From Lactobacillales bacterium (GTDB lineage: Bacteria > Bacillota > Bacilli > Lactobacillales > Streptococcaceae): a DNA stretch of 61,537 nt. Both the position numbers and the translations under genes were made by a program. Below are positions 1 to 61,537 of this stretch, piece after piece (within the stretch, counting starts at the first letter, position 1; every line of letters begins with the position of its first letter). Below the pieces are notes generated by a model. It made no database searches, was not told where the DNA came from, and worked only from the letters and a program-made list of their open reading frames with translations. The stretch spans positions 1-61,537 of the forward strand of contig JAISJW010000003.1 in NCBI GenBank assembly GCA_031261175.1, written 5' to 3'.

Positions 1-149
1 GTAGAAGTGATCACAATACAAAAACTCAAATCCGTCGATGTCTCAACGAATTTGAGTTCTGCTGCTTAACTCTATTTATCAAAAATTGGAAAACCCCATC
101 AGTTGACAAAGAGCCAAAATTAAAAAATTCGTCAAAATCCCCCTTTTTA
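1..149. other. Noncoding sequence downstream of cmk with one hairpin
   Basis: I see no gene here. An inverted repeat runs from about 23 to 58 (arms AACTCAAAT and ATTTGAGTT, loop about 18 nt). It may act as a terminator for cmk, which is read leftwards into it, but there is no clean T-tract directly after the stem, so this is weak. Confidence 0.4.
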
Positions 150-809
150 TTATTTTATAAGCTCTTTTATACGATTTACAACGTCGTCGATCGACATTCC
201 TGTCGTGTCAACTAGGATTGCGTCATCCGCTTGTTTCAAAGGCGATTCCGCGCGGTGCGAATCCTTGTAATCACGCTCGGCGATTTCTTTTTCCAAAACT
301 GCTAAGTCGGTTGGGATACCGCGTGAGATATTTTCTTTGTAACGACGTTCCGCACGTTCAGTAACTGAAGCTACCATAAAGATTTTTACATCAGCATCCG
401 GCAACACAACCGTTCCGATATCGCGTCCGTCCATAACGACCGGATGGGTTTCGGCGATTTCGCGTTGCAGGCGAACCAACTCTTCGCGGACTGCTTTCAA
501 AGCTGCAACTTCAGACACGTTGTTCGTAACATCCGTTTGACGGATGTCATCACTTACGTCGACACCATTGATCAAAGTCAACTGACCGCCTTCGACGTTT
601 TCAAAACTAATTTTGTTAGCGCGCGTCAAAGCAACTAGTGCAGCAGCATCACCGAAGGCGACACCATTTTTAATAGCAAGGAAAGTTACGACGCGGTACA
701 TCGCGCCGGTATCGACATAGATATACCCTAAGTCACGTGCGATGATTTTCGCGATGGTACTTTTGCCGCTTGAAGCTGGGCCATCGATGGCGATTTGAAA
801 TTTGTGCAT
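150..809 (-). CDS. cmk: Cytidylate kinase
   Basis: Phosphorylates CMP and dCMP with ATP in cytosolic pyrimidine nucleotide metabolism. The 219-residue product begins with the P-loop [11 protein letters not shown] (residues 8-18), followed by the DTGAMYR substrate-binding motif (about 33-39) and the GRDIGTVV segment, all typical of bacterial Cmk; length is normal. An AGGA-type ribosome site lies about 8 nt before the ATG. It follows a LysM-protein gene on the same strand, the same neighbour order as ypbE-cmk in Bacillus, so they may be co-transcribed. Identification is secure. Confidence 0.97.
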
Positions 810-868
810 AATGATTAATCCTTTTCATAGAAATAGGGACCCACGAGTGAGCCCCATTATTTTGAAAT

Positions 869-1492
869 TTATGGCAAGTTGATAACTTCACCAACCATGA
901 ATGTTTTTGTAAAATCTTTACCCGGGTTCGCAGCTTCGAGTTCAGCCAAAGTACAACCGTGCGAATTAGCAACCGCTGAAGGTGAATCCCCTGACTTGAT
1001 CGTATAAGTTTTCCCTGACGAAGTTGAAGTCGAAGTATCGGCCGCCGACGTATCTGCCGCTGCTGATGAACTCGAAGACGTTTCCGTCGAAGTCGAAGTT
1101 TCACTCGAATGGTAGCTAACCGAAGTCGATGATTTCGACGTCGATTTACTTGCCGAAGCTTTTGAAGTCGACGAGGTTTTGACGCTCGTTCCCGATCCGG
1201 TGTCGACGTATTGCAGGTAGAACCACGTTCCGATTGGCATCGCCGCGAGCACTACTAAAAGGACCACAAGAATCACCATAAATCGCTGGTTACCTTGGAT
1301 CTTTTTCTTCGTATTTGCCGCGCGTCCTTCGCCGATTCCGAAATCGTCTTCTTCGGCTAAAACAGAGGGCTCCGCATCATATATCGTCGCATCCCAAGGG
1401 TCTTTTTCGGCGGTCGCTTTCGCGCTTACCTCACCCTTGATCTTCGCATAGTAGTCTTCTAATACCTTATCGTTATTCTTTTTATCAGTCAT
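869..1492 (-). CDS. Membrane-anchored LysM-domain protein
   Basis: A 207-residue protein with a charged cytoplasmic N-terminus (about 1-68), one transmembrane helix (about 70-92, VILVVLLVVLAAMPIGTWF), a long Ser/Thr/Ala-rich linker (about 98-160) and a C-terminal LysM motif (about 163-207, starting YTIKSGDSPSAVA and ending GEVINLP). LysM binds N-acetylglucosamine in peptidoglycan, so the protein should tether membrane to wall from outside. It resembles the YpbE-type protein that precedes cmk in many Firmicutes. No catalytic domain is visible, so the role is probably structural; the exact function is unknown. Confidence 0.85.
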   Translation of the reverse strand: MTDKKNNDKVLEDYYAKIKGEVSAKATAEKDPWDATIYDAEPSVLAEEDDFGIGEGRAANTKKKIQGNQRFMVILVVLLVVLAAMPIGTWFYLQYVDTGSGTSVKTSSTSKASASKSTSKSSTSVSYHSSETSTSTETSSSSSAAADTSAADTSTSTSSGKTYTIKSGDSPSAVANSHGCTLAELEAANPGKDFTKTFMVGEVINLP

Positions 1493-1562
1493 TTCTAATC
1501 CTCATCATACATTACGAATTCTCATCAAACACTATGGAATTATATCACATCTGAGGGCTAGT

Positions 1563-2159
1563 TTAAAGGGCGCCTTTAAGAATTTTAGTCCCGTGAAGTT
1601 CGCTCAAACCCGTTTTTTCGGCAAGTGAACGGGCGCACGCGCCCGTGACTCCGCTCCCCGGCATAATGATAATTCGACCGGCTGCGTAGTCGTTATATTC
1701 CCTAAGTTTGGGGATGTTGTTCGGAGCTGGCGAATTTCCACCTTTGGTTAAAATTCTTTTTATTTGGAGATTTGCGAGTTCGTCGATCGCTTTTAGTTTG
1801 TCATTTGTTTCGTCGAATGCCATGTGAAAAGTTAAAGGTTTATTTGTGATTTTTTGGATTTCTTTGATGAAGTCGGTGTCGATTTCGCCATTTTTGAGTG
1901 AGCCGATGACAAATCCGTCCGCTTCATCATTCCATGCGCGAACGCTTTCGAGCATTTCTTTTTTATCTTCGGTTGTGAATTCAAAATCGCCAGCTCTGTT
2001 TCGGATGATGACAAAAACGGGGATTTCGATGTTTTTAAGTGATTGCGGTTTTGGCGTCAAACCACCGACATCGAGGCGGTCGCAAAATTCAATGCGATCC
2101 GCCCCGTTATAGTTTTCTAATTTTTCAGTGCAAAGTTCTTTGATTAGTTTTTCTGTCAT
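1563..2159 (-). CDS. cutC: CutC-family protein
   Basis: A TIM-barrel protein of the CutC family, historically linked to copper homeostasis although the biochemical activity is unsettled. Recognisable segments are NYNGADRIEFCDRLDVGGLTP near the N-terminus, the central FHMAFDET motif, the RILTKGG segment and IIIMPGSGV near the end. At 198 residues it is near the usual 200-250. Its ATG overlaps the stop of ffh as TAATG, so it is translationally coupled to the signal-recognition-particle gene. That placement may be only an operon convenience. Confidence 0.9.
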   Translation of the reverse strand: MTEKLIKELCTEKLENYNGADRIEFCDRLDVGGLTPKPQSLKNIEIPVFVIIRNRAGDFEFTTEDKKEMLESVRAWNDEADGFVIGSLKNGEIDTDFIKEIQKITNKPLTFHMAFDETNDKLKAIDELANLQIKRILTKGGNSPAPNNIPKLREYNDYAAGRIIIMPGSGVTGACARSLAEKTGLSELHGTKILKGAL

Positions 2160-3724
2160 TATTTCTTTTTCTTTTTCATCGCTTTTTTCAGCGCACGTTT
2201 TGTTATCGCCGAAGCAGCTTTTCCTTTTAGTCCGCCGCCAAACATCGAACTCATATCGGGCATTCCCGCTCCACCCATCGCGTTCATATCTGGAAGAGTT
2301 GCGGGGTCAATGCCGAGTTGACTTGCCATTTGGCTTAGATCCGCTCCGCCGCCGGCACCGGGCATTCTGCCCATCGAACCTGGATCCATGCCCATTTGCT
2401 TCATCATTTTTTGCATTTTTTTCGACGCTTTTCCGCCGCTCATCATCGCCATCATATCGCGCGCTTGGTTGAAGCTCTTGATCATTTTGTTGACTTCGAC
2501 AACGGTGTTTGCGCTACCGGCTGCAATCCGGCGACGTCGGCTCGGATTTAGTAACGACGGGTTGCGACGCTCTTCAGGAGTCATCGCTTGGACCATCGCT
2601 TTTTGGCGACGCATTTGTTTTTCGTCGATGTTCATCGCGCCCGCTGGCACTTGGTTCATCCCCGGAATCATTTTCATGATGTCTTCGAGTGGACCCATTT
2701 GATTTACTTGTTCAAGCTGTTCAAGGAAGTCGTTGAAGTCAAATGTCGCCTCGCGCATTTTGTCCATCAACTCGGCTGATTTTTCCTCGTCGTAGTTCGT
2801 TTGTGCCTTCTCAATTAGGGTTAACAAGTCACCCATGCCGAGAATTCGGCTTGACATCCGGTCCGGATGGAACACTTCAAGGTCGTCTAATTTTTCGCCG
2901 ACCCCGACAAATTTAATCGGTTTACCCGTGATGTAGCGGATCGAAAGCGCCGCCCCGCCGCGGGTATCTGAATCGAGTTTCGTGATTGAAACGCCGGTGA
3001 TATCTAGTTCTTCGTCGAATTTCTTAGCGACGTCGGCGGCGACTTGCCCCGTCATGGCGTCAACGACAAGCATGATTTCGTCAGGTTTTGCGAGCGCCTT
3101 GATGTCTTTAAGCTCAAGCATCAGGTTTTCGTCGATTTCTAAGCGACCGGCCGTATCGATGAAGACGTAGTCGTTCTTGTTAGCGGCAGCTTGCGCCAAC
3201 CCCTGTTTCACGATGTCGCGTGGATTTACGTCTGTGCCAAGCGCGAAAACAGGCGCGCCGATTTGCTCGCCGAGCGTTTTCAATTGGTCAATCGCGGCCG
3301 GACGGTAGACGTCGGCAGCAATCAGTAAAGGACGAGCGTTGTCGTCTTTGATCAGTTTTTTAGCGAGTTTTCCAGTTAGGGTCGTTTTACCCGCACCTTG
3401 AAGACCTACCATCATTACGATCGTTGGGATTTTCGCAGATTTGTTCAGTTCAACCGTTTCGCCACCGAGAACTTTAGTCAGCTCTTCGTCGACGATTTTG
3501 ATGATTTGTTGCGAGTTTGTCAAAGCCTCGCTTACGTCAGTGCCGAGAGCGCGCGTGCGAACCGCTTTCGTGAATTCTTTAACAACGCTTAAGTTGACGT
3601 CCGCCTCTAAAAGGGCCAGGCGAATTTCACGCATTAATTCCTTTAAATCGTTTTCTGATACAACTTTCCCCTGGATGCGTTTTAGCGCTCCCTGAAGGCG
3701 TTCGGATAGGTTTTCAAAAGCCAT
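2159..3724 (-). CDS. ffh: Signal recognition particle protein Ffh
   Basis: The SRP54 GTPase, which binds signal peptides on ribosomes together with 4.5S RNA and docks with FtsY to deliver membrane proteins. The 521 residues show the N domain, the G domain with P-loop GLQGAGKTT (about 107-115), DTAGR and TKLDSDTRGG motifs, and a methionine-rich M domain ending in a lysine tail. Gly/Met-rich sequence before the tail is expected for signal-peptide binding. It lies 1 nt after ylxM and overlaps cutC, forming a ylxM-ffh-cutC operon. Confidence 0.98.
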   Translation of the reverse strand: MAFENLSERLQGALKRIQGKVVSENDLKELMREIRLALLEADVNLSVVKEFTKAVRTRALGTDVSEALTNSQQIIKIVDEELTKVLGGETVELNKSAKIPTIVMMVGLQGAGKTTLTGKLAKKLIKDDNARPLLIAADVYRPAAIDQLKTLGEQIGAPVFALGTDVNPRDIVKQGLAQAAANKNDYVFIDTAGRLEIDENLMLELKDIKALAKPDEIMLVVDAMTGQVAADVAKKFDEELDITGVSITKLDSDTRGGAALSIRYITGKPIKFVGVGEKLDDLEVFHPDRMSSRILGMGDLLTLIEKAQTNYDEEKSAELMDKMREATFDFNDFLEQLEQVNQMGPLEDIMKMIPGMNQVPAGAMNIDEKQMRRQKAMVQAMTPEERRNPSLLNPSRRRRIAAGSANTVVEVNKMIKSFNQARDMMAMMSGGKASKKMQKMMKQMGMDPGSMGRMPGAGGGADLSQMASQLGIDPATLPDMNAMGGAGMPDMSSMFGGGLKGKAASAITKRALKKAMKKKKK

Positions 3725-3725
3725 T

Positions 3726-4052
3726 TTATTGCTCCAATTCGTTTAATTCTTGTAGTTTGGTTTGCAGGTATTCATCCTGCGGGTACTTGCCCAAAAGGTC
3801 TTCGATGATCTCGTCGCGCACGACGTAGTTCGAGTAGAGGCCGAGCTTCTTCTCGAAGTCCTCGAGCACCTTCTCGGTGCGCTTGATGTTGTCGTAAACC
3901 GCCTGCCGGCTGACCTCGAACTGCTCGGCAATCTCCGAAAGGCTCAGATCGTCGACGTAATACAGCTCGATATAATTCATCTGCTTCTGCGTCAAAAGGA
4001 CCGCGTAGAAGTCAAACAGGGTGTTGATCCGTTGATTTTTTTCTATGTTCAT
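3726..4052 (-). CDS. ylxM: YlxM/p13-like putative DNA-binding SRP accessory protein
   Basis: A 108-residue protein with a sigma-70 region-4-like helix-turn-helix ([23 protein letters not shown], about 35-57, shown here only as the span starting [15 protein letters not shown]). YlxM is the usual gene before ffh; in streptococci it is reported to affect SRP GTPase cycling. Start: no Shine-Dalgarno sequence precedes the ATG, but a TGTTATAAT extended -10 element ends 9 nt upstream, so the mRNA may be almost leaderless. The GC-rich 3' half (3800-3960) differs slightly in base use from its neighbours. Confidence 0.93.
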
Positions 4053-4072
4053 AATGTTAATATTATAACATA
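4053..4072 (-). promoter_or_regulatory. Extended -10 promoter of ylxM-ffh-cutC
   Basis: Read on the minus strand, TGTTATAAT lies at about 4062-4070, with nine bases between the -10 hexamer and the ylxM ATG. No ribosome site fits between. No clear -35 box is visible because the prfB terminator lies directly upstream; the TGn extension may compensate. Confidence 0.6.
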
Positions 4073-4102
4073 AAAGGGGCTTTCCGGTTAGGGAGCCCCT
4101 TA
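4073..4102. terminator. Terminator between prfB and ylxM
   Basis: A hairpin with arms AAGGGGCT and AGCCCCTT and a loop of about 11 nt. Both sides are A/T-rich, so it could act in either direction, but the gene order suggests it ends prfB transcription before the ylxM promoter. Confidence 0.8.
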
Positions 4103-4111
4103 TATTTTGCG

Positions 4112-4184
4112 CTAATCGCTTTTATCGCGTTTTTGTTGCATTTCAGACCTCGAAATGCACCGAAATCGGCTTAATTGCTATTAG
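4112..4184. repeat. Long palindromic element overlapping the prfB stop codon
   Basis: An imperfect palindrome of about 73 bp. The inner arms TGCATTTC and GAAATGCA enclose a 7-nt loop; the outer arms (CTAAT...ATTAG) are degenerate. It includes the prfB stop codon. It belongs to the family of intergenic palindromes with a TTTCGAGGCTCGAAA-like centre seen at 27372, 38351, 40934, 43964, 49484, 53336 and 56942. Confidence 0.7.
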
Positions 4185-5282
4185 AGTTTTTCTTTCTTCA
4201 GATAAGCGTCGATAAATCCGTCTAAATCGCCGTCCATGACCGCCCCGACGTTTCCGCTTTCGAAGTTCGTGCGGTGGTCCTTGACCATCGTGTACGGTTG
4301 GAACACGTACGAGCGGATTTGCGAGCCCCACCCGATTTCGAGTTGTTCGCCCTTGATCGCCGCGGCTTCCTGCGCCTGTTTCTCTAGCTCGAGCTGATAA
4401 AGTTTCGATTTCATCATGTTCATCGCCTGCTCTTTGTTGGCGATTTGCGAGCGCCCTTCCTGCGACTGCGTCACGAGACCCGTGGGCAAGTGAGTGATCC
4501 GCACGGCTGACTCGGTCTTGTTGATATGCTGACCGCCGGCCCCGCTTGCGCGGTAAGTGTCGACGCGGATTTCATCCGTTTTAATTTCAACTTCGATCGT
4601 GTCATCGAGCTCCGGCATCACATCGATCGAACAAAACGATGTGTGCCGACGCGCGTTCGAATCAAACGGCGAGATGCGCACTAAACGGTGCACGCCGCGT
4701 TCAGATTTCAAATAACCGTAGGCGTTGTAGCCTTTGATAGCTAAGGTCACCGACTTGATTCCAGCTTCGTCGCCCGCTTGATAATCGAGCGTTTCAACTT
4801 TAAAGTCGTGCTGATTTGCCCAGCGTTGATACATGCGCAAAAGCATATCGCCCCAGTCCTGTGACTCGGTTCCGCCGGCACCCGGGTGGATTTCTAAGAT
4901 CGCATTCAGGTGGTCGTACTCTTCGTTCAATAATAAATCGAGTTCATAGCTTGAAAGTTCAGCTTCGAGCGTGTGAATGTTGCTCTCGATTTCCTCATTC
5001 ATTTCGTCGTCTTCTTCGAGTTCAAGCATTTCTAATAATACTTTGATATCCTCTAAATCCGACTCCAACTTATGAAATTTCTCATAAGTTTTTTTCGCTT
5101 CCGTCGATTTCGCGATAATGCCGTTCGCCTTGTTTTGGTCATCCCAAAACGTCGGATCCGCCATCATCTCGTCATACTCCGCGATATCAGCCTCCAACTT
5201 ATCTAAGTCAAAGAGACCTCCTGAAGCTCAGGATAGTTTCTCCCGTTGCTTCGATAAAGTTTCTAATTTCTGCTAATTCCAT
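4181..5282 (-). CDS. prfB: Peptide chain release factor 2, expressed by programmed +1 frameshift
   Basis: RF2 recognises UGA and UAA stops and triggers peptide release on the ribosome. The gene starts at the ATG at 5282 and reads 24 codons ([14 protein letters not shown]...) to an in-frame TGA at 5208-5210. The reading frame then shifts +1 (CTT TGA C becomes Leu-Asp) and continues to 4181, giving about 366 residues, the normal RF2 length. The second frame contains the stop-recognition region and the catalytic GGQ loop ([13 protein letters not shown]). A Shine-Dalgarno-like AGGAGG just before the slip site stimulates shifting. A track that ignores the shift would truncate the N-terminus. Confidence 0.97.
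5207..5222 (-). promoter_or_regulatory. prfB programmed +1 frameshift site
   Basis: On the minus strand the order is AGGAGG TCT CTT TGA C. The internal Shine-Dalgarno, the CUU slippery codon and the slow UGA-C stop context are the three classic elements of RF2 autoregulation: low RF2 lets the ribosome slip past the UGA and make more RF2. Confidence 0.96.
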
Positions 5283-5311
5283 TTTCAGTATCCTTTTTCT
5301 TTTTTTGGAAC

Positions 5312-5390
5312 GTAGAATTCCTGACGGAATTCTGCGAACTATTTTTCTAAGCTCTTGCGCGAGCAAGCTCGCGGTAATCGCTAAGAAAAA
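5312..5390. terminator. Two hairpins between the DUF711 gene and prfB
   Basis: The first hairpin (5312-5336) has arms GTAGAATTC/GAATTCTGC. The second (about 5343-5390) has arms TTTTTCTAAGC and GCTAAGAAAAA around a GC-rich inner stem (GCGAGCAAGCTCGC). Reading leftwards the second is placed right after the DUF711 stop and can act as its terminator. A related CTAAGCTCTT...ATCGCTAAG element occurs at 54241-54280. Confidence 0.6.
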
Positions 5391-5395
5391 TATGT

Positions 5396-6742
5396 TTAAT
5401 TCTTAAAACTGTGAATCGGTGCCGGAATGCGTCCGCCACGGTTGATAAAATCAGCTGACGAATTCGTGTTGACCTTCATCACCGGCGCGCGCCCAAGCAG
5501 ACCACCAAACTCAATCATGTCTCCCACTTTTGAGCCCTTCGCCGGAATAATTCTGACCGCTGTCGTCTTCTGATTAATCACCCCAATCGCCGCTTCATCG
5601 GCGATCATTGCGGCAATTGTCTCCGCCGGAACATCGCCAGGAATGGCAATCATATCAAGCCCGACCGAGCAAATCGCCGTCATCGCTTCTAGTTTTTCTA
5701 AGTTTAATGAACCGCTTAAAACGGCGTCAATCATCCCTGCATCTTCACTGACCGGAATAAAAGCTCCGCTCAAGCCGCCGACGTGATTACACGCCATAAC
5801 GCCGCCTTTTTTGACTGCATCGTTCAAGAGTGCTAAAGCTGCTGTTGTGCCGTGAGTTCCGACTTGTTCAAGTCCCATCTCTTCTAAAATCGCTGCGACC
5901 GAATCGCCAATTGCCGGCGTTGGTGCAAGCGATAAATCGACGATCCCAAACGGAACACCTAAGCGTTCACTTGCCAAGCGACCGACCATTTGACCCATGC
6001 GGGTGATTTTGAACGCTGTTTTTTTGACGGTTTCCGCCACGACGTCAAAGCTTTCGCCTTTGACTTTTTTGAGCGCGCGCTCAACTACGCCGGGGCCCGA
6101 AACGCCGACGTTGACTTCGACATCAGCCTCGCCGACACCGTGGAACGCGCCCGCCATAAACGGATTATCTTCGACTGCGTTAGCGAAAATAACCAACTTA
6201 GCGCAACCCATATCAGACAGTTCAGCCGTCTTTTTGATGATGTGACCCATGTCGCGCACGACGTCCATATTTATGCCGGTTTTAGTCGAACCGACGTTGA
6301 CGCTCGAACAAACGACATCCGTTTCAGCCAAAGCCCGCGGAATCGAATTGATCAGAATTTCGTCACCTTTGGTATAACCTTTTTGGCACAAAGCCGTGAA
6401 TCCGCCGATGAAACTTACACCGAGGTCCTTCGCCGCTTTGTCGAGAATTTGCGCAAACGGCGTGTAATCCGTCGCATCAGTTGCCCCGCCGATGATTGAA
6501 ATCGGCGTCACGCTGATTCGTTTATTGATAATCGGGATGCCGTATTCCGTCTCGATATCCTCGCCGACCTTCACTAAATCTTTCGCACAACGAGTGATTT
6601 TCGCGTAGATTTTTTCGCAGGCTTTGTCGATATCCGGATCGATACAATCCAAAAGCGAAATCCCCATCGTGATCGTTCTCACGTCGAGATTTTGCTCCTC
6701 AATCATATTAATCGTTTCTAAAATCTGTTCAGCTTTTTTCAT
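5396..6742 (-). CDS. PFL-like/DUF711 (UPF0210) family protein
   Basis: A 448-residue cytosolic protein matching the UPF0210/DUF711 family throughout, for example the N-terminal region around [17 protein letters not shown], the [15 protein letters not shown] segment and the C-terminal PAPIHSFKN. The family has a fold related to pyruvate formate-lyase, but no glycyl-radical activity has been established to my knowledge. It lies 32 nt after an ACT-domain gene; this ACT-DUF711 pair is conserved in Firmicutes and suggests amino-acid-controlled activity. Start has a good AGGGGA ribosome site. Function unknown. Confidence 0.9.
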
Positions 6743-6774
6743 TTTATCCCCTTCTGATTGATGAATTTTACACC

Positions 6775-7041
6775 TTATAGATTGTGCATTTCGTCAAAAA
6801 TCGCCGCATTTTGGATGTAAATTTTTACCCCAATTGTTTCGCCGAAAGTCGAAAGTTGCTCTTTGACATCAGCGAACTCGGCTGAATCTTGAATGCTCAC
6901 GCTCATCATCATCGCGAAATAATCGTCGAATAACGTTTGCGAAATATCGAGGATGTTGATTCCCAGCTCGGCCAGCTTCCCACTTGCCCCCGCCACGATC
7001 CCCTCTTTGTCTTTTCCTACCACTGTTACGATTGCTTTCAT
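6775..7041 (-). CDS. ACT domain protein (UPF0237 family)
   Basis: An 88-residue stand-alone ACT domain: [18 protein letters not shown] at the start, then [20 protein letters not shown], the standard beta-alpha-beta layout. ACT domains bind amino acids and act as dimers. It is the upstream partner of the DUF711 gene and has an AGGGAA ribosome site. It probably senses a small ligand to regulate that partner; the ligand cannot be told from the sequence. Confidence 0.93.
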
Positions 7042-7052
7042 TTTCGTTCCCT

Positions 7053-7946
7053 CTATTTTCCGGCGCCGGCAAGTCGCGCCGCGCCAAGTATTCCTGCGTC
7101 ATTTCCCAGTTGGGCAATTCTCAGTTTCGTCGTGTGTTTCACGCCCGGATAGGCGTGCTCGCGAAAGTGCGCCTCGACGATTTGAATCAAATAATCGCCC
7201 GCAGCACTGACCCCTCCGCCGATGACGATGTAGCTCGGGTTCAAAATGTTTGCGATATTGGCAAGGGCTAAGCCTAGCGAACTCGCAAATTTTGCAACGA
7301 TTTCAAGGGCGTTCGGATTGAGCTTTTGGGCTGCATCCATGATTTCTTTCGCCGTTTCAAATTGGGCTGCGTAGCCGTAATGTCTTGCGATGTTCGTTAA
7401 TCCCGTCGCCGCTGCATACTGTTCAAGGCAACCGCGATTTCCGCAAGTGCATTCGTATCCGTCGATTTCGACACACATGTGACCTATTTCGCCAGCCGCT
7501 CCCGCGACTCCGCGTTGCAGTTGTCCGCCGACAATTACGCCGCCGCCAACTCCAGTGCCAAGCGTTACGAGCACGACGTTGTCTGCGTTTTCGCCTGCGC
7601 CAACCCACTGTTCGCCGAGTGCCGCAACGTTTGCGTCATTTTCGATTATCGTTGTTTTTTGTAGTTCACGTTCGATGATTTCTTTGACTGGCGTTTCATC
7701 CGCCCAACCTAGATTGTAAGCACCTTTGACCGTTCCAGTTTCGTAGTTGATTACGCCCGGCGAACCCATGCCGATGCCTTCGATTTCGCTCAAGTCCGCG
7801 TTTTCGCGGATACTTGCCACGATGTCTTCGACGATCTGTCCTTGCACAGTCGGGATGTTCCACTGTTTGAGGATTTCGCCACTTGCCGAGATGATGCCGA
7901 ATTTGACGCTCGTGCCGCCGAGGTCGATTCCGATGTAATTGCCCAT
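7053..7946 (-). CDS. glk: ROK-family glucokinase
   Basis: Phosphorylates glucose with ATP in the cytosol, feeding glycolysis. The start at 7946 is chosen because GGAGG lies 5 nt upstream and the protein then begins MGNYIGIDLGGTSVKFG, the ATP-binding phosphate-1 motif. Other marks are ENDANVAALGEQ (catalytic Asp), the GTGVGGGVI motif, and the ROK zinc signature with Cys residues in YECTCGNRGCLEQY. At 297 residues it is slightly short of the usual 310-320 but has all motifs. It precedes the ACT gene by 11 nt. Confidence 0.93.
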   Translation of the reverse strand: MGNYIGIDLGGTSVKFGIISASGEILKQWNIPTVQGQIVEDIVASIRENADLSEIEGIGMGSPGVINYETGTVKGAYNLGWADETPVKEIIERELQKTTIIENDANVAALGEQWVGAGENADNVVLVTLGTGVGGGVIVGGQLQRGVAGAAGEIGHMCVEIDGYECTCGNRGCLEQYAAATGLTNIARHYGYAAQFETAKEIMDAAQKLNPNALEIVAKFASSLGLALANIANILNPSYIVIGGGVSAAGDYLIQIVEAHFREHAYPGVKHTTKLRIAQLGNDAGILGAARLAGAGK

Positions 7947-8061
7947 TTTCGCCTCCAAAAAAGTTAATTGTCCCAATATTTTAACATTTTTCGAAGTTTT
8001 TTTCAATTTTATGAAACAAAATCGTTTTTTTTACGTATATATATAATAGGAGGTATTTTTT

Positions 8062-8610
8062 ATGAATATCATTTCAGCCATTTGGGCTTCGTTTTTCTGC
8101 TGTTACGTCGAGCGCGGTTCGCTATCTTTTAGCGCGCGGTCCCAATGCGATTCGTGCAATCGCGTTTTGCGCTGGTTCGAGTTGGTTCCCGTTTTGTCGT
8201 GGGTGATGTTGCGCGGTCGCTGTCGAACTTGTCGCTCCCGGATTCCTTTTCGCTTTTGGCTCGCCGAAGTTTTTGCGTTTTGCTTCCCATTCGCGCTACC
8301 TTTGGTCTTTCTTTCGTTACAGGATTGGAAATACCGCTACATCTACTCGTGGCAGCTCGTCTTTTTGCTGTTTTTAGGGCTTCCTGCTCATTTCCCCTAC
8401 GCACTTCCGGTTTTGTTTCTGCGCTGTGGCCTCGCCGACCGCCTCATCATCGTCTATCTGTCGATGATCCTGCCACTTGCCGCCTTCCCACCTTTTCTTC
8501 TCGTCGCATCAGTATCGGGAATTCTCTATATTTTGTTGACTAAGACGCGCAAACTCCCGTTTATCCCCTTCATCACCCTCGCCTACATCCTCGTTATGTA
8601 CTTTAGCTAG
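8062..8610 (+). CDS. comC: Type IV prepilin peptidase, ComC-like
   Basis: A short (182 residues) integral membrane protease of the A24 family, which cleaves and methylates type IV pilin-like signal sequences; in Gram-positives ComC processes the ComG pseudopilins of the DNA-uptake pilus. Visible marks are the two zinc-binding CxxC motifs (CDSC and CRTC, about 29-60), a first catalytic-type Asp in SLQDWKYR, a second in GLADRL, and several hydrophobic helices. The length resembles streptococcal ComC. Start has GGAGG 8 nt upstream. The last codons lie inside the first palindrome of the downstream array. It is divergent from glk. Confidence 0.85.
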   Translation: MNIISAIWASFFCCYVERGSLSFSARSQCDSCNRVLRWFELVPVLSWVMLRGRCRTCRSRIPFRFWLAEVFAFCFPFALPLVFLSLQDWKYRYIYSWQLVFLLFLGLPAHFPYALPVLFLRCGLADRLIIVYLSMILPLAAFPPFLLVASVSGILYILLTKTRKLPFIPFITLAYILVMYFS

Positions 8611-8750
8611 CTAACTTACATAACCACATCACATGTTTGCTACGTTTTCACTGTCGTTATGTAACTTAGGTACTTAACTTACATAACGATACTCAAAAAA
8701 CGAGCAATTAACCCCCGCGTTATGTACTTTAGACCCCTAACTTACATAAC
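8593..8750. repeat. Three 32-bp palindromic repeats with an exact 63-bp period
   Basis: Copies lie at 8593-8624, 8656-8687 and 8719-8750, separated by two 31-bp unrelated segments. Each starts GTTATGTA and ends TACATAAC, with conserved inner arms (left ...TTAG, right TAACT...) and a variable 5-bp centre (CTAGC, GTACT, ACCCC). The first copy overlaps the end of comC; the third ends 22 nt before the ATG of the nuclease-like gene. A period of 63 bp equals six turns of B-DNA, so a phased operator array is likely. The repeat/spacer layout is also CRISPR-like, but the variable centres and absence of cas genes argue against that. Confidence 0.85.
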
Positions 8751-8772
8751 CTCGAATTCAAGGAGAAATGTT

Positions 8773-9576
8773 ATGAACAATATCCACATTCAATTTTTAA
8801 AAGATCTACAATCTAAACTTCCAAAAGATTCTTGCTATTCTGGAAAGATAGCAGAGCACCTATACGGAATTAGCACCATAAATTTTCTAGAGAGCGCACA
8901 CATAGCGAACCTGTATGACTTTTTTATCAATCGCAAACGAATTAAAAATCCTTTAACGAAAAAGATTGAAATTTCAAGAATGGGCTATAAGAAAAATGAA
9001 TATTTCAGAGGAATTAAATGTCATGTTCACAAGCGTTTGACGCATAATGTTATCTCAGATATCAGAGTGGTGACTCCTGAATTTTTGTATGCCGAAACAA
9101 TTCGCAGCCTTGACTTGCCGGATAAAATTCGCTACGGGGTGCGGTTGACGGGTTATACGACGCTGCGGTTCAACGAGCAGCTTGGCCTCAAGCCGATTCT
9201 CGATGCCAACTCCCGGATTCCGTACAAAACGAACAAGGTGGCCCAGCGAGTTTTGGGCAAGTTCGCTTCGCCCCCTGAGTTGCAATTGTTCATCATGCTG
9301 ATTGAACGCGGCCTGCCGCTTCCTTTGGTGAACGAAAAAATTGCGCTTCCACCGAAGTTTCCACGCAATTCAATAATTCCAGATTTTTATTGGCCCGCTC
9401 ATAATTTGGTGGTCGAATATCAGGGTAAAGATTACCACTCTGACCAAGATTCGCTCAACGATGATACGACCAAAATCAACATTTATGCAGAGCTAGGCCT
9501 TACTGTCATTCAGTTAACAAAGGACAATGTTCACCGGCTTCCGCAAATCCTTCAAGCAAATTTTTTCGCTAATTAG
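8773..9576 (+). CDS. PD-(D/E)XK nuclease-fold protein (DUF559/Vsr-like)
   Basis: A 267-residue protein. The ATG at 8773 is preferred over the upstream ATG at 8722, which lies in a repeat, because AAGGAGAA stands about 6 nt before it. The C-terminal third has a restriction-endonuclease-like core: IIPDFYWPAHNLVVEYQG supplies the Asp and the E-x-Q pair, followed by H and a LGLTVIQLT strand. The N-terminal part (about 1-140) is unrecognised and AT-richer than the rest, suggesting a mosaic. It could be an abortive-infection or DNA-repair nuclease, or a regulator acting on the repeats just upstream; both are inference. Confidence 0.7.
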   Translation: MNNIHIQFLKDLQSKLPKDSCYSGKIAEHLYGISTINFLESAHIANLYDFFINRKRIKNPLTKKIEISRMGYKKNEYFRGIKCHVHKRLTHNVISDIRVVTPEFLYAETIRSLDLPDKIRYGVRLTGYTTLRFNEQLGLKPILDANSRIPYKTNKVAQRVLGKFASPPELQLFIMLIERGLPLPLVNEKIALPPKFPRNSIIPDFYWPAHNLVVEYQGKDYHSDQDSLNDDTTKINIYAELGLTVIQLTKDNVHRLPQILQANFFAN

Positions 9577-9949
9577 CACCCGCTAATTCGGCCCGGCACC
9601 TTTCAATCCATAATTTCTGATAATCGTCATCGTTTAGGATGCGCTCGTTCAAATCCTTGATTGAAAGTTCGTCCGCCCACTCTCGGCAAGTCAAATACAA
9701 CCTCGCCAGCTCCGGCGACAACTCATCGCGATCCACCTCGACTTCAACTTCGAGCGCGCCTTGGTTCGCTAGCGCTAGAAGTCGCGCGTGTCCGTCGAGC
9801 ACGAGCCACTCCGAACCGAACTTACGAATGCAAATCGGATCATACGCATCGCCTTCGCCCAGCCAACTCTCGACCGCCTTAAGCTTCGCCACCGATATGT
9901 AAATCTGCGTCAATTTTAAATCCGCGATTTTCATCTTACCACTGCGCAT
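9569..9949 (-). CDS. ParB-like N-terminal domain protein, small
   Basis: About 126 residues, using the ATG at 9949, which has AGGA about 8 nt upstream; it overlaps the end of the nuclease lipoprotein gene by 14 nt. The segment YDPICIRKFGSEWLVLDGHARLLAL resembles the ParB/sulfiredoxin fold, with the DGHxRL signature; only the stretch VLDGHARLLAL is diagnostic. There is no helix-turn-helix domain, so it is not a partition protein. Its stop overlaps that of the convergent nuclease-fold gene. Function unknown. Confidence 0.65.
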   Translation of the reverse strand: MRSGKMKIADLKLTQIYISVAKLKAVESWLGEGDAYDPICIRKFGSEWLVLDGHARLLALANQGALEVEVEVDRDELSPELARLYLTCREWADELSIKDLNERILNDDDYQKLWIERCRAELAGAN

Positions 9950-11036
9950 TGGAATTTCCTCTGATGGGTTGACGATTGCCGGCCGCGCGCGCCGCATCCT
10001 CGGTCATATATTGGTAATTCCCCGGGTTCGTCACGCGGTGATACATAATCCCGCTCTTCGACACGTAAACATAACCCTCTTGGGCAATTGCCCAGCCACT
10101 CGGCCCGGTTTCGGTCGTCGGGTTAGCGGCCGCACTCTGACTTTGCGCCGCGTTGTCCGATTGAGCCGGAGTGGCCTCTGGTGCCGCTTCGCCAGATCCT
10201 TGCGTCGCCATTCCGGTCGCGTAATCGATATTTGCAGCCGGCGAAACGTTGTCGAGATAAACGACCGTCGCGCCACCTGCGCCTGCTTGTTCGTGTCCGC
10301 CGCCGAGTTTGATTTCAAGCGTTTGCCCGTTTTCGTCATAACCGACATAAGCTAGACGAACTTTACGTGGAAGAAGCTCCGAACCTTGATACATCGGCGT
10401 CACTTGGTAATCGAGTTTGTAATTCGGGTGAAGCGCTAGCCAGTTGTCGAGATGATTTTCGTAAAACAACATCGCATCGACGTTGCTGCCGTTCATCCCA
10501 GTTTCGCCACCCTCGTTGAAATATTTCGTTTCCGGCACGAGGTTTCGCGCCTCGTCCATCAGGCCAGAGAATTGCCAACCGACCAAGTGTCCACGGTCAA
10601 AAAGCCACGCCGTTTTCCCCGTCGAAGTCTTTAATTTGTAGTTGTGCCAGCCGACCGGATCGATGTGAAAACTACCGGTGCGCGTCCCGCTCGCCGGCTC
10701 ATCGCCATCGCTCAGCTGAATGTGCGCATCCACCGCTCGTCGCAAACCATCAAGCGGTTGCAAAACAAGCTGTTTCGCCGCATTATAAGCTAACGGCTGT
10801 TGCGGATAAGCCGTAAAGCCGTTTTCGTCCACCGCCGGTGCCGGTGCCGGTTCTGTCGGGGCAGCTTCGCTATCCGGAGTTGAAGTTTCCGGCAGTGAAG
10901 ATTCCGGACTTGCCTCTTTTACGGTTTTCGCTGCGCTGTCGAGCGTCTTGTCGAGAGCCTCGTTCGCTGCGTCCGTGCAGCCCGTCAAGACGGCTAAAAG
11001 CAAGGTTGCTGTGATTAATAATTTTAATTTTTTCAT
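9936..11036 (-). CDS. EndA-type DNA/RNA non-specific endonuclease lipoprotein
   Basis: A beta-beta-alpha-metal nuclease exposed on the cell surface. The start at 11036 gives a lipoprotein signal peptide (MKKLKLLITATLLLAVLTGC), unlike the upstream in-frame codon. After an Ala/Glu/Pro linker the nuclease core shows LFDRGHLVGWQFSG (catalytic DRGH) and a following Asn/Gly-rich NEGGETGMNGSN. The C-terminal module (SKSGIMYHRVTN...) resembles the Ada-like GxxYHxxxC domain but lacks cysteines. In streptococci EndA degrades one strand during transformation; ComC nearby supports such a role, but nutrient or eDNA degradation is equally possible. Confidence 0.85.
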   Translation of the reverse strand: MKKLKLLITATLLLAVLTGCTDAANEALDKTLDSAAKTVKEASPESSLPETSTPDSEAAPTEPAPAPAVDENGFTAYPQQPLAYNAAKQLVLQPLDGLRRAVDAHIQLSDGDEPASGTRTGSFHIDPVGWHNYKLKTSTGKTAWLFDRGHLVGWQFSGLMDEARNLVPETKYFNEGGETGMNGSNVDAMLFYENHLDNWLALHPNYKLDYQVTPMYQGSELLPRKVRLAYVGYDENGQTLEIKLGGGHEQAGAGGATVVYLDNVSPAANIDYATGMATQGSGEAAPEATPAQSDNAAQSQSAAANPTTETGPSGWAIAQEGYVYVSKSGIMYHRVTNPGNYQYMTEDAARAAGNRQPIRGNSNAQW

Positions 11037-11052
11037 GCCTTTATTATACCAA

Positions 11053-11084
11053 AAAAAGCCCCGACCGGATGGTCTGAGCTTTAT
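11053..11084 (-). terminator. Terminator of the ten-gene TerY-P operon
   Basis: Minus-strand hairpin just inside/after the stop of the last operon gene: AAAGCTCAGACC and GGTCGGGGCTTT arms, followed by a T-run. The first 15 bp on the plus strand (AAAAAGCCCCGACCG, 11053-11067) recur exactly in the fhs terminator at 24596-24610, at the other side of the operon. Confidence 0.85.
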
Positions 11085-11086
11085 TT

Positions 11087-13153
11087 TTAATTCTCCTTTG
11101 AGTCCCAAATATCATCACTTTCTTCCAGTGAAATTTCTTTTTGTCCTAGGATTCTTCTTACAACATTTTCATCATTAATATTCCCTATCATACGAGCGGA
11201 TCCTGGGGTTGGTCTGCCCGTCGTAATTCTGTGTTGTGCTTCTTCCCATATCATATTTATATGATTTAATTCCATTACTTTGCTGTTGGCATCGCCGTCA
11301 CCTTGGGCAGCTGCTAATTTATACCATTTAAGCGCTTCGGTAATATTATGCGGAGTTCCTTCGCCGTTTTCATAAAACATTCCGGCATTGTACTGTCCAT
11401 CAACCGAACCTAATTGGGCCGCCTTCAAAGTCCATTCTAAAGCTTTAGCAGGATCGCTATCGACACCCAATCCTTCTCGGTAAATTTTAGCGAGACCAAG
11501 CATTGCGAAGTCATCACCTTGAGCTGCAGCTCTCTCATTTAATTCTATTGCTTTTTGATAATTAACAGGTACACCTTCCCCAGATAAATAAGAGTTAGCA
11601 AGGTTTTGTTGGGCAATTATATCCCCGTTATCCGCAGCCCTAGTCCACCAATAAATGCCAAGTTCTATATTTTCATCGACACCTTCTCCAACATAATACC
11701 TATTCCCAAGATCGCATTGAGCAATACCAGAATTGTTTTTACCGGAATCAGCCAATTCAAAAAGTTCAAAATTATTCATATAATCTCTCAAAGTTGTCTT
11801 GCTACCATAGGGGTTAGTTGCTTTTTTATTTGCTAATCCTAATAATTGCTTAGCTATTTTATTTCTTGATTTAGCAGCTTCGCTCCACCAATACACAGCT
11901 TTTTCGTCAGAGCGCTCAACCCCATCACCTCTTGCATAAAGTGAACCTAAATTACATTGCGCCATATCCGACCCAAGTTCAGCAGATCTTTGATACATAT
12001 CTGCAGCTTTTGTTAAATTAATCTCAAAACCTTGCTCACCAGTTTCAAAACATCCGCCAAGGTTATTGAACGAATCCTCTTCGAAACCGCCTTTTTTTAG
12101 TAATTTTATACTTTGTTTTCCTTGCTTCAGGCCGCCCTTAGCTGCCGCTTCATACAATTTTAGCGCTTTTTCGCTATTTTTTTCTATCCCCAAACCTAAA
12201 GCGTACGCATTACCTAATGCTAATTGCGCATCGGGATCTCCTTGATCTGCAGCTTTTTTATACCAATATACCGCTTCATCGAAGCTTTGTTCTACACCTT
12301 CTCCACGGTAATAATACGTTGCCAAATTATTCTGGGCAATTGCATTACCTGACTCGGCTGCTTTCAAATACCAATCAATCGCAATCGACGTATCGGATTG
12401 AACCCCTACTCCCTCGGCATATAAATACCCTAGATTAGATTGCGCATTTGGATTGCCTTGTTCAGCTGCTTTTGATAGCCACTTCAATGCCTTGTCATAA
12501 TCCTGTGAAACTAATTGCCCCACCAAATAAGCGAAGCCAATGTCCGACTGACATTCAGCATCGCCATCTAATGCATGGGCTAAAGCGTAATAGAAATTAG
12601 CTTTTATCTCATCTTTTTTTGTTCCAAGACCTTCTTCGTAATGCTCTGCTAAATCATAAACTGCCCCCGCGAATACTTCGCGTTCAGCGATCTGCTTAAT
12701 CCAATAAAAAGATTTATCGTAATCGATATCGGTTCCCAAGCCTTTTCGATACATCGTAGCTAAATTCCACTGCCCGTTTGAATGACCTTCTTCAGCCGAC
12801 TCCTTTAACAATTGAAATGCTTTCTCTAGATCCTGCTCAACTACATCCGCCGCATCGCGATAGGCAATTGCAAGATTAGTTTTTCCCATTCTACTACCTA
12901 ATTCGGCAGCTTTCTGATTTAATTCGAAGCTCTTAACCCCATCTTTTTCTACACCTCTACCGGTTACATACATCCACGCTAATTTGGCAACCGCATCCGA
13001 GTTTCCTTCTTCAGCACTTTTTTGGTAGCACTCAAAAGCTGCTTCGTAGTCTTCGACATCATATAACTCATTACCGCGTTCAAGCATTATCTCACCATTA
13101 TCAGTGTCTAGCCACTCAAAGCTTTCTGACTCAGGTGTATTCTCAAAATACAT
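11087..13153 (-). CDS. Large Sel1-like repeat protein, last gene of TerY-P operon
   Basis: About 688 residues. The ATG at 13153 is chosen because AGGAG lies about 9 nt upstream; the ATG at 13162 is too close to it. Nearly the whole length is made of about fifteen 36-residue Sel1/TPR-like units with the pattern AQxNLGxxYxxGxGV followed by A-xxWxxKAAexG. Such solenoids act as scaffolds for protein partners, often in signalling or secretion. No signal peptide or membrane helix. As the last gene of a kinase/phosphatase/helicase operon it is a likely adaptor. Confidence 0.9.
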   Translation of the reverse strand: MYFENTPESESFEWLDTDNGEIMLERGNELYDVEDYEAAFECYQKSAEEGNSDAVAKLAWMYVTGRGVEKDGVKSFELNQKAAELGSRMGKTNLAIAYRDAADVVEQDLEKAFQLLKESAEEGHSNGQWNLATMYRKGLGTDIDYDKSFYWIKQIAEREVFAGAVYDLAEHYEEGLGTKKDEIKANFYYALAHALDGDAECQSDIGFAYLVGQLVSQDYDKALKWLSKAAEQGNPNAQSNLGYLYAEGVGVQSDTSIAIDWYLKAAESGNAIAQNNLATYYYRGEGVEQSFDEAVYWYKKAADQGDPDAQLALGNAYALGLGIEKNSEKALKLYEAAAKGGLKQGKQSIKLLKKGGFEEDSFNNLGGCFETGEQGFEINLTKAADMYQRSAELGSDMAQCNLGSLYARGDGVERSDEKAVYWWSEAAKSRNKIAKQLLGLANKKATNPYGSKTTLRDYMNNFELFELADSGKNNSGIAQCDLGNRYYVGEGVDENIELGIYWWTRAADNGDIIAQQNLANSYLSGEGVPVNYQKAIELNERAAAQGDDFAMLGLAKIYREGLGVDSDPAKALEWTLKAAQLGSVDGQYNAGMFYENGEGTPHNITEALKWYKLAAAQGDGDANSKVMELNHINMIWEEAQHRITTGRPTPGSARMIGNINDENVVRRILGQKEISLEESDDIWDSKEN

Positions 13154-13165
13154 ATTTGTCATCTC

Positions 13166-14065
13166 CTATTTAAGATTTGTTTTTGCAATTAATATAGTCC
13201 TAAAATCATCATCTTTAACATAAGTTGTGCAAGGAAATTTCCCTATTCCAAGTAATGCCATCCGATATCTAACTTCCGTTGTATACCTCGTTTGACCAAC
13301 AGATAACTTTGCGTTTAATCTATTCTCTTTATAAAAATAGTTATTGGTTACAGAAGTACATTTAGGCAAGCCAACATATCCCTCGCTTGGTTTATATAAA
13401 AGCAACGAATCTTCATCTGTCATTCCAAAGTATTGGTAATTTACTAAATTGCCACTTTCAATCGTTGAATGAGCATAGGTAGGATCAAAATGATACCACT
13501 CACCTTCTAGCTTTGCCATAACCCAAGCGTGCAACTCGCCCTCGGCATTGCCAGTTACATATAGAGATTCTATCCCTACTTTCTGCAGCAATAGTTGCAT
13601 TCCACGGGCAAATCCCGCACACACTGCTTTCGAATGAATAAAAACACCTTCGATTGTTTGATGAAAAAATTCATTAGTTTCTGGTTGTCTATCTTTTCCA
13701 TAATCTATACTTTTACAGACCAGCTCATAGGCATATTTTACTTTTTGATAATCAGATAATCCAAACACTTTTTCTTTGTATTTTTTTACTATCGCTTTCA
13801 TTTTAGGCAATTGCTTTTTTATCTCTTCGACTTTATTATAGTATCGAAATTGGATAGTTCCATTGTTAGAAAAATTCAGCAAACCTCCAAACCAATAAAT
13901 TTCCGGATGATCAGCGGATATACATTCCACTATTTTTCTACATTCATCATAGTTTAAATTTTTATTTATGCTGATTTTGTCTTCGAGCTTTCGAATCTTT
14001 ACATAAAATGCATCATAAATTTTTTGATGCTTCGTTTCGAGCGTGCTACGTGCATAATATTCCAT
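13166..14065 (-). CDS. Transglutaminase-like cysteine protease-fold protein
   Basis: A 299-residue cytosolic protein with a transglutaminase-like core at about 145-215. The triad is visible: Cys in KAVCAGFARGMQ, His in GELHAWVMAK and Asp in WYHFDPTYA. The N-terminal 130 residues are helical and charged. Such domains may act as peptidases, cross-linking enzymes or non-catalytic binders; the intact triad suggests activity. It starts 4 nt after the zinc-protein gene and ends 12 nt before the Sel1 gene. Substrate unknown; cleavage of an operon partner upon phage attack is a guess. Confidence 0.85.
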   Translation of the reverse strand: MEYYARSTLETKHQKIYDAFYVKIRKLEDKISINKNLNYDECRKIVECISADHPEIYWFGGLLNFSNNGTIQFRYYNKVEEIKKQLPKMKAIVKKYKEKVFGLSDYQKVKYAYELVCKSIDYGKDRQPETNEFFHQTIEGVFIHSKAVCAGFARGMQLLLQKVGIESLYVTGNAEGELHAWVMAKLEGEWYHFDPTYAHSTIESGNLVNYQYFGMTDEDSLLLYKPSEGYVGLPKCTSVTNNYFYKENRLNAKLSVGQTRYTTEVRYRMALLGIGKFPCTTYVKDDDFRTILIAKTNLK

Positions 14066-14069
14066 TTAA

Positions 14070-14426
14070 TTACATAGCTCCACCGGCTACATCAATTTCT
14101 CCACGTACTAATTCTGATGCATCCGTTCTAGTGCCACACCAAGCGCAAGTAATTGATTCATTATCGATATGACAATTCAGCTTTCCGCAAGAACAAAAAA
14201 ACACACCAGGTCGTTCGCAATGAGGACAGCCAGGATAATCATTAGTGAAATAACTCAATTTAAGCGATTTCGTTGTATCTTCATATCCTTCTAACTCCAA
14301 AGCGGCTTCTGGCAATTTAAATGCCCAAGTACCCACATATTCATTTTCATTTAGCGGATCTATTCTTACTCCAAATAAATCTTTGGTTTTGCTACAACGA
14401 GAAAACACTACTTTTGGCTCTAACAT
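14070..14426 (-). CDS. Stand-alone TerY-C-like metal-binding protein
   Basis: A 118-residue protein whose C-terminal half is a zinc ribbon: CPHCERPGVFFCSCGKLNC, then CAWC. This spacing matches the TerY-C metal-binding domain that is normally fused to the C-terminus of TerY VWA proteins. The VWA protein of this operon lacks such a tail, so the domain may be supplied in trans here. N-terminal half is unrecognised. GGAGG lies 7 nt before the ATG. Assignment to TerY-C is from memory of the motif, not a profile search. Confidence 0.7.
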   Translation of the reverse strand: MLEPKVVFSRCSKTKDLFGVRIDPLNENEYVGTWAFKLPEAALELEGYEDTTKSLKLSYFTNDYPGCPHCERPGVFFCSCGKLNCHIDNESITCAWCGTRTDASELVRGEIDVAGGAM

Positions 14427-14439
14427 AAGGAATCCTCCT

Positions 14440-16695
14440 TTAATCTAATAATTCAATATCCATGAAATAATCTTTGTAATATTCGTCAAGTATTTGGTGT
14501 TTCTTTCCTTGATAACCTATTATCAATTTTTCTCTAGCTCTACTAAATGATACATAAGTAAGGTTATTTTGATTCTCTTTGTCCGTTTCATATTCACTAT
14601 CGAAATTAAAAGCGGGCACTATTACCTCGTCAAATTCTAAACCTTTTATCTGATAACGGTTAGAAAGATAAATTTTACCTCTTTCTACACCTGAAAATTT
14701 ACCCTTCAAAATTTCAATAGGTGTAATTCCAAGAGTGATAAGGCATGTTTTTAGTTCACTCTTAGTTTTTCGATCATGTGCATTAACTACCATTAGAATA
14801 GAATCATTATTTTTAACACCGTCCAGGGCAAACCGGGCAAAATTTTGAACATTGGCTTCAATTATTTGGACCGTATCACTTGAACTTTCTTTTGAATTAA
14901 TTGTTTCATTCGGCGTATCATCGTTAATCAATCGACCCGCGAAATCTGCTATCGCTTTACTATTTCTCATATTATCAGGTAAAGTTTCAGTATTAGCTTT
15001 AGTCATCCTGACCCCTAATTGCTTCCAAGTGAAATCTTTTCGATAAATTTTTTGATTTTCATCCCCTACGATGACTACTTGAGTTGCATTTGCTCCAGAA
15101 TTTTCTTGCTTTAATTTAAGTAGGAATCTAATTGCTATTAAATCAAGATCTTGCGATTCATCAATACCTATAAATGCATATTTAGGTAAATCATTTTTCT
15201 CATATAGCCATCTATAAGCATCATTAATTGAATAACGATTATTTTCTCTTAACAACGCTCTGAACTGAGCAAATATATCAAAAATTATTGCTCTGTCATC
15301 TTTAGTCGGGATAATTTTTCCTCCGCGTCCTGTACGTTGGACCTCGAGATAGGTATCTTTATCCGCTTTTGTTACACCTTCTATTTCTACTCTAGATTCT
15401 ATAAAGGTAAATTCATCTTCTAGAAATTTAACTATTTCCTCGTTAAATTGATTCAAAAATCTATTATTACTCTTTTCATGGTTTGCTTTCAAGTTAGCTA
15501 TTGCCTGTTTAACGTAATCTAGACGGCCTAATTGCTTGGTTTTCCAAGTTCCAATAGAATAACAAATGCTCAACTTAGGATAATATTTCTTCATCAAGTC
15601 ATACATGTATTTATCAATGCTAACTACTTCGATTTTATTATTGTAGCATGCGTTATTCACTATGTTTTGAGAATATTGTCTCAACGTTGGATTGAAGCAT
15701 ACGATTATAGCCTTGTTTTCACTCGCGAACAAATCCGTCGATTCATCAACGTTTTTCATCGCCTTAGCAATAAGACATAATGTCTTGCCACTACCCGCAC
15801 ATCCACGGACTTGAACGAATTCTTGCTTATTTTCGATAGCGCGAAGTTGACTAGTTGTAGCATTCCCACCTCCGGTTAAAGCTTTATTTATCCAATCGTT
15901 TTCGGATAATATTTCCATGACTTTTTCGGAAACTACTTTAACTTCAGTTTCTAGTTCTGCTTTTTTCTCTTTAATTTTTTCTGTTTTTTGTTCGAAATAC
16001 TGTGTCGTAATTTTCTCTGTTTGCTCAACAGCTTCATCACTTTCGATATCAATTCCTTTATTTTTTAGAAATTCCGAAAATTCATCTCTAACTTTTTTCA
16101 TATCCGTTTCAATCGAAATAGCTTTTTCGTTGAAATCATCGGTTTGCTTTTTGGCATCTTTAATTAATCTTTCGGCAGCCTCTTTCTCTTGCGCATCTAT
16201 ATCAACTAAATTTAGTTTAGTTTGCAGCTCTTGAATTTCTTCATCTTCTTCTTGAATAAATACTGTTCCCTCAATATCAATAGTACTGATATAATCAGAA
16301 TCAATGTACTTTTCAATTAAATATCTAAAAAATCGATCTAAATTTCGAAGCGCTTCGAAAGCCTCGTCTAAATCAACAACATCAGAATGCAAAGCGTTAT
16401 TGCCAGCTTTTCTGATCTGATGCAATTTAGAAAGTATAGATTCACTAAACTCCTTGCGGACTTTAAACCAATCTATTAGATCAATTAATTTATCCGAGTT
16501 AGAAACAACCGCACCTTTACTTCTCATTATCTTCTTAAGCGATGTTTCGATGATTTTTCGAGAACGCGAAAGAGCGATATCCGGATCACTAATTATTAAT
16601 TTTCTAGTAGAATTTATTTCTTTAGAATGATCTTTACCTACTAAATTTTTTAAATCATTCGCATATAACTCAAAAAAATCAAAATATCTATACAT
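14440..16695 (-). CDS. UvrD/Rep-like SF1 helicase with DUF4145-like N-terminus
   Basis: A 751-residue predicted 3'-5' DNA helicase/translocase. Residues about 30-130 resemble DUF4145 (RKIIETSLKKIM..., LHQIRKAGNNALHSD), a domain attached to restriction and defence proteins. A coiled coil follows (about 150-265). The motor has Walker A GCAGSGKT (298-305), Walker B IDESQD (511-516), motif III GDENQKIY (544-551) and C-terminal QIKGLEFDEV and YVSFSRARE. It has GGAG 7 nt before the start and lies 18 nt after the preceding gene. A DNA-acting effector arm of the operon is likely. Confidence 0.9.
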   Translation of the reverse strand: MYRYFDFFELYANDLKNLVGKDHSKEINSTRKLIISDPDIALSRSRKIIETSLKKIMRSKGAVVSNSDKLIDLIDWFKVRKEFSESILSKLHQIRKAGNNALHSDVVDLDEAFEALRNLDRFFRYLIEKYIDSDYISTIDIEGTVFIQEEDEEIQELQTKLNLVDIDAQEKEAAERLIKDAKKQTDDFNEKAISIETDMKKVRDEFSEFLKNKGIDIESDEAVEQTEKITTQYFEQKTEKIKEKKAELETEVKVVSEKVMEILSENDWINKALTGGGNATTSQLRAIENKQEFVQVRGCAGSGKTLCLIAKAMKNVDESTDLFASENKAIIVCFNPTLRQYSQNIVNNACYNNKIEVVSIDKYMYDLMKKYYPKLSICYSIGTWKTKQLGRLDYVKQAIANLKANHEKSNNRFLNQFNEEIVKFLEDEFTFIESRVEIEGVTKADKDTYLEVQRTGRGGKIIPTKDDRAIIFDIFAQFRALLRENNRYSINDAYRWLYEKNDLPKYAFIGIDESQDLDLIAIRFLLKLKQENSGANATQVVIVGDENQKIYRKDFTWKQLGVRMTKANTETLPDNMRNSKAIADFAGRLINDDTPNETINSKESSSDTVQIIEANVQNFARFALDGVKNNDSILMVVNAHDRKTKSELKTCLITLGITPIEILKGKFSGVERGKIYLSNRYQIKGLEFDEVIVPAFNFDSEYETDKENQNNLTYVSFSRAREKLIIGYQGKKHQILDEYYKDYFMDIELLD

Positions 16696-16713
16696 GTTTT
16701 TTCTCCAATAAAG

Positions 16714-17517
16714 TTAACTGTCTCTTCTGTAAACATCTGGGGCAATAACTGCGCTATTCTTTATGCGAGCGCGCGCTTTTCCTGCTCGCTCCAATCCAGG
16801 ATTAAAGGCGCTATCCTGTTGGGCTTTGAAATACCAAGAAGCCGCTTCTGTCAGGTTTTTATTTATTCCAATCCCTTTTTCAAACATAAAGCCGACAGCA
16901 TATGAAGAACACTTATCTTTTCCGTCTTTTGCTGCCACTCTGTGATATTGGAAGTTAGCTTGTTGAATATTTTCTATACCATTATTAATATTTATATCCA
17001 GTTGAGTTAAACGTTTAAATACTTGAACAGAAAAATCAGCGAATTTATCATCATTAGTTTTTTCTAAATTTTCAATTTTAGCACTCAATTCATCCAATAA
17101 TTCTTGATTTTTAGCTTCTACCTGGTCTAACGCCTCTTGGTACTTGCCAAGTGCTCCTCCAATATGGGCAACAACTGTATCAACACTGCTTTTCATATTT
17201 GCAATTGCATGATCCACTTCTCCTTTGAATCCAGAAGTCGACTCTTTAGCTAATAAAATCTCTTTACACAAAGACGATGTTTCTTCCTTGATCTCTCCTA
17301 CCAAATTAATCGTATCGACTTTGAACCCTTCGATAGTATTATCAAAATGATCGTTTTGCTCATTGTTTTTTTTATCAACAATTTTTGAAACATCTTTTGG
17401 AATTGCCGCTAATTTTTCTTGTGTCTTTTTTAACTCATCAATCAATCCAGAAGATGATAAAATTCCTTTTCGAAAATTCTCTATATCTTTTTCTAAACTT
17501 TCAATGGTCTCATTCAT
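16714..17517 (-). CDS. Coiled-coil protein with C-terminal Sel1-like unit
   Basis: A 267-residue protein, mainly coiled coil (about 1-185, heptads rich in Glu, Lys, Asp and Ile), ending in one or two Sel1-like units (CSSYAVGFMFEKGIGIN, then AASWYFKAQQD). Its ATG directly abuts the TAA of the RecQ-like gene, so the two are translationally coupled. It may oligomerise and bridge the helicase to other Sel1-type parts such as the large repeat protein at the operon's end. No enzyme motif is visible. Confidence 0.75.
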   Translation of the reverse strand: MNETIESLEKDIENFRKGILSSSGLIDELKKTQEKLAAIPKDVSKIVDKKNNEQNDHFDNTIEGFKVDTINLVGEIKEETSSLCKEILLAKESTSGFKGEVDHAIANMKSSVDTVVAHIGGALGKYQEALDQVEAKNQELLDELSAKIENLEKTNDDKFADFSVQVFKRLTQLDININNGIENIQQANFQYHRVAAKDGKDKCSSYAVGFMFEKGIGINKNLTEAASWYFKAQQDSAFNPGLERAGKARARIKNSAVIAPDVYRRDS

Positions 17518-20487
17518 TTATATTTCCCCTTTTATTCTCTTCGCAACCAACGCGTAAAAAATTATATCTTTTTCGGCATATTTGTAAAACTTATCCATAA
17601 TGTTAATAACGTTTTCCTCGTTCAAGCTATTCAGAGTTATTAACCTTTGTTCTTCCGATAATTCTTTAAATATTTTAATCAAACAATTATCGAATCCCAA
17701 AAATTCATCATGATTTAACACCCCTGCAATACGATCGTATCGCTTATCATCAAACCTATAATCCTTTTTAAAAATAGCGATAAATAGATAAATATCCAGC
17801 TTAACATCATAAGTTTCAGCATTTGCTCGCTCTACATTATTGATACTAGTTGTATTTTGCTTGCCAACTACTTCTTCAATTATCTGTTCAACAGACATAC
17901 TCTTTATCTTCTTCGAAATGTCACCAATTTTTGTGAAAGGTAATTCAAAGAAGTCAGCAATTTCCTCTGATATTTTAAAACTTTCCTTGTTAGTAGAATT
18001 TTCTATGAATTCAAAGAAATCTAGGAACATCTCTTTATGAACGTAAACATAGCGATCGAAATACCATGAAGCGAACGTTGTTGTCAAACTTTCAATATCA
18101 GTTGATTGATTAATTTTCGACATTTCTTCTGAGTAATTTCCTATTTTTTTTAAATACTCAATCGTTTCACGTTTCATTCTTTTTAAAATCACATTTCGGT
18201 TATCCTTCAATCCCATACCGACGTCAAGAATATATTGCTCCGCTCCATAATAATAAAAGTTAATTAACAACCCCACAACCCATAGCAGGTACCAGAATTT
18301 CCTATCTTGCTCATTGCCTTTCTTTACACAGAATTTCTTTGGTGAAATTTGTTCAAATTGACGAACAAACGCATCAAAAGTGCTTTTTAAAAAAATTTTG
18401 CTATATAATCCATTCGTAATATCTTCAACAATTTTGGCATAATCTGAATTGTCGCTTGGTTCTTTCAAGGTAGCTTGTTCTCTTTTGAACAGCTCCTTAG
18501 GCGCTTTGTTCTTGTCTAAATAATAGACGAACGAATTTACCTTTTCACCGCCACGACCAGCCCTACCAATTTCTTGGACAAATTGATTTTTAGAGGTCGG
18601 CATTCCACAGTGAATCACATTGTGTACATTAGCAAAATTAATTCCAACCCCAATTCGGTTAGTTGTAATTAATATTTTCGAATTCTGCTTCACGAAATTT
18701 TCATACGCTTCAGCATTGTTATGCGAAATATAATCAGCTTCCCAATTAAATTCGTTGACTAACTTTTCGGTTATGCTATCATCTTTTGTAAACAAGATAC
18801 TTCTTTTTCCAAGAGCCGCCATTCGTTTAGCAGTTTCAACAGCCTTAGCTTGCATCTCACTTTCATAGATGCAAACTTCAAATTTATAGTTGATAGCTCT
18901 ATCGTATTTAAGTCTCGAAATAACTTGTTTCTCTTCATCTTTTATTCCTAGTTGAGCTATCAGATCTTTTACAACCGTATAATCGGCAGTAGCCGTGTAT
19001 CCAATAAAATTAGCCTTGTCTAAATACCTCTCTAAATAAGTTGTCAACATTAGGTATTCCGGTTTGAAATCATGTCCTAAATTTGACAAACAGTGTACTT
19101 CATCTAGCACGATGGTTCCTACAGAGTGTTCACTTTTTCCTTGAATATGATTGTTGCTTTCTTTGAAAAATTTTAAAACATCATAGGTTTGTAACGTTTT
19201 CGCCGTTACATATACTAGTGAGTTAAACAACTTTCCATTCTCAATAAAATCTTCTCTATCTTCTAATGCTATTTGGGTAACATTATCAAAGTTATGAATC
19301 TCAGATAGATTACGAATTTGATCTTTAAGTAAAATGTCAGTTGGTACGATAACCGTCGTGATTTTCGGTTGTAGTAAAGATGCCAGATAAAATATCAACG
19401 ATTTACCACTGCCTGTCGGCATTACACAAATAGCATCCTTATTGACATTCAAGACATCGAGCAAAGCCTCAAATTGTCCATCTTTAAACGTTAAATAAGG
19501 AGATATTTCTTGTAGTAATATTTCAAAATTTTCTCGGTTTTTCTCAGTTAATTTATAAATTATCTCTCGTGGTTCTACCCAAATGTGTCGAGCATGATAT
19601 CTTTTCTCTAGCGCTTCGAACTTGATATCATCACCGATTTTAATTGCCGATTTTCGCTTGTCTAATATAAGATCCTTAACTTCGTAGCCCGAAAAGCTCG
19701 AAAATAACTTTGCGTATCCATTTATTAACTCAATTGCATTTTCAACGATTTCCGATTCGAATTCAGTTTCTAAATTCATTCTATCGCTATCGATATTCTC
19801 GTTTTCTAGCAACTGTAAAATCAAAATGGCGATTTTAAATACTTCATAATAATCAAAAGATAAATTTTTATTTTTAAAAACAAAAGGTAAATCAAGCTTA
19901 GATATATCCTTATTTCGAACAAGGTAGTTGAACACAAGAGCATATATACTGCGTGACTTCATGCCTATTTTCGAAGAACCTAACCTTGTATATTTTTGTT
20001 CGATTCCTGTAATCTTAAATCCGTAATCTTTTGCGCCCCAACCACAAGGAATAATAATTCCTACCTCTTCAGCTGGAATTGTCGGATTAATAAATTGCTC
20101 AAAATCATCTAAATATTCCACTTCATCAAGCAATTCAAAATCATCCAAAGTGAAATCATCCACGTAAATATCAGAAGGCACATAGCTTTCTTTAATTTCA
20201 TCGATACTTTCGAATAACGCAAAACTAGACACCGCGATTTTTGCATCATCAGTGCCTAATCCTTGCTCGTTCTCCAGCTTGTGTTCGAAGCGCTTAACCG
20301 CTTTAGAATCTAATTTACCATTGCTACGGATATATTCAACAATATCCATTTTATACAACATTAATAGTTGATTGCGTTGTTTTACGTCCTTGGGAAATAA
20401 ATCTCTTAAAAAGCCGTCAAACTTCAATGCGTTATCAAACAATGATGGATATTTTTCGTAAACAGCTTTTATATCTAAACTTTTCAT
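17518..20487 (-). CDS. RecQ-like SF2 DNA helicase, large
   Basis: A 989-residue helicase. About 1-330 is an unrecognised N-terminal region. The RecQ-type motor follows: motif 0 TFKDGQFEALLDVL (about 333), Walker A MPTGSGKS (356-363), motif II LDEVHCLSNLGHDFKPEYL (about 461-479), where RecQ has DEAHC, motif III GYTATA and motif VI QEIGRAGRGG. The zinc-binding domain of classical RecQ is not evident, and about 300 C-terminal residues are unrecognised. It begins 1 nt after the PP2C stop. It probably unwinds branched or replicating DNA under control of the kinase/phosphatase pair. Confidence 0.9.
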   Translation of the reverse strand: MKSLDIKAVYEKYPSLFDNALKFDGFLRDLFPKDVKQRNQLLMLYKMDIVEYIRSNGKLDSKAVKRFEHKLENEQGLGTDDAKIAVSSFALFESIDEIKESYVPSDIYVDDFTLDDFELLDEVEYLDDFEQFINPTIPAEEVGIIIPCGWGAKDYGFKITGIEQKYTRLGSSKIGMKSRSIYALVFNYLVRNKDISKLDLPFVFKNKNLSFDYYEVFKIAILILQLLENENIDSDRMNLETEFESEIVENAIELINGYAKLFSSFSGYEVKDLILDKRKSAIKIGDDIKFEALEKRYHARHIWVEPREIIYKLTEKNRENFEILLQEISPYLTFKDGQFEALLDVLNVNKDAICVMPTGSGKSLIFYLASLLQPKITTVIVPTDILLKDQIRNLSEIHNFDNVTQIALEDREDFIENGKLFNSLVYVTAKTLQTYDVLKFFKESNNHIQGKSEHSVGTIVLDEVHCLSNLGHDFKPEYLMLTTYLERYLDKANFIGYTATADYTVVKDLIAQLGIKDEEKQVISRLKYDRAINYKFEVCIYESEMQAKAVETAKRMAALGKRSILFTKDDSITEKLVNEFNWEADYISHNNAEAYENFVKQNSKILITTNRIGVGINFANVHNVIHCGMPTSKNQFVQEIGRAGRGGEKVNSFVYYLDKNKAPKELFKREQATLKEPSDNSDYAKIVEDITNGLYSKIFLKSTFDAFVRQFEQISPKKFCVKKGNEQDRKFWYLLWVVGLLINFYYYGAEQYILDVGMGLKDNRNVILKRMKRETIEYLKKIGNYSEEMSKINQSTDIESLTTTFASWYFDRYVYVHKEMFLDFFEFIENSTNKESFKISEEIADFFELPFTKIGDISKKIKSMSVEQIIEEVVGKQNTTSINNVERANAETYDVKLDIYLFIAIFKKDYRFDDKRYDRIAGVLNHDEFLGFDNCLIKIFKELSEEQRLITLNSLNEENVINIMDKFYKYAEKDIIFYALVAKRIKGEI

Positions 20488-20488
20488 A

Positions 20489-21370
20489 TTAATTACTTCT
20501 TCTCATTAGCCCAGCTATACTAACATCATCCCGGCTTCCATTTTTAGAAAATTCAGGCAAGGATTTTTTTAACGTCTTTTTAAAGCCCCCATCGCCGTAT
20601 TCATTTTCCCATTTTTCATGAAGTTGCTTGTAAAACTTATAAATATTTTTATCTTGTCGATCAAATGCAAATGAATCTTCTATGCCATCACTGCCGATAA
20701 AAACTGCTAACGGAGCCTGTTGCGGTTCCTCCAATTCAATTGATGAATAGTATATAAAGTTATCGATAGCATCACTAGAACAAATTGAAAAAGTTTTGTT
20801 AAAAGTCATCGCCTCTTCATCGTGCCATGGAGCTGGTTTTGGTTTTCCCTCTTGCTTCCCATCTTCGTCTAATAGTCTAGGCATCGGCAATAAAAAATTA
20901 TTTTCCACATCTTTTTCTTCAAAGATTTGCATACATGTTCCATCACCTATTTGGAATCCGAAACTTTCCCAATTTCCTTGATATAGATATTCAACATAGA
21001 CGATCAAAGTAGTTCCATATTGTTTGACATCATCATTATAGCACGGTTCTTCTTCTATTTGATTATGCCACTCGTTAACAATGTAAGATGCCAACCTATA
21101 TAAATCATCATAAGTCGGATTTGTTTCGGCTTCACAAAAAGATGAAATAGCTTCTTTAGTAATTTTAACCGCTTTTTTAGACCCTATATCACTTTTGCTT
21201 GCACTACCATGCCCATCGGCAACAACTATTAAACGATAATTCGAATTTTTTTCGGCTGATGGTGGGTAATTACCTGATGCATCTTGGCAAGGAATCCCTT
21301 TTTCAATATGGCTAAATCCTTTTACGGATCTACTGAAAAGAAAAGTTTTGTTTGTCAAATGCACACTCAT
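20489..21370 (-). CDS. PP2C-family Ser/Thr phosphatase of the TerY-P triad
   Basis: A 293-residue metal-dependent phosphatase. The start at 21370, 1 nt past the VWA stop, is favoured because the protein then begins like other family members (SRSVKGFSHIEKGIPCQDA). Metal ligands are visible in VVADGHGSASKSD (the DGHG motif), in FIGSDGIEDSF and in GSRDDVSIAGLM. PP2C enzymes reverse Ser/Thr phosphorylation; here it should antagonise the kinase at 22122-23360. PP2C, VWA and kinase in adjacent order define the TerY-P triad. Confidence 0.92.
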   Translation of the reverse strand: MSVHLTNKTFLFSRSVKGFSHIEKGIPCQDASGNYPPSAEKNSNYRLIVVADGHGSASKSDIGSKKAVKITKEAISSFCEAETNPTYDDLYRLASYIVNEWHNQIEEEPCYNDDVKQYGTTLIVYVEYLYQGNWESFGFQIGDGTCMQIFEEKDVENNFLLPMPRLLDEDGKQEGKPKPAPWHDEEAMTFNKTFSICSSDAIDNFIYYSSIELEEPQQAPLAVFIGSDGIEDSFAFDRQDKNIYKFYKQLHEKWENEYGDGGFKKTLKKSLPEFSKNGSRDDVSIAGLMRRSN

Positions 21371-21371
21371 A

Positions 21372-22109
21372 TTACCACTCGCCCCAGTCATCTACATCAA
21401 CATCGATATTTCCGTCATCGTCGGTAACTTGAGCTGCTACATCTGCACCCCCACCTGAAGGATCGTCAGTACTAACTTCCTCAGTAACCGCAACTTGTGA
21501 TTTAGATGCGATTTGTGACGATGTAACTGTTACAAATTGAATTACTTTACGTAAATCTTCTGCATTTTTAATATCGATAATAGCTTCATTGGTACCAGTG
21601 AATTTTTCTAGGATTTGTCTATCAACACCATCTTCGTATGCTAAGGCTAACTTCATACCAGATCTAAACCAGTTGTTTTGTTTCAAATCTGACAAAGATT
21701 TTTCATAATCATCACTAGGCACACCATCGCTGATCAAAATAAATACAGGGGCCAAAGATGCACTTGCTGCTTTCATGAATGCATTAGTAGATAGCTTAGA
21801 ATTAAGATCTTTAAACGCAGCGCCTAAAGAAGTTAATCCATCAACATTTACATCTGTCCACTCAAAATCAGCAACGCTTTCTGGTCCATTCGGTGTTAAC
21901 CATGAAACAGTTGTTCCGAAAGTTAAAATTCCAAATGACACTTCTGCATCGGCATTGTCTTCGTCTAGTTTTTTCATTACTGGAACTAATTTTTCCATCG
22001 CTTCATTAACAGCAGCAATTGGTGCTCCCATCATTGAACCTGAAATGTCAATCAAGAAAAAGACTGATAAATTTCTTCTTGCAATACCTTCGTTACTTAA
22101 TAATCCCAT
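21372..22109 (-). CDS. TerY-like von Willebrand factor A protein
   Basis: A 245-residue VWA protein with an intact metal-ion-dependent adhesion site: DISGSM (about 20-25), the Thr in GLTSLGAA and the Asp in LISDGVP. Such domains bind partners through a divalent cation. It ends in an acidic Asp/Gly tail. TerY proteins often carry a C-terminal zinc domain; here that part is absent and a separate TerY-C-like gene lies downstream at 14070. It has AGGAG 8 nt before the ATG, and its stop is 1 nt from the PP2C start. Confidence 0.9.
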   Translation of the reverse strand: MGLLSNEGIARRNLSVFFLIDISGSMMGAPIAAVNEAMEKLVPVMKKLDEDNADAEVSFGILTFGTTVSWLTPNGPESVADFEWTDVNVDGLTSLGAAFKDLNSKLSTNAFMKAASASLAPVFILISDGVPSDDYEKSLSDLKQNNWFRSGMKLALAYEDGVDRQILEKFTGTNEAIIDIKNAEDLRKVIQFVTVTSSQIASKSQVAVTEEVSTDDPSGGGADVAAQVTDDDGNIDVDVDDWGEW

Positions 22110-22121
22110 TTTTCATTCTCC

Positions 22122-23360
22122 TTATTTGAATTCTAATTTTATGGATTTAATTTTTAAAACTACACCTGTTTGAATCGGTAGAACTTCTTTAGGCTTAATA
22201 ATTTTTTGCTTACCGCCTAATGTCGCCTGCCAAATTTCTTTAGATTTATTTCCTAGACCAAAGCGACCGTTCTTTTCTAAAACAACACCATATACTTCGT
22301 CGCCCTTTTCATTAATATCAATTGCCTTAACTGTTTTCCCTTTTATCAGTGGAATGATTGTTAATCCATTATCGATATCAATATAATGTTTAACCACTTT
22401 CAGATCACTTGGATCAAAGAATTTATCTCCGTTGTAAATAGAATTTAACATTTTGTTAAAATCTTTCTTCCACGAGTCGCTTGATATGCGATTCTTTTTA
22501 CCACTTAGCAACTCTTGGCTAAACGCTTCTATGAATCTATCTTGAATGTATTTAGGCAATTCCGGCCAAGCACTAATGACTCCGCGATGAATCCGCTTGT
22601 TTGGTCTATTGCTGTCATCTTTGGGGTCGAAAATAAATAACGCATCGCTACCGTAAAGCTTTTTACTTGCCGCCTCTGTCAGACAAGGTGCTTTTAGAAC
22701 TCGCTCACCTTCCAAAGGATGACTTTTAGTGAATAGCATAAATAATAAAACTGAAAGCGAGTAACGATCTGTCTGTTTATCCGGATATTTCTTTGTTCCC
22801 GTTACCATTTCAGGGGCCAAATATCTTGCTTTACCTAAAATACCCGATTGCTCTTGATTCGCTACTACGTTGTCGTTATCACAGAGCAAGATATCACCTG
22901 TAGTCATGTTCAAAACGATATTTCCATCATTTAAATCTTGATAGCTATAACCTTTTGAATGCAAAGCATCAAATGCCTCAGCTAAATTTATGGCCATTTT
23001 AGTCAATGCTTCATATGATTTAGGAGATACCCTTCCGTTAAGATATTTAGAGAATGATTCAAAATCGCTAGGAAAAATATCCATTATGTATCCAAATTGC
23101 CCATCTGAATCTCGATCTACAAACTCTAACGGCCACACGAATTTATCACTTGGCGCATCTTCTAAACACATTTTTTCGATTCGCTCATGTAACCCTTTAT
23201 CTTCGGATTGTTTTGCGTTATACCATTTTAATGCTTTCTCAGTACAATTTATTTTTACTTTGTACACAATACCTTGTCCACCTGAACCTAATTGTTCAAT
23301 CACCTCAAATCTTGTTCCGTCTTTTGTAGTTCCTGTTGCTTTTTTGCTAAAATTAGCCAT
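22122..23360 (-). CDS. Ser/Thr protein kinase of the TerY-P triad
   Basis: A 412-residue Hanks-type kinase. Motifs: glycine loop QLGSGGQGIVYKV (about 20-32), the ATP-anchoring Lys in ALKWYN, a variant catalytic loop YQDLNDGN in place of HRDLKPEN (the Asp and Asn are kept), CDND in place of DFG, and LAPEM for APE. After about 330 a small beta-rich tail (IPLIKGKTVKAID..., FGLGNKSKEIW) resembles an FHA-like or OB-like domain. No membrane helix. GGGAGG lies 5-6 nt before the ATG. It is the likely sensor/activator of the operon. Confidence 0.9.
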   Translation of the reverse strand: MANFSKKATGTTKDGTRFEVIEQLGSGGQGIVYKVKINCTEKALKWYNAKQSEDKGLHERIEKMCLEDAPSDKFVWPLEFVDRDSDGQFGYIMDIFPSDFESFSKYLNGRVSPKSYEALTKMAINLAEAFDALHSKGYSYQDLNDGNIVLNMTTGDILLCDNDNVVANQEQSGILGKARYLAPEMVTGTKKYPDKQTDRYSLSVLLFMLFTKSHPLEGERVLKAPCLTEAASKKLYGSDALFIFDPKDDSNRPNKRIHRGVISAWPELPKYIQDRFIEAFSQELLSGKKNRISSDSWKKDFNKMLNSIYNGDKFFDPSDLKVVKHYIDIDNGLTIIPLIKGKTVKAIDINEKGDEVYGVVLEKNGRFGLGNKSKEIWQATLGGKQKIIKPKEVLPIQTGVVLKIKSIKLEFK

Positions 23361-23370
23361 TTTTTCCTCC

Positions 23371-23877
23371 CTATTTTACTAAACTTAATGCATTTGCTAT
23401 TACGTTTCCGTCTGGCAAATATATTCTTTGCGTTTTGTTTTTAAACTGAATTTCGATTGCATTTTCATAATATTCTGCTGCGATTATTTCACTTAACTTT
23501 TTGCTGAATCCCTCTTTAGGTCCTGCAAATATAATGCGTTGATTGGTAATATATAGATGCCCTTTTATCGCTTCTTGTTCAGTTGTTTCTCGGACATCGG
23601 TTCTTCCTCTGTTATAACTTATTCTATTACCTCTAAATAAACCCGGCACACTATATGAACCACCGTTTCTGACATATTGTTTATGCTGCTTTTCGAAAAG
23701 CAGAACAGCTCGTTCGTAATAACAACATGACTCGTTTTTTGCTAAAAATACATTCTTTACATTTAGATTAGGAGCGCTACCTCGCAACAAAGCATTCTTA
23801 GCAATATCTGGCATGATGCTAGGCACCGGCCCAATATTTATTGTGTTTCTACCTAGTAATAAATCTAATAATCCCAT
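23371..23877 (-). CDS. GRAM/PH-like domain protein, first gene of TerY-P operon
   Basis: A 168-residue protein. The C-terminal half (about 105-165) has the GRAM/bacterial PH signature GHLYITNQRIIFAGP followed by strands KLSEIIAAEYY and AIEIQFKNKTQRI. The N-terminal half contains two adjacent Cys and an aromatic-rich stretch. Such domains bind lipids or proteins and could place the complex at the membrane. AGGAG lies 7 nt before the ATG, and the kinase gene follows after 10 nt. First in the operon, so a sensor or anchor is possible; function unproven. Confidence 0.75.
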   Translation of the reverse strand: MGLLDLLLGRNTINIGPVPSIMPDIAKNALLRGSAPNLNVKNVFLAKNESCCYYERAVLLFEKQHKQYVRNGGSYSVPGLFRGNRISYNRGRTDVRETTEQEAIKGHLYITNQRIIFAGPKEGFSKKLSEIIAAEYYENAIEIQFKNKTQRIYLPDGNVIANALSLVK

Positions 23878-23894
23878 TCTTTTTCTCCTAAGCG

Positions 23895-23975
23895 TTTTGC
23901 TTTCCTTTTGGGAAGCAAAAAATAAGGGTACCCTTATTTTGAATTTTCAAACTTTTATATAAGTTAAATGATTTT
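23895..23975 (-). promoter_or_regulatory. Promoter and attenuator/operator region of the TerY-P operon
   Basis: On the minus strand a candidate promoter TTGCAT - 18 nt - TATAAA starts at the end of the HTH gene. Just past the -10 lies a perfect 22-bp palindrome centred on GGTACC (23919-23940) whose transcript arm is followed by six T residues, so it can be an operator or an intrinsic attenuator. A second hairpin (23895-23920; TTTTGCTTTCC/GGAAGCAAAA) overlaps it by 2 nt, so the two could be alternative structures. Confidence 0.6.
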
Positions 23976-24194
23976 TTATGCAACGTCTGAATGTCCGTCC
24001 AAATCGATGACATCCCCGATATTAACACCTAATTCATGCGCAATCTTCGCTAGCGTGTCGAGCGCGACTGGCTCGTTTTTCCCGAGCTTGGCGATGACGT
24101 TGCTGCTGACGCCGGCCGCGTCTTTTAGCTGCGTTTTGTTCATCTTGCGATCGATGAGCAGTTTCCATAATTTGTCGTAATTAATTGCCGTCAT
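23976..24194 (-). CDS. XRE/Cro-like helix-turn-helix protein
   Basis: A 72-residue single-domain transcription factor: KNTQLKDAAGVS-type HTH (seen as NKTQLKDAAGVSSNVIAKL, about 19-37), then ALDTLAKIAHELGVNIGDVID. The domain type is Cro/C1. It ends just upstream of the TerY-P promoter and palindrome and is a plausible regulator of that operon. Its base composition is GC-richer, like the host genes, so it may instead be a resident gene beside the insertion point. AGAGGTG lies 4 nt before the ATG. Confidence 0.85.
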   Translation of the reverse strand: MTAINYDKLWKLLIDRKMNKTQLKDAAGVSSNVIAKLGKNEPVALDTLAKIAHELGVNIGDVIDLDGHSDVA

Positions 24195-24633
24195 TTTGCA
24201 CCTCTTCTCAAAAACGTGTCTACTTTCAGTTTAGCACTCCGCCAAAATGTTGTCACGATATATCAACTTTTCCTTGAACTTCTTAAACATTATATCAGCT
24301 TTCGCACGCCTTTGTTTTAAGCCGTCCTTTACAAACGCGCCCGTTTATTAACTTTTTTCTTAACACTTGCTCCCTAGGCAAGTTCCGGCTCCGCCGGTTC
24401 GGGCAATTGCCCGCTTTTCGCTTTTAACTTGCCTATAAAGCAAGTTTGAATTCTAAATACCTCTTAAAATTCGCCTTAATTTTCATCCAAGCATCTATCT
24501 TTTTTGATTTCCAAATTATACTATATACGACGTAATATATCCACCAGCTGTATATTTATTAAGTTTTTGTTTTAATATTGCAAGTTTTTGCGAACAAAAA
24601 GCCCCGACCGCAGGGTCAGAGGCTTTAAGTATA
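24195..24633. other. 439-nt gene-free region between HTH gene and fhs
   Basis: No ORF is convincing. Between about 24368 and 24450 there is a cluster of small inverted repeats: ACTTGC/GCAAGT pairs (24368-24382 and about 24428-24446), CCGGCTCCGCCGG, and CGGGCAATTGCCCG. Two ACTTGCC motifs occur here. The fhs terminator closes the right side. This is the right border of the acquired operon plus HTH gene. Confidence 0.6.
24596..24628 (-). terminator. fhs terminator
   Basis: Minus-strand hairpin AAAGCCTCTGACC - CTGC - GGTCGGGGCTTTTT directly after the fhs stop. Its first 15 plus-strand bases equal those of the terminator at 11053, at the far end of the TerY-P operon. Confidence 0.9.
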
Positions 24634-26310
24634 TTAGAACAACCCAATGGCATTTCCGTCAGAGTCGACGTCCATGTTAAGAGCTGCTGGTTTTTTAGGT
24701 AGGCCTGGCATTGTCAGCATTTTGCCAGCGATGGCAACGATGAAGCCGGCGCCAAGTTTTGGCACGAATTCGCGGATCGTGATTTTGAACCCTTCCGGTG
24801 CACCCAAAACGTTCGGGTCATCCGTGAACGAAGATTGCGTTTTCGCCATACAGATAGGGAGTTTATCCCATCCATTCGCCTTGAAGGTCTTGATCTGCGT
24901 CAGCGCCTTCGCCTCGTACACTACCCCGTCGCCGCGATAAATTTCTTTGACGATCGTGTCAATCTTCTCCTCAATCGACGCGTTGTCGTCGTACAGGCGT
25001 TTGTAGTTCGCCGCGCCGCTCTCAGCGACTTCGACGACTTTTTCGGCAAGCGCAACGCCGCCATCGGCGCCGTTAGCCCAAACACTGGCAAGTTCAACGT
25101 TCACGCCGTTTGCGCGGCACAATTCGAATAAAGCATCGATTTCGGCTTGTGTATCTGTGATGAATTCGTTGATTGCGATAACTGGCTCGATACCGAATTT
25201 GCGGACGTTTTCAACGTGGCGCTCAAGGTTGGCGTAACCTTTTTGGACAGCTTCAACGCTTTCAGCACCAAGCTCGTCTTTCGCCACTCCACCATTGAAT
25301 TTCAACGCGCGGATAGTTGCAACAATTACCACAGCGTCAGGTGCTTTAGGTAAATTAGGAACTTTGATATCAAGGAATTTCTCAGCTCCTAAATCTGCTC
25401 CGAAGCCGGCTTCAGTTACAGTATAATCACCAATTTTAAGCGCTGTTTTTGTCGCTAACACCGAGTTACAACCGTGAGCGATATTCGCGAACGGGCCGCC
25501 GTGCACGAATGCCGGAGTTCCGTAAATAGTTTGAACCAAGTTAGGTTTAATTGCATCTTTCAATAACAGAGCAACCGCTCCCGTAATTTTCAAATCACCA
25601 ACCGTAACCGGTGTGCGGTCATATTTATAGCCAACAACGATACGCGAAACGCGTTCTTTAAGGTTATCGATATCCGTCGCAAGACATAAAATTGCCATGA
25701 TTTCGCTAGCTACAACAATATCGAATCCATCCTCGCGTGGCACGCCTTCGAAAGGTCCGCCAAGGCCGATGATGATTTTACGCAAAGCGCGGTCGTTCAA
25801 GTCAACGCAGCGTTTCCAAATCGTGCGGCGCGGGTCAATATTTAACTCATTCCCTTGCTGAATGTGGTTATCGAGAAGTGCCGCAATTGCATTGTTCGCA
25901 ATCTGAATCGCGTGGAAATCACCCGTGAAATGCAGGTTGATATCTTCCATCGGCAAGACTTGTGCGTAACCGCCACCAGTCGCTCCACCCTTAATCCCCA
26001 TAACCGGTCCAAGCGAAGGCTCGCGCAGCGCAATTGCCGTCTTTTTCCCGATTTTGTTCAACGCATCAGCAAGTCCGATGGTGATTGTTGACTTGCCCTC
26101 GCCGGCAGGCGTCGGGTTGATCGCTGTAACGAGGATCAACTTGCCATCTTCTTTTTCCTTCAAAAGTTTCTGAATCGTCGGAAACTCGATTTTCGCTTTG
26201 TACTTCCCAAATAATTCCAGATCGTCCTCGCTCAGACCCACCGTCGCTGCGATGTCCTTGATTGGCTTGATTGTCGCTTCCTGAGCGATCTCGATATCAG
26301 TTTTTGGCAT
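24634..26310 (-). CDS. fhs: Formate-tetrahydrofolate ligase
   Basis: Makes 10-formyl-tetrahydrofolate from formate, THF and ATP in the cytosol, supplying purine synthesis and initiator tRNA formylation. The 558-residue protein has the P-loop-like segment [18 protein letters not shown] (about 67-84), the [15 protein letters not shown] motif and the C-terminal [14 protein letters not shown]; the length is normal. AGGAG lies about 8 nt before the ATG. It is a single-gene unit with its own terminator. Complete and highly conserved. Confidence 0.98.
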
Positions 26311-26400
26311 GTGAAAACTCCTTTGAATGTGATACTTAATTATAGCATACGGGCGGGGTGTTTTAAAATTGGACTTAAAACTTAAAACTTTAAGAATAGT

Positions 26401-26512
26401 TTGAATTTTACAACTAAAACTTGTTATAATCTCATTGTGTTTGAAAAAGCACGGAAAAAGTAAATATACCCCTTTAAAGATTCGAGTCCCCCCTATAACT
26501 CGGATCTTTTTT
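26401..26512 (+). promoter_or_regulatory. Promoter plus terminated short leader upstream of ttcA
   Basis: TTGAAT (26401-26406) - 18 nt - TATAAT (26425-26430, preceded by TGT) forms a good promoter. About 75 nt later a hairpin (26475-26512; AAGATTCGAGT/ACTCGGATCTT) followed by seven T residues would stop transcription before ttcA. This is either an attenuator or a small RNA gene of about 75 nt. A second promoter then drives ttcA. Confidence 0.6.
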
Positions 26513-26527
26513 TGTTATAATTAATGC
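26513..26527 (+). promoter_or_regulatory. Extended -10 promoter of ttcA giving a leaderless transcript
   Basis: TGTTATAAT (26513-26521) ends six nt before the ttcA ATG at 26528. Transcription would begin at or next to the A of the ATG. No ribosome site is present. No -35 hexamer is clear, because the terminator hairpin occupies that position. Confidence 0.6.
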
Positions 26528-27367
26528 ATGGAAAAATTCAAAGAAATCGAACGCAGCATCATCAAAACCTACCGCAAGCCCATCTGGACTAAGTTCATCA
26601 AGGCAATTAACGACTTCGAGCTGGTCGCTTCGGGTGACAAAATCGGGGTCTGCATCTCGGGCGGAAAAGACTCGATGCTGATGGCGAAATGCTTTCAAGA
26701 GTTGCAAAGGCACGGTCGGGTGCCGTTTGAGTTAGAGTTTATCGTGATGGATCCGGGATATAACGCGGTCAATTTAGAAATGATTAAGTCGAACGCGGAA
26801 TTACTAGACGTGCCGATTACTATATTCGATGCGCGGATTTACGATTACGTTTTCGGTCTAGATCAAGGGAGCCCGTGCTACTTGTGTGCAAAGATGCGCC
26901 GCGGTCACTTGTATAATCGGGCTAAGGAGCTCGGTTGCAATAAAATTGCCTTGGGCCACCACTATGACGACGTGATCGAAACAATTATGCTCAATATGTT
27001 TTACGCCGGCGAAGTGAAGACGATGATGCCGAAGTTGCACTCGTCGAACTTTGAAGGGCTGGAGTTGATTCGCCCGATGTATTACGTTCGCGAAAAGCAC
27101 GTAATTAACTGGCGCGACGGGAATGATTTAACTTTCATTAACTGTGCCTGCCGTTTTACCGAAGAAACCGGCTGCGGAGTCGACGGAACTAACCCTTTAA
27201 AGAAAAAATCGAAGCGCGGGATGATGAAATCGCTGATTGCTGAGCTCGCAAAGGACAATCCGCACCTCGAATCGTCGATTTTCAGCGCTTTACAGAACGT
27301 TAGCCTCGATTCAGTCATAAATTACAAGAAAAACGGCGAAAATCACTCGTTTTTAGAGGAGTATTAA
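26528..27367 (+). CDS. TtcA-like PP-loop tRNA-thiolation ATPase
   Basis: A 279-residue member of the TtcA/TilS ATP-pyrophosphatase superfamily. The PP-loop CISGGKDSMLM (about 42-52), the CYLCAKMRRG motif with the CxxC pair, the GHHYDDVIET segment and downstream CACRF and CGVDG cysteines are visible. TtcA uses an iron-sulfur cluster to thiolate C32 of certain tRNAs; TtcA-like paralogues in Firmicutes may act on other substrates. It is one of few plus-strand genes here and has no Shine-Dalgarno site. It ends 5 nt before a long palindrome. Confidence 0.88.
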   Translation: MEKFKEIERSIIKTYRKPIWTKFIKAINDFELVASGDKIGVCISGGKDSMLMAKCFQELQRHGRVPFELEFIVMDPGYNAVNLEMIKSNAELLDVPITIFDARIYDYVFGLDQGSPCYLCAKMRRGHLYNRAKELGCNKIALGHHYDDVIETIMLNMFYAGEVKTMMPKLHSSNFEGLELIRPMYYVREKHVINWRDGNDLTFINCACRFTEETGCGVDGTNPLKKKSKRGMMKSLIAELAKDNPHLESSIFSALQNVSLDSVINYKKNGENHSFLEEY

Positions 27368-27371
27368 TCGC

Positions 27372-27443
27372 CTACTGTTTTTTAAGGCGTTTTCTAGGAC
27401 TTTCGAGGCTCGAAAGTCCTAAAAAAGGCGTTAAAAACAGTAG
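27372..27443. repeat. Long palindromic element after ttcA (72 bp)
   Basis: Arms start CTACTGTTTTTTAAGGCG and end CGTTAAAAACAGTAG; the centre is GGACTTTCGAGGCTCGAAAGTCC. It begins 5 nt after the ttcA stop. T-runs and A-runs are inside the arms, so it does not look like a normal short terminator. Same family as 49484 and 40934. Confidence 0.85.
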
Positions 27444-27445
27444 AC

Positions 27446-27475
27446 AAAAAAGACTGCTGGATTTGGCAGTCTTTT
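27446..27475. terminator. Bidirectional terminator between ttcA and membrane protein gene
   Basis: Stem AAAGACTGC/GCAGTCTTT with a 9-nt loop, flanked by A-run on the left and T-run on the right, so it can serve both convergent genes. Confidence 0.85.
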
Positions 27476-27478
27476 TGG

Positions 27479-28153
27479 TTATTTTTTATAGAAGATTGCA
27501 ACTATTGATACGATACCGATTACGATAAATAACGTATTTGTCAAGATGCCTGAAGCCGCGACAATAACTAGGGCTAGAACCCAAGCTACATAGGCGATGT
27601 CGCCCGCGGCCCAGTGAAGCTCTTGTCCTAAATTGATGACTGCCGAAACGATTAAAGCGAGCGCGCCGAGTAATAAACCAAACGCGATCGACGCGTTAAC
27701 GTCGAGCACCCAACCGTCGCGCCAGCTTCCCCAGACGTCCGAGGCTGACTTCAAAATGCCGAGCACGACGATGACTGAAACTAGCCATTTCGTCAAAAGC
27801 CATTCGTAGTTTTTTAAAGCTAATTTTAGGTTAGTTAAATAGCCGATTAAATCGATTTTTAAATTAACAATCCACGGATTGTCGTCCGATTTAGTGAAAA
27901 CTTTTTCGGCTTCGACTCGACCTGAATCACTAGCCGGCGTCCACGCCTTAACGTTCAACCACGCAAAGATTGCGAGTAGCAACCCCGCTCCGCCTAACTC
28001 CAAAGAAATCAGTCCGGCTATAATCGCTGCTGTCACAATCGAAAAGCCGACTGGCACATTCGCCGCCTTTTTCTTTTCTTCTAACACTGAAGCTGATTTA
28101 GCCGTCAAAATAATCGCTAAAATTGCTGAAATTATATACCAAAAAATATCCAT
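27479..28153 (-). CDS. Unrecognised integral membrane protein
   Basis: A 224-residue protein with about six hydrophobic helices: residues about 3-20, 38-65 (GFSIVTAAIIAGLISLELGG), 118-138, 155-175, 180-195 and 200-222. A cytoplasmic or external loop of about 50 residues separates helices 2 and 3. I recognise no family motif. It is alone between two terminators. A small solute-related role is possible but not supported by any visible residue. Confidence 0.8.
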   Translation of the reverse strand: MDIFWYIISAILAIILTAKSASVLEEKKKAANVPVGFSIVTAAIIAGLISLELGGAGLLLAIFAWLNVKAWTPASDSGRVEAEKVFTKSDDNPWIVNLKIDLIGYLTNLKLALKNYEWLLTKWLVSVIVVLGILKSASDVWGSWRDGWVLDVNASIAFGLLLGALALIVSAVINLGQELHWAAGDIAYVAWVLALVIVAASGILTNTLFIVIGIVSIVAIFYKK

Positions 28154-28181
28154 TTATTCCCACCTCAAAATATAAGTAAAG

Positions 28182-28205
28182 ACTGCCAAACTGGCAGCCT
28201 TTGGT
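28182..28205 (-). terminator. Terminator of the small ORF at 28207
   Basis: Hairpin AAAGGCTGCCAG/CTGGCAGTCTTT on the minus strand right after the stop codon of the next gene. Its TGCCA/TGGCA core resembles the neighbouring hairpin at 27446. Confidence 0.8.
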
Positions 28206-28206
28206 T

Positions 28207-28452
28207 TTAATTGTAGTTCCCGAACTCGCCGTAAGATTGGAAATACGCAGCCTTGAAGCCAAGGTCGACTTCCTTACGGAACGCATCGGCGTACTTGGCA
28301 CCGGGCGCTTCCAGGTAAATCTTCAACATGTCCTCGAACGCCGCGTCGTCGGCCAACACGCGGAAAATCCGACTTTTAATTAGATCGTAGGGGCAGTCAT
28401 CCGTCTGGATTTCCTTCACCTTATCTAGTTTTTCAAAAACGTCTGCACTCAT
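28207..28452 (-). CDS. Unrecognised small acidic protein (81 residues)
   Basis: The start at 28452 is chosen because GGAGG precedes the ATG by about 7 nt; a longer in-frame version would add 21 residues without a ribosome site. The protein (MSADVFEKLDKVKEIQTDD...) is soluble, helical, acidic and rich in Ala and aromatic residues near the end (FKAAYFQSYGEFGNYN). No known motif. It has its own terminator. Confidence 0.75.
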   Translation of the reverse strand: MSADVFEKLDKVKEIQTDDCPYDLIKSRIFRVLADDAAFEDMLKIYLEAPGAKYADAFRKEVDLGFKAAYFQSYGEFGNYN

Positions 28453-28530
28453 AATGTTACCTCCTTTTGCATTTTTATCTACCTTAATGATATACCCAAA
28501 TGCAAATTTTGGCAATTAATTACACGACTT

Positions 28531-30789
28531 TTAAGAAATTCTCGTCCCCGGATAAAGCAGGTCGAGCACGTCATCGGTCACCCGAATACTCGCACCCTCC
28601 GCTGGGAAGACGTGCATATGCATCATCGGATTGAAATTCGCCTCAACGACGATATGATTGTCGGCCGCAGCCGGCTCGTTGATGTCCTGAATAATAATAT
28701 CGAGCCCACACACCTTCGACTCGAGGTGCTTCGACGCATCTTGGGCAATTTCCTTAAAGCTCGCGTGGATCTCATCGGTCACATTGATTGAGTCACCTCC
28801 GGTCGACAAGTTCGAATTCTCGCGCAGAATCACGTTTTCGCCCTTCGCGGGCACGTAATCAAACCCTTGGGCAATTCCCCGAGCCTGCAAATTCAGCAGC
28901 TCGATCTCGCCAAGCTCGATCTTTTTCAGCGGTGCATCGTAGCCGGTTCCGCGCCAGCTCGACGCGTTCTTGACTTCGACTAATTCGCGCACGCTTGACG
29001 CGCCGTCGCCCACCACGTGGGCCCCGACGCGCTTGCAAACCGCCGTGCACTTGCCTCCGACAACAAAGAAGCGATACTCCGTGCCCTCGAAGAAATACTC
29101 GACCAAAACGTCAACATCCTCATTGAACGCAATCGCAAGCGCCTGTTGGTACTCCTCGCGCGTAAAATTCGCCGGCAGAATCGTGATCCCCAGCCCCATA
29201 TTCGTGCTCTTAGGCTTAATCACGATCTTGCGGCCCTCAAACTTGCCATACGACAGCAGCGCCGTCGAAAGGTCTTCGAACTCGAATCCGCCCGCTACGC
29301 TGAAGCCGTTCTTCGCGAGAATCCGCTTGGTCACGACCTTGTTCTCCATGATCTGCATGCTGATCAAGGTGTCGTGGCTCGTCATATTCCCGTTGCGCAC
29401 GTACTCGTCGACCCCGTTGCTCGTCAGGCGAATAAAATTATCCGTCCGATCGACAATCTCAAACATAATCCCGCGCCGAATCGCGTCGTAAATAAAAATC
29501 TGCGTCGACAGCTCAAAATCCTCAAACCCGTTGAGCAGATAATCCGGCTCGATAAACTTCGCCGTCATCTTTTCGGCAAGTTCAAACCAATCCGGATCGC
29601 TTTGCAGCATCCGAGCGGCAAGTGTCTCTTCGGGATGGTCGAGAACTTTTTTAGCTCGTTTGAAGTAAGTCGTATTTTGGAATTCTAATTCAAGCTCGTG
29701 GCCTAGGGCCTCGATTTCGTTTAGGATATATTTACCTTCGTTATAGTAGGCAGTTTTTTCGTTTGGATTTTCGAGCGCGACCGCATCGTTTATTTCGTTC
29801 CCTAAACCTTGCGTGTCCTCGGGATTTTCATCGCGGAATAACAACCATAAAATCAAGAGCTGCATAAAGTGAAGTTGGCGCGTTGACACCCCGGTCAACT
29901 CAAACGGGTTGACGTCAAGGTTGCGGAATTCTAGGTAACTGATTCCGTTGTTTAGGATGTCGCGAAGTTTCCCTGCCCCTTTGATACGGACGCAGTTGTA
30001 GTACTCTTTTTCGGCGACTAAGTGGTCATCTTCGACTAGATTTTCGATGTCAGTCACGTAACTTTCAATGTTTGAAAAGTCGACGTCGAGACGTTCGAGA
30101 TTGCGGTAGCCGTATTTCGAATTGCGGATTGAGCGGATTGGCTCGTCGAGTTTAGCCGTAGGGTCGTCGAAGAAGTTATCGTAATGAGTCGGCGCCGCAC
30201 CGAATAAATAAGTCATAATCCAGTGATAGCGAACGTAGCCGCGCGCTACTTTCATATACATTTCATCACTAAAATCGCGAAGCGAGCGCGAGCCATCCGA
30301 TGCCTCGTGAAGCGCCTTGATCAGATCTTCACCGAAACTAAAATTAAAGTGAATTCCCGAAATCATCTGCTTGCGTTTTCCGTAAACTTTACTTAAGTAT
30401 TTACGATAGGCGACGTCATCGCGATTCGAAAGTTTTGCGACCTTGATTTTGACCGCATCTTCTGGCAGCGCTGGTGGCATCGAAAGCGGCCACAACACCT
30501 CATCCTTATCCATATTAGTCAACGCAACTTTTGTTATCGCCGATAAATAATTCATCGCTTCTTCAACCGAATTCGTAATCGGCGTGATGAATTCAAGCTG
30601 ACTTTCCGCGTAATCCGTCTGGATGTACGGGTTGTAGTCGCGACTTGCCACGGTTTTCGGGTGAGCCTTTTTCGTCAAACGTTTTTTGCTCGCGTTGATC
30701 CGCTGAGCCTCGCGCTCGATGCCGATGTGGGCGCTTAAAATATAGTTTTTTACTTTGGAATTTTCCAGTAATTTTTTAAAGTTAATCAT
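28531..30789 (-). CDS. gshF: Bifunctional glutamate-cysteine ligase/glutathione synthetase
   Basis: Makes glutathione in two ATP-dependent steps from Glu, Cys and Gly in the cytosol. The N-terminal half (about 1-470) is a GshA-type ligase (GIEREAQRIN, SQLEFITP, SGIHFNFSF motifs). The C-terminal half is an ATP-grasp domain (IVIKPKSTNMGLGITI, EYRFFVVGGKC, EANFNPMMHMHVFP). At 752 residues it has the full GshF length. No Shine-Dalgarno site is present; TTGTAA-17-TATACT ends 7 nt before the ATG, so the mRNA is probably leaderless. GshF is typical of Lactobacillales and Listeria. Confidence 0.95.
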   Translation of the reverse strand: MINFKKLLENSKVKNYILSAHIGIEREAQRINASKKRLTKKAHPKTVASRDYNPYIQTDYAESQLEFITPITNSVEEAMNYLSAITKVALTNMDKDEVLWPLSMPPALPEDAVKIKVAKLSNRDDVAYRKYLSKVYGKRKQMISGIHFNFSFGEDLIKALHEASDGSRSLRDFSDEMYMKVARGYVRYHWIMTYLFGAAPTHYDNFFDDPTAKLDEPIRSIRNSKYGYRNLERLDVDFSNIESYVTDIENLVEDDHLVAEKEYYNCVRIKGAGKLRDILNNGISYLEFRNLDVNPFELTGVSTRQLHFMQLLILWLLFRDENPEDTQGLGNEINDAVALENPNEKTAYYNEGKYILNEIEALGHELELEFQNTTYFKRAKKVLDHPEETLAARMLQSDPDWFELAEKMTAKFIEPDYLLNGFEDFELSTQIFIYDAIRRGIMFEIVDRTDNFIRLTSNGVDEYVRNGNMTSHDTLISMQIMENKVVTKRILAKNGFSVAGGFEFEDLSTALLSYGKFEGRKIVIKPKSTNMGLGITILPANFTREEYQQALAIAFNEDVDVLVEYFFEGTEYRFFVVGGKCTAVCKRVGAHVVGDGASSVRELVEVKNASSWRGTGYDAPLKKIELGEIELLNLQARGIAQGFDYVPAKGENVILRENSNLSTGGDSINVTDEIHASFKEIAQDASKHLESKVCGLDIIIQDINEPAAADNHIVVEANFNPMMHMHVFPAEGASIRVTDDVLDLLYPGTRIS

Positions 30790-30828
30790 AGTGTAAAGTA
30801 TAAAACAAAAGCCAAAATTTTACAATGT
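30790..30828 (-). promoter_or_regulatory. Promoter of gshF, consistent with leaderless mRNA
   Basis: Minus-strand TTGTAA and TATACT hexamers are separated by exactly 17 nt, and seven nt (TTACACT) separate the -10 box from the ATG. The start of transcription would fall at or one or two bases from the start codon. Confidence 0.75.
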
Positions 30829-30853
30829 TTTGGCACCAAAAAGTCTCCGCTCG

Positions 30854-30935
30854 TGTGAGGTTTATCATTTGAGCAAATGCACCGTTACCTCACAAAAAAG
30901 AACGATTTCTAGCGGATTTCCACAAAAACGGTGCA
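30854..30935. repeat. Nested inverted repeats downstream of argR
   Basis: TGTGAGGT (about 30854) pairs with ACCTCACA (about 30886), and ATGCACCGTT (about 30877) pairs with AACGGTGCAT (ends about 30936). The arms interleave, so the two hairpins exclude each other. Function unknown; they lie between the long palindrome and the gshF promoter. Confidence 0.6.
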
Positions 30936-30960
30936 TTAAAACTGATTCTCAAAAGAATAA

Positions 30961-31026
30961 TGCGGACTTTTCGCGATTTGTGGTCATTTTTAGCTAAAAA
31001 TGACCACAAAACGCGAAAAGTCCGCA
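30961..31026. repeat. Long palindromic element after argR (66 bp)
   Basis: Arms TGCGGACTTTTCGCG and CGCGAAAAGTCCGCA with inner TGGTCATTTTTAGCTAAAAA and TGACCA; only one or two mismatches. It starts 11 nt after the argR stop (minus strand). A partly decayed relative lies at 61371-61427. Confidence 0.85.
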
Positions 31027-31036
31027 AAATTTAATT

Positions 31037-31531
31037 CTATAGATACTTTTGCAACGTTTTCTCGTAGAAAATCGCAGCATCCTCGTCTTTGAAGATTAGC
31101 AAAATGTCTTCATCGTCACTGATACTCGAGAAAATCCACTCGTTCTGCTGTTGGGCGATCAATTTCTTCGCCGCCATCGCAGTTCCAGGCGTTGTCTTAA
31201 TCGCCAAATTGCCACGCAAGCGCTCAACCGAAATCACCGAGTTGTTCAGGATGCGATCGATGCGTCCTTCAACGTCGACATTCTCTTCCGGTGGAAGTTT
31301 GTACGAATACCCTCCAAGTCCGTTCGGCACTTTGATCAGGTTCAACTCCTTGATGTCGCGGCTGACTGTCGCCTGAGTCACCTTGAACCCACGCTCGTTG
31401 AGCATGTTCACAAGTTCCTCTTGCTTGTCGATTTCATTCACGCGAATCGCCCGGCGAATCAAGCGTTGACGCTCTTTCTTATTCTTCGCCGTGCTCTCGT
31501 AATTCTCTAAACCTTTTAATTTATCAGTCAT
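31037..31531 (-). CDS. argR: Arginine repressor ArgR
   Basis: A hexameric arginine-dependent DNA-binding protein controlling arginine metabolism. The start at 31531 has GGAGG 5-6 nt upstream and gives 164 residues. The N-terminal winged HTH (RQRLIRRAIRVNEIDKQEE, then FKVTQATVSRDIKELNLIKV) and the C-terminal oligomerisation/arginine domain (LAIKTTPGTAMAAKKLI, SDDEDILLIF) are clear. The C-terminal region uses TTPGTA where many have KTLPGNA. It ends the operon that starts at ecsA and begins 1 nt after ytpR. Confidence 0.94.
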   Translation of the reverse strand: MTDKLKGLENYESTAKNKKERQRLIRRAIRVNEIDKQEELVNMLNERGFKVTQATVSRDIKELNLIKVPNGLGGYSYKLPPEENVDVEGRIDRILNNSVISVERLRGNLAIKTTPGTAMAAKKLIAQQQNEWIFSSISDDEDILLIFKDEDAAIFYEKTLQKYL

Positions 31532-31532
31532 T

Positions 31533-32117
31533 TCATCCTCCAAATGGGCTGCCGACGACGTAAGAGTCGTCGAGCAATAAAATTCCAGGGACGTCAGGTG
31601 CATCGGGCAAGTGAAGTTCGCGAGCCGAGCACAACATTCCGTGCGACGCTACGCCGCGCAATTTACCATCGTTGATGTAGCTACCGTCAGGCATCATCGC
31701 ACCAACTTCAGCGACAACTACTCGTTCGCCTTCAGCCACATTAGCGGCTCCACAAACAATTTGTAAAAGTTCAGCATCCGCAACATCGACTTGGCAGACG
31801 TGCAAGTGATCGCTATCTGGGTGGTCAATACATTCTTTAACTAAGCCCACTACGATTTTAGGGCGGCTAGCTTCGACGAAATCATAACCCGGCAAAAGCG
31901 CGCTCAATTTTTCGATTTGTTCTGCGTTTAATGGCAGCTTAATTTCGCCTAAATAAGTCGAGGCGTTGAATAAATTAATCCCGTATTCGCGGTTGTCGTC
32001 AATGATTTTAGCGATGTCGTCAGTGCGTTCAACGCGGACTTCGCCTTTCGAGATTTCCGGAACTAGGTCGATCATCAGCGTATCGCCGACGTGTTTTAAA
32101 TTATAACTTAATATCAT
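31533..32117 (-). CDS. ytpR: YtpR-family tRNA-binding (EMAP/OB) protein
   Basis: A 194-residue protein. The C-terminal half is the tRNA-binding domain seen at the N-terminus of PheT: VVGLVKECIDHPDSDHLHVCQVDV, in which PDSDHLHVC is diagnostic, and LQIVCGAANVAEGERVVVAEVGA. The N-terminal half is a YtpR-specific domain. It is thought to bind tRNA but its cellular role is unknown. It follows the thioredoxin gene by 10 nt and is coupled to argR (stop and start 1 nt apart). Confidence 0.92.
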   Translation of the reverse strand: MILSYNLKHVGDTLMIDLVPEISKGEVRVERTDDIAKIIDDNREYGINLFNASTYLGEIKLPLNAEQIEKLSALLPGYDFVEASRPKIVVGLVKECIDHPDSDHLHVCQVDVADAELLQIVCGAANVAEGERVVVAEVGAMMPDGSYINDGKLRGVASHGMLCSARELHLPDAPDVPGILLLDDSYVVGSPFGG

Positions 32118-32127
32118 TTTATTTTTC

Positions 32128-32448
32128 CTAACTAAAAGCTTTTGTAATAAAATCTTCGACTTCCGCGCGCGTTTTGCGCGACTTGTCGACGTAGCGACTC
32201 ACTTCGACTCCGTCCTTGAAAGCGATAAAGGAAGGAATCCCTAAAATCATCATTTCGCGAGCTAGGTCAATAAACTCATCGCGGTCAGCTTGGATGAATT
32301 TCACATCGCTAAACGCTTCTTCAATCAACGGTAAATCTGGTTTGATGACGTTACAGTCAGGGCACCAGTTCGCTGTCCAAAATAAAACCACCTTCTCATT
32401 CGAGTTGATTAAATCGCTTAATTCTTTGATGTCAGTTAAATGGATCAT
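32128..32448 (-). CDS. Thioredoxin-like protein with WCPDC active site
   Basis: A 106-residue thioredoxin-fold protein with the active site TANWCPDCNVIKP (about 25-37) in place of WCGPC, and the cis-Pro segment ILGIPSFIAFKDG. This variant is the YtpP-like group, normally next to ytpR and trmB in Firmicutes. It should reduce disulfides in the cytosol, perhaps of low-molecular-weight thiol conjugates. Its start overlaps the trmB stop as TAATG. Confidence 0.9.
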   Translation of the reverse strand: MIHLTDIKELSDLINSNEKVVLFWTANWCPDCNVIKPDLPLIEEAFSDVKFIQADRDEFIDLAREMMILGIPSFIAFKDGVEVSRYVDKSRKTRAEVEDFITKAFS

Positions 32449-33083
32449 TAAAATTTCGCCTCGATTCTGTAAATGCGCGAACCCTTAGAAGAGAATTTCT
32501 CTTCGTATTCGGTCATGATATTTCCTTCAAACGACGACGTGTGCAAGTCAAGCCAAACTTGGATGAACTCCATTCCGTAGTTGTTCATCGAAGTCAGCGA
32601 GTATTCAAACAAGCCCTGGTTGTCGGTCTTAAAGTGAATCTCCCCATGCGGACGCAAGATTTCTTTATAGACATCTAAGAATGTCGAGCTCGTCAAACGA
32701 CGTTTCGCATGACGCGATTTCGGCCACGGGTCGCTGAAGTTCAAGTAAACTTGATCGATTTCCGCATCTTCGAAATAATTCGTCAAACTGCTTCCATCAA
32801 CGTGGAGCAAACGCAAATTCGGTAAAGGTTCCTCGATCAACTTATCCAAAGCAATCGACAAAACGCTCTCTTGAATTTCGATTCCGATATAATTAATATC
32901 CGGATGCGCTGCCGCCATTCCGTAGACAAAACGCCCCTTACCCGTTCCAACTTCGATGTGGATGGGGTTTGAATTGCCAAAATAGTTTTTCCAAGTGCCC
33001 CGGTGCTCGTGCGCATCGGTCACAACGTATTCGGGGTGAGCCAAAATCAGCTCGTGCGCCCCTTTTCTTTTTCTCTGTCTCAT
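32448..33083 (-). CDS. trmB: tRNA (guanine-N7)-methyltransferase
   Basis: Uses S-adenosylmethionine to make m7G46 in tRNA variable loops. The 211-residue protein shows [16 protein letters not shown] (SAM motif I), NYIGIEIQ, the [16 protein letters not shown]-type motif (here [19 protein letters not shown]) and [12 protein letters not shown]. Length is normal. It overlaps both neighbours by TAATG junctions and follows ccrZ, the same order as in streptococci. Confidence 0.97.
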
Positions 33084-34630
33084 TAGTATTTATGCAACTT
33101 CTTCAGTAGTAAGATTTCACGGTTGATTAGGTGGTCGTTCGCCCCCATTGATTCCAGGCGCGCCATATTCAAGGCAATTTGCATGATGGCATACCAACGC
33201 ATTTTTTCCAATTTCGCGCGGGTCGCTTGCTCGCCGTAGAACGATAGCCAAGTCGCCCATTGATTGAACGGCACGTAGCGGCCAAGGATGATGCTCAAGT
33301 CGATATACGGGTCGCCGAGTTTGACGCTATCCCAATCGACAAGATACATGTAATTGCTCGTCGCTAGCCAGTTGTTGTGCACCACGTCGCCGTGAACGAC
33401 GCTCGGTGTAATCGGCGGTTCCGGCATGTACGCCGCCAAATAATTATAAACGCTACCCATATAACGCTGGTTGCGCGTGTAGTCGGTGATCAGCTCGTCG
33501 TATTCCTGGAACAGATCGAACGGATCGACCAAATCGCCATCGAGACGCTCTAGCATGTGAGCCAAATAACTCGAGTTGTGTAGCTTGAACAAGACGTCTT
33601 TCACATCGCGATCACTCACAACCTCGTCGGCCGTAAGTAAGTGCCCCTCAACCCATTCCTGGAACGCAAGAAAATCACCGTTCGGCGTTTTCTGAATTCT
33701 TAGGAGCGTCGGAGTAAGACCTTCTGCGGCAAGTGAAGCGATCAAAGGCGTCGTGTTTTTCTTAACGAAAGCACGCTCATCGGCCTTAACCGCAAGGAAA
33801 GCGCGGTTCGTATTCCCTTTAATCGGCGCAAATTCCCAAAGGTCTTCTTTGCTCTCTTTGTTCAGAAGTTTTTTCAGACGGTTCTCGCGAACTAGCGGTT
33901 TGCGCGCATCTTTTTCATTCGCGCGGTTGGCAAGTTCTTCAAGTTGACCTTCGATGTCAGCGCGTTTCGAACGTTTAAACAACTCATCTTTTCCACCGTC
34001 GAACATTTCGTGGCTCTTGATGAAGGTTGATTTCGTGATGTCAGCTTTAAAATCGCTCGCAAAAGTCGGCTTAGGTTGATCGACCTCCTGCGTTTGGGCG
34101 AACGTTAAATTCTCACCTAACGTACGGCGACGAATCGTTTCTTTCGAGCTGCGACGACGGTTGCGTTCGCTCTCTAAATAGCTCTGCAAATGCGATTGCG
34201 CTTTTTCGATTTCAACTTCAGTCGGCTTCGCTTCGATTTTCGGCGCAGGCTTGGGCACGGGAGCTTTCGCTTTCGACGGCGAGTTTTCGTGGCGCGCTAA
34301 ACGCGTCTTGATAATCGAGTCGATATCATCCGTGTTGATTTCTTTGACGTCATCACTTGCCTCGCGAACGCGAACTTCTTTTGATTTCTTTTTCTTTTTG
34401 GGGATTTCGAAATTATCAAGAGTCGACGAGTTGTCCTGCGTCAAGGCTACTAGGCTGATCGTCTGCGTTTCGTTCAAATCGATGACTTGCGTCTGATTCA
34501 AATCGACCTCAGGATTGTTGTCGAGCGCGAACTCGCGGCGTTTCTTTTTCGTCAAAGCTTCGATATTAATATCAGGTAATTCATTTTCATCAAGTCCCGA
34601 AAACAGCGGAACGTCTTTAAACTTTTTCAT
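33083..34630 (-). CDS. ccrZ: CcrZ/YtmP-like kinase with a long N-terminal extension
   Basis: A 515-residue protein. The C-terminal part (about 262-515) is a choline-kinase/APH-like domain: [20 protein letters not shown], catalytic loop [11 protein letters not shown] and metal site [17 protein letters not shown]. This is the CcrZ (cell-cycle regulator) family, found directly before trmB in streptococci and about 264 residues long there. The first 260 residues are extra: highly charged, disordered-looking, with [13 protein letters not shown] and RNRRR stretches. The extension may mediate localisation or phosphoregulation. It ends in the TAATG overlap with trmB. Confidence 0.88.
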
Positions 34631-34634
34631 GAAT

Positions 34635-35669
34635 TTACCCCTTTCGTAGTTTTCTTGGCAAGTACCAAAGCGCCATTAATCCAGCGATTACGACATTTGC
34701 CCCTAATAAATATAACCTCTCTCTAATATCTAAGCTTCCAAAACAAAGTTGAGTCGCGACGATATAAACCAATGAGATAACATATATAATTTTTTGTAGT
34801 GCGATTACTTTCAATTCGGGTTTGACCGGGAAGATGCGGTTGTCCGCGGCACGGTAAACGGGAATAATTTGAAATAATAATAAATATAAAAATAATGCGC
34901 TAATAATAATTGAAATAATTCCGCCATTTAAAAATACTAAAATTAAATTAGCTAAAATAAATAAGCGAATAATTAATGAAAAATAAATATTATCTCTGAC
35001 TAATATTTTTGAGAATAAATATAAATAAATATTATTTTGTGTTTTTTTAATGCTGTTAGTAATGAAGTCGAATAGGCGACGGCGCTTAACGCTAGTCGTG
35101 AAGCCTTTGACATCAACGAACATGTTGATGACCGAGTATAAGCGGTGCGAGCGGCGCTCTTCGGTTTTAATCGCAAGTTCCCAATTAAATAATCCATCCG
35201 AATAAAATAATCTATTTAATTTATTCGTGATATTAATTAATGAAATAATTATTGCGACAATTAAAATAATTAATAAATACCAAAGTTCATTTGTTTTAAC
35301 GAATATTGGAAGCATCGCCGCTGCAATTAATATATTAAAAATAATCGCAAACCCGATGGCTATGTTGCGTGCGCCGGCTAGATAGATTTTAATTTGGCCT
35401 TCTTTAGGTAACAAAAATATTTCATCGGCTTCTTCGAGATAGAGCGGCAACACTTTGACAAAGCTCGCTAGCACCATTATCGCGAGTGCTGCGATTTTGA
35501 TCAGCCACGAACCTTCGTGCAAGTCGCGAATGAACTGAGCGTAATAAACGATTACCGCGCCGAACAAGACGAACAACACTAAGACGAAATGATCGTTGAA
35601 AATATATTTAGAGTACCCGAGCAGCGCCTTGATTTCGCGCGCTAGCCTCTGTTGATAAAGTTTCTTCAT
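34635..35669 (-). CDS. ecsB: EcsB-like ABC transporter membrane protein
   Basis: A 344-residue integral membrane protein with about eight hydrophobic helices and basic loops, partner of the ATPase just upstream (3 nt apart). EcsAB affects secretion, competence and intramembrane proteolysis in Bacillus; the exported substrate is uncertain. The gene has a stretch of strong A/T bias (34860-35300), reflecting Ile/Leu/Asn-rich helices. Motif support is weaker than for EcsA, but position and length fit well. Confidence 0.85.
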   Translation of the reverse strand: MKKLYQQRLAREIKALLGYSKYIFNDHFVLVLFVLFGAVIVYYAQFIRDLHEGSWLIKIAALAIMVLASFVKVLPLYLEEADEIFLLPKEGQIKIYLAGARNIAIGFAIIFNILIAAAMLPIFVKTNELWYLLIILIVAIIISLINITNKLNRLFYSDGLFNWELAIKTEERRSHRLYSVINMFVDVKGFTTSVKRRRLFDFITNSIKKTQNNIYLYLFSKILVRDNIYFSLIIRLFILANLILVFLNGGIISIIISALFLYLLLFQIIPVYRAADNRIFPVKPELKVIALQKIIYVISLVYIVATQLCFGSLDIRERLYLLGANVVIAGLMALWYLPRKLRKG

Positions 35670-35672
35670 AAA

Positions 35673-36398
35673 TTATATCCTCGTCAAACTCAGATATATT
35701 TCATCAAGTGATGCGCTTGGCATTTCAAACTTAACTCTCAACTCTTCGATTGTGCCGTCAGCAATGATCACGCCCTCGTGCAAAATCACGAAGCGGTCGC
35801 AATATCTTTCAGCTGTCGCTAAGATATGCGTTGACATCAGGATTGCTTTTCCATCGTTTTTTAATTCGACGAAAATATCGAGCAGCGCTTGAATTGCTAG
35901 CGGATCTAGCCCTAAGAAAGGTTCGTCGACGATATAGCAATCAACGTCAGCTAAGAAAGCGCAGACGAGCATAACTTTTTGTTTCATCCCTTTCGAGAAG
36001 TTTTTGACCATCCAGTCAAGTTTATCTTCGAGGCGGAATGTTTTCAGTAATTTACTGGCACGTTCAAACGCTACCGTTTGGTCGATGTCGTAAGCCATCG
36101 CTGTAATTTCAATGTGCTCCTTCAAAGTTAACTCTTTGTATTCGGCAGGAGTTTCCGGAATATAACCAATTTTTTTACGGTAATTTTCGATGTCGCTTTT
36201 GATGCTAATCTCAGCCACCGTGATATCGCCACTTGCCAAAGGAAGAAGGCCCATGATGTTTTTAATTGTCGTTGACTTGCCGGCGCCGTTTAGGCCGATC
36301 AAAGCCACTAATTCGCCCGAAGCCACTTCAAAACTGATATCTTTGATGACGTTGAAATTGTTATAGCCGCTGACTAGATTTTTGACCGTTAAACCCAT
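35673..36398 (-). CDS. ecsA: EcsA-like ABC transporter ATP-binding protein
   Basis: A 241-residue ATPase. The ATG at 36398 is chosen over a longer in-frame start because GAGAGGTG stands about 9 nt upstream and the protein then starts MGLTVKNLVSGYNN. Walker A is GLNGAGKSTT, signature NFSKGMKQKVM, Walker B YIVDEPFLGLD, and H-loop MSTHIL. It powers EcsB and begins the seven-gene operon ecsA-ecsB-ccrZ-trmB-trx-ytpR-argR. It is divergent from hit. Confidence 0.93.
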   Translation of the reverse strand: MGLTVKNLVSGYNNFNVIKDISFEVASGELVALIGLNGAGKSTTIKNIMGLLPLASGDITVAEISIKSDIENYRKKIGYIPETPAEYKELTLKEHIEITAMAYDIDQTVAFERASKLLKTFRLEDKLDWMVKNFSKGMKQKVMLVCAFLADVDCYIVDEPFLGLDPLAIQALLDIFVELKNDGKAILMSTHILATAERYCDRFVILHEGVIIADGTIEELRVKFEMPSASLDEIYLSLTRI

Positions 36399-36501
36399 CT
36401 GTACCACACCTCTCAAAAAAATTGCATATATAGTTGACAATTATACACTTTTCTTGCAATTTTTTCTATACTTTTTTGGAGATTTATGCTAATATTTGGG
36501 T

Positions 36502-36918
36502 ATGAATAATTGTATTTTTTGTAAAATTGCGGCTGGCGACATCCCAGCCCACATAATCTATGAAGATGATGTCGTAATTTCGTTTGTCGATTTGTCACAA
36601 GCGACCACAGGACACGTGTTAATCATTCCGAAAACGCACGTTCAAGACATTTTCGATCTCAGCGACGAGCTTGCGGGCGAAGTGTTCAAGCGCGTCCCAC
36701 GGATTGCGCGCGCGATCGAAAAAGCGTTCCCTACTATAATAGGTCTCAATGTCGTGAACAACAATCGGGAAGGTGCCGGACAGAGTGTTTTCCACTCGCA
36801 TATCCACCTAATTCCTCGCTACGAAGATGACGATTTCGAGATTAAATTCATCGACCACTCAGAAACGGCAGACCACGCGCAGATAGCAGAAAAAATCAAG
36901 GAGGCATTAGCCCTATGA
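36502..36918 (+). CDS. hit: HIT-family nucleotide-binding protein
   Basis: A 138-residue histidine-triad hydrolase, probably acting on AMP-linked metabolites in the cytosol. The N-terminus NNCIFCKIAAGDIPAHIIYEDD and the triad HSHIHLIPR are diagnostic. The ATG at 36502 is used; the in-frame TTG six nt earlier lacks support. No Shine-Dalgarno site is visible, and a TATGCT box ends 11 nt upstream, so the leader may be very short. The ytxH-like gene overlaps its end by 4 nt. Confidence 0.95.
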   Translation: MNNCIFCKIAAGDIPAHIIYEDDVVISFVDLSQATTGHVLIIPKTHVQDIFDLSDELAGEVFKRVPRIARAIEKAFPTIIGLNVVNNNREGAGQSVFHSHIHLIPRYEDDDFEIKFIDHSETADHAQIAEKIKEALAL

Positions 36919-37208
36919 GATTTTTAAAAGGATTAATTTTCGGTTCACTCGTCGGCGGCGTCATCGGATTGTTCACAGCGAAAAAACCAGGAAAAGAGTT
37001 GCGCGAGGAAATGGCAGCCTTCGGCGGTTTCCGCGAGTCGATCGCCGAGTTCAACGAGGCGAAGACGCGACTTGCCCAAGAAGTCACGACGACGAAGCAA
37101 ACTGCCCAAGAAATCAAGCGCGATATCGACGAATATAAGTTCTCTCTCGAAGCGCGGCTGGACGTGATTAATAAGCAAATCGACAAGATTAAGTCCAACT
37201 TTTCTTAA
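36915..37208 (+). CDS. YtxH-like membrane protein
   Basis: A 97-residue protein starting with one transmembrane helix (FLKGLIFGSLVGGVIGLFTA) followed by the YtxH signature KKPGKELREEM and a long coiled coil to the end. The family is general-stress associated in Firmicutes; its function is not defined. Overlaps hit by ATGA, so the two are translationally coupled. Followed by an A-rich hairpin region and the prsA promoter. Confidence 0.88.
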   Translation: MRFLKGLIFGSLVGGVIGLFTAKKPGKELREEMAAFGGFRESIAEFNEAKTRLAQEVTTTKQTAQEIKRDIDEYKFSLEARLDVINKQIDKIKSNFS

Positions 37209-37266
37209 AATAAACTTAAAAACGCACTGAAATTGCCTAATTTCGGTGCTTTTTTGTCTTAACTTA

Positions 37267-37302
37267 TTGTTAAAACGCAAAAAATTTGATATACTTTTGA
37301 CA
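37267..37302 (+). promoter_or_regulatory. prsA promoter
   Basis: TTGTTA (37267-37272) and TATACT (37290-37295) are 17 nt apart, and the -10 box is preceded by TGA, an extended -10. A second, weaker TTGACA (37297-37302) lies just downstream. AGGAG precedes the prsA ATG. Confidence 0.8.
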
Positions 37303-37339
37303 TTGTATAAAAAAATTAAATTACAGGAGTAATCAAAAA

Positions 37340-38284
37340 ATGAAATTAACTAAAAAATTATCATTACTTGCGGTTGCGGGTATCACGACAGTGACACTTG
37401 CCGGCTGTGGTAGTCAAACAATTGCCACTTTTAAAGGTGGTTCGGTAACAGTTCAAGATTTCTACGACCAAGAAAAACGTAGCCAAACGGCTCAAACTGC
37501 GGTTCAACAATTGTTGCTTACACGCGTTTTCGAAAAACAATACGGAAACCTTGTAACTGCTAAAGAAGTTGACTCAATGTACAAATCTCAACAAGAAGGT
37601 CAATACGGTAACGATACTAAAGCCTTCGAAGAAGCTCTTACAACTGCTGGTTACACACCTGCAACTTTCAAAGCTTACCTTAAAGGAAACCTTTCAATCC
37701 AAAAAGGGATCGAATCTAAAATCACAAAAACTGATTTAGAAACAGCAATCAAAGATGCTTGGGTTAGCTTCCACCCAGAAGTAACTGCTCAAATCATCAC
37801 AGCTACTACTCAAGAAGAAGCTGATTCGTTGCACGCTGCTGCAACTGCTGATGGCGCTGACTTCGCGACAGTTGCCAAAGACGATTCTGCTGCGACTGCT
37901 CAAGGCCAAGAAGTTAAATTCTCTTCAACTACTTCTGAATCTGAAATCCCAACTGCTGTTAAAGAAGCTGCTTGGAAACTTAAAAACGGCGAAATTTCTG
38001 CTGTAATCAAAGCTAGCTCGACTGACCCTCAAACTTACCAAACGGTTGACCAATTCTTCATCATCAAAATGGTTAAACAACAAGCCAAAGGTACAGATAT
38101 CACTAAATACAAAAAAGAGTTGACTGAAATCGCTAAAACTGCGAAAACTCAAGACGCTGAATTCGTTAAGGGCGTTATCGCTGACACTCTGAAAAAAGCT
38201 AACGTGAAAATCACTGACAAAACGTTCTCTGACGTGCTTGCTCAATTCGCGATCTCTTCAGAAACTTCAAGCGCGGCTAAGTAA
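37340..38284 (+). CDS. prsA: PrsA-like foldase lipoprotein
   Basis: A lipid-anchored extracytoplasmic peptidyl-prolyl isomerase that helps exported proteins fold. The 314 residues begin with a lipoprotein signal (KKLSLLAVAGITTVTLAGC), then the SurA-like N domain (VTVQDFYDQEK...). A parvulin-type domain follows (about 140-250; VTAQIITATTQEEADSLHAA, KFSSTTSESEIPTAV). Codon use is strongly biased (many AAA, GCT, ACT), consistent with high expression. Strong promoter and tandem terminators make it a single-gene unit. Confidence 0.92.
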   Translation: MKLTKKLSLLAVAGITTVTLAGCGSQTIATFKGGSVTVQDFYDQEKRSQTAQTAVQQLLLTRVFEKQYGNLVTAKEVDSMYKSQQEGQYGNDTKAFEEALTTAGYTPATFKAYLKGNLSIQKGIESKITKTDLETAIKDAWVSFHPEVTAQIITATTQEEADSLHAAATADGADFATVAKDDSAATAQGQEVKFSSTTSESEIPTAVKEAAWKLKNGEISAVIKASSTDPQTYQTVDQFFIIKMVKQQAKGTDITKYKKELTEIAKTAKTQDAEFVKGVIADTLKKANVKITDKTFSDVLAQFAISSETSSAAK

Positions 38285-38310
38285 TTCGCCGCTGCAGTTC
38301 AAAATATAGG

Positions 38311-38381
38311 CAAGTCGCCCCGTCGGGCGGCTTGTTTTTTTGCTGTGTAAAACGCCTTATTCGCTTTTAAGGCGTTTTTTA
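38311..38381 (+). terminator. Two tandem terminators after prsA
   Basis: The first (38311-38341) is CAAGTCGCCC-CGTC-GGGCGGCTTG followed by seven or more T residues and contains the GGCAAGT motif. The second (38349-38381) is AAAACGCCTTA/TTAAGGCGTTTT with T-run and is fused to the degenerate long palindrome. Confidence 0.92.
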
Positions 38382-38431
38382 TGCATTTCGAGGTCTGGAT
38401 TGCGTGAAAAACGCAATAAAAGCGCATACGT
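38351..38431. repeat. Degenerate long palindromic element after prsA
   Basis: Left arm TTCGCTTTTAAGGCG..., right arm ...AACGCAATAAAAGCGCATAC around a TGCATTTCGAGGT centre. The arms pair only partly. The sequence is close to the element at 4112, giving a second sub-family. Confidence 0.6.
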
Positions 38432-38462
38432 CTTTTTAGACCAACGAAAAAAGCCTAATTTC

Positions 38463-39407
38463 TTAGGCTTTTTCTGCTTTTATGAGGATAATTGCGTTCC
38501 AATCACCTTCGATGAGGCGTTGTTCGACTTTAAATCCGGCTTTTGCAGCGTGTTCAAGGACGAAATCGACTTTTTCTTCGATCACGCCCGAGATTATAAG
38601 TTTACCATCGTCTTTTAAGACTTGTTCAGCATCATCGAATAGCAAAATTAAAATATCGGCTAAGATGTTGGCTAAGATTAAATCTGCCTTAACTTCTTTT
38701 TTTTGGCTTTGAAGCAAGTTGCTCGCTGCTAAGTTGATATCAAGATTGTTGAGATTGACGTTTTCTGCTGCTTGACGGACTGCGACTTCATCGAGGTCGT
38801 AAGCGTAGACGTCGCCTGCTCCTAGGAGTTTTGAGGCTATGGCTAAGACTGCACTTCCCGTTCCGACGTCAACCACGGTTTCGCCCCCTCTGATGCTAGC
38901 TTCAAGGGCTTGCAAAGTCAGGCGCGTTGTCGGGTGTGTTCCCGTTCCGAAAGCCATTCCTGGATCGAGTTTCATCACGAGTTCGTCAGCCTGTTCAGGC
39001 GTGTAATTTTCCCACGACGGCACGACGGTCAGGTATCGTGTCAAACGGACAGGATGGTAATATTTCTTCCAAGCCGTCGCCCACTCATCATCTTTAACCG
39101 CGCTTAATTCTACCGTTCCCGGACCGATATCCAGTCCGAACGATGAAAGTTCATCCACTTTAAATTGAATAGTTGGCACGATTTCTGGCACGTTCACCGT
39201 TTCCGGAAAATAGCCGATAACTCGTGCACCATCTGCGATTGTATAATTTTCTTTGTCTAAAAGCTCGCCGTACGCGTCGCTTTTGAAGTTGTCAATATCA
39301 AGCGAATCCTCGATTTCGACGCCACTTGCCCCGTTGTTGATGAGGATGTAGCTGACGGCTTCGACCGCTTCACTTGCCGTGTTGATTTTTAGTTGGGTCC
39401 AGTTCAT
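38463..39407 (-). CDS. prmA: Ribosomal protein L11 methyltransferase
   Basis: Methylates L11 with S-adenosylmethionine. The 314-residue protein shows the DPGMAFGTGTHPTTRLTLQAL motif and the SAM-binding VVDVGTGSAVLAIASKLLGA, then YDLDEVAVRQA and LILANILADILI. GTGS stands where GCGSG is usual. GGAGCG precedes the ATG. It lies downstream of the DUF3013-like gene on the same strand, the arrangement seen in streptococci. Confidence 0.96.
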   Translation of the reverse strand: MNWTQLKINTASEAVEAVSYILINNGASGVEIEDSLDIDNFKSDAYGELLDKENYTIADGARVIGYFPETVNVPEIVPTIQFKVDELSSFGLDIGPGTVELSAVKDDEWATAWKKYYHPVRLTRYLTVVPSWENYTPEQADELVMKLDPGMAFGTGTHPTTRLTLQALEASIRGGETVVDVGTGSAVLAIASKLLGAGDVYAYDLDEVAVRQAAENVNLNNLDINLAASNLLQSQKKEVKADLILANILADILILLFDDAEQVLKDDGKLIISGVIEEKVDFVLEHAAKAGFKVEQRLIEGDWNAIILIKAEKA

Positions 39408-39422
39408 TTTGCGCTCCTTCGC

Positions 39423-39896
39423 CTAAAATTTCGGGTACGGGATCATTGTGCTATCGGTGAATTCGCTCAGGATGTCGTCGAAGCGCGTTTCGTCGAACGT
39501 CGAGACGAAATCCTCGGCCTCTTCGTCGTTCATAAAATCGATCAGCGAATCTTCGGTATCTTCGATAACCTCAGGCAAGTAGGCAAGTATCGCGTCCAAA
39601 AGACGTTTTTCGACACCCTTTTTCCCGTCGATTTCAAAGGTCGCGAGGAAGTCATCTTCGGCGACTTGCCCCTTCGCCGGGTTGTATAAAGCGATGCCGT
39701 CGATGAACTCGATGACCTCAAAATCGCTCTCAACCGACTTTTGATCGATCAGCGTGTGCTGCGCCTTGTTCTCGATGAACAGGCGAAAAAGGATCTCGAT
39801 GACCCAGTTTTTCTTGTCCCACTCAATCGCAATTTCGTATTGGTCGTCGAGCTTGTCTAGCCCCGCGTCCAGATATTCCAGAATGTCCGTTTTCAT
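39423..39896 (-). CDS. DUF3013-like protein
   Basis: A 157-residue acidic cytosolic protein, beginning MKTDILEYLDAGLDKL and ending FTDSTMIPYPKF. Length, acidity, the IEWDKKNWVIEI segment and its place just before prmA fit the DUF3013 family of Lactobacillales. Function unknown. Two adjacent GGCAAGT motifs lie inside it at 39576-39590. A GCTCCTT (AAGGAGC on its own strand) ribosome site precedes it. Confidence 0.75.
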   Translation of the reverse strand: MKTDILEYLDAGLDKLDDQYEIAIEWDKKNWVIEILFRLFIENKAQHTLIDQKSVESDFEVIEFIDGIALYNPAKGQVAEDDFLATFEIDGKKGVEKRLLDAILAYLPEVIEDTEDSLIDFMNDEEAEDFVSTFDETRFDDILSEFTDSTMIPYPKF

Positions 39897-39966
39897 ATCG
39901 TGCTCCTTGTTTTGAATCTATAAAGTATATTATATCACAATTTCGTCCGCAAGGTTTTAGAAAAAA

Positions 39967-39993
39967 AGCTAATCGTCAGATGCGATTATCCTT
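39967..39993 (-). terminator. Hairpin left of the MNT gene
   Basis: GCTAATCG/CGATTATC arms, with a T-run on the minus strand. It resembles the terminator right of the MNT gene (40438-40460), so the gene is bracketed by similar hairpins. An AT-rich stretch with repeated TATAAGTTTT follows (39995-40045). Confidence 0.5.
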
Positions 39994-40062
39994 TATACCT
40001 TTTTATATTTTTATAAGTTTTATACTTTTATAAGTTTTTATAATTAGTCCTGTATGGCCAAA

Positions 40063-40091
40063 TTGCTGTTTTTATTGTTTTTAGGTATAAT
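40063..40091 (+). promoter_or_regulatory. Promoter of the MNT nucleotidyltransferase gene
   Basis: TTGCTG (40063-40068) and TATAAT (40086-40091) spaced by 17 nt; GGAGG follows at 40112-40116. Confidence 0.8.
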
Positions 40092-40121
40092 AGTGCTATA
40101 AAGAATAATTTGGAGGTCCCT

Positions 40122-40442
40122 ATGGTTTACACAATTGATGAAATTAAAGAAAAAATCAGTCCGATTGCTAAAAAATGGGGAATCCCACTAGTATATCTGT
40201 TTGGATCTTATGCCCGTGGCGAAGCGGATGATGAATCTGATATTGATTTAGCTTTTGATTACAACAATAGCAACGTCGTCGGTTTGGATTACTTCACTTT
40301 GTTGCGCGAACTCAAATCCGAATACAAAACAAATATTGATTTATTATCTATTGATCAAATATCGGAAAAACATATGTTTGGAAACCATATAGAAAGAGAA
40401 TTCGAGAAAGACAAGATAATCATCTTTGAGAAAGAAAGCTAA
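40122..40442 (+). CDS. Orphan MntA-type minimal nucleotidyltransferase
   Basis: A 106-residue minimal nucleotidyltransferase with the intact active site GSYARGEADDESDID (GSX10DXD), the form seen in MntA antitoxins that AMPylate HepT (HEPN) toxins. Start: GGAGG 5-6 nt before the ATG at 40122. No HEPN gene is adjacent; the next gene is a damaged membrane-protein relic. It may be a leftover antitoxin, or act on a distant partner. AT-rich composition and bracketing hairpins suggest acquisition. Confidence 0.88.
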   Translation: MVYTIDEIKEKISPIAKKWGIPLVYLFGSYARGEADDESDIDLAFDYNNSNVVGLDYFTLLRELKSEYKTNIDLLSIDQISEKHMFGNHIEREFEKDKIIIFEKES

Positions 40443-40472
40443 TCGCATCTCGCGATTAGCCTCTTTTTTATA
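40438..40472 (+). terminator. Terminator of the MNT gene
   Basis: GCTAATCGCA-TCT-CGCGATTAGC hairpin beginning at the stop codon, followed by CTCTTTTTTA. Confidence 0.9.
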
Positions 40473-40845
40473 AAATAAATAATCCGATTACCAGGCCTAT
40501 CGCGATTGCGAGCGCAATTATAATATACCCTATTCGCAAAATGCGATCGACTTTTTTAGTTTTGTCAAAGTTAAAACCGAAATATAGAAAAATTAGCAAC
40601 CCTAAATATATCAATAGAAAAATGCTACTAATTATCCAATCTCCGACGACATCTCCATTATGCCAGATAAAATTCACGCCGATTAATAGCGCTCCTGAGA
40701 TCAAAATACTGGCAATTGAACCCGCTAAAACCCTCCGGTATGCCTTCTCTGATTTTCTTTTAATTCCATTCCGCGCGAAGTTAACGTCAAATTATATGTG
40801 GAATACAGACTATTTCATAGTAATAAAATCAATAATACATTCATA
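40468..40845 (-). pseudogene. Damaged small membrane-protein gene
   Basis: The intact part (40468-40704, TTG start, 78 residues) encodes three hydrophobic helices (ISGALLIGVNFIW, WIISSIFLLIYLGLLIF, IGYIIIALAIAIGLVIGLFIL). Coding-like sequence continues upstream without a start (…KSEKAYRRVLAGSIASI) until a TAA. Further up, an ATG near 40842 with AAGGA upstream opens another frame (MNVLLILLL) that meets TGA at once. This suggests a longer gene broken by a frameshift and stop. A short functional version from TTG cannot be excluded. Confidence 0.5.
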
Positions 40846-40933
40846 TACAAAATCCTTTTTTGCTTAACTTTGCATTTTAGCATTTTTCTCTTGTCATAGG
40901 CAATTTAGCTGACTTTAGGAAGGTGTAAAAAGC

Positions 40934-41008
40934 CTTACTGTTTTTTAATGCGTTTTTTAGTGGTTTCGAAGCTCGAAAGTCCTAAAAAAAGCCTTAAAAA
41001 ACAGTAAG
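40934..41008. repeat. Long palindromic element, mosaic (75 bp)
   Basis: The left arm (CTTACTG...TTTTAGTGGTTTCGA) resembles the left arm of the 49484 element, whereas the right arm (CTCGAAAGTCCTAAAAAA...) matches the right arm of the 27372 element. The arms therefore mismatch near the centre (AGTGG against AGTCC) but pair outside. Confidence 0.8.
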
Positions 41009-41107
41009 CTGTTCAGCCCGTGTCCGACTGGGTCGAAAAAGGTAAATTGCCCTCTGTTTTCACCGCAAACCTTTAAAAAATGCAACCGCTTACCTCCGGC
41101 ATTTAAG

Positions 41108-41137
41108 CAAAAGGCTAAACGCTAAGCGCCTAGCCTT
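41108..41137 (-). terminator. Terminator of the PcsB-like gene
   Basis: AAGGCTAGGCGCTTAGC-type stem with a T-run on the minus strand, directly after the stop codon at 41148. Confidence 0.85.
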
Positions 41138-41147
41138 CCTAATTTTT

Positions 41148-42314
41148 TTATCCGAAGAAGTGCATATTCCCATTGATTGAAACGCCTGTACGCGTTCCGA
41201 CAAGACCGGGACCAGCATAGTTACTTTCGACTACATCGAATGTGCTGCCGTGAACCGCGTAGATCAACGCCGTGTGGACCGAACCACCCCAAGTATCGCC
41301 TGCTGTTGTGAATTGCATAATCGCACCAACTGCTGGGTGGCCGATTTCGTGGAAACCAGCGTTCGCCCAACCAGATAGAGGACCGCCGCTTGCGTTCACG
41401 CCGAACCACCGTTCAACCGATTTGAAACACTCACCTTGCGCGTTCCAACCTGTTGGTCGACTAGTTCCGATTTCAGCCCAAGCGCGGGCAATTGCCGCTG
41501 TCGCTCCAGCTGGAAGTGGGCCGCCGTTACCTTTTTTACCAGAATTATCTGGACCTGGTTTAGGTTTCGCCGCATCCGCTGCTGCTTTGGCTGCTGCCGC
41601 TTTTGCCGCTGCTGCCGCTGCCGCTTCGGCTTGTCTACGTTTTTCTTTAGCCGCTAACGCTTGGCCGCGTTCGGCTTCAGTCGTTGCGATTTGCGCTGCG
41701 TAGTCCGCAACTTTCACGCTCAATTGATCGCGTTGCGCTTGTTGTTGCGCTTGTTGAGTTACAAGTTGCGCCTTCTCGTCATTCAGGTCGTTCAGCAATT
41801 TGTACGACCCATCTTCCATTTTTTGCAGCGAGTCCATATCGTTGTGTTGTTGAATTATGATTTCGTTGTTCGCTTTAACAATCGCGTCACCCGCTTTTAA
41901 GACGGCAAGTGCTTGGCGCCAATCTTTAGCGTTCATAACTGCACGCATCAAGTTGCGGTTGTTATTGTTAGTTTGGATTGATTGAGCTTGGTTGTTAATT
42001 TGAAGTTCGCGACGTTCAACTTGTAAAGTCAACTGCGTCATTTGTTCAACTAGCGCATCGTATTCTCTTTGTTGCGAATCAACTTTCGCTTTAGCCGTTG
42101 CGACTTTTGCGTTCAAGTCGTTCAACGCTTTTTGGGCTGCTTCCATTTCAGCTTTCGCCGCTTTTTGCGCTGCTGATAAATTTCCTAATTTAGCTTCGCT
42201 ATTGTGGATTAAATCGTCAAGATCGTCCGCGTAAGCTGCGACCGGCGCGATAGCGCCAATTGCCAAAGCCGCCAGGGCTGCTAGGTTCATTATCTGTTTT
42301 ACTGGTTTTTTCAT
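41148..42314 (-). CDS. PcsB-like secreted coiled-coil/CHAP-type hydrolase
   Basis: A 388-residue secreted protein. The start at 42314 has AGGAG about 9 nt upstream and gives a clean signal peptide ending VAAYA. Residues about 27-225 are a long coiled coil, as in PcsB. An Ala/Lys-rich linker and a C-terminal CHAP-like domain (about 270-388) follow, with Cys in GECFKSVERW and His in GSVHTALIYAV. PcsB-type enzymes split septal peptidoglycan under control of FtsEX. The catalytic domain is divergent, so activity is inferred. Confidence 0.85.
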   Translation of the reverse strand: MKKPVKQIMNLAALAALAIGAIAPVAAYADDLDDLIHNSEAKLGNLSAAQKAAKAEMEAAQKALNDLNAKVATAKAKVDSQQREYDALVEQMTQLTLQVERRELQINNQAQSIQTNNNNRNLMRAVMNAKDWRQALAVLKAGDAIVKANNEIIIQQHNDMDSLQKMEDGSYKLLNDLNDEKAQLVTQQAQQQAQRDQLSVKVADYAAQIATTEAERGQALAAKEKRRQAEAAAAAAAKAAAAKAAADAAKPKPGPDNSGKKGNGGPLPAGATAAIARAWAEIGTSRPTGWNAQGECFKSVERWFGVNASGGPLSGWANAGFHEIGHPAVGAIMQFTTAGDTWGGSVHTALIYAVHGSTFDVVESNYAGPGLVGTRTGVSINGNMHFFG

Positions 42315-42467
42315 TTTGTGTTCTCTCCTATTTCTCATCAAGTTGCGATACCTATTATACCAAAAAATTTAGGGGCAATTACAAAAAATATAGTAACAAT
42401 TCCGTTAAAATTGTTACAATTTTGTTACGGTTCGCACGCGCTCGCGTAGAACTCTCGATATGATAAC

Positions 42468-42500
42468 AAAAAAAGGCCCACCTTGCAAGAAAGTGAGCCT
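42468..42500 (-). terminator. Terminator of the 28-residue Cys-rich ORF
   Basis: AGGCTCAC/GTGGGCCT arms with T-run on the minus strand, a few nt after the stop of the small ORF. Confidence 0.85.
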
Positions 42501-42506
42501 CGTGAC

Positions 42507-42593
42507 CTATTTTTCACCTGTACATTTCGGGCATAAGCACCAAAGTTTTTGGCACTTCGCATCTTCTTTTTTCAAGACTGCATTCTTTTTCAT
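42507..42593 (-). CDS. 28-residue cysteine-rich small protein
   Basis: Reads MKKNAVLKKEDAKCQ, then KLWCLCPKCTGEK and stop. Cys residues at 14, 19, 21 and 24 give a C-x4-C-x-C-x2-C pattern that could bind one metal ion. An AGGAG site lies 7 nt before the ATG, a promoter with TGTTATAAT and a CcpA-type operator lie upstream, and a terminator follows. All parts of a gene are therefore present although it is far below normal length limits. No family is known to me; the 27-base leader could alternatively be a regulatory peptide. Confidence 0.7.
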   Translation of the reverse strand: MKKNAVLKKEDAKCQKLWCLCPKCTGEK

Positions 42594-42619
42594 AAGCCTA
42601 CTCCTTTCGTTCATAAAAA

Positions 42620-42649
42620 TGATAACGTTTTCAATATCAAAATTATAAC
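42620..42649 (-). promoter_or_regulatory. Promoter and cre (CcpA) operator of the Cys-rich ORF
   Basis: On the minus strand TGTTATAAT (42642-42650) is followed by TTGAAAACGTTATCA (42620-42634), which fits the cre consensus WTGNAANCGNWNNCW at every position. It covers the predicted transcription start, where CcpA binding represses. Confidence 0.75.
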
Positions 42650-42719
42650 ACTTCGAGAGGCCGCAAAAGCCCGTTCTTAAAATATTTATTGTGAAGTTTT
42701 TGTGAACTTTTGGTCAAGT

Positions 42720-43853
42720 CTAACCGATATTCGCGAAGACAATCAACCGCATTGTATCATCGATACAGGTTTGCAAAACAATCCGTTCGCCGCCACCAGT
42801 TCCGGTGATTTGATCCCAATAATCGGCACCCGTGTTCGGATCGGTCGCCGTCGTATCAACGCGCACGATGTTGTTGACCACGTAATTGTAAACACCTGAA
42901 CCGCTCGCCACCGTAATGACGCTACCGATACCGAGATTGAACATCGGGGCAAATGCACCCGGATGGTGTCCGATAAAGTGCGTGTTCAAGCCGTCAGTTC
43001 CGCTGAACGGAGTCGCCCCGCCCCACGTCGAGCAAACGCCGTAAGGGTTCGCATCGATTATCGCTTGACCTTGTGATTGGCCACCGTTGCTATAAGGAAT
43101 CGACGCACCCGCAAAATTGACGGTATAGGCGCGATAAGACGGTGTCGCCGGAGCCGGAGCTGAGGTATTAGCCGGGGCCGGAGTTGCCGCCGCTGCTGAA
43201 TGAGAAGCCGCCGCTTGGTTAGCCGCCGTTGTCGCTGCCGCTCTTTGGGCTTGGGCAACTGCCGCCGCCTTCGCCGCCGCTTGAGCTGCTTCGGCCGCCG
43301 CTGCTTGGGCTGCCGCCTGCTGAGCCGCCTCGGCCGCTGCTGCTGCCGCTGCCGCCGCCGCTGCTGCCGCCGCTTTTTCCGCTGCTTCTTTTTCCGCTCT
43401 TTCCGCTGCTGCTACCGCAGTTTTAGCCCCTTTTTCAAAGATGCTTTCCTGCGTTTTCGCTTCATCCGCCGTCGTGATATAGGTCATCCCGCCAGCAACC
43501 GTTGGAATCGGAGTCGAACTATCTCGCGTCGAACCGTACTCTTCGTCGAACCCGCGCTGAATCATCGCCGCGGGCGAATTCGGATCGATTATCACTGCCT
43601 TTTGACCTTCGATAATCGTCGGTAAAACATTTTTTTGATACGTGATTTCCGGGCGTTTAACTAGATTCTCATCATCCGAGCGAAACTCGTAATAAGGAGT
43701 CGTATTGATGTTCGACACCGGAAACGTAATCTTATCCTGTGCCGATACATACTGGTTGAACCCGAAACTCATCGCCCCGAGCAGCACCATCAGCGTCGCA
43801 ATCATTATCGTGCCTTTATCTATGAACTTGCGTCTATATTTTTTCTTGATCAT
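42720..43853 (-). CDS. Sortase-fold surface protein with Ala-rich linker
   Basis: A 377-residue protein; the ATG at 43853 has GGAGGG 7 nt upstream. It has a basic cytoplasmic start, one signal-anchor helix (about 17-38), an Ala/Glu low-complexity region (about 135-240) and a C-terminal sortase-like fold. The presumed triad is His in HFIGHHPGAF, Cys in VLQTC and Arg in RLIVF. Class-A-like sortases usually have TLxTC and this is close. It could be a real transpeptidase with unusual anchor or a sortase-like protein of lactococcal type. No LPXTG substrate is in the window. Confidence 0.8.
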   Translation of the reverse strand: MIKKKYRRKFIDKGTIMIATLMVLLGAMSFGFNQYVSAQDKITFPVSNINTTPYYEFRSDDENLVKRPEITYQKNVLPTIIEGQKAVIIDPNSPAAMIQRGFDEEYGSTRDSSTPIPTVAGGMTYITTADEAKTQESIFEKGAKTAVAAAERAEKEAAEKAAAAAAAAAAAAAAEAAQQAAAQAAAAEAAQAAAKAAAVAQAQRAAATTAANQAAASHSAAAATPAPANTSAPAPATPSYRAYTVNFAGASIPYSNGGQSQGQAIIDANPYGVCSTWGGATPFSGTDGLNTHFIGHHPGAFAPMFNLGIGSVITVASGSGVYNYVVNNIVRVDTTATDPNTGADYWDQITGTGGGERIVLQTCIDDTMRLIVFANIG

Positions 43854-43963
43854 GCGAAAGCCCTCCACTCTAAAACTTCTATATAATATTATTTTACTAC
43901 TTAATTTTAAATCCCGCCAATAATTAGAGAGATATTTAAAACCTTTTGGGCAAGTCAAAATGT

Positions 43964-44038
43964 CATAATTCCTTTTTTTGCCGATTTTAGGCATTTCGAA
44001 CCTCGAAATGTCTAAAATCGGCAAAAAAAGGAATTATG
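43964..44038. repeat. Long palindromic element (75 bp, nearly perfect)
   Basis: Arms start CATAATTCCTTTTTTTGCCG and end CGGCAAAAAAAGGAATTATG; the centre is TTTCGAACCTCGAAA-like. One G:T-type pair is the only clear arm difference outside the centre. Confidence 0.88.
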
Positions 44039-44041
44039 CAA

Positions 44042-44069
44042 AAAAGACGGCGATTTCTCGCCGTCTTTC
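44042..44069 (-). terminator. Terminator of the first oppA-like gene
   Basis: GAAAGACGGCGA/TCGCCGTCTTTTTT on the minus strand, immediately downstream of the stop at 44084. An ACTTGCC motif adjoins it. Confidence 0.9.
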
Positions 44070-44083
44070 ACTTGCCGAACTTT

Positions 44084-46024
44084 TTATTGCTCTGCGTGTT
44101 TTTTGTTGAATTCTTTTTGTGCTTTGTCGTAAGCTTCTTTGGTTACTGGAGTCGATTGGATTTCAGTGAACTTGAAGCGACGTCCGTTAGTTGAACCGGC
44201 TGCAGCACTAGGTTGCGTGAACGGTTTGATGTAGCTTAACGTTGGTTCTAAGCCGTTACCAGCTTCGCGCGGAATGATCAACGCGTGCGAGATTAGGAAG
44301 GCATCAGCTTTCGCAAACGCTTCGTAACGTTCGTTAAGTTTATCGGTTGCTGTGATTGCATTAGCTTTCTTAACTAATTCAGTGTATTCGTCTAAGCCAA
44401 CTTGTTTCTTAAGGTCGGCTTGCGCATCGCCATCTTCGAAGCCGTATTCAGCAAGCATATCGCCATTGTCAGCGCGGAAGATGTTAAGGTAAGTGATTGG
44501 GTCAGCGTAGTCAGGTCCCCATCCGTCACCAAGACCTAAGTCGAAGTCTTTGTTTTGGATTCCGCCGTTTAGACCTTCTAATTGGTCAGTCGAAAGTAGG
44601 TGAATATCGACAACAACATTTTCTTTACCTAAAGCTTTTTCCAGACTTGCTTTGTAGAATTTAGTTTGGCTGATTGATTCGTTGTCTTTATCCGACGCAT
44701 CAACGTCTAAGTGAATTGGCCATTTGATATCAGCGCCTAATTCTTTTTTCGCTTTTTCTAGATATTTTTTAGCGGCGTCAACGTTGTGGATTGCATCCGT
44801 TCCGTCAGCGAAGTTCGCATCTTTAAATTCTGGCAAGTACTCGCCGGCAGCTTTACTGACCGCGTCAGAGTAAAGACCACCGTTGATTAACACGAAGTCA
44901 GAAGGAACTAGCTCGTTACGAACTGGCTTAGCCCCGATTGGTTTGCCGTATTCTTGTTCAGTAAGACCTTTGCGATCTAAACCGAATAACAAGGCGCGAC
45001 GGAAATCAGTGTTTAACAATGCTGCTTGCGTTGATTTAGCATCGTGTTCAGGCGTTGTATATTCAAACGGCACGCGGTTGAAGTTGAACGAAGTGTAAGT
45101 TGTACCTGTTGATAAAGGTGGAAGGTATAAGTTATCTTTGTTTTCCTTCTCAGCCTGTTTGTAAACTGGCAAGTTAGCATTCACTTTCGCAGTCGTAAGT
45201 TCGCCTTTTTTGAATTGCGAGTAAAGCGATGATGGGTCTAGTTCATTATCAAACGTGTAGATTGCTTTGTCGACGTGAACGTTCTTTTTATCCCAATAGT
45301 TATCATTTTTGTGAATTTCGATAATTGATTTTGAAGTGAAGTTCGCAAGCGTGAACGGTCCATCATAAAGGATATTTTCTGGTTTAAGATCGCCGAACGC
45401 ATCGCCTTTTTCCGTCGCGAATTTTTCGTTAACTGGATATAAAATCGAGTAGTTAAATTTCGTTACGAAATATGGTTCTTGATGTTCAAGCGTGTATTCA
45501 ACAGTGTAGTCGTCGATCGCTTTCACCCCTACATGAGAGAAATCAGTGTCTGCTCCGCTGATATAATCTTCAAGACCTTTGATTGATTCTTCAACAACTG
45601 GAAGCATTGTCGATTTAGTCTCAACCGCGCGTTTCAAACCGTAAACGAAATCTTGCGCTTTAACGTCGCCATAACTTTCGTCACCTTCGCTCGTTGTCCA
45701 CTTAGCACCTTTTCTAATATGGAAAGTGTAAGTCAGACCGTCTTTTGAAATTCCGCCGTTTTCAACGGTTGGAAGTTCTTTGGCAAGTGCCGGGATGTAA
45801 TGTCCGTTCGGATCATTTTCAACTAACCCATCGATGAAGTTAGTGAAGAATTGCGAGTTAGTCCCGCGGTAAGTTGAAACGTAGTCAAACGTTGTCGGAT
45901 CAAAAGAGAAAGTCCCCTTCCAAACTTGTTCAGTTGCTTTTTGAGCAGTCGAACCACAACCGGCAAGTGTGCTCGCTACGATTGCTGCGGTCGCAAGACC
46001 TGTTAATACTTTTTGTTTTTTCAT
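44084..46024 (-). CDS. Oligopeptide ABC transporter substrate-binding lipoprotein (OppA-type) 1
   Basis: A 646-residue lipoprotein. The start at 46024 follows an AGGGGAC ribosome site and gives KVLTGLATAAIVASTLAGC with a lipobox. The family-5 solute-binding motif is visible as ENGGISKDGLTYTFHIRKGAKW, of which DGLTYTFHIRKGAKW is the diagnostic part. It captures peptides outside the membrane for import. No permease or ATPase genes are adjacent, so it must share a transporter encoded elsewhere. It is a close paralogue of the next gene. Confidence 0.9.
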   Translation of the reverse strand: MKKQKVLTGLATAAIVASTLAGCGSTAQKATEQVWKGTFSFDPTTFDYVSTYRGTNSQFFTNFIDGLVENDPNGHYIPALAKELPTVENGGISKDGLTYTFHIRKGAKWTTSEGDESYGDVKAQDFVYGLKRAVETKSTMLPVVEESIKGLEDYISGADTDFSHVGVKAIDDYTVEYTLEHQEPYFVTKFNYSILYPVNEKFATEKGDAFGDLKPENILYDGPFTLANFTSKSIIEIHKNDNYWDKKNVHVDKAIYTFDNELDPSSLYSQFKKGELTTAKVNANLPVYKQAEKENKDNLYLPPLSTGTTYTSFNFNRVPFEYTTPEHDAKSTQAALLNTDFRRALLFGLDRKGLTEQEYGKPIGAKPVRNELVPSDFVLINGGLYSDAVSKAAGEYLPEFKDANFADGTDAIHNVDAAKKYLEKAKKELGADIKWPIHLDVDASDKDNESISQTKFYKASLEKALGKENVVVDIHLLSTDQLEGLNGGIQNKDFDLGLGDGWGPDYADPITYLNIFRADNGDMLAEYGFEDGDAQADLKKQVGLDEYTELVKKANAITATDKLNERYEAFAKADAFLISHALIIPREAGNGLEPTLSYIKPFTQPSAAAGSTNGRRFKFTEIQSTPVTKEAYDKAQKEFNKKHAEQ

Positions 46025-46149
46025 GTATTTTTGTCCCCTTTTTTTAAATTTTAACTTTTTATATTTTAGCATACTTTAAGGTTCAAATGATATATATAAA
46101 CATAAAAAGATTTAATGCTCTGATATATTTTAAAACTATATCAAAAAAC

Positions 46150-46177
46150 AAGCCGCCCGCGAGGGCGACTTGCCTAA
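46150..46177 (-). terminator. Terminator of the second oppA-like gene
   Basis: GGCAAGTCGCCC-TCGC-GGGCGGCTTGTTTTTT on the minus strand. It is nearly identical to the first prsA terminator at 38311 and also contains GGCAAGT. Confidence 0.92.
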
Positions 46178-46183
46178 AGATTT

Positions 46184-48163
46184 TTATTTGCTGCGTTTAG
46201 CAGTCCACTCTTTTTGAGCTTTTTCGTATTGAGCTTTCGTAACTACGTCTTTTTGAACTTTAACGTATTTGAAGCGCGTGTTATCAGAGATACCAGCTTC
46301 GCCGTAAGTTCCAGTGAACGGTACAGTGTGGCTCAAGTTCAACTGAATAGCATCAGATGAAGATTGGCAATCGCGAGGGATGAACAAGCCTTGCGAAATC
46401 AAGTAAGCTTCCGCTTTAGCAAGAGCGTCGAAACGTTCGTTTTGCTTGTCAGTGTCAACAATTTTGTTACCAGCAGTAACTAAGTCGTTGTAAGTGTAAA
46501 GACCGATAGCATCTTTAATTGCTTTATCTGGATCAACTTTGTCTTCGCCAATTGGTTGAAGACCGATCATTGTAAGCATATCTCCGTGTAATGGAGTTAA
46601 AGTGTAAAGGTAAGTGATTGGATCCATGTAATCAGGTCCCCAACCAAATGCATCGTAGAAGTCCCAATCGCAGGCATCAGGCGAATCAGCATAGTAAGTT
46701 GCGTTAGATTGCGTAGTAGGATCCATCAATTGAATGTCGATTGAAATGTTATCTTTACCTAAAGCATCTTCTAGAACTTTTTTAATTGATTTCCAACAGT
46801 TGATCGATTTTTCTTTAGTGTTATCAACGGCAGCATCTAAGTGGATAGGCCATTTAACATCTGAACCTAATTCTTTTTTAGCTTTTTCTAAGTACTCTTT
46901 AGCTTTGGCAGCATCGAAGAATGCATCGTGTCCATCAGTTAAATCAAGACCTTTGAAGCCATCTTCAGCTTCAGCAGCGTATTTTTCAACAGCCGTTGAG
47001 TAGTCTTTACCGTCAACTTGAACAAATGATGGTGGAGTGAATTCGTTACGAAGTGCTTTTCCTCCAACTTGTTTACCATAAGTAGTTGATGAAACAGTTG
47101 TACGATCTAGACCGAACAAGATAGCACGACGGAAGTTAGCATTAGTAAGTGCTGCGTGCGTAGATGCATTATCGTGAGATGCATCAGTGTGATCAAATTT
47201 AGTACGGTTGTAGTTGAAGACGTAACCGAACGTTGTTGAATTGCCCGGGTTGATGTAGATATCATCTTTGAATTCTTTTTCAGCCGATTTGAAATAAGGT
47301 TTGTTTTCATCTAAAGGAATATCAGTAACTTCACCTTTTTTGAATTGCTCGAACAATTGTTGCGGTTCAGGTTTTTCGTTATAAGTGAATTTAATGTTTT
47401 TCAAGTGAACATTTTTAGCATCCCAGTATGATGAGTTAGCTTCCATTTCAACAGTTGATTTAGAAGTGAAGTTAGTACAAATGTACGGACCGTTGTAAAG
47501 GATGCTTTCTGGTTTAAGCGCCCCGAAGTCATCGCCTTTTTCTTTAGCGAACTGTTCGTTCAACGGATAAAGAATCGCGTAAGTGAACTTAGATAAGAAG
47601 TAAGGTTGTTTTTCAGCCAACGTATATTGAACAGTGTAGTCATCTAACGCTTTAACCCCTACGTGAGAGAAATCAGTATCAGTACCATCAACGTATTCAG
47701 CTAAACCTTTGATTGTATCAGAGATCAAATAAAGCGTTTGCGCTTCTTTTTCCACCGCGTGTTTCACAGCGTAAACGAAGTCTTGCGCTTTAACTTCAGA
47801 ATATTCTTCGCCATCAGATTGAACCCATTTCACGCCTTTTCTAAGTTTGAACGTGTAAGTCAGGCCATCTTCAGAGATTCCGCCGTTTTCAACAGTCGGA
47901 ACTTCTTTGGCAAGTGCCGGGCTTAATTGCCCAAGTGTGTTGTTTTCTAACAACCCATCTTCGAAGTTTGTTAAGAATTGGAAGTCAGTTTGACGGAAAG
48001 AGTAAAGATAGTCGAATGACAATGGATCCTTCGAGAACTGTGTTGAATAAGTGTCTTGAAGGTTTGAGTCCGAGCTTGTAGATGCTGATTTACCACAACC
48101 TGCAACAACAGATGTCAGTAAAAGAGCTGTCCCAAGGAGACCACATGCTTTTTTAAGTTTCAT
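46184..48163 (-). CDS. Oligopeptide ABC transporter substrate-binding lipoprotein (OppA-type) 2
   Basis: A 659-residue lipoprotein with signal LLGTALLLTSVVAGC and the same family-5 layout as its neighbour (DGLTYTFKLRKGVKW). The two paralogues share most local motifs, such as HVGVKALDDYTVQYTL, and are tandem duplicates with diverged ligand pockets (for example the CQSSSDAIQLN region). Codon use is more biased toward highly expressed codons than in the first copy. Each has its own terminator. Confidence 0.9.
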   Translation of the reverse strand: MKLKKACGLLGTALLLTSVVAGCGKSASTSSDSNLQDTYSTQFSKDPLSFDYLYSFRQTDFQFLTNFEDGLLENNTLGQLSPALAKEVPTVENGGISEDGLTYTFKLRKGVKWVQSDGEEYSEVKAQDFVYAVKHAVEKEAQTLYLISDTIKGLAEYVDGTDTDFSHVGVKALDDYTVQYTLAEKQPYFLSKFTYAILYPLNEQFAKEKGDDFGALKPESILYNGPYICTNFTSKSTVEMEANSSYWDAKNVHLKNIKFTYNEKPEPQQLFEQFKKGEVTDIPLDENKPYFKSAEKEFKDDIYINPGNSTTFGYVFNYNRTKFDHTDASHDNASTHAALTNANFRRAILFGLDRTTVSSTTYGKQVGGKALRNEFTPPSFVQVDGKDYSTAVEKYAAEAEDGFKGLDLTDGHDAFFDAAKAKEYLEKAKKELGSDVKWPIHLDAAVDNTKEKSINCWKSIKKVLEDALGKDNISIDIQLMDPTTQSNATYYADSPDACDWDFYDAFGWGPDYMDPITYLYTLTPLHGDMLTMIGLQPIGEDKVDPDKAIKDAIGLYTYNDLVTAGNKIVDTDKQNERFDALAKAEAYLISQGLFIPRDCQSSSDAIQLNLSHTVPFTGTYGEAGISDNTRFKYVKVQKDVVTKAQYEKAQKEWTAKRSK

Positions 48164-48316
48164 TTTTAAATACCCCTATTTAAATTTTTTACATTTTGAA
48201 ACAAAATGTTATTTCGATTTTACTAGACTTTAAGGGATAAGTCAATAAAATTTATAGATATAATTGGATGATGGGCATTTTTGCATAATTCTTTGCACTG
48301 GATGCAAATTTTTGGA

Positions 48317-49474
48317 TTATTTTTTAATTTTCCCGTTTGGCGTTAGTTCGAGTTTGTCGACGTATTCGATTTGGTCGACTTTAGGGATTTTTGTGTGTTT
48401 TATGCTTGAGACGATGCGGGCTTTGACTTTTTGTCCGTAGTAGTGGTCGGGAATGCCGATGACTGAGACTTGACTGACACCGGGGAGTTTGAGAATTGCG
48501 CGCTCGATTTCTTCGGCTTGAATTTTTTCACCGCCTCTTTTGATGATTGATGATGCCCTGCCAGTCAGGAAGAGGCTGTTATTTTCGAGATAGCCGAGGT
48601 CGTCCATCAGCAGGGTTTGACTTGCCAAAGGGTTTGGAAGGTAGCCGAGGAAGAGTTGGGGCGAGGTGATTTGGATTTGGCCGCCTGGGGCGAGGGCGAT
48701 TTCGACGCCCGGGAAGAGTTCGCCGACGTAGTTGCTTGGTTCGGTACCGGTGACTTCGTAGCCCGCGACGTAACTCGTTTCGCTCGTGCCGTAGTATTCG
48801 AAGACTTTTAGATTGGGGATTAAGGTTTTGAGTTTTTGGATGTTTGACGGGTTGAGTTTTGAGCCGGTCGTATAGATTTCGATTCGGTTGTTGATGGTTT
48901 GGTTAAGTTTTATTGCGCGCTCGGCGAACATTTCGAACATCGTTGGGACGATGGAGAAAACGATGTGGCTGTTCGTGTTGGCGAGTTTGATCATGTGGTC
49001 GACGTTGAATTTTTTTGTGAATTGGAAGGTTTGGCCGAAGTAGAGCGTTTGGGTCAGGCTGAATAGGCTGAGCGAGTAGCTCATCGGGCCAAAGCAGGCT
49101 AAGGTCGGTGCTTCTTTTTGGGTCGTTGCTTCGTAGCCGATCAGCCACGATTCCTTCCCGCGCATATAGGCTTTCGGCAGACCGGTCGTGCCGCTTGTGT
49201 AGCCGATTAGCAAAGTATCTTCTGGGAGTTGCGTGAATTGTTTGTCGCGGGCGATGATTTCCTTTTCGTCGTGCCCGATTGGCAGGACGCGCGGGATGCG
49301 ACCTTGTTCTAAGAGGGCGTAAAACTGATAAATGAACTCGAACGAATTTTCCGCGCGCAAAAAGTCGCCGGCCGGTTTGGCTTGGGCGATGTTTTCGCGT
49401 AATTCTCGATAGGTAACGCTTTTCGTCTCGTTTTGGAGTGCGATTTTGTCCAAATCGCTGTAATTTATCTGCAT
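48317..49474 (-). CDS. AMP-forming acyl-CoA synthetase-like protein, short
   Basis: An ANL-superfamily adenylating enzyme of 385 residues, shorter than the usual 450-550. Motifs: P-loop LIGYTSGTTGLPKAYMRG, YGTSETSYVAGY, LTGRASSIIKRGGEKI and the C-terminal catalytic Lys region TPNGKIKK. The N-terminal domain is the shortened part. MenE-like or fatty-acyl ligases have similar motifs; the substrate is not decidable. The AAGG ribosome site comes from the edge of the long palindrome at 49484. Confidence 0.85.
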   Translation of the reverse strand: MQINYSDLDKIALQNETKSVTYRELRENIAQAKPAGDFLRAENSFEFIYQFYALLEQGRIPRVLPIGHDEKEIIARDKQFTQLPEDTLLIGYTSGTTGLPKAYMRGKESWLIGYEATTQKEAPTLACFGPMSYSLSLFSLTQTLYFGQTFQFTKKFNVDHMIKLANTNSHIVFSIVPTMFEMFAERAIKLNQTINNRIEIYTTGSKLNPSNIQKLKTLIPNLKVFEYYGTSETSYVAGYEVTGTEPSNYVGELFPGVEIALAPGGQIQITSPQLFLGYLPNPLASQTLLMDDLGYLENNSLFLTGRASSIIKRGGEKIQAEEIERAILKLPGVSQVSVIGIPDHYYGQKVKARIVSSIKHTKIPKVDQIEYVDKLELTPNGKIKK

Positions 49475-49483
49475 AATTTTCCT

Positions 49484-49553
49484 TACTGTTTTTTAAGGCG
49501 ATTTTTAGTGGTTTCGAGGCTCGAAATCACTAAAAATCGCCTTAAAAACAGTA
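49484..49553. repeat. Long palindromic element after recD2 (70 bp)
   Basis: Arms begin TACTGTTTTTTAAGGCGA and end CGCCTTAAAAACAGTA, centre GTGGTTTCGAGGCTCGAAATCAC. It starts about 11 nt after the recD2 stop on the minus strand and abuts the next gene's ribosome site. Confidence 0.85.
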
Positions 49554-49564
49554 GTCCTTTTTAT

Positions 49565-51904
49565 CTAGAAGTCGTAAGGCGTTTTTTCGACGCCAATCAT
49601 CGGATCAACGGCGAACAAGTCGTATTCTTGCGTCACTTCAACCGTTGGCACCTCGGTTTGTGCAACTGCCGGCTCAGATTCTTTGTATTCTAACTCTAAA
49701 ACTTCCGCCAACCGTTTTCCGAGGGCCGTTTTGCGGGTCATCGCAACATTTGCGATCGAGCGGGTGAACGCCTCGCGTTCGCCGACCATCACTAACTTCT
49801 CTTTCGCCCGCGTCACCCCTGTATATAGTAGGTTGCGCCACAACATCCGCCCGTAATCTTTGACAAACGGCATCACGACTAAATCGTATTCCGATCCTTG
49901 CGCCTTGTGAATGCTGATCGCGTAGGCGTGCGTGATTTGCCCGAACTCCTTGCGCGGATACTCCGCCTCGCGCTCATCGTCGTATTTCACGACGATCATA
50001 TCCTTCGTTTTCTTCGCTTTATTATTGAAGGAAATCGACACGATCTCGCCGACGTCCCCGTTGTAAACCTTCTTCTCCGGGTCGTTCTCGAGCTGCATCA
50101 CTTTGTCACCGATGCGGTATCGCACCTCGAAGTGGTCGATCTCTTTTTTCAAGCCCTCAAGCGGGTTGTAAATTTCCTGAATCATCTTGTTCGCGTTAGT
50201 AATTCCGTTCACCCCGCGGTACATCGGAATCATCACCTGCAGGTCGAACGCGCCGAACCCCGACTTCTTCGCCGACCTTAAAACTTTCTCGACCGCCTTC
50301 ATCGTGTTCGCACTCGTCGTCTCGATAAACGAACGGTCGCCGGTGTTCTTATCGAAATCTTCGGGCAATTCCCCGCGGTTTATCGCCCGCGCTAAACCGA
50401 TTATCGTCGATCCCTCACCTTGGCGGTGGATGACTTCGAGTTCTTTATGCGGAAGTTCCGCGATGCTTAATAATTCACTAAATACGTGACCAGGCCCCAC
50501 TGATGGGAGTTGGTCTTTATCTCCTACAAAGATGACTTTCATCCCCGCCGGAACTGCTTTGAGTAAAACGTGAGCTAAATAAGTATCAATCATCGAAGTT
50601 TCATCGATAATCAAAAGTTTACCAACCATTTTATCGTCGCGACGAAGCAACTCCTCAATCGTTTCTTCACCGCGCAAATCAAGCATCCGGTGAATTGTCG
50701 ATGCCGGGAAGACGCAAGCCTCGCTCATCCGCTTAGCCGCCTTACCAGTAGGTGCGGCTAAATTGATTGGAATGTCTTCGATATCACTGATTAAATCAAT
50801 TCCGTGAATTTCGCTAAATACATACATCAAACCTTTAATAACGGTCGTTTTCCCCGTCCCAGGTCCGCCACTCAATAGGAAGAAATTATTTTTAAGCGCG
50901 CCGATAATCGCCTCTTTTTGGCTTTCATCGTATTCAATTCCATTATCCGCCTCGAACGCAGCAATCGCCTTCTCGACGTGCTCGTCCTTGATTTTCATTT
51001 TTTCTTTGTGATTCAGGATGCGTTTAATAGAACCCGCGATCCCCATTTCGCAAAAATAAAGCGGGTTGTAAAAAATATTCAAACCGTCTTTTTGGATATC
51101 GCCGACTTCGAGCAATTCATTAATATTTTCGGCAATTAACTCCGTCGGCACGGCGCCGAGTAACTTGCCCGCAAGCTCTAAAAGCTCGTTCGCCTCGACG
51201 TAGGTGTCGCCGGTTTCGACCGAGCGCACATACAAAATCTCCTTGATGCCCGCCTGAACGCGCAGAGGATTTCCGATTTCGAAATTCAATTTATTAGCAA
51301 GTTTATCGACGTCTTTGAACTTGATCGTCTCCATTAAACCGCATAAAACATAAGGATTTTCGTTGATTTGTTCAAGCGAATTGCCACCGAGCATCTTGTC
51401 TATTTTCCCTGACATTTCGCGGGTGAAGCCGAACTTGCCAATCTCGATGATGTTTTTTTCCGCCATGTAATTTTCTTTGAGATTTGTGACGATCATCTTC
51501 GCCTTCAAAGGCGTCAGGCGCGGAATTTGCTCCAAAACGCTCGCGTCATCGAGGATGTCCTCAATCAGGTTATCGCCGAGCGTGTCGACCATGACGGCCG
51601 CCATTTTCTCGCCGATCCCAGGAAATTTCGCACTCGAAAGATACTCGACCAAGGCTTTCGAGCCGGTCGGTAATTCCTCAAAATAATTAGTAACTTTGAT
51701 TTGGCGACCGTATTTCGGATGGGTTACATCCGTCCCCTCGAACACGTATTTCGCGTCGTCGTCGAGCGCCTCAATTGCCCCCGTTACTACGATCTCGTCC
51801 TCCTCGTAACCGGGCAAATCAGTCTCGATGACCCGAATTAAAGCTATGCGAAAACCGTCATTTTGAAAAAATGTCGAGATGTAGCGACCTTTGACAGTAT
51901 ACAT
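49565..51904 (-). CDS. recD2: RecD2-type 5'-3' DNA helicase
   Basis: A 779-residue SF1B helicase of DNA repair, without RecBC. It has an N-terminal HhH-rich domain (about 80-200), Walker A GGPGTGKTTVIKG, DETSMID, VGDKDQLPSVGPG and the C-terminal SIHKAQGSEYD and YTGVTRAKE motifs. Length is typical of RecD2. GGAGG precedes the ATG. It heads a block with trmL downstream relation reversed: trmL lies just upstream on the same strand (12 nt), so recD2 is distal to nadK-rluD-trmL only through rluD-trmL. Confidence 0.95.
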   Translation of the reverse strand: MYTVKGRYISTFFQNDGFRIALIRVIETDLPGYEEDEIVVTGAIEALDDDAKYVFEGTDVTHPKYGRQIKVTNYFEELPTGSKALVEYLSSAKFPGIGEKMAAVMVDTLGDNLIEDILDDASVLEQIPRLTPLKAKMIVTNLKENYMAEKNIIEIGKFGFTREMSGKIDKMLGGNSLEQINENPYVLCGLMETIKFKDVDKLANKLNFEIGNPLRVQAGIKEILYVRSVETGDTYVEANELLELAGKLLGAVPTELIAENINELLEVGDIQKDGLNIFYNPLYFCEMGIAGSIKRILNHKEKMKIKDEHVEKAIAAFEADNGIEYDESQKEAIIGALKNNFFLLSGGPGTGKTTVIKGLMYVFSEIHGIDLISDIEDIPINLAAPTGKAAKRMSEACVFPASTIHRMLDLRGEETIEELLRRDDKMVGKLLIIDETSMIDTYLAHVLLKAVPAGMKVIFVGDKDQLPSVGPGHVFSELLSIAELPHKELEVIHRQGEGSTIIGLARAINRGELPEDFDKNTGDRSFIETTSANTMKAVEKVLRSAKKSGFGAFDLQVMIPMYRGVNGITNANKMIQEIYNPLEGLKKEIDHFEVRYRIGDKVMQLENDPEKKVYNGDVGEIVSISFNNKAKKTKDMIVVKYDDEREAEYPRKEFGQITHAYAISIHKAQGSEYDLVVMPFVKDYGRMLWRNLLYTGVTRAKEKLVMVGEREAFTRSIANVAMTRKTALGKRLAEVLELEYKESEPAVAQTEVPTVEVTQEYDLFAVDPMIGVEKTPYDF

Positions 51905-51916
51905 GCGGTTTCCTCC

Positions 51917-52429
51917 TTAAAGTTTGTGATTTTCGTACTGGTGGGTCAACTCAAGACCTCTAAATTCCTGTTGGCGCAGCGCCTCGTAAACGACCATACA
52001 AGCTACGTTCGACAGGTTCAAACTGCGCACGTGCTCGTCGTTCATCGGCAAGCGGATACAACTTTCGGCGTGCTCTTTCATAAATTCTTCCGGCAGCCCT
52101 GTCGTCTCTTTTCCGAAAATGAAAAAGTGATTTTTCTTGTCGTTATAATCGATATCGGCGTAAGTGTTATCGGCGAATTTCGTCACGAGATGTAGCTCTG
52201 CGTTCGGCTGATCCGCGAAATATTCCAAAAACGCCTCGAGATTTTTATGGTATAAAACTTCAACTTTATCCCAGTAATCTAGGCCAGCGCGCTTCAGCAT
52301 TTTGTCGTCCGTCGAGAAGCCAAGCGGCTCGATCAGATGCAGCGTCGTATTCGTCCCAGCGCAAGTGCGCGCGATATTCCCCGTGTTCGCCGGCATCAGC
52401 GGCTCATACAAAACGATGTGATTCTTCAT
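51917..52429 (-). CDS. trmL: tRNA (cytidine/uridine 34-2'-O)-methyltransferase
   Basis: A 170-residue SPOUT (knotted) methyltransferase modifying the wobble base of tRNA-Leu. Motifs: [30 protein letters not shown] and the knot [14 protein letters not shown] with [19 protein letters not shown] (the segment [13 protein letters not shown] is diagnostic). GAGG precedes the ATG; the start overlaps the rluD stop by 4 nt (ATGA). Confidence 0.95.
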
Positions 52430-53313
52430 CCTAAAACCTCTTTCATATCTTCGGGCAAGTCAACCTCGAAGTTCATATCCTCACCCGTCACCGGGTGTTT
52501 AAATTTTAAATTATGGCAGTGAAGCGCTTGGCGTGTTATGCCTAAATCCATTCTTCCGCCATACATTTCGTCACCTAGCAAAGGTGCGCCGATGTGCGAA
52601 AAGTGAACGCGGATTTGGTGGGTGCGACCCGTGTGCAAAATGATATCAATGAGCGCAACTCCTTCTCGTTCGCTAATTAATTTATATTCAGTCAGCGCAT
52701 TTTTTCCGCCCTCTTCGACGACTTGTCTTTTTAAAATGCTAGACAAATCGCGCCCAATCGCACCTTCAATAAAGGCGTGCTCATCGAGGTTTTCACTTGC
52801 CGAAACGAGCGCGAAATATTTTTTCGTTATTCTTCTTTCTTTTAATTCAATATCCATCAGCGCATGCGCAAAACCGTTTTTCGCAAACAACATCAGACCC
52901 GTCGTATCGCGATCAAGACGCGTCACCACGTGGACAACCTTATCCTCGTAGTCCTGTTCCATAATGTAATTTTTGACTCGGTTCGCCATCGTCCCATTGG
53001 GATGATATTGCGACTGAATACTTGCTACACCGCTCGGTTTGTTGACGAGTAAATAAAAATCGTCCTCAAACACGATGTCAAGCGGCGCATCGTACCGGAG
53101 CAGCGTTTCGTGCTCAGCCTCAGCTGGAATTACGACCTCAACGATATCGCCAAGTTCTAACGTCCACCGCACTGTCCGCTCGGTGCCATTAACTAAAATC
53201 AGCCCTCCCTTAAACTTAACTTTTGCAAGTAAGCCCTTCGACAAGCGCTGATTTTTCAAAAAATATTTTAGTTGTTGCGGCGTTTCACTTTCAAATTTAT
53301 ACTCTAATTTCAT
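52426..53313 (-). CDS. RluD/RluA-family pseudouridine synthase
   Basis: A 295-residue rRNA or tRNA pseudouridine synthase. It contains an S4-like RNA-binding start ([16 protein letters not shown]), the catalytic segment [17 protein letters not shown] with the essential Asp in RLDRDT, and [17 protein letters not shown]. Resembles the YjbO-type synthase that follows nadK in Firmicutes. Overlaps trmL by 4 nt. It is separated from nadK by a long palindrome. Confidence 0.93.
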
Positions 53314-53335
53314 AAAAAGATATCCTCTAAAATTT

Positions 53336-53410
53336 CCTAATCGTTTTTAAGCCGTTTTTTAGGCATTTCAGCCCTCGAATTGCCTGAAAAACGCGTTAAA
53401 AACGATTAGG
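53336..53410. repeat. Long palindromic element between nadK and rluD (75 bp)
   Basis: Arms begin CCTAATCGTTTTTAAGCCG and end ACGCGTTAAAAACGATTAGG; centre GGCATTTCAGCCCTCGAATTGCC. It begins 6 nt after the nadK stop. Confidence 0.85.
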
Positions 53411-53416
53411 GCCAAA

Positions 53417-54202
53417 TTAGATGAACGCATCGCGGACGCGCGCCCAGAACGGAAGATGATTATCAGCGATAAAATTAACTTTTTTATTCGAAATTTGGAA
53501 TTCGACGCTCTTCAAATCGTCATAGTGATTCAGCGACTGATCGTAATTCAACATATACGTTTGGTGCGCTTTCACATCGATTTTGATAACCTGATTCGTC
53601 CCAACAATCGTCGGCGACCCCAAAGTTCTAAACACTCGGTTGTTAATCGAGGCAATTTCCGTCAACTGCAAAGCGTTCAAGCTCGGGTGGATAACTGCCC
53701 CACCAAGACTCTTGTTGTAGGCGGTCGAACCCGACGGAGTCGAAACACTCAGCCCATCGCCTCGGAAGTTTTCGAAGAAGATGTCGTCGATGGTTACACT
53801 TGCCATCAAGGTTCTTGAATTGTCGCACTTCAAAGTCGCTTCGTTCAAAGCATACAAGACTTCTTTTTTTGATTCGCGGGTCAGCGTCAGTTTCAGCAAG
53901 CGGTAGCTCACTGATTTTTGCGGACCGCTCGAGATGAGTTCAGCAAGTTCGCTCAGCTCGAAGTCCTGCCAGTCGGAGTAGAAGCCGAGATGGCCGGCGT
54001 GGACGCTGGCGAATTTGATTTCGTTGATGCGTTTGATGTAGCGTTTTACCGCCGACAGCAAAGTGCCGTCGCCACCCACCGCGATTACGATGTCGGGCTC
54101 TGCGTCGTCAAGCTCGACGCCGCGAACGATCAGCTCGGTCTTGAGCAAATCAACGACCGCGAGCGTTTTTTCATAGTCGTTATGCACGATTGCCACTTTC
54201 AT
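53417..54202 (-). CDS. nadK: NAD kinase
   Basis: Phosphorylates NAD to NADP. The start at 54202 is chosen for the GGAGG site about 8 nt upstream and the typical MKVAIVHN beginning, giving 261 residues. Motifs: GGDGTLLSAVKRY, the NEA region (ALNEATLK) and DGLSVSTPSGSTAYNKSLGG, of which STPSGSTAYNKSLGG is diagnostic. In many Firmicutes a small GTP pyrophosphokinase precedes nadK; here that position holds an unrecognised 532-residue gene. Confidence 0.97.
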   Translation of the reverse strand: MKVAIVHNDYEKTLAVVDLLKTELIVRGVELDDAEPDIVIAVGGDGTLLSAVKRYIKRINEIKFASVHAGHLGFYSDWQDFELSELAELISSGPQKSVSYRLLKLTLTRESKKEVLYALNEATLKCDNSRTLMASVTIDDIFFENFRGDGLSVSTPSGSTAYNKSLGGAVIHPSLNALQLTEIASINNRVFRTLGSPTIVGTNQVIKIDVKAHQTYMLNYDQSLNHYDDLKSVEFQISNKKVNFIADNHLPFWARVRDAFI

Positions 54203-54238
54203 CCTGGCCACCTCCTTCGCTTCACTACGTATAGGTTT

Positions 54239-54282
54239 CTCTAAGCTCTTCACTGTGCTACGCACAGCTCAATCGCTAAGAT
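54239..54282. repeat. CTAAGCTCTT...ATCGCTAAG hairpin before nadK
   Basis: Outer arms TCTAAGC/GCTAAGA and an inner GTGCTACGCAC stem. It shares its outer arms with the hairpin at 5343-5390, making a second small repeat family. It lies in the leader of nadK. Confidence 0.6.
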
Positions 54283-54313
54283 CAACCACATCCTTTTTGC
54301 AAGTTATATCTCT

Positions 54314-55912
54314 TTATTTCTTTTTGCGTTTTTTGCGTAATTCTTTGCGCGAAACCGGCTCCGGAATTTCCGGGAACAGCTCCATCTGCAGGTCCTTGAT
54401 CTTCCCTTCGTGGTGGATCAAGTGCGCATCGGTCTCGGGAGTTGCGGGCAAGTCAATGACCACCACATTCCCGTGTTTCTTGCTTTCCGCGATGCGGTTT
54501 TCGATGATATCATCATGGATTTCATCAAGCGTTCCGTCAATTGGCAGCTCGCTATTATCAGCAAATTCACCGGCGAACTCATCGATTTCAGCTTTGATTT
54601 TCGCCTTCATACTCAAGTCTTCGTGGTGCTTCACGATACCATCGATATCGTGATAACTTTTAACAAGGCTGTGCATTTGCGGATTTTCTTCCGCCATTTT
54701 TTCAAGGCGTTTCCAAACGTTTTCCTTGGCTTTTTTCGAACCACTCGCTGCGGCAATTGCCCCAAGAGTCGTCAAGCTCAAAGTGTCGAGTTTAGTCAAC
54801 CCTTCGATAATTCCAGTGTCATCAGTCACGCTAACTGTTTCAGGTAGTTTAACCGATTTTTTCAATTCGCGTTGCAGCTCTTTGTAAAGTTTCAACTCGG
54901 TCGAAGTTTCACCGCCGTCGAATCCTTTTTCGGCGAACTCGTCCGCTACGTCTGCTTGGACGTTAAGCTCATCGATTTCGCTTTGGTCGATTACGATTTC
55001 ATCCGTGTCCCCCGCCACAACTGGCAAGTCTTCGGCTTTAAGCTGTTCTTCAAATTCTAATTCATAGTTGTTTTCAAATCCGTCAGCTTTGACGTCATCG
55101 ATCTTACCACTATCAACATAGTCGTCATAGTCGCGCTCAATCGTTTCAGCCGGCACAAGAAAATCATGCATTTCCGGATTGATATTTAACAAGTTAGCCA
55201 ACGACTCAATATCGTTTTTCACTTCAATTTCCGAAGCCGTAATATAAGTCGAAGCATCTTTATGTAGTTGATCGTAAATTTCTAAATAGTCGACCGTTTC
55301 AGCCAAGTTGGCGCGCCCTAATTGCCCAGGTGGTGCAGTATGGATGAATTTCGAAGTGCGATAGCGATCGCGCGATTTCTTTTTCTTCTCGTCGACGAGC
55401 AAGTCCCAACGGGCGTTATCGCGTGAAAACGGCACGTAAGCCTCATGTTTGACCTTGGTCGCGTTGTTTTTCTCAACGAACGGGCTCGGCTTCATCCGAC
55501 GCGGTGTTTCCGACTCGACCACAAAACGCGAACGCATCCGGATGTCGTCATTCTCCTGCGAAAGCGGCGTGTAACGGCGGAACCGATTCTCCTGCTCTTC
55601 GTGATGGCGCTTAATCGTCTCAACGTTAAGCGAATCGCGGCGGTCCTGCGTGCCCGAATAGTAACGGTGCTCCAACTTTTCATTGGCTAAAACGCCCTCG
55701 CTCCCGTCAACCGGAATGTGGTCGAAACCAGCATTCGTGATGCGCTCGTTGATGCGATAATCCTGCGTCAGGCTATCATTTTTCCCATTTATAAAAGTCG
55801 GCTGATTCGAGTAATCGAGCCCCTCGATGTTCTGAAACAGCACTCGCTTGTGCTCTAATTTTATTTGTGGCACGTCGCTCGAAAACGGGTGCGTGTAATT
55901 TTCTTCTGTCAT
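54314..55912 (-). CDS. Unrecognised large charged cytosolic protein
   Basis: A 532-residue protein without signal peptide or clear membrane helix. The first 210 residues are basic and aromatic, rich in Asn, Arg and His (for example HYYSGTQDRRDSL and DKKKKSRDR-like segments). The rest is acidic and helical, with one less polar segment (SLTTLGAIAAASGSKKA) and a basic tail ending KKRKKK. I recognise no family. It lies between manA and nadK on the same strand, 8 nt after the manA stop reading in reverse order, so it may be co-transcribed with manA. The charged layout resembles the CcrZ extension. Confidence 0.8.
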   Translation of the reverse strand: MTEENYTHPFSSDVPQIKLEHKRVLFQNIEGLDYSNQPTFINGKNDSLTQDYRINERITNAGFDHIPVDGSEGVLANEKLEHRYYSGTQDRRDSLNVETIKRHHEEQENRFRRYTPLSQENDDIRMRSRFVVESETPRRMKPSPFVEKNNATKVKHEAYVPFSRDNARWDLLVDEKKKKSRDRYRTSKFIHTAPPGQLGRANLAETVDYLEIYDQLHKDASTYITASEIEVKNDIESLANLLNINPEMHDFLVPAETIERDYDDYVDSGKIDDVKADGFENNYELEFEEQLKAEDLPVVAGDTDEIVIDQSEIDELNVQADVADEFAEKGFDGGETSTELKLYKELQRELKKSVKLPETVSVTDDTGIIEGLTKLDTLSLTTLGAIAAASGSKKAKENVWKRLEKMAEENPQMHSLVKSYHDIDGIVKHHEDLSMKAKIKAEIDEFAGEFADNSELPIDGTLDEIHDDIIENRIAESKKHGNVVVIDLPATPETDAHLIHHEGKIKDLQMELFPEIPEPVSRKELRKKRKKK

Positions 55913-55920
55913 ATTTTCGT

Positions 55921-56859
55921 CTAAACGTGAGACGCGATCATGCGTATCTCTCCCTCAATCGTCCATTCGCTAACCCCGGCCGGAATCACGAAACTCGCTC
56001 CCATCTTCAATTTATATTCTTTCCCTTGGGCAATTAAAACCCCACCGCCGCTAATTACAGTCGCTAGCGTGTAGGCGCCAATTGCCTGGATTGTTTTGCT
56101 TTTTTTGATGTCCCATTCGTAAACGCTGAAGAAATCGTTGCTCACAAATGTGGTGATGCCGTCTTCGATTTTGAAGTCGTTTTGCGGCGTTGTCGCTGGG
56201 ACTGTTGTCACGGCGATTGATTGCTCGACGTGGAGTTCGCGCTCAACGCCATCATCGCCTAAGCGGTGATAATCGTAGACGCGGTAAGTCGTGTCGCTCG
56301 ATTGTTGCGTTTCGAGAATCAGGATGCCTGCGCAGATAGCGTGGATTGTACCGCTTGGAACATAGAAGAAGTCGCCTTTTTTAACCGGCACTTTTCTTAG
56401 CAGTTCATCCCATTCGTCTGCTTCGATCATCGCTCTTAGCTCTTCGCGCGTTTTGGCGTTATGTCCGTAGACGATGTGAGCCCCAGGTTCGGCGTCGATA
56501 ATGTACCAACATTCCGTTTTCCCGAGTTCATTAGGTCCTTCGTGTTTGCGCGCATATTCATCGTCCGGATGGACTTGAACGCTCAAATCGTCTTTGGCAT
56601 CTAGGATTTTAGTTAACAGCGGGAAAGGTTCGTCTTTATGCCCACCAAATATCGCAGGCTCTTGTTCCCAAACTTCCTTCAAAGTTCGCCCAGCAAACTC
56701 GCCGTTTTCGATGACGCTCAACCCGTTGGGATGGGCTGAAATTGCCCAATCTTCGCCGACAGTGTCGCTCGCCTCAGCGTAGCCGAAGTAAGTTTTTAGT
56801 TTGTCTCCACCCCAAATTTTTTCGTGCATTACGGGTTTTAAAAAAATAACATCAGTCAT
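55921..56859 (-). CDS. manA: Mannose-6-phosphate isomerase, class I
   Basis: Interconverts mannose-6-phosphate and fructose-6-phosphate, a cytosolic zinc enzyme. Residues: VQVHPDDEYA (zinc His), GKTECWYIIDAEPGA, FFYVPSGTIHAI and TYRVYDYHRLGDDG. The ATG at 56859 is used with AGGGGAG about 9-10 nt upstream. Length 312 is normal for the short Firmicute form. It follows folP after a long palindrome and an AT-rich spacer. Confidence 0.96.
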   Translation of the reverse strand: MTDVIFLKPVMHEKIWGGDKLKTYFGYAEASDTVGEDWAISAHPNGLSVIENGEFAGRTLKEVWEQEPAIFGGHKDEPFPLLTKILDAKDDLSVQVHPDDEYARKHEGPNELGKTECWYIIDAEPGAHIVYGHNAKTREELRAMIEADEWDELLRKVPVKKGDFFYVPSGTIHAICAGILILETQQSSDTTYRVYDYHRLGDDGVERELHVEQSIAVTTVPATTPQNDFKIEDGITTFVSNDFFSVYEWDIKKSKTIQAIGAYTLATVISGGGVLIAQGKEYKLKMGASFVIPAGVSEWTIEGEIRMIASHV

Positions 56860-56941
56860 ACGCAAAAACTCCCCTATTTTTATCTTAATTATACCATATT
56901 GGCCCCTTTTTATGCCTAAAAAGTAAATGTCAAAATCAAAA

Positions 56942-57008
56942 ATTCCCGAAAATGCGTTTTTTGGACATTTCGAGCTTCGAAATGTCCAAAAAACGCATTT
57001 TCGGGAAT
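56942..57008. repeat. Perfect 67-bp palindrome between folP and manA
   Basis: Two 32-bp arms, starting ATTCCCGAAAATGCG and ending CGCATTTTCGGGAAT, pair without a mismatch around a 3-nt centre GCT. It starts 10 nt after the folP stop. This is the best-preserved member of the family. Confidence 0.92.
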
Positions 57009-57017
57009 AAATAAAAT

Positions 57018-57887
57018 TTATTTGTGAAGTTTGTCTTTAAGTGTTTCCCACTTGCCACTTAACGGTTTGTAATCGTCGAAGACCTTGATCATATTAAGCG
57101 CATCGACCATGCCTTTGGTGTTGTGGACGCGAACGATGTCGACGCCGTGGCGCAGCAGAATCGTCGAGGCCGCAATCGACCCCAAATCGCGCAGTTTCGG
57201 ATCCGGCTCGTCGAGCAAGTAGCCCATCACGCGTTTGCGCGAAATGCCGACCATCATCGGGAAACCTTCCAGACGGTAGCGGTTCGGATCGTGGATGATT
57301 TGCAAATCTTCCTCAACACCCTTCCAGCCCACACCTGGGTCAAAACAGATATCCTCGCTGCCAATGCCCAAACGCTCGCACTCGACAACTTTTTCCTTAT
57401 AGAATTGTTGCAACTCGGCCTCAAGCGACTTCGAGCAGTCACGCGGACGCGAGTGCATAATGATCACCTTAGCCTTGTGTTTAGCGATAACCTCAGCCAT
57501 CCCCGGCGTGTCGAGACCGCGCACATCGTTGATAATGTTCGCCCCAGCTTCAAGAGCTGCATCCGCCACCTCTGGGAAATACGTGTCGACCGAAATCGGA
57601 ATATCGCTCATTCGGCGAATCGCTTCAACCACCGGTACCACGCGCAATTTTTCCGCCGAAGCCGGAAGCTCGATGTAGCCTGGACGCGTCGATTGACCGC
57701 CAACGTCGATGATGTCAACGCCGTCTTGGATCATTTTTTGCGCATGTAAAACCGCTGATTGGAAGCTCGTGAACTCCCCGCCGTCGCTGAACGAATCCGG
57801 TGTCACGTTCAAAATCCCCATCACGGGATGCAAGGCCCACCAGTGGTATTTTTCTTTTTCGCTGAAATTGTGTTTTTTCTTCGTCAT
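57018..57887 (-). CDS. folP: Dihydropteroate synthase
   Basis: Joins p-aminobenzoate with the pterin diphosphate in folate synthesis; target of sulfonamides. The start at 57887 (ATG) is preferred over an in-frame TTG; it lies 1 nt after the rdgB stop. Motifs: MGILNVTPDSFSDGGE, DVGGQSTRPG, DTYFPEVADAAL and DPGVGWKG. Length 289 is normal. It ends the folB-folK-rdgB-folP operon. Confidence 0.97.
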   Translation of the reverse strand: MTKKKHNFSEKEKYHWWALHPVMGILNVTPDSFSDGGEFTSFQSAVLHAQKMIQDGVDIIDVGGQSTRPGYIELPASAEKLRVVPVVEAIRRMSDIPISVDTYFPEVADAALEAGANIINDVRGLDTPGMAEVIAKHKAKVIIMHSRPRDCSKSLEAELQQFYKEKVVECERLGIGSEDICFDPGVGWKGVEEDLQIIHDPNRYRLEGFPMMVGISRKRVMGYLLDEPDPKLRDLGSIAASTILLRHGVDIVRVHNTKGMVDALNMIKVFDDYKPLSGKWETLKDKLHK

Positions 57888-57888
57888 C

Positions 57889-58482
57889 TTAATTACCAAC
57901 CTTATCGTTAAAATATTTTAGCACGTCGCGCGTCGCAATAACCCGCGGCGAAAATTCATTTCTTTCTTCAATGCTCATTTGGGCAAGTGAGCGGCTCTCG
58001 CCGTCTGGAATCAACACATTGTCGAGTCCTAACGCGTCCCCTAAAATTTCGTGAGCGATAGTGCCACTGAGTTCATTCGAACTCTCTTTCAAAATCTGTC
58101 CGAGTGCGTCCACTAAAACCACGCTTGAAATCAGCTTGAATTGCCGGTTTCCGCTCTCATCCGCTAACCGAATCAACTCTTGATTAACCTCAAGATCGCT
58201 GACCCCTTCCCGGAAATAGCGCATCGTGTAAAGCCCCAAAATATTGGGATTTCCTTCTAATACGATCCCCGAGTCGTCACCTATCGTCAAGCGCCCCGTC
58301 TTTGTCGCAACATCAATTGCCTTCAAACGCGCATTTTCTAAGTAACTTTTTCCGGTTTCTTCCGTTTTTATTTCTTCCGGCGAAACCTCTCGGTAGCTGA
58401 CAATCTCGACGTGTGGGTCGTCAATTGCCGCAAGCTCCGCGACCTTCGCCCGGTTGTTGCTCGCGAGGAGAACCTCGATCAT
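57889..58482 (-). CDS. rdgB: XTP/dITP diphosphatase (RdgB/HAM1 family)
   Basis: Hydrolyses noncanonical purine triphosphates (XTP, dITP) to stop their incorporation. The 197 residues include EVLLASNNRAKVAEL, ETGKSYLENARLKA and IGDDSGIVLEG. It is inserted between folK and folP and overlaps folK by 4 nt, so it is translated with the folate genes. This arrangement is less common and could link nucleotide cleaning to folate and purine supply, or be chance. Confidence 0.93.
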   Translation of the reverse strand: MIEVLLASNNRAKVAELAAIDDPHVEIVSYREVSPEEIKTEETGKSYLENARLKAIDVATKTGRLTIGDDSGIVLEGNPNILGLYTMRYFREGVSDLEVNQELIRLADESGNRQFKLISSVVLVDALGQILKESSNELSGTIAHEILGDALGLDNVLIPDGESRSLAQMSIEERNEFSPRVIATRDVLKYFNDKVGN

Positions 58483-58961
58483 AGCGCGCTCACCTCCTCG
58501 CAGCTAGTTATTTTGGCAAGTAGCTCGCCTACCGGCTCGCCCTTTATCCTGTATTCTGGCGTCATCATATCGGCCAGTGGTGCAAGAACAAATTTTCTTT
58601 TCAACATTTCCGGATGCGGAATTGTAAGTTCTGCGTCGTTAATTTCGTGACCTTCATAGATCAAAATATCGATATCAAGCGTCCGGTCAGCCCAGTGCGT
58701 ATCGCGGGTGCGCCCGTTATCAAGTTCGATTTTTTGCAGTCGATGTAATAATTCGTGCGGTTCTAATTCGGTCAAAACGCTCACGCATTGATTGTAGAAT
58801 AAATTTTGCGCAACCCCACCAACCGGTGTTGTTTCGTAGATATGTGAATAACCAAACAACGTCATATCTGGATCTAAGCGCAAAGCGGTCACTGCATTTT
58901 CGAGATACTCTCGGCGCGGCTCAACGCTTGAACCGAGCGACAAAATTGCTAGTCGTTGCAT
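58479..58961 (-). CDS. folK: 6-hydroxymethyl-7,8-dihydropterin pyrophosphokinase
   Basis: Transfers pyrophosphate to the pterin substrate ahead of folP. Its 160 residues show LSLGSSVEPRREYLENA, YETTPVGGVAQNLFYN and the DRTLDIDILIY motif followed by LTIPHPEMLKRKFVL. Normal length. It directly follows folB (stop and start adjacent) and overlaps rdgB by 4 nt. Confidence 0.97.
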   Translation of the reverse strand: MQRLAILSLGSSVEPRREYLENAVTALRLDPDMTLFGYSHIYETTPVGGVAQNLFYNQCVSVLTELEPHELLHRLQKIELDNGRTRDTHWADRTLDIDILIYEGHEINDAELTIPHPEMLKRKFVLAPLADMMTPEYRIKGEPVGELLAKITSCEEVSAL

Positions 58962-59336
58962 CTAAATCAACTCCCCGTCTTGGTTCATCGAAAGTTCGAC
59001 TTCGACGTTATCGAAGATGCCAGGCATCGGAACGCTATATTTGCGAATCGCCACTGTTTGCATTACAACTTGCGGATACGCGATATGCAGATAATTTAAA
59101 ATCGCATAAGCCAATTTTTCGATTAAATCATACTCAGCTTTTTCCACGATTTCAGTCACTGTCGCCGCAACATCAGCGTAGTTGATCGTGTCTTCTAACG
59201 AGTCAAATTCCGCCGCTTTCGCGAAATCAAAATCGAGCGTTAAGTCTATTTCAAGCTTCTGCCCGTTGATTTTTTCACTCTCGAGGACCCCGATATGCGA
59301 AAAAAGAGTTAAGTTATTGATTCTAATTTTTCCCAT
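58962..59336 (-). CDS. folB: Dihydroneopterin aldolase
   Basis: Splits dihydroneopterin to the FolK substrate. The start at 59336 is preferred over an ATG 15 nt upstream because a G-rich ribosome site (GGGGGC) lies about 8 nt before it. Residues INNLTLFSHIGVLESEK, INYADVAATVTEIVEK and the conserved C-terminal KYSVPMPG are typical. 124 residues. Opens the folate operon; folE and folC are not in the window. Confidence 0.94.
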   Translation of the reverse strand: MGKIRINNLTLFSHIGVLESEKINGQKLEIDLTLDFDFAKAAEFDSLEDTINYADVAATVTEIVEKAEYDLIEKLAYAILNYLHIAYPQVVMQTVAIRKYSVPMPGIFDNVEVELSMNQDGELI

Positions 59337-59412
59337 GCGCACTGCCCCCATAATTCTATTATTTAAATTATAGAACTAAAACTTAAATTTTTCAATATTT
59401 TCGGGCAAGTTC

Positions 59413-59428
59413 GTGTTATTATTATCAT
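59413..59428 (+). promoter_or_regulatory. Extended -10 promoter of yitT with no leader
   Basis: TGTTATTAT ends six nt before the ATG at 59429. No ribosome site lies between. A GGCAAGT motif sits immediately upstream. Confidence 0.55.
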
Positions 59429-60298
59429 ATGAAAAATATTAAAAACATCATATTTAAAAACTTAATGATCACCATCGGTTGCGCAATCGCCGCCTTTGCG
59501 ATCATCACAATCAACTTGAACGAGAAACTTGCCGATGGTGGCGTGACCGGGATGAGCCTGATTTTCAAGCACGTCTTCAACATCAACCCCGCGCTGACCA
59601 TCTTCGTCTTCAACGTGCCACTGGTCATTCTCGCTGTCATCAACCTAAAACGCGGGCAAGTCATCCGCCTCATCTACGGATTTTTGAACCTGACATTTTT
59701 CGTTTGGCTCTTTGGCCAACTCAATATTGCACTAGATCTTAAAGGCGATATTTTAATTGCCGCGATTCTCTCAGGAATTTTAGTGGGAATTGGTTACGGG
59801 ATCGTGTTCCGTTTCGACGGTTTGACCGGCGGAACCGATATTTTATCACGGATCTTGAACGATAAATTCAACATTCCGATGGGAACATTTTTCTTCCTCT
59901 CGGATGCGGTCGTTCTCGTTCTCTCGCTCGTTTATCTCGATATTCGCCTGATGATTTACTCGCTAATTTACGTTGCAGTTGCAAGTGTGGTAGTAAATAA
60001 AATCACAGCTAGCGGATCTCATGAAAAAGGGATTTACATTTTCAGCGATGAAAATGATGCGATTTCAGAGCAGTTAATTGCCGATTTGGATCTTGGGGTT
60101 ACGCACTTTCACGGCCACGGCGGCTACTATAAGACGCCGAAGGATATTCTTTACGTCGTCGCGTCGACCTATGAGGTGCGGACGATTGTCAACCTGATTC
60201 AGGAACACGATAAGGATGCGTTTGTCAGCGTCGTCGATGTGCAGGAAACGCACGGCGAGGGATTCACGTTTAAGAAAACTAATAAAAAGGAAGCCTAG
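59429..60298 (+). CDS. yitT: YitT/DUF2179 family membrane protein
   Basis: A 289-residue protein with about five or six transmembrane helices (FKNLMITIGCAIAAFAIITI at the start) and a cytoplasmic C-terminal DUF2179 domain (about 215-280, DLGVTHFHGHGGYYKTPKDIL followed by VVASTYEVRTIVNLIQEHD). Family function is unsettled; some members are cation or peptide transporters by prediction. The conserved LADGGVTGMSLIF segment is present. It has no Shine-Dalgarno site and is divergent from folB. Confidence 0.9.
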   Translation: MKNIKNIIFKNLMITIGCAIAAFAIITINLNEKLADGGVTGMSLIFKHVFNINPALTIFVFNVPLVILAVINLKRGQVIRLIYGFLNLTFFVWLFGQLNIALDLKGDILIAAILSGILVGIGYGIVFRFDGLTGGTDILSRILNDKFNIPMGTFFFLSDAVVLVLSLVYLDIRLMIYSLIYVAVASVVVNKITASGSHEKGIYIFSDENDAISEQLIADLDLGVTHFHGHGGYYKTPKDILYVVASTYEVRTIVNLIQEHDKDAFVSVVDVQETHGEGFTFKKTNKKEA

Positions 60299-60318
60299 GA
60301 GATTGGGCTTCCTTTTTC
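60286..60318 (+). terminator. yitT terminator
   Basis: AAAAGGAAGCC/GGGCTTCCTTTTT hairpin overlapping the stop codon and ending in a T-run. Confidence 0.92.
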
Positions 60319-60339
60319 ACTAATATAAAGAGATTAAAA

Positions 60340-60393
60340 TGTAAGGGGTTTCACCCTTACAGATATAATATAACAAAAAGAAAACGTTTTCAA
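60340..60393 (-). promoter_or_regulatory. cre-like site and hairpin between yitT and ppsR
   Basis: On the minus strand TTGAAAACGTTTTCT (60379-60393) meets the cre consensus fully. It can also serve as the -35 region of a weak promoter (TTGAAA-17-TATTAT), pointing toward a hairpin TGTAAGGG/CCCTTACA (60340-60361). Because it lies downstream of ppsR, the 12-bp palindrome plus T-run may simply be the ppsR terminator. Confidence 0.45.
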
Positions 60394-60444
60394 GCTTTTT
60401 GTGAAAGTTTTTTGAAAATTTTTTATTTTTTATGTAACTTAATG

Positions 60445-61275
60445 TTATAACTGGGCTTCGTAGTTTTCAAGTTCCAATGAACTTAGGATGATTGAAGCAG
60501 TTTCTTCGATTGAAAGTTTCGCCACGTTAATGACAACACAGTCAAGTTCCGCGAATAATTTATCAGCGTAAGCCAATTCTTTTTTGACTTCGTCGATGTT
60601 CGAGTAAGGCGTGTCTTCGCCTAAACCATAAGCCTTCATGCGCTCAACGCGGTATTCGTTCAACTTCTCAGGCGTGTTAGTCAGACCGATGATCTTCTTG
60701 CGGTCAACCTTATAAATTTCTTCAGGGATTTGCGCGCCTGGCACAAGTGGCAGGTTCGCTACTTTCAGATTCTTATTCGCTAAGTATAAACTTAATGGCG
60801 TTTTAGATGTGCGACTAACCCCGATCAAGACAACATCGGCATCAAGGAAACCCTTAGGATTTTTACCATCATCAAACTTAACGCTGAACTCGATCGCTTG
60901 AATACGCTTGAAGTAGTCCGTATCTAGGTGATGCAGGCTACCAACCTCTTGGTTCGGCGCGATGCCCGTGCGGCGCGTAATTTCGTCCATCATCGGGTGC
61001 AGCAAGTCGATGTAGAACACGTGGTGTTCCGTCGCAAAATCTTTCGCGAAATCGATCAACTTAAAGTTCGCTGCCGTATGCACGACTAACCCATTATCTT
61101 GTTCCGCCCGGAGCAAGATTTTTTCTAAATATTCGAAATCTTTAACGAACGCTTTACGGATAACGCGGAACTTCACATCCGGATACTGCGCCATAATTGC
61201 CGTCGCCAGCTTATACGCCGTCTCCCCCGCCGAATCGCTAACCAAATACAAATTAATTACTTGTTTTTCACTCAT
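60445..61275 (-). CDS. ppsR: Pyruvate, phosphate dikinase regulatory protein
   Basis: A DUF299-family enzyme that phosphorylates PPDK with ADP to switch it off and dephosphorylates it with phosphate. The 276-residue protein has the N-terminal LYLVSDSAGETAYKLA and the phosphate-binding LIGVSRTSKTPLSLYLANK, whose GVSRTSKTPLS is diagnostic. The PPDK gene is not in the window but may be next to its right; a strong ribosome site for a plus-strand gene stands at the edge. Length is normal. Confidence 0.95.
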   Translation of the reverse strand: MSEKQVINLYLVSDSAGETAYKLATAIMAQYPDVKFRVIRKAFVKDFEYLEKILLRAEQDNGLVVHTAANFKLIDFAKDFATEHHVFYIDLLHPMMDEITRRTGIAPNQEVGSLHHLDTDYFKRIQAIEFSVKFDDGKNPKGFLDADVVLIGVSRTSKTPLSLYLANKNLKVANLPLVPGAQIPEEIYKVDRKKIIGLTNTPEKLNEYRVERMKAYGLGEDTPYSNIDEVKKELAYADKLFAELDCVVINVAKLSIEETASIILSSLELENYEAQL

Positions 61276-61537
61276 AAAATACCCCTCATTTGTTTTCTCT
61301 ACCTATGATAATACAGAATCGCGATTTTTTCAATGATTTTGAGGCGATTTTGGGCAAGTAAAACCCGCTCTTGCGGACTTTTTGCGTTTTGTGGTCATTT
61401 TTAGCCAAAAATGACCATAAAACGGTTGTATACTTTCTAATGGGGTTTGTTCGAAAACTCAAAAGACATATTGATTCCAATTTCTGATAAAATGATTTTA
61501 CACTACTAAAATCAACCACAAGAAAGAGGAGAATCAA
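61276..61537 (+). other. Leader region of a gene beginning just past the window edge
   Basis: Contains a GGCAAGT motif (61353-61359), a decayed long palindrome (61371-61427; TGGTCATTTTTAGCCAAAAA and TGACCA, like the element at 30961) and, in the last 15 nt, AGAGGAGAA, a ribosome site for a plus-strand gene whose ATG would follow the window end. Confidence 0.6.

Follow-up and report, generated by a model that had tools for sequence, protein, structure and literature searches.

The new observation of this analysis, made by profile search, is an ~85-residue helical domain without a Pfam match that many proteins of TerY-P-like triad loci appear to have in common. One such locus is a ten-gene operon in the window, the 61,537-nt stretch of a Lactobacillales contig (JAISJW010000003.1) that was analyzed here. 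We see about even chances that it is a horizontally acquired island, in which a TerY-P-like phosphorylation switch—a kinase, a VWA protein, and a PP2C phosphatase, with TerY_C encoded separately—serves exchangeable effectors, and the cluster probably belongs to a family of modular systems for defence or stress response.

A ten-gene operon of low G+C content

The minus-strand operon is real: all ten ORFs were confirmed at positions 11087–23877, with spacings in transcription order of 10, 12, −20, 1, 0, 18, 13, 4, and 3 nt. An earlier note had described ten genes with gaps of 0–18 nt; the gene set and the tight packing stand, except for a 20-nt overlap of the VWA gene with the PP2C gene. Purine-rich runs resembling ribosome-binding sites, read by eye, precede seven of the ten starts (the exceptions being the RecQ-like, PP2C, and transglutaminase-like genes). 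The G+C content of the operon is 0.352, against 0.482 in the left and 0.451 in the right flank, and stays evenly low across the RecQ-like and UvrD-like genes. This contrast, together with core genes that recur in unchanged order in other genomes, argues that the operon is more than a chance arrangement. Among 147 genomes of relatives, the kinase was found only in that of the window itself and in none of the other 146, which—given operon G+C of 0.35 versus 0.45–0.48 around it—points to horizontal acquisition.

A constant signalling triad

The triad consists of a 412-aa Ser/Thr-type kinase (22122–23360, minus strand; Pfam kinase, 2e-18), a TerY-like VWA protein (21372–22109, minus strand; Pfam VWA, 1e-8) whose MIDAS strings are intact and whose acidic tail ends in DDWGEW, and a PP2C phosphatase with its motif strings (20489–21391, minus strand; Pfam PP2C_2, 1e-28). 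Their joint encoding, in an order conserved in other loci, bears out the proposal of a TerY-P-like triad. As had also been claimed, the kinase loops retain their key acidic residues: YQDLNDGN is present in 78 and CDND in all of 87 related kinases. These loops are the norm of the branch, and we rejected the notion that they are an oddity of the window protein. Unlike its relatives, of which 53 were aligned and at least 90% share four conserved Cys columns, the window kinase has no CxxC after residue 290 and no zinc-ribbon cysteines; lacking a C-terminal zinc ribbon, it led us to class the triad as TerY-P-like rather than canonical TerY-P. Kinase residues 326–411 are beta-rich in the structure model; for this C-terminal domain Pfam returned nothing convincing, and the Foldseek matches listed were kinase domains.

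A relative of the kinase was encoded in at least 522 of 592 pattern-matching genome stretches. We surveyed 88 loci—the best 80 of these at least 522 genome matches, five viral loci, two plasmid loci, and the window, which is included in all recurrence counts—so that the survey leans to the closest kinases. Many of the contigs were short, genes were called by taking the longest ORF rather than with a trained gene finder, payload families were named from scanned representatives only, and operon maps cover 87 loci, L105 having no retained kinase ORF. A VWA gene was present in 76 and a PP2C gene in 75 of the 88 loci, and both in 61 of the 69 loci with at least 3 kb downstream. An acidic-tryptophan C-terminal tail was found on 64 of 76 surveyed VWA proteins (of 79 clustered; three beyond the length limits were left out) versus 10 of 955 control proteins. 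Across the surveyed loci, it is the triad that persists, while the accompanying genes vary.

Seven extra genes with uneven recurrence

Pfam matches agree with the protein labels given in the earlier note, those for the GRAM and the coiled-coil Sel1 protein being weak. Motif strings that we take to be catalytic were found in the kinase, VWA (MIDAS), PP2C, and transglutaminase-like proteins and in both helicases. All on the minus strand, the operon begins with a GRAM/PH-like protein of 168 aa (23371–23877; Pfam GRAM, 0.004, below the cut-off; Vps36 GLUE-type, 3e-5), which was matched at 1e-12 by a profile built, window excluded, on the C-terminal region of GRAM-like proteins in other triad loci. 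Downstream of the triad and the RecQ-like gene follow a 267-aa coiled-coil protein whose Sel1 repeat is degenerate (16714–17517; Pfam Sel1, 0.003, weak), a 751-aa fusion of DUF4145 and a UvrD-like SF1 helicase (14440–16695; Pfam UvrD, 9e-12; DUF4145, 1e-6, exceeding the cut-off), a stand-alone TerY_C zinc protein of 118 aa (14070–14426; Pfam TerY_C, 1e-10), a 299-aa transglutaminase-like protein with Cys-His-Asp strings (13166–14065; Pfam transglutaminase core, 4e-13), and a 691-aa Sel1-repeat protein (11087–13162; Pfam Sel1, 1e-116).

In the neighbourhood survey, which the earlier note had proposed, TerY_C-like genes recurred in 31 of the 88 loci, GRAM-like genes in 16, Sel1 genes in 8 (a loose count of BLAST homologues of a generic repeat), transglutaminase-like genes in 7, and the RecQ-like core in 3. 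The transglutaminase-like gene lies directly after TerY_C in four of its seven loci (the window, L093, L094, and L097). Neither the DUF4145-UvrD nor the coiled-coil protein had a homologue in the other 87 loci, with their best 80 of at least 522 genome matches, and the roles of these two may therefore be incidental. Pure chance was rejected as an explanation of the extra genes, since TerY_C, transglutaminase-like, GRAM-like, and Sel1 genes recur with the triad; a fixed set was rejected as well, because the seven recur apart and unevenly. The single ten-part machine envisaged in the earlier note is thus only partly supported; in it, phosphorylation may switch both helicases, and the protease-like protein may be an effector or activator.

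The HEPN catalytic motif is typically R-x4-6-H. The DUF4145 domain differs from it, carrying R95-x7-H103 in a register read from the sequence, and RNase activity is therefore uncertain. Parts of PMC3710099 place DUF4145 in the HEPN superfamily and already list UvrD fusions which, like that of the window, join an N-terminal DUF4145 to a UvrD-like helicase.

Upstream of the operon, and overlooked in the earlier note, lies a 72-aa Cro/C1-type HTH gene (23976–24194, minus strand; ORF with Pfam HTH_26, 3e-15). Its G+C content of 0.49 matches the flanks, so the gene is perhaps resident and may be unrelated to the operon; judged by its product, it is also a possible operon regulator. The related Prevotella operon L036 likewise starts with an annotated HTH gene, and no homologue was detected in the other 87 surveyed loci (including the best 80 of at least 522 genome matches). 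Equally overlooked was a perfect 22-bp palindrome (23919–23940, no strand), a candidate operator in the gap that separates the HTH gene from the operon. When up to three mismatches were allowed, it had a single match in the whole window and none in 100 shuffles.

The RecQ-like helicase and its putative adaptor

The largest operon protein is an SF2 helicase of 989 aa (17518–20487, minus strand; core at residues ~320–690; Pfam DEAD, 8e-17; Helicase_C, 2e-12). RecQ models match it at 8e-49 and 4e-48, beneath their curated cut-offs, and RecQ-type core motif strings, including LGHDFKPEY, are present. The RecQ equivalog model, which includes RQC/HRDC, scored 166.6 bits where 640.2 are required, its match stopping at residue 662. 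By these profile matches, the protein is a RecQ-like paralogue. In the 147 relatives, all matches listed other than its own cover the helicase core only, and three matches at 1e-36 were obtained in 398 genomes of the phylum, self included. No relative was found in viral contigs, and neither the 93 plasmid records nor the 10 phage records included one covering at least 80% of the protein; for the plasmid match H1 (L034), tblastn found no further window gene.

The shared domain, a putative adaptor, is predicted at residues ~20–95 of this protein (20203–20430, minus strand), an all-helical segment identified by profile and BLASTP. A profile trained without the window ranked the RecQ-like N-terminus top of all window frames in rounds 1–2 (E = 2.2e-8 and 3.7e-8), and the broadened profile of rounds 5–6 gave E = 1.1e-3 and 1.4e-3, with controls at 0.18 and 0.69; the five-copy seed alone gave no significant match (E = 0.51). 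BLASTP against an adaptor protein outside the profile yielded E = 4e-9 as a single comparison, at 24% identity. Elsewhere, the adaptor was detected in 79 proteins from 47 other triad loci of several phyla, fused to LRR, ankyrin, Sel1, FGE, FtsK, WG, and DUF4011 helicase-nuclease partners. In 30 members it matched no Pfam family at E < 0.02 and no EAD, models of which Pfam presumably includes, and a fold search returned no informative relative.

Its distribution follows the kinase. Of 374 non-core operon proteins, 66 carry the adaptor, compared with 12 of 727 other proteins, and these 12 all lie on the kinase strand (12/382, versus 0/345 on the opposite strand). In a sample of 121 genomes, the three with an adaptor were all among the five with the kinase, the other two (G542 and G656) having no adaptor at the threshold; in a sample of 299, adaptor and kinase shared the same two genomes. 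The tie between RecQ-like helicase and triad that the earlier note had proposed is thereby backed by a shared domain.

Relation to known systems

TerY-P triads accompany restriction systems and stop phages; they were reportedly described by Anantharaman, Iyer and Aravind in 2012, and a defence test is said to have been made by Gao et al. in 2020. The window shares with TerY-P the adjacent VWA, PP2C, and kinase genes, the TerY_C zinc domain, and links to DNA-processing or restriction genes, as set out in parts of PMC11090510 and PMC7699616. Passages of PMC11090510 describe a C-terminal zinc ribbon fused to the TerY-P kinase and, after Gao et al., a TerY-P-like module with a kinase C-terminal OB fold. 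Measured against these excerpts, the window differs in having its zinc part as a separate gene beside a kinase without zinc-ribbon cysteines, and its branch in the YQDLNDGN/CDND loops, the acidic-tryptophan VWA tail, and the effectors tagged by the adaptor, a domain of which we found no description in those portions of the two papers. CoCoNuT types II and III-A, to the extent covered there, likewise encode TerY-P together with coiled-coil proteins and a helicase in a single operon (PMC11090510), but their McrB-like GTPase and CnuH/CnuE were not found among the window's ten proteins, whose helicases are, unlike theirs, RecQ-like SF2 and UvrD-like SF1.

Sections of PMC7159879 present two further likenesses: actinobacterial GAP1-N2 neighbourhoods, which bring together PP2C, a stand-alone vWA, and a kinase that has a zinc ribbon and a beta-rich domain, and the EAD/GAAD principle, by which small helical adaptors link variable effectors to a core. 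The GTPase and GAP1 genes of those neighbourhoods were not identified in the window. As with an EAD, a small non-enzymatic domain is fused to variable operon effectors; a second copy on a core component was not found, the window having the adaptor in the RecQ-like protein and no partner copy on a triad component, and the single carrier among core-cluster proteins elsewhere (L118, 1823–2827) being seemingly mis-clustered. We therefore regard the adaptor, compared by Pfam search, as EAD-like in working at most and do not class it as an EAD.

Sister triads and alternative readings

Within this kinase branch, sister triads adjoin BREX genes in 6 and Zorya-type genes in 2 of 87 operons (PglZ, BrxL, BrxC, PglX, and ZorA/ZorB); another neighbour is a helicase-nuclease of Hhe/PDC-S37 type to which the adaptor is fused. 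Known defence genes next to sister triads support the suspected defence link. BREX and Zorya II stand in line with sister triads and are not part of the window operon, among whose ten proteins PglZ and BrxC are absent.

These neighbours also weigh on a rather unlikely alternative, in which the triad is a regulator of stress responses (metal, envelope, or DNA damage) rather than an anti-phage system and tunes repair helicases and proteostasis parts. Other sister payloads would suit it: TerD pairs, P-type ATPase, LRR, and transglutaminase-like proteins (L089, L093, L094, L097, L098, L101, and L115 group), Hsp70/GrpE (L050, L074, and L118), Hsp70 (L106 and L117), and radical-SAM pairs; RecQ and UvrD folds, moreover, serve repair too. 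The dedicated phage-defence genes beside other sister triads argue against it, as do the sporadic occurrence of the island among relatives and the best PADLOC scores—DpdF and PsyrT for the RecQ-like and GajB for the UvrD-like protein, from a library that contains defence models only.

Less probable still is a chance composite on one transcript, of a TerY-P-like system with TerY_C and transglutaminase-like genes and an unrelated RecQ-like/UvrD-like pair. The absence of the DUF4145-UvrD and coiled-coil genes from the other surveyed loci would fit, as would the lack of full-length relatives of either helicase in the 147 and 398 genomes; the UvrD-like protein matched only itself in the latter at 1e-20, and those listed of its 31 plasmid matches stop short of DUF4145. 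However, the RecQ-like protein bears the triad-linked adaptor, tight spacing and even low G+C run through both helicase genes, and in the BREX-linked L058 and L103 a RecQ-like helicase, similar to that of the window in the core only, follows PP2C with one gene between. Finally, it is very improbable that the adaptor is a generic helical domain spread by duplication inside these operons and devoid of an effector-recruiting role: five serial proteins of L037 with near-identical copies look like local duplication and the fold search was uninformative, yet the domain is fused to unrelated partners in several phyla while its genomic link to the kinase persists.

A model for the island

For such an island with a phosphorylation switch, we propose that zinc, GRAM, Sel1, or coiled-coil parts read a cue, for instance foreign DNA or a stress. 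The conserved VWA tail would join kinase, phosphatase, and clients, and the adaptor—given its domain sharing and co-occurrence—would bring the RecQ-like helicase to the switch and do likewise for other payloads in sister operons. Kinase and PP2C would set client phosphorylation and thereby gate the RecQ-like motor. A second arm, directed at nucleic acids, would be provided by DUF4145-UvrD, and the transglutaminase-like protein may act as a processing or activating protease. Because sister triads have defence neighbours, the most likely outcome is that invading DNA would be attacked or halted. More tentatively, and at somewhat less than even chances, the whole branch with YQDLNDGN/CDND kinases and acidic-tryptophan VWA tails may form a universal phospho-switch, whose plug-in payloads (helicases, nucleases, translocases, and repeat proteins) are tagged by the undescribed adaptor. 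The switch would in this view be coupled to effectors of BREX, Zorya-type, and stand-alone helicase kind, and the window operon would be its RecQ-like/DUF4145-UvrD version.

The analysis bears on how the three signalling proteins of TerY-P recognize their clients and keep them under control. The adaptor on interchangeable clients and the C-terminal tail of the VWA protein are two concrete candidate contact points, open to deletion or exchange in binding and phage-plating assays, and the adaptor profile offers a way of searching gut and rumen bacteria for new effectors.

An acquired island with a TerY-P-like triad

The ten co-directed minus-strand ORFs described in the earlier note are present at 11087–23877 in the order given there (GRAM-like, kinase, VWA, PP2C, RecQ-like, coiled-coil, DUF4145-UvrD, TerY_C, transglutaminase-like [TG-like], and Sel1). 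Their claimed short spacing held, save that the lower bound of 0 nt gave way to a measured range of −20 to 18 nt. Pfam profiles agreed with the domain labels of the ten proteins, the GRAM label and the Sel1 assignment of the coiled-coil protein being weak. Given that G+C in the operon (0.352) is below that of both left (0.482) and right flank (0.451) and that the window-type kinase occurred in one of 147 relatives, namely the window's own genome, the operon is an acquired island. Upstream lies a Cro/C1-type HTH gene (23976–24194; G+C 0.49) with a homologue in one of 88 surveyed loci, the window itself (BLAST E 1e-4). Between this gene and the operon, a perfect 22-bp palindrome (23919–23940) is a candidate operator or control element; an imperfect second inverted repeat (23895–23920) sits beside it. 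Directly downstream, a minus-strand ORF for a DNA/RNA non-specific endonuclease (9936–11108) is probably outside the island, since G+C rises there; a TTG start is required for it to run into the 3′ end of Sel1, and its inner ATG, read by eye, leads into a lipoprotein-like signal. The plus-strand gene at 8722–9576 encodes a 284-aa protein with a weakly DUF559-like C-terminal region (E 0.008, below the cut-off), by sequence possibly a small nuclease.

Relatives of the window kinase at E 1e-15 are encoded on two plasmids, one from Prevotella E2-28 (L036; 41% identity), the other from Methylomonas (L037; 30%). Both loci share the kinase–VWA–PP2C order of the window. A three-row kinase alignment returned at least 592 pattern matches in genomes of 84,980 species, of which at least 522 encode a kinase relative; by title, the matches listed came mostly from Bacteroidales, Selenomonadaceae, other Clostridia-type firmicutes, and spirochaetes, many of these records being of gut or rumen origin. 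We compared 88 loci: the best 80 of the at least 522 genome relatives, five viral-contig (IMG/VR) records carrying the kinase (L120–L124), the two plasmids, and the window. Within this set, VWA was found in 76 loci and PP2C in 75, with both present in 61 of the 69 loci having at least 3 kb downstream. The kinase loops YQDLNDGN and CDND were kept in 78 and 87 of 87 kinases, respectively. Most relatives carry a zinc ribbon behind the kinase domain (four Cys columns conserved in 90% or more of 53 aligned sequences; two or more strict CxxC in 57 of 85 kinases). The window kinase has no such ribbon, and its operon has a stand-alone gene for the zinc domain TerY_C; because the kinase ribbon is missing, the window is a TerY-P-like variant rather than canonical TerY-P.

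An acidic-tryptophan tail (tryptophan among the five C-terminal residues, with three or more acidic residues among the final twelve) marked 64 of 76 VWA proteins from the 88 loci versus 10 of 955 other proteins. The window VWA ends in DDWGEW, and from its sequence this tail may be a docking peptide.

Accessory genes and payloads of sister triads

The earlier note had tied seven further genes to the triad. With the window and the best 80 of at least 522 genome relatives among the 88 loci, TerY_C recurred in 31, GRAM-like in 16, and TG-like in seven, four of which (window, L093, L094, and L097) have TG directly behind TerY_C. At BLAST E 1e-4, Sel1 homologues occurred in eight loci and RecQ-like proteins in three, window counted, while the UvrD-like and coiled-coil genes were confined to the window, so that recurrence applies to only part of the set. 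Both RecQ-like matches (L058, L103) are 1500-residue proteins of BREX-linked triad operons, similar to the window protein in the helicase core alone (hhalign 1.2e-20, 185 columns).

Cluster counts over 87 operons, with family names taken from scanned representatives, revealed variable neighbours that include defence genes: PglZ with BrxL (6 operons) and ZorA-type (2), alongside UvrD-exonuclease (3), radical-SAM (9), Sel1, and PIF1. PADLOC named PglZ, BrxL, BrxC, PglX, DpdF/PsyrT-like, ZorA2, ZorB2, Hhe/PDC-S37, and RTasHel/GajB-like proteins among the representatives, one of which is a BrxL with a MIT_C/phospholipase-D-like end. In L058, L070, L103, L119, L121, and L122, PglZ and BrxL directly precede TerY_C and the kinase triad; L121 and L122 share an identical upstream cluster order, with PglX, PglZ, and BrxL before the kinase. 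ZorA/ZorB-type genes, FtsK, and FGE-type proteins are collinear with the triad in L036 and L073. The operons might instead serve stress regulation, a reading favoured by TerD (9/87), P-type ATPase (6/87), and Hsp70 (5/87; two clusters, 3 + 2) at sister triads.

A triad-associated adaptor domain on the RecQ-like protein

On the Methylomonas plasmid, a near-identical block of ~100 residues recurs in five proteins. These are consecutive (16462–20998) and carry their copies on different parts, one being Sel1; two have Clp-like stretches when read by eye. A profile seeded from this block and iterated over the 87 non-window loci, with the window never in training, detected this adaptor in 79 proteins of 47 loci (67 inside the contiguous operon, 12 just outside). 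Against all window frames, the N-terminus of the RecQ-like protein was the first or joint-first match in every round. The seed profile gave E 0.51 (another window frame, 0.41), and later rounds 2.2e-8, 3.7e-8, 1.9e-6, 1.4e-5, 1.1e-3, and 1.4e-3; the best reversed or shuffled controls, seed first, gave 1.6, 0.53, 0.62, 0.19, 0.029, 0.18, and 0.69. This N-terminus also matched an adaptor protein of genome G617 (L136, in no profile) with 24% identity over 85 columns (BLASTP E 4e-9 as a single comparison; 8.5e-4 in a four-locus search). The RecQ-like protein thus carries the adaptor, modelled by AlphaFold as seven helices (pLDDT 90–96 per block, residues 11–90); a fold search of the model found no clear PDB relative, and Pfam, run against 30 members, no family matching more than one (best E 0.022). 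Fusion partners elsewhere comprise LRR (L094, L115), ankyrin (L095), WG repeats (L082), DUF6273 (L118), Sel1 (L091, L096), a DUF4011-AAA-MTES_1575 helicase-nuclease (L054), and proteins annotated as FGE and FtsK (L036).

The adaptor is linked to the triad: at the surveyed loci, 66 of the 374 operon proteins outside the core carried it versus 12 of 727 others, none of these 12 being among the 345 proteins on the strand opposite the kinase. Among 299 genomes of the phylum, kinase and adaptor were found in the same two (the window's genome and G175), which speaks for specificity only, because both were already in the profile. Across the family to which G558 belongs (121 genomes), the kinase occurred in five and the adaptor in three, G558, G553, and G617, all among those five (hypergeometric p 3.5e-5). 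G558 is the genome of L099, in the profile. G553, the genome of L089 (not a profile row), has adaptor and kinase on separate contigs; in G617, independent of the profile, they are 1.8 kb apart; and G542 and G656 have the kinase, with no adaptor found at E 1e-4.

TerY-P has been described with CoCoNuTs, as have OB-fold variants (PMC11090510), and actinobacterial GAP1-N2 loci combine a kinase-zinc ribbon-beta domain protein with PP2C and vWA, EAD and GAAD being adaptor domains that tie effectors to cores (PMC7159879); the main text of PMC12839542 contains neither 'TerY' nor 'PP2C'. Titles and abstract openings yielded no description of such an adaptor in TerY-P operons, yet one may already be in print in the subscription literature, which was largely beyond the search and to which Gao et al. 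2020 and the TerY-P paper of 2012 belong.

For the window operon, whose triad is intact, we favour a defence reading in which the adaptor and the VWA tail would mediate docking and phosphorylation would gate the RecQ-like helicase. DUF4145-UvrD may form a second arm and the TG-like protein may act in processing, with defence as the predicted outcome.
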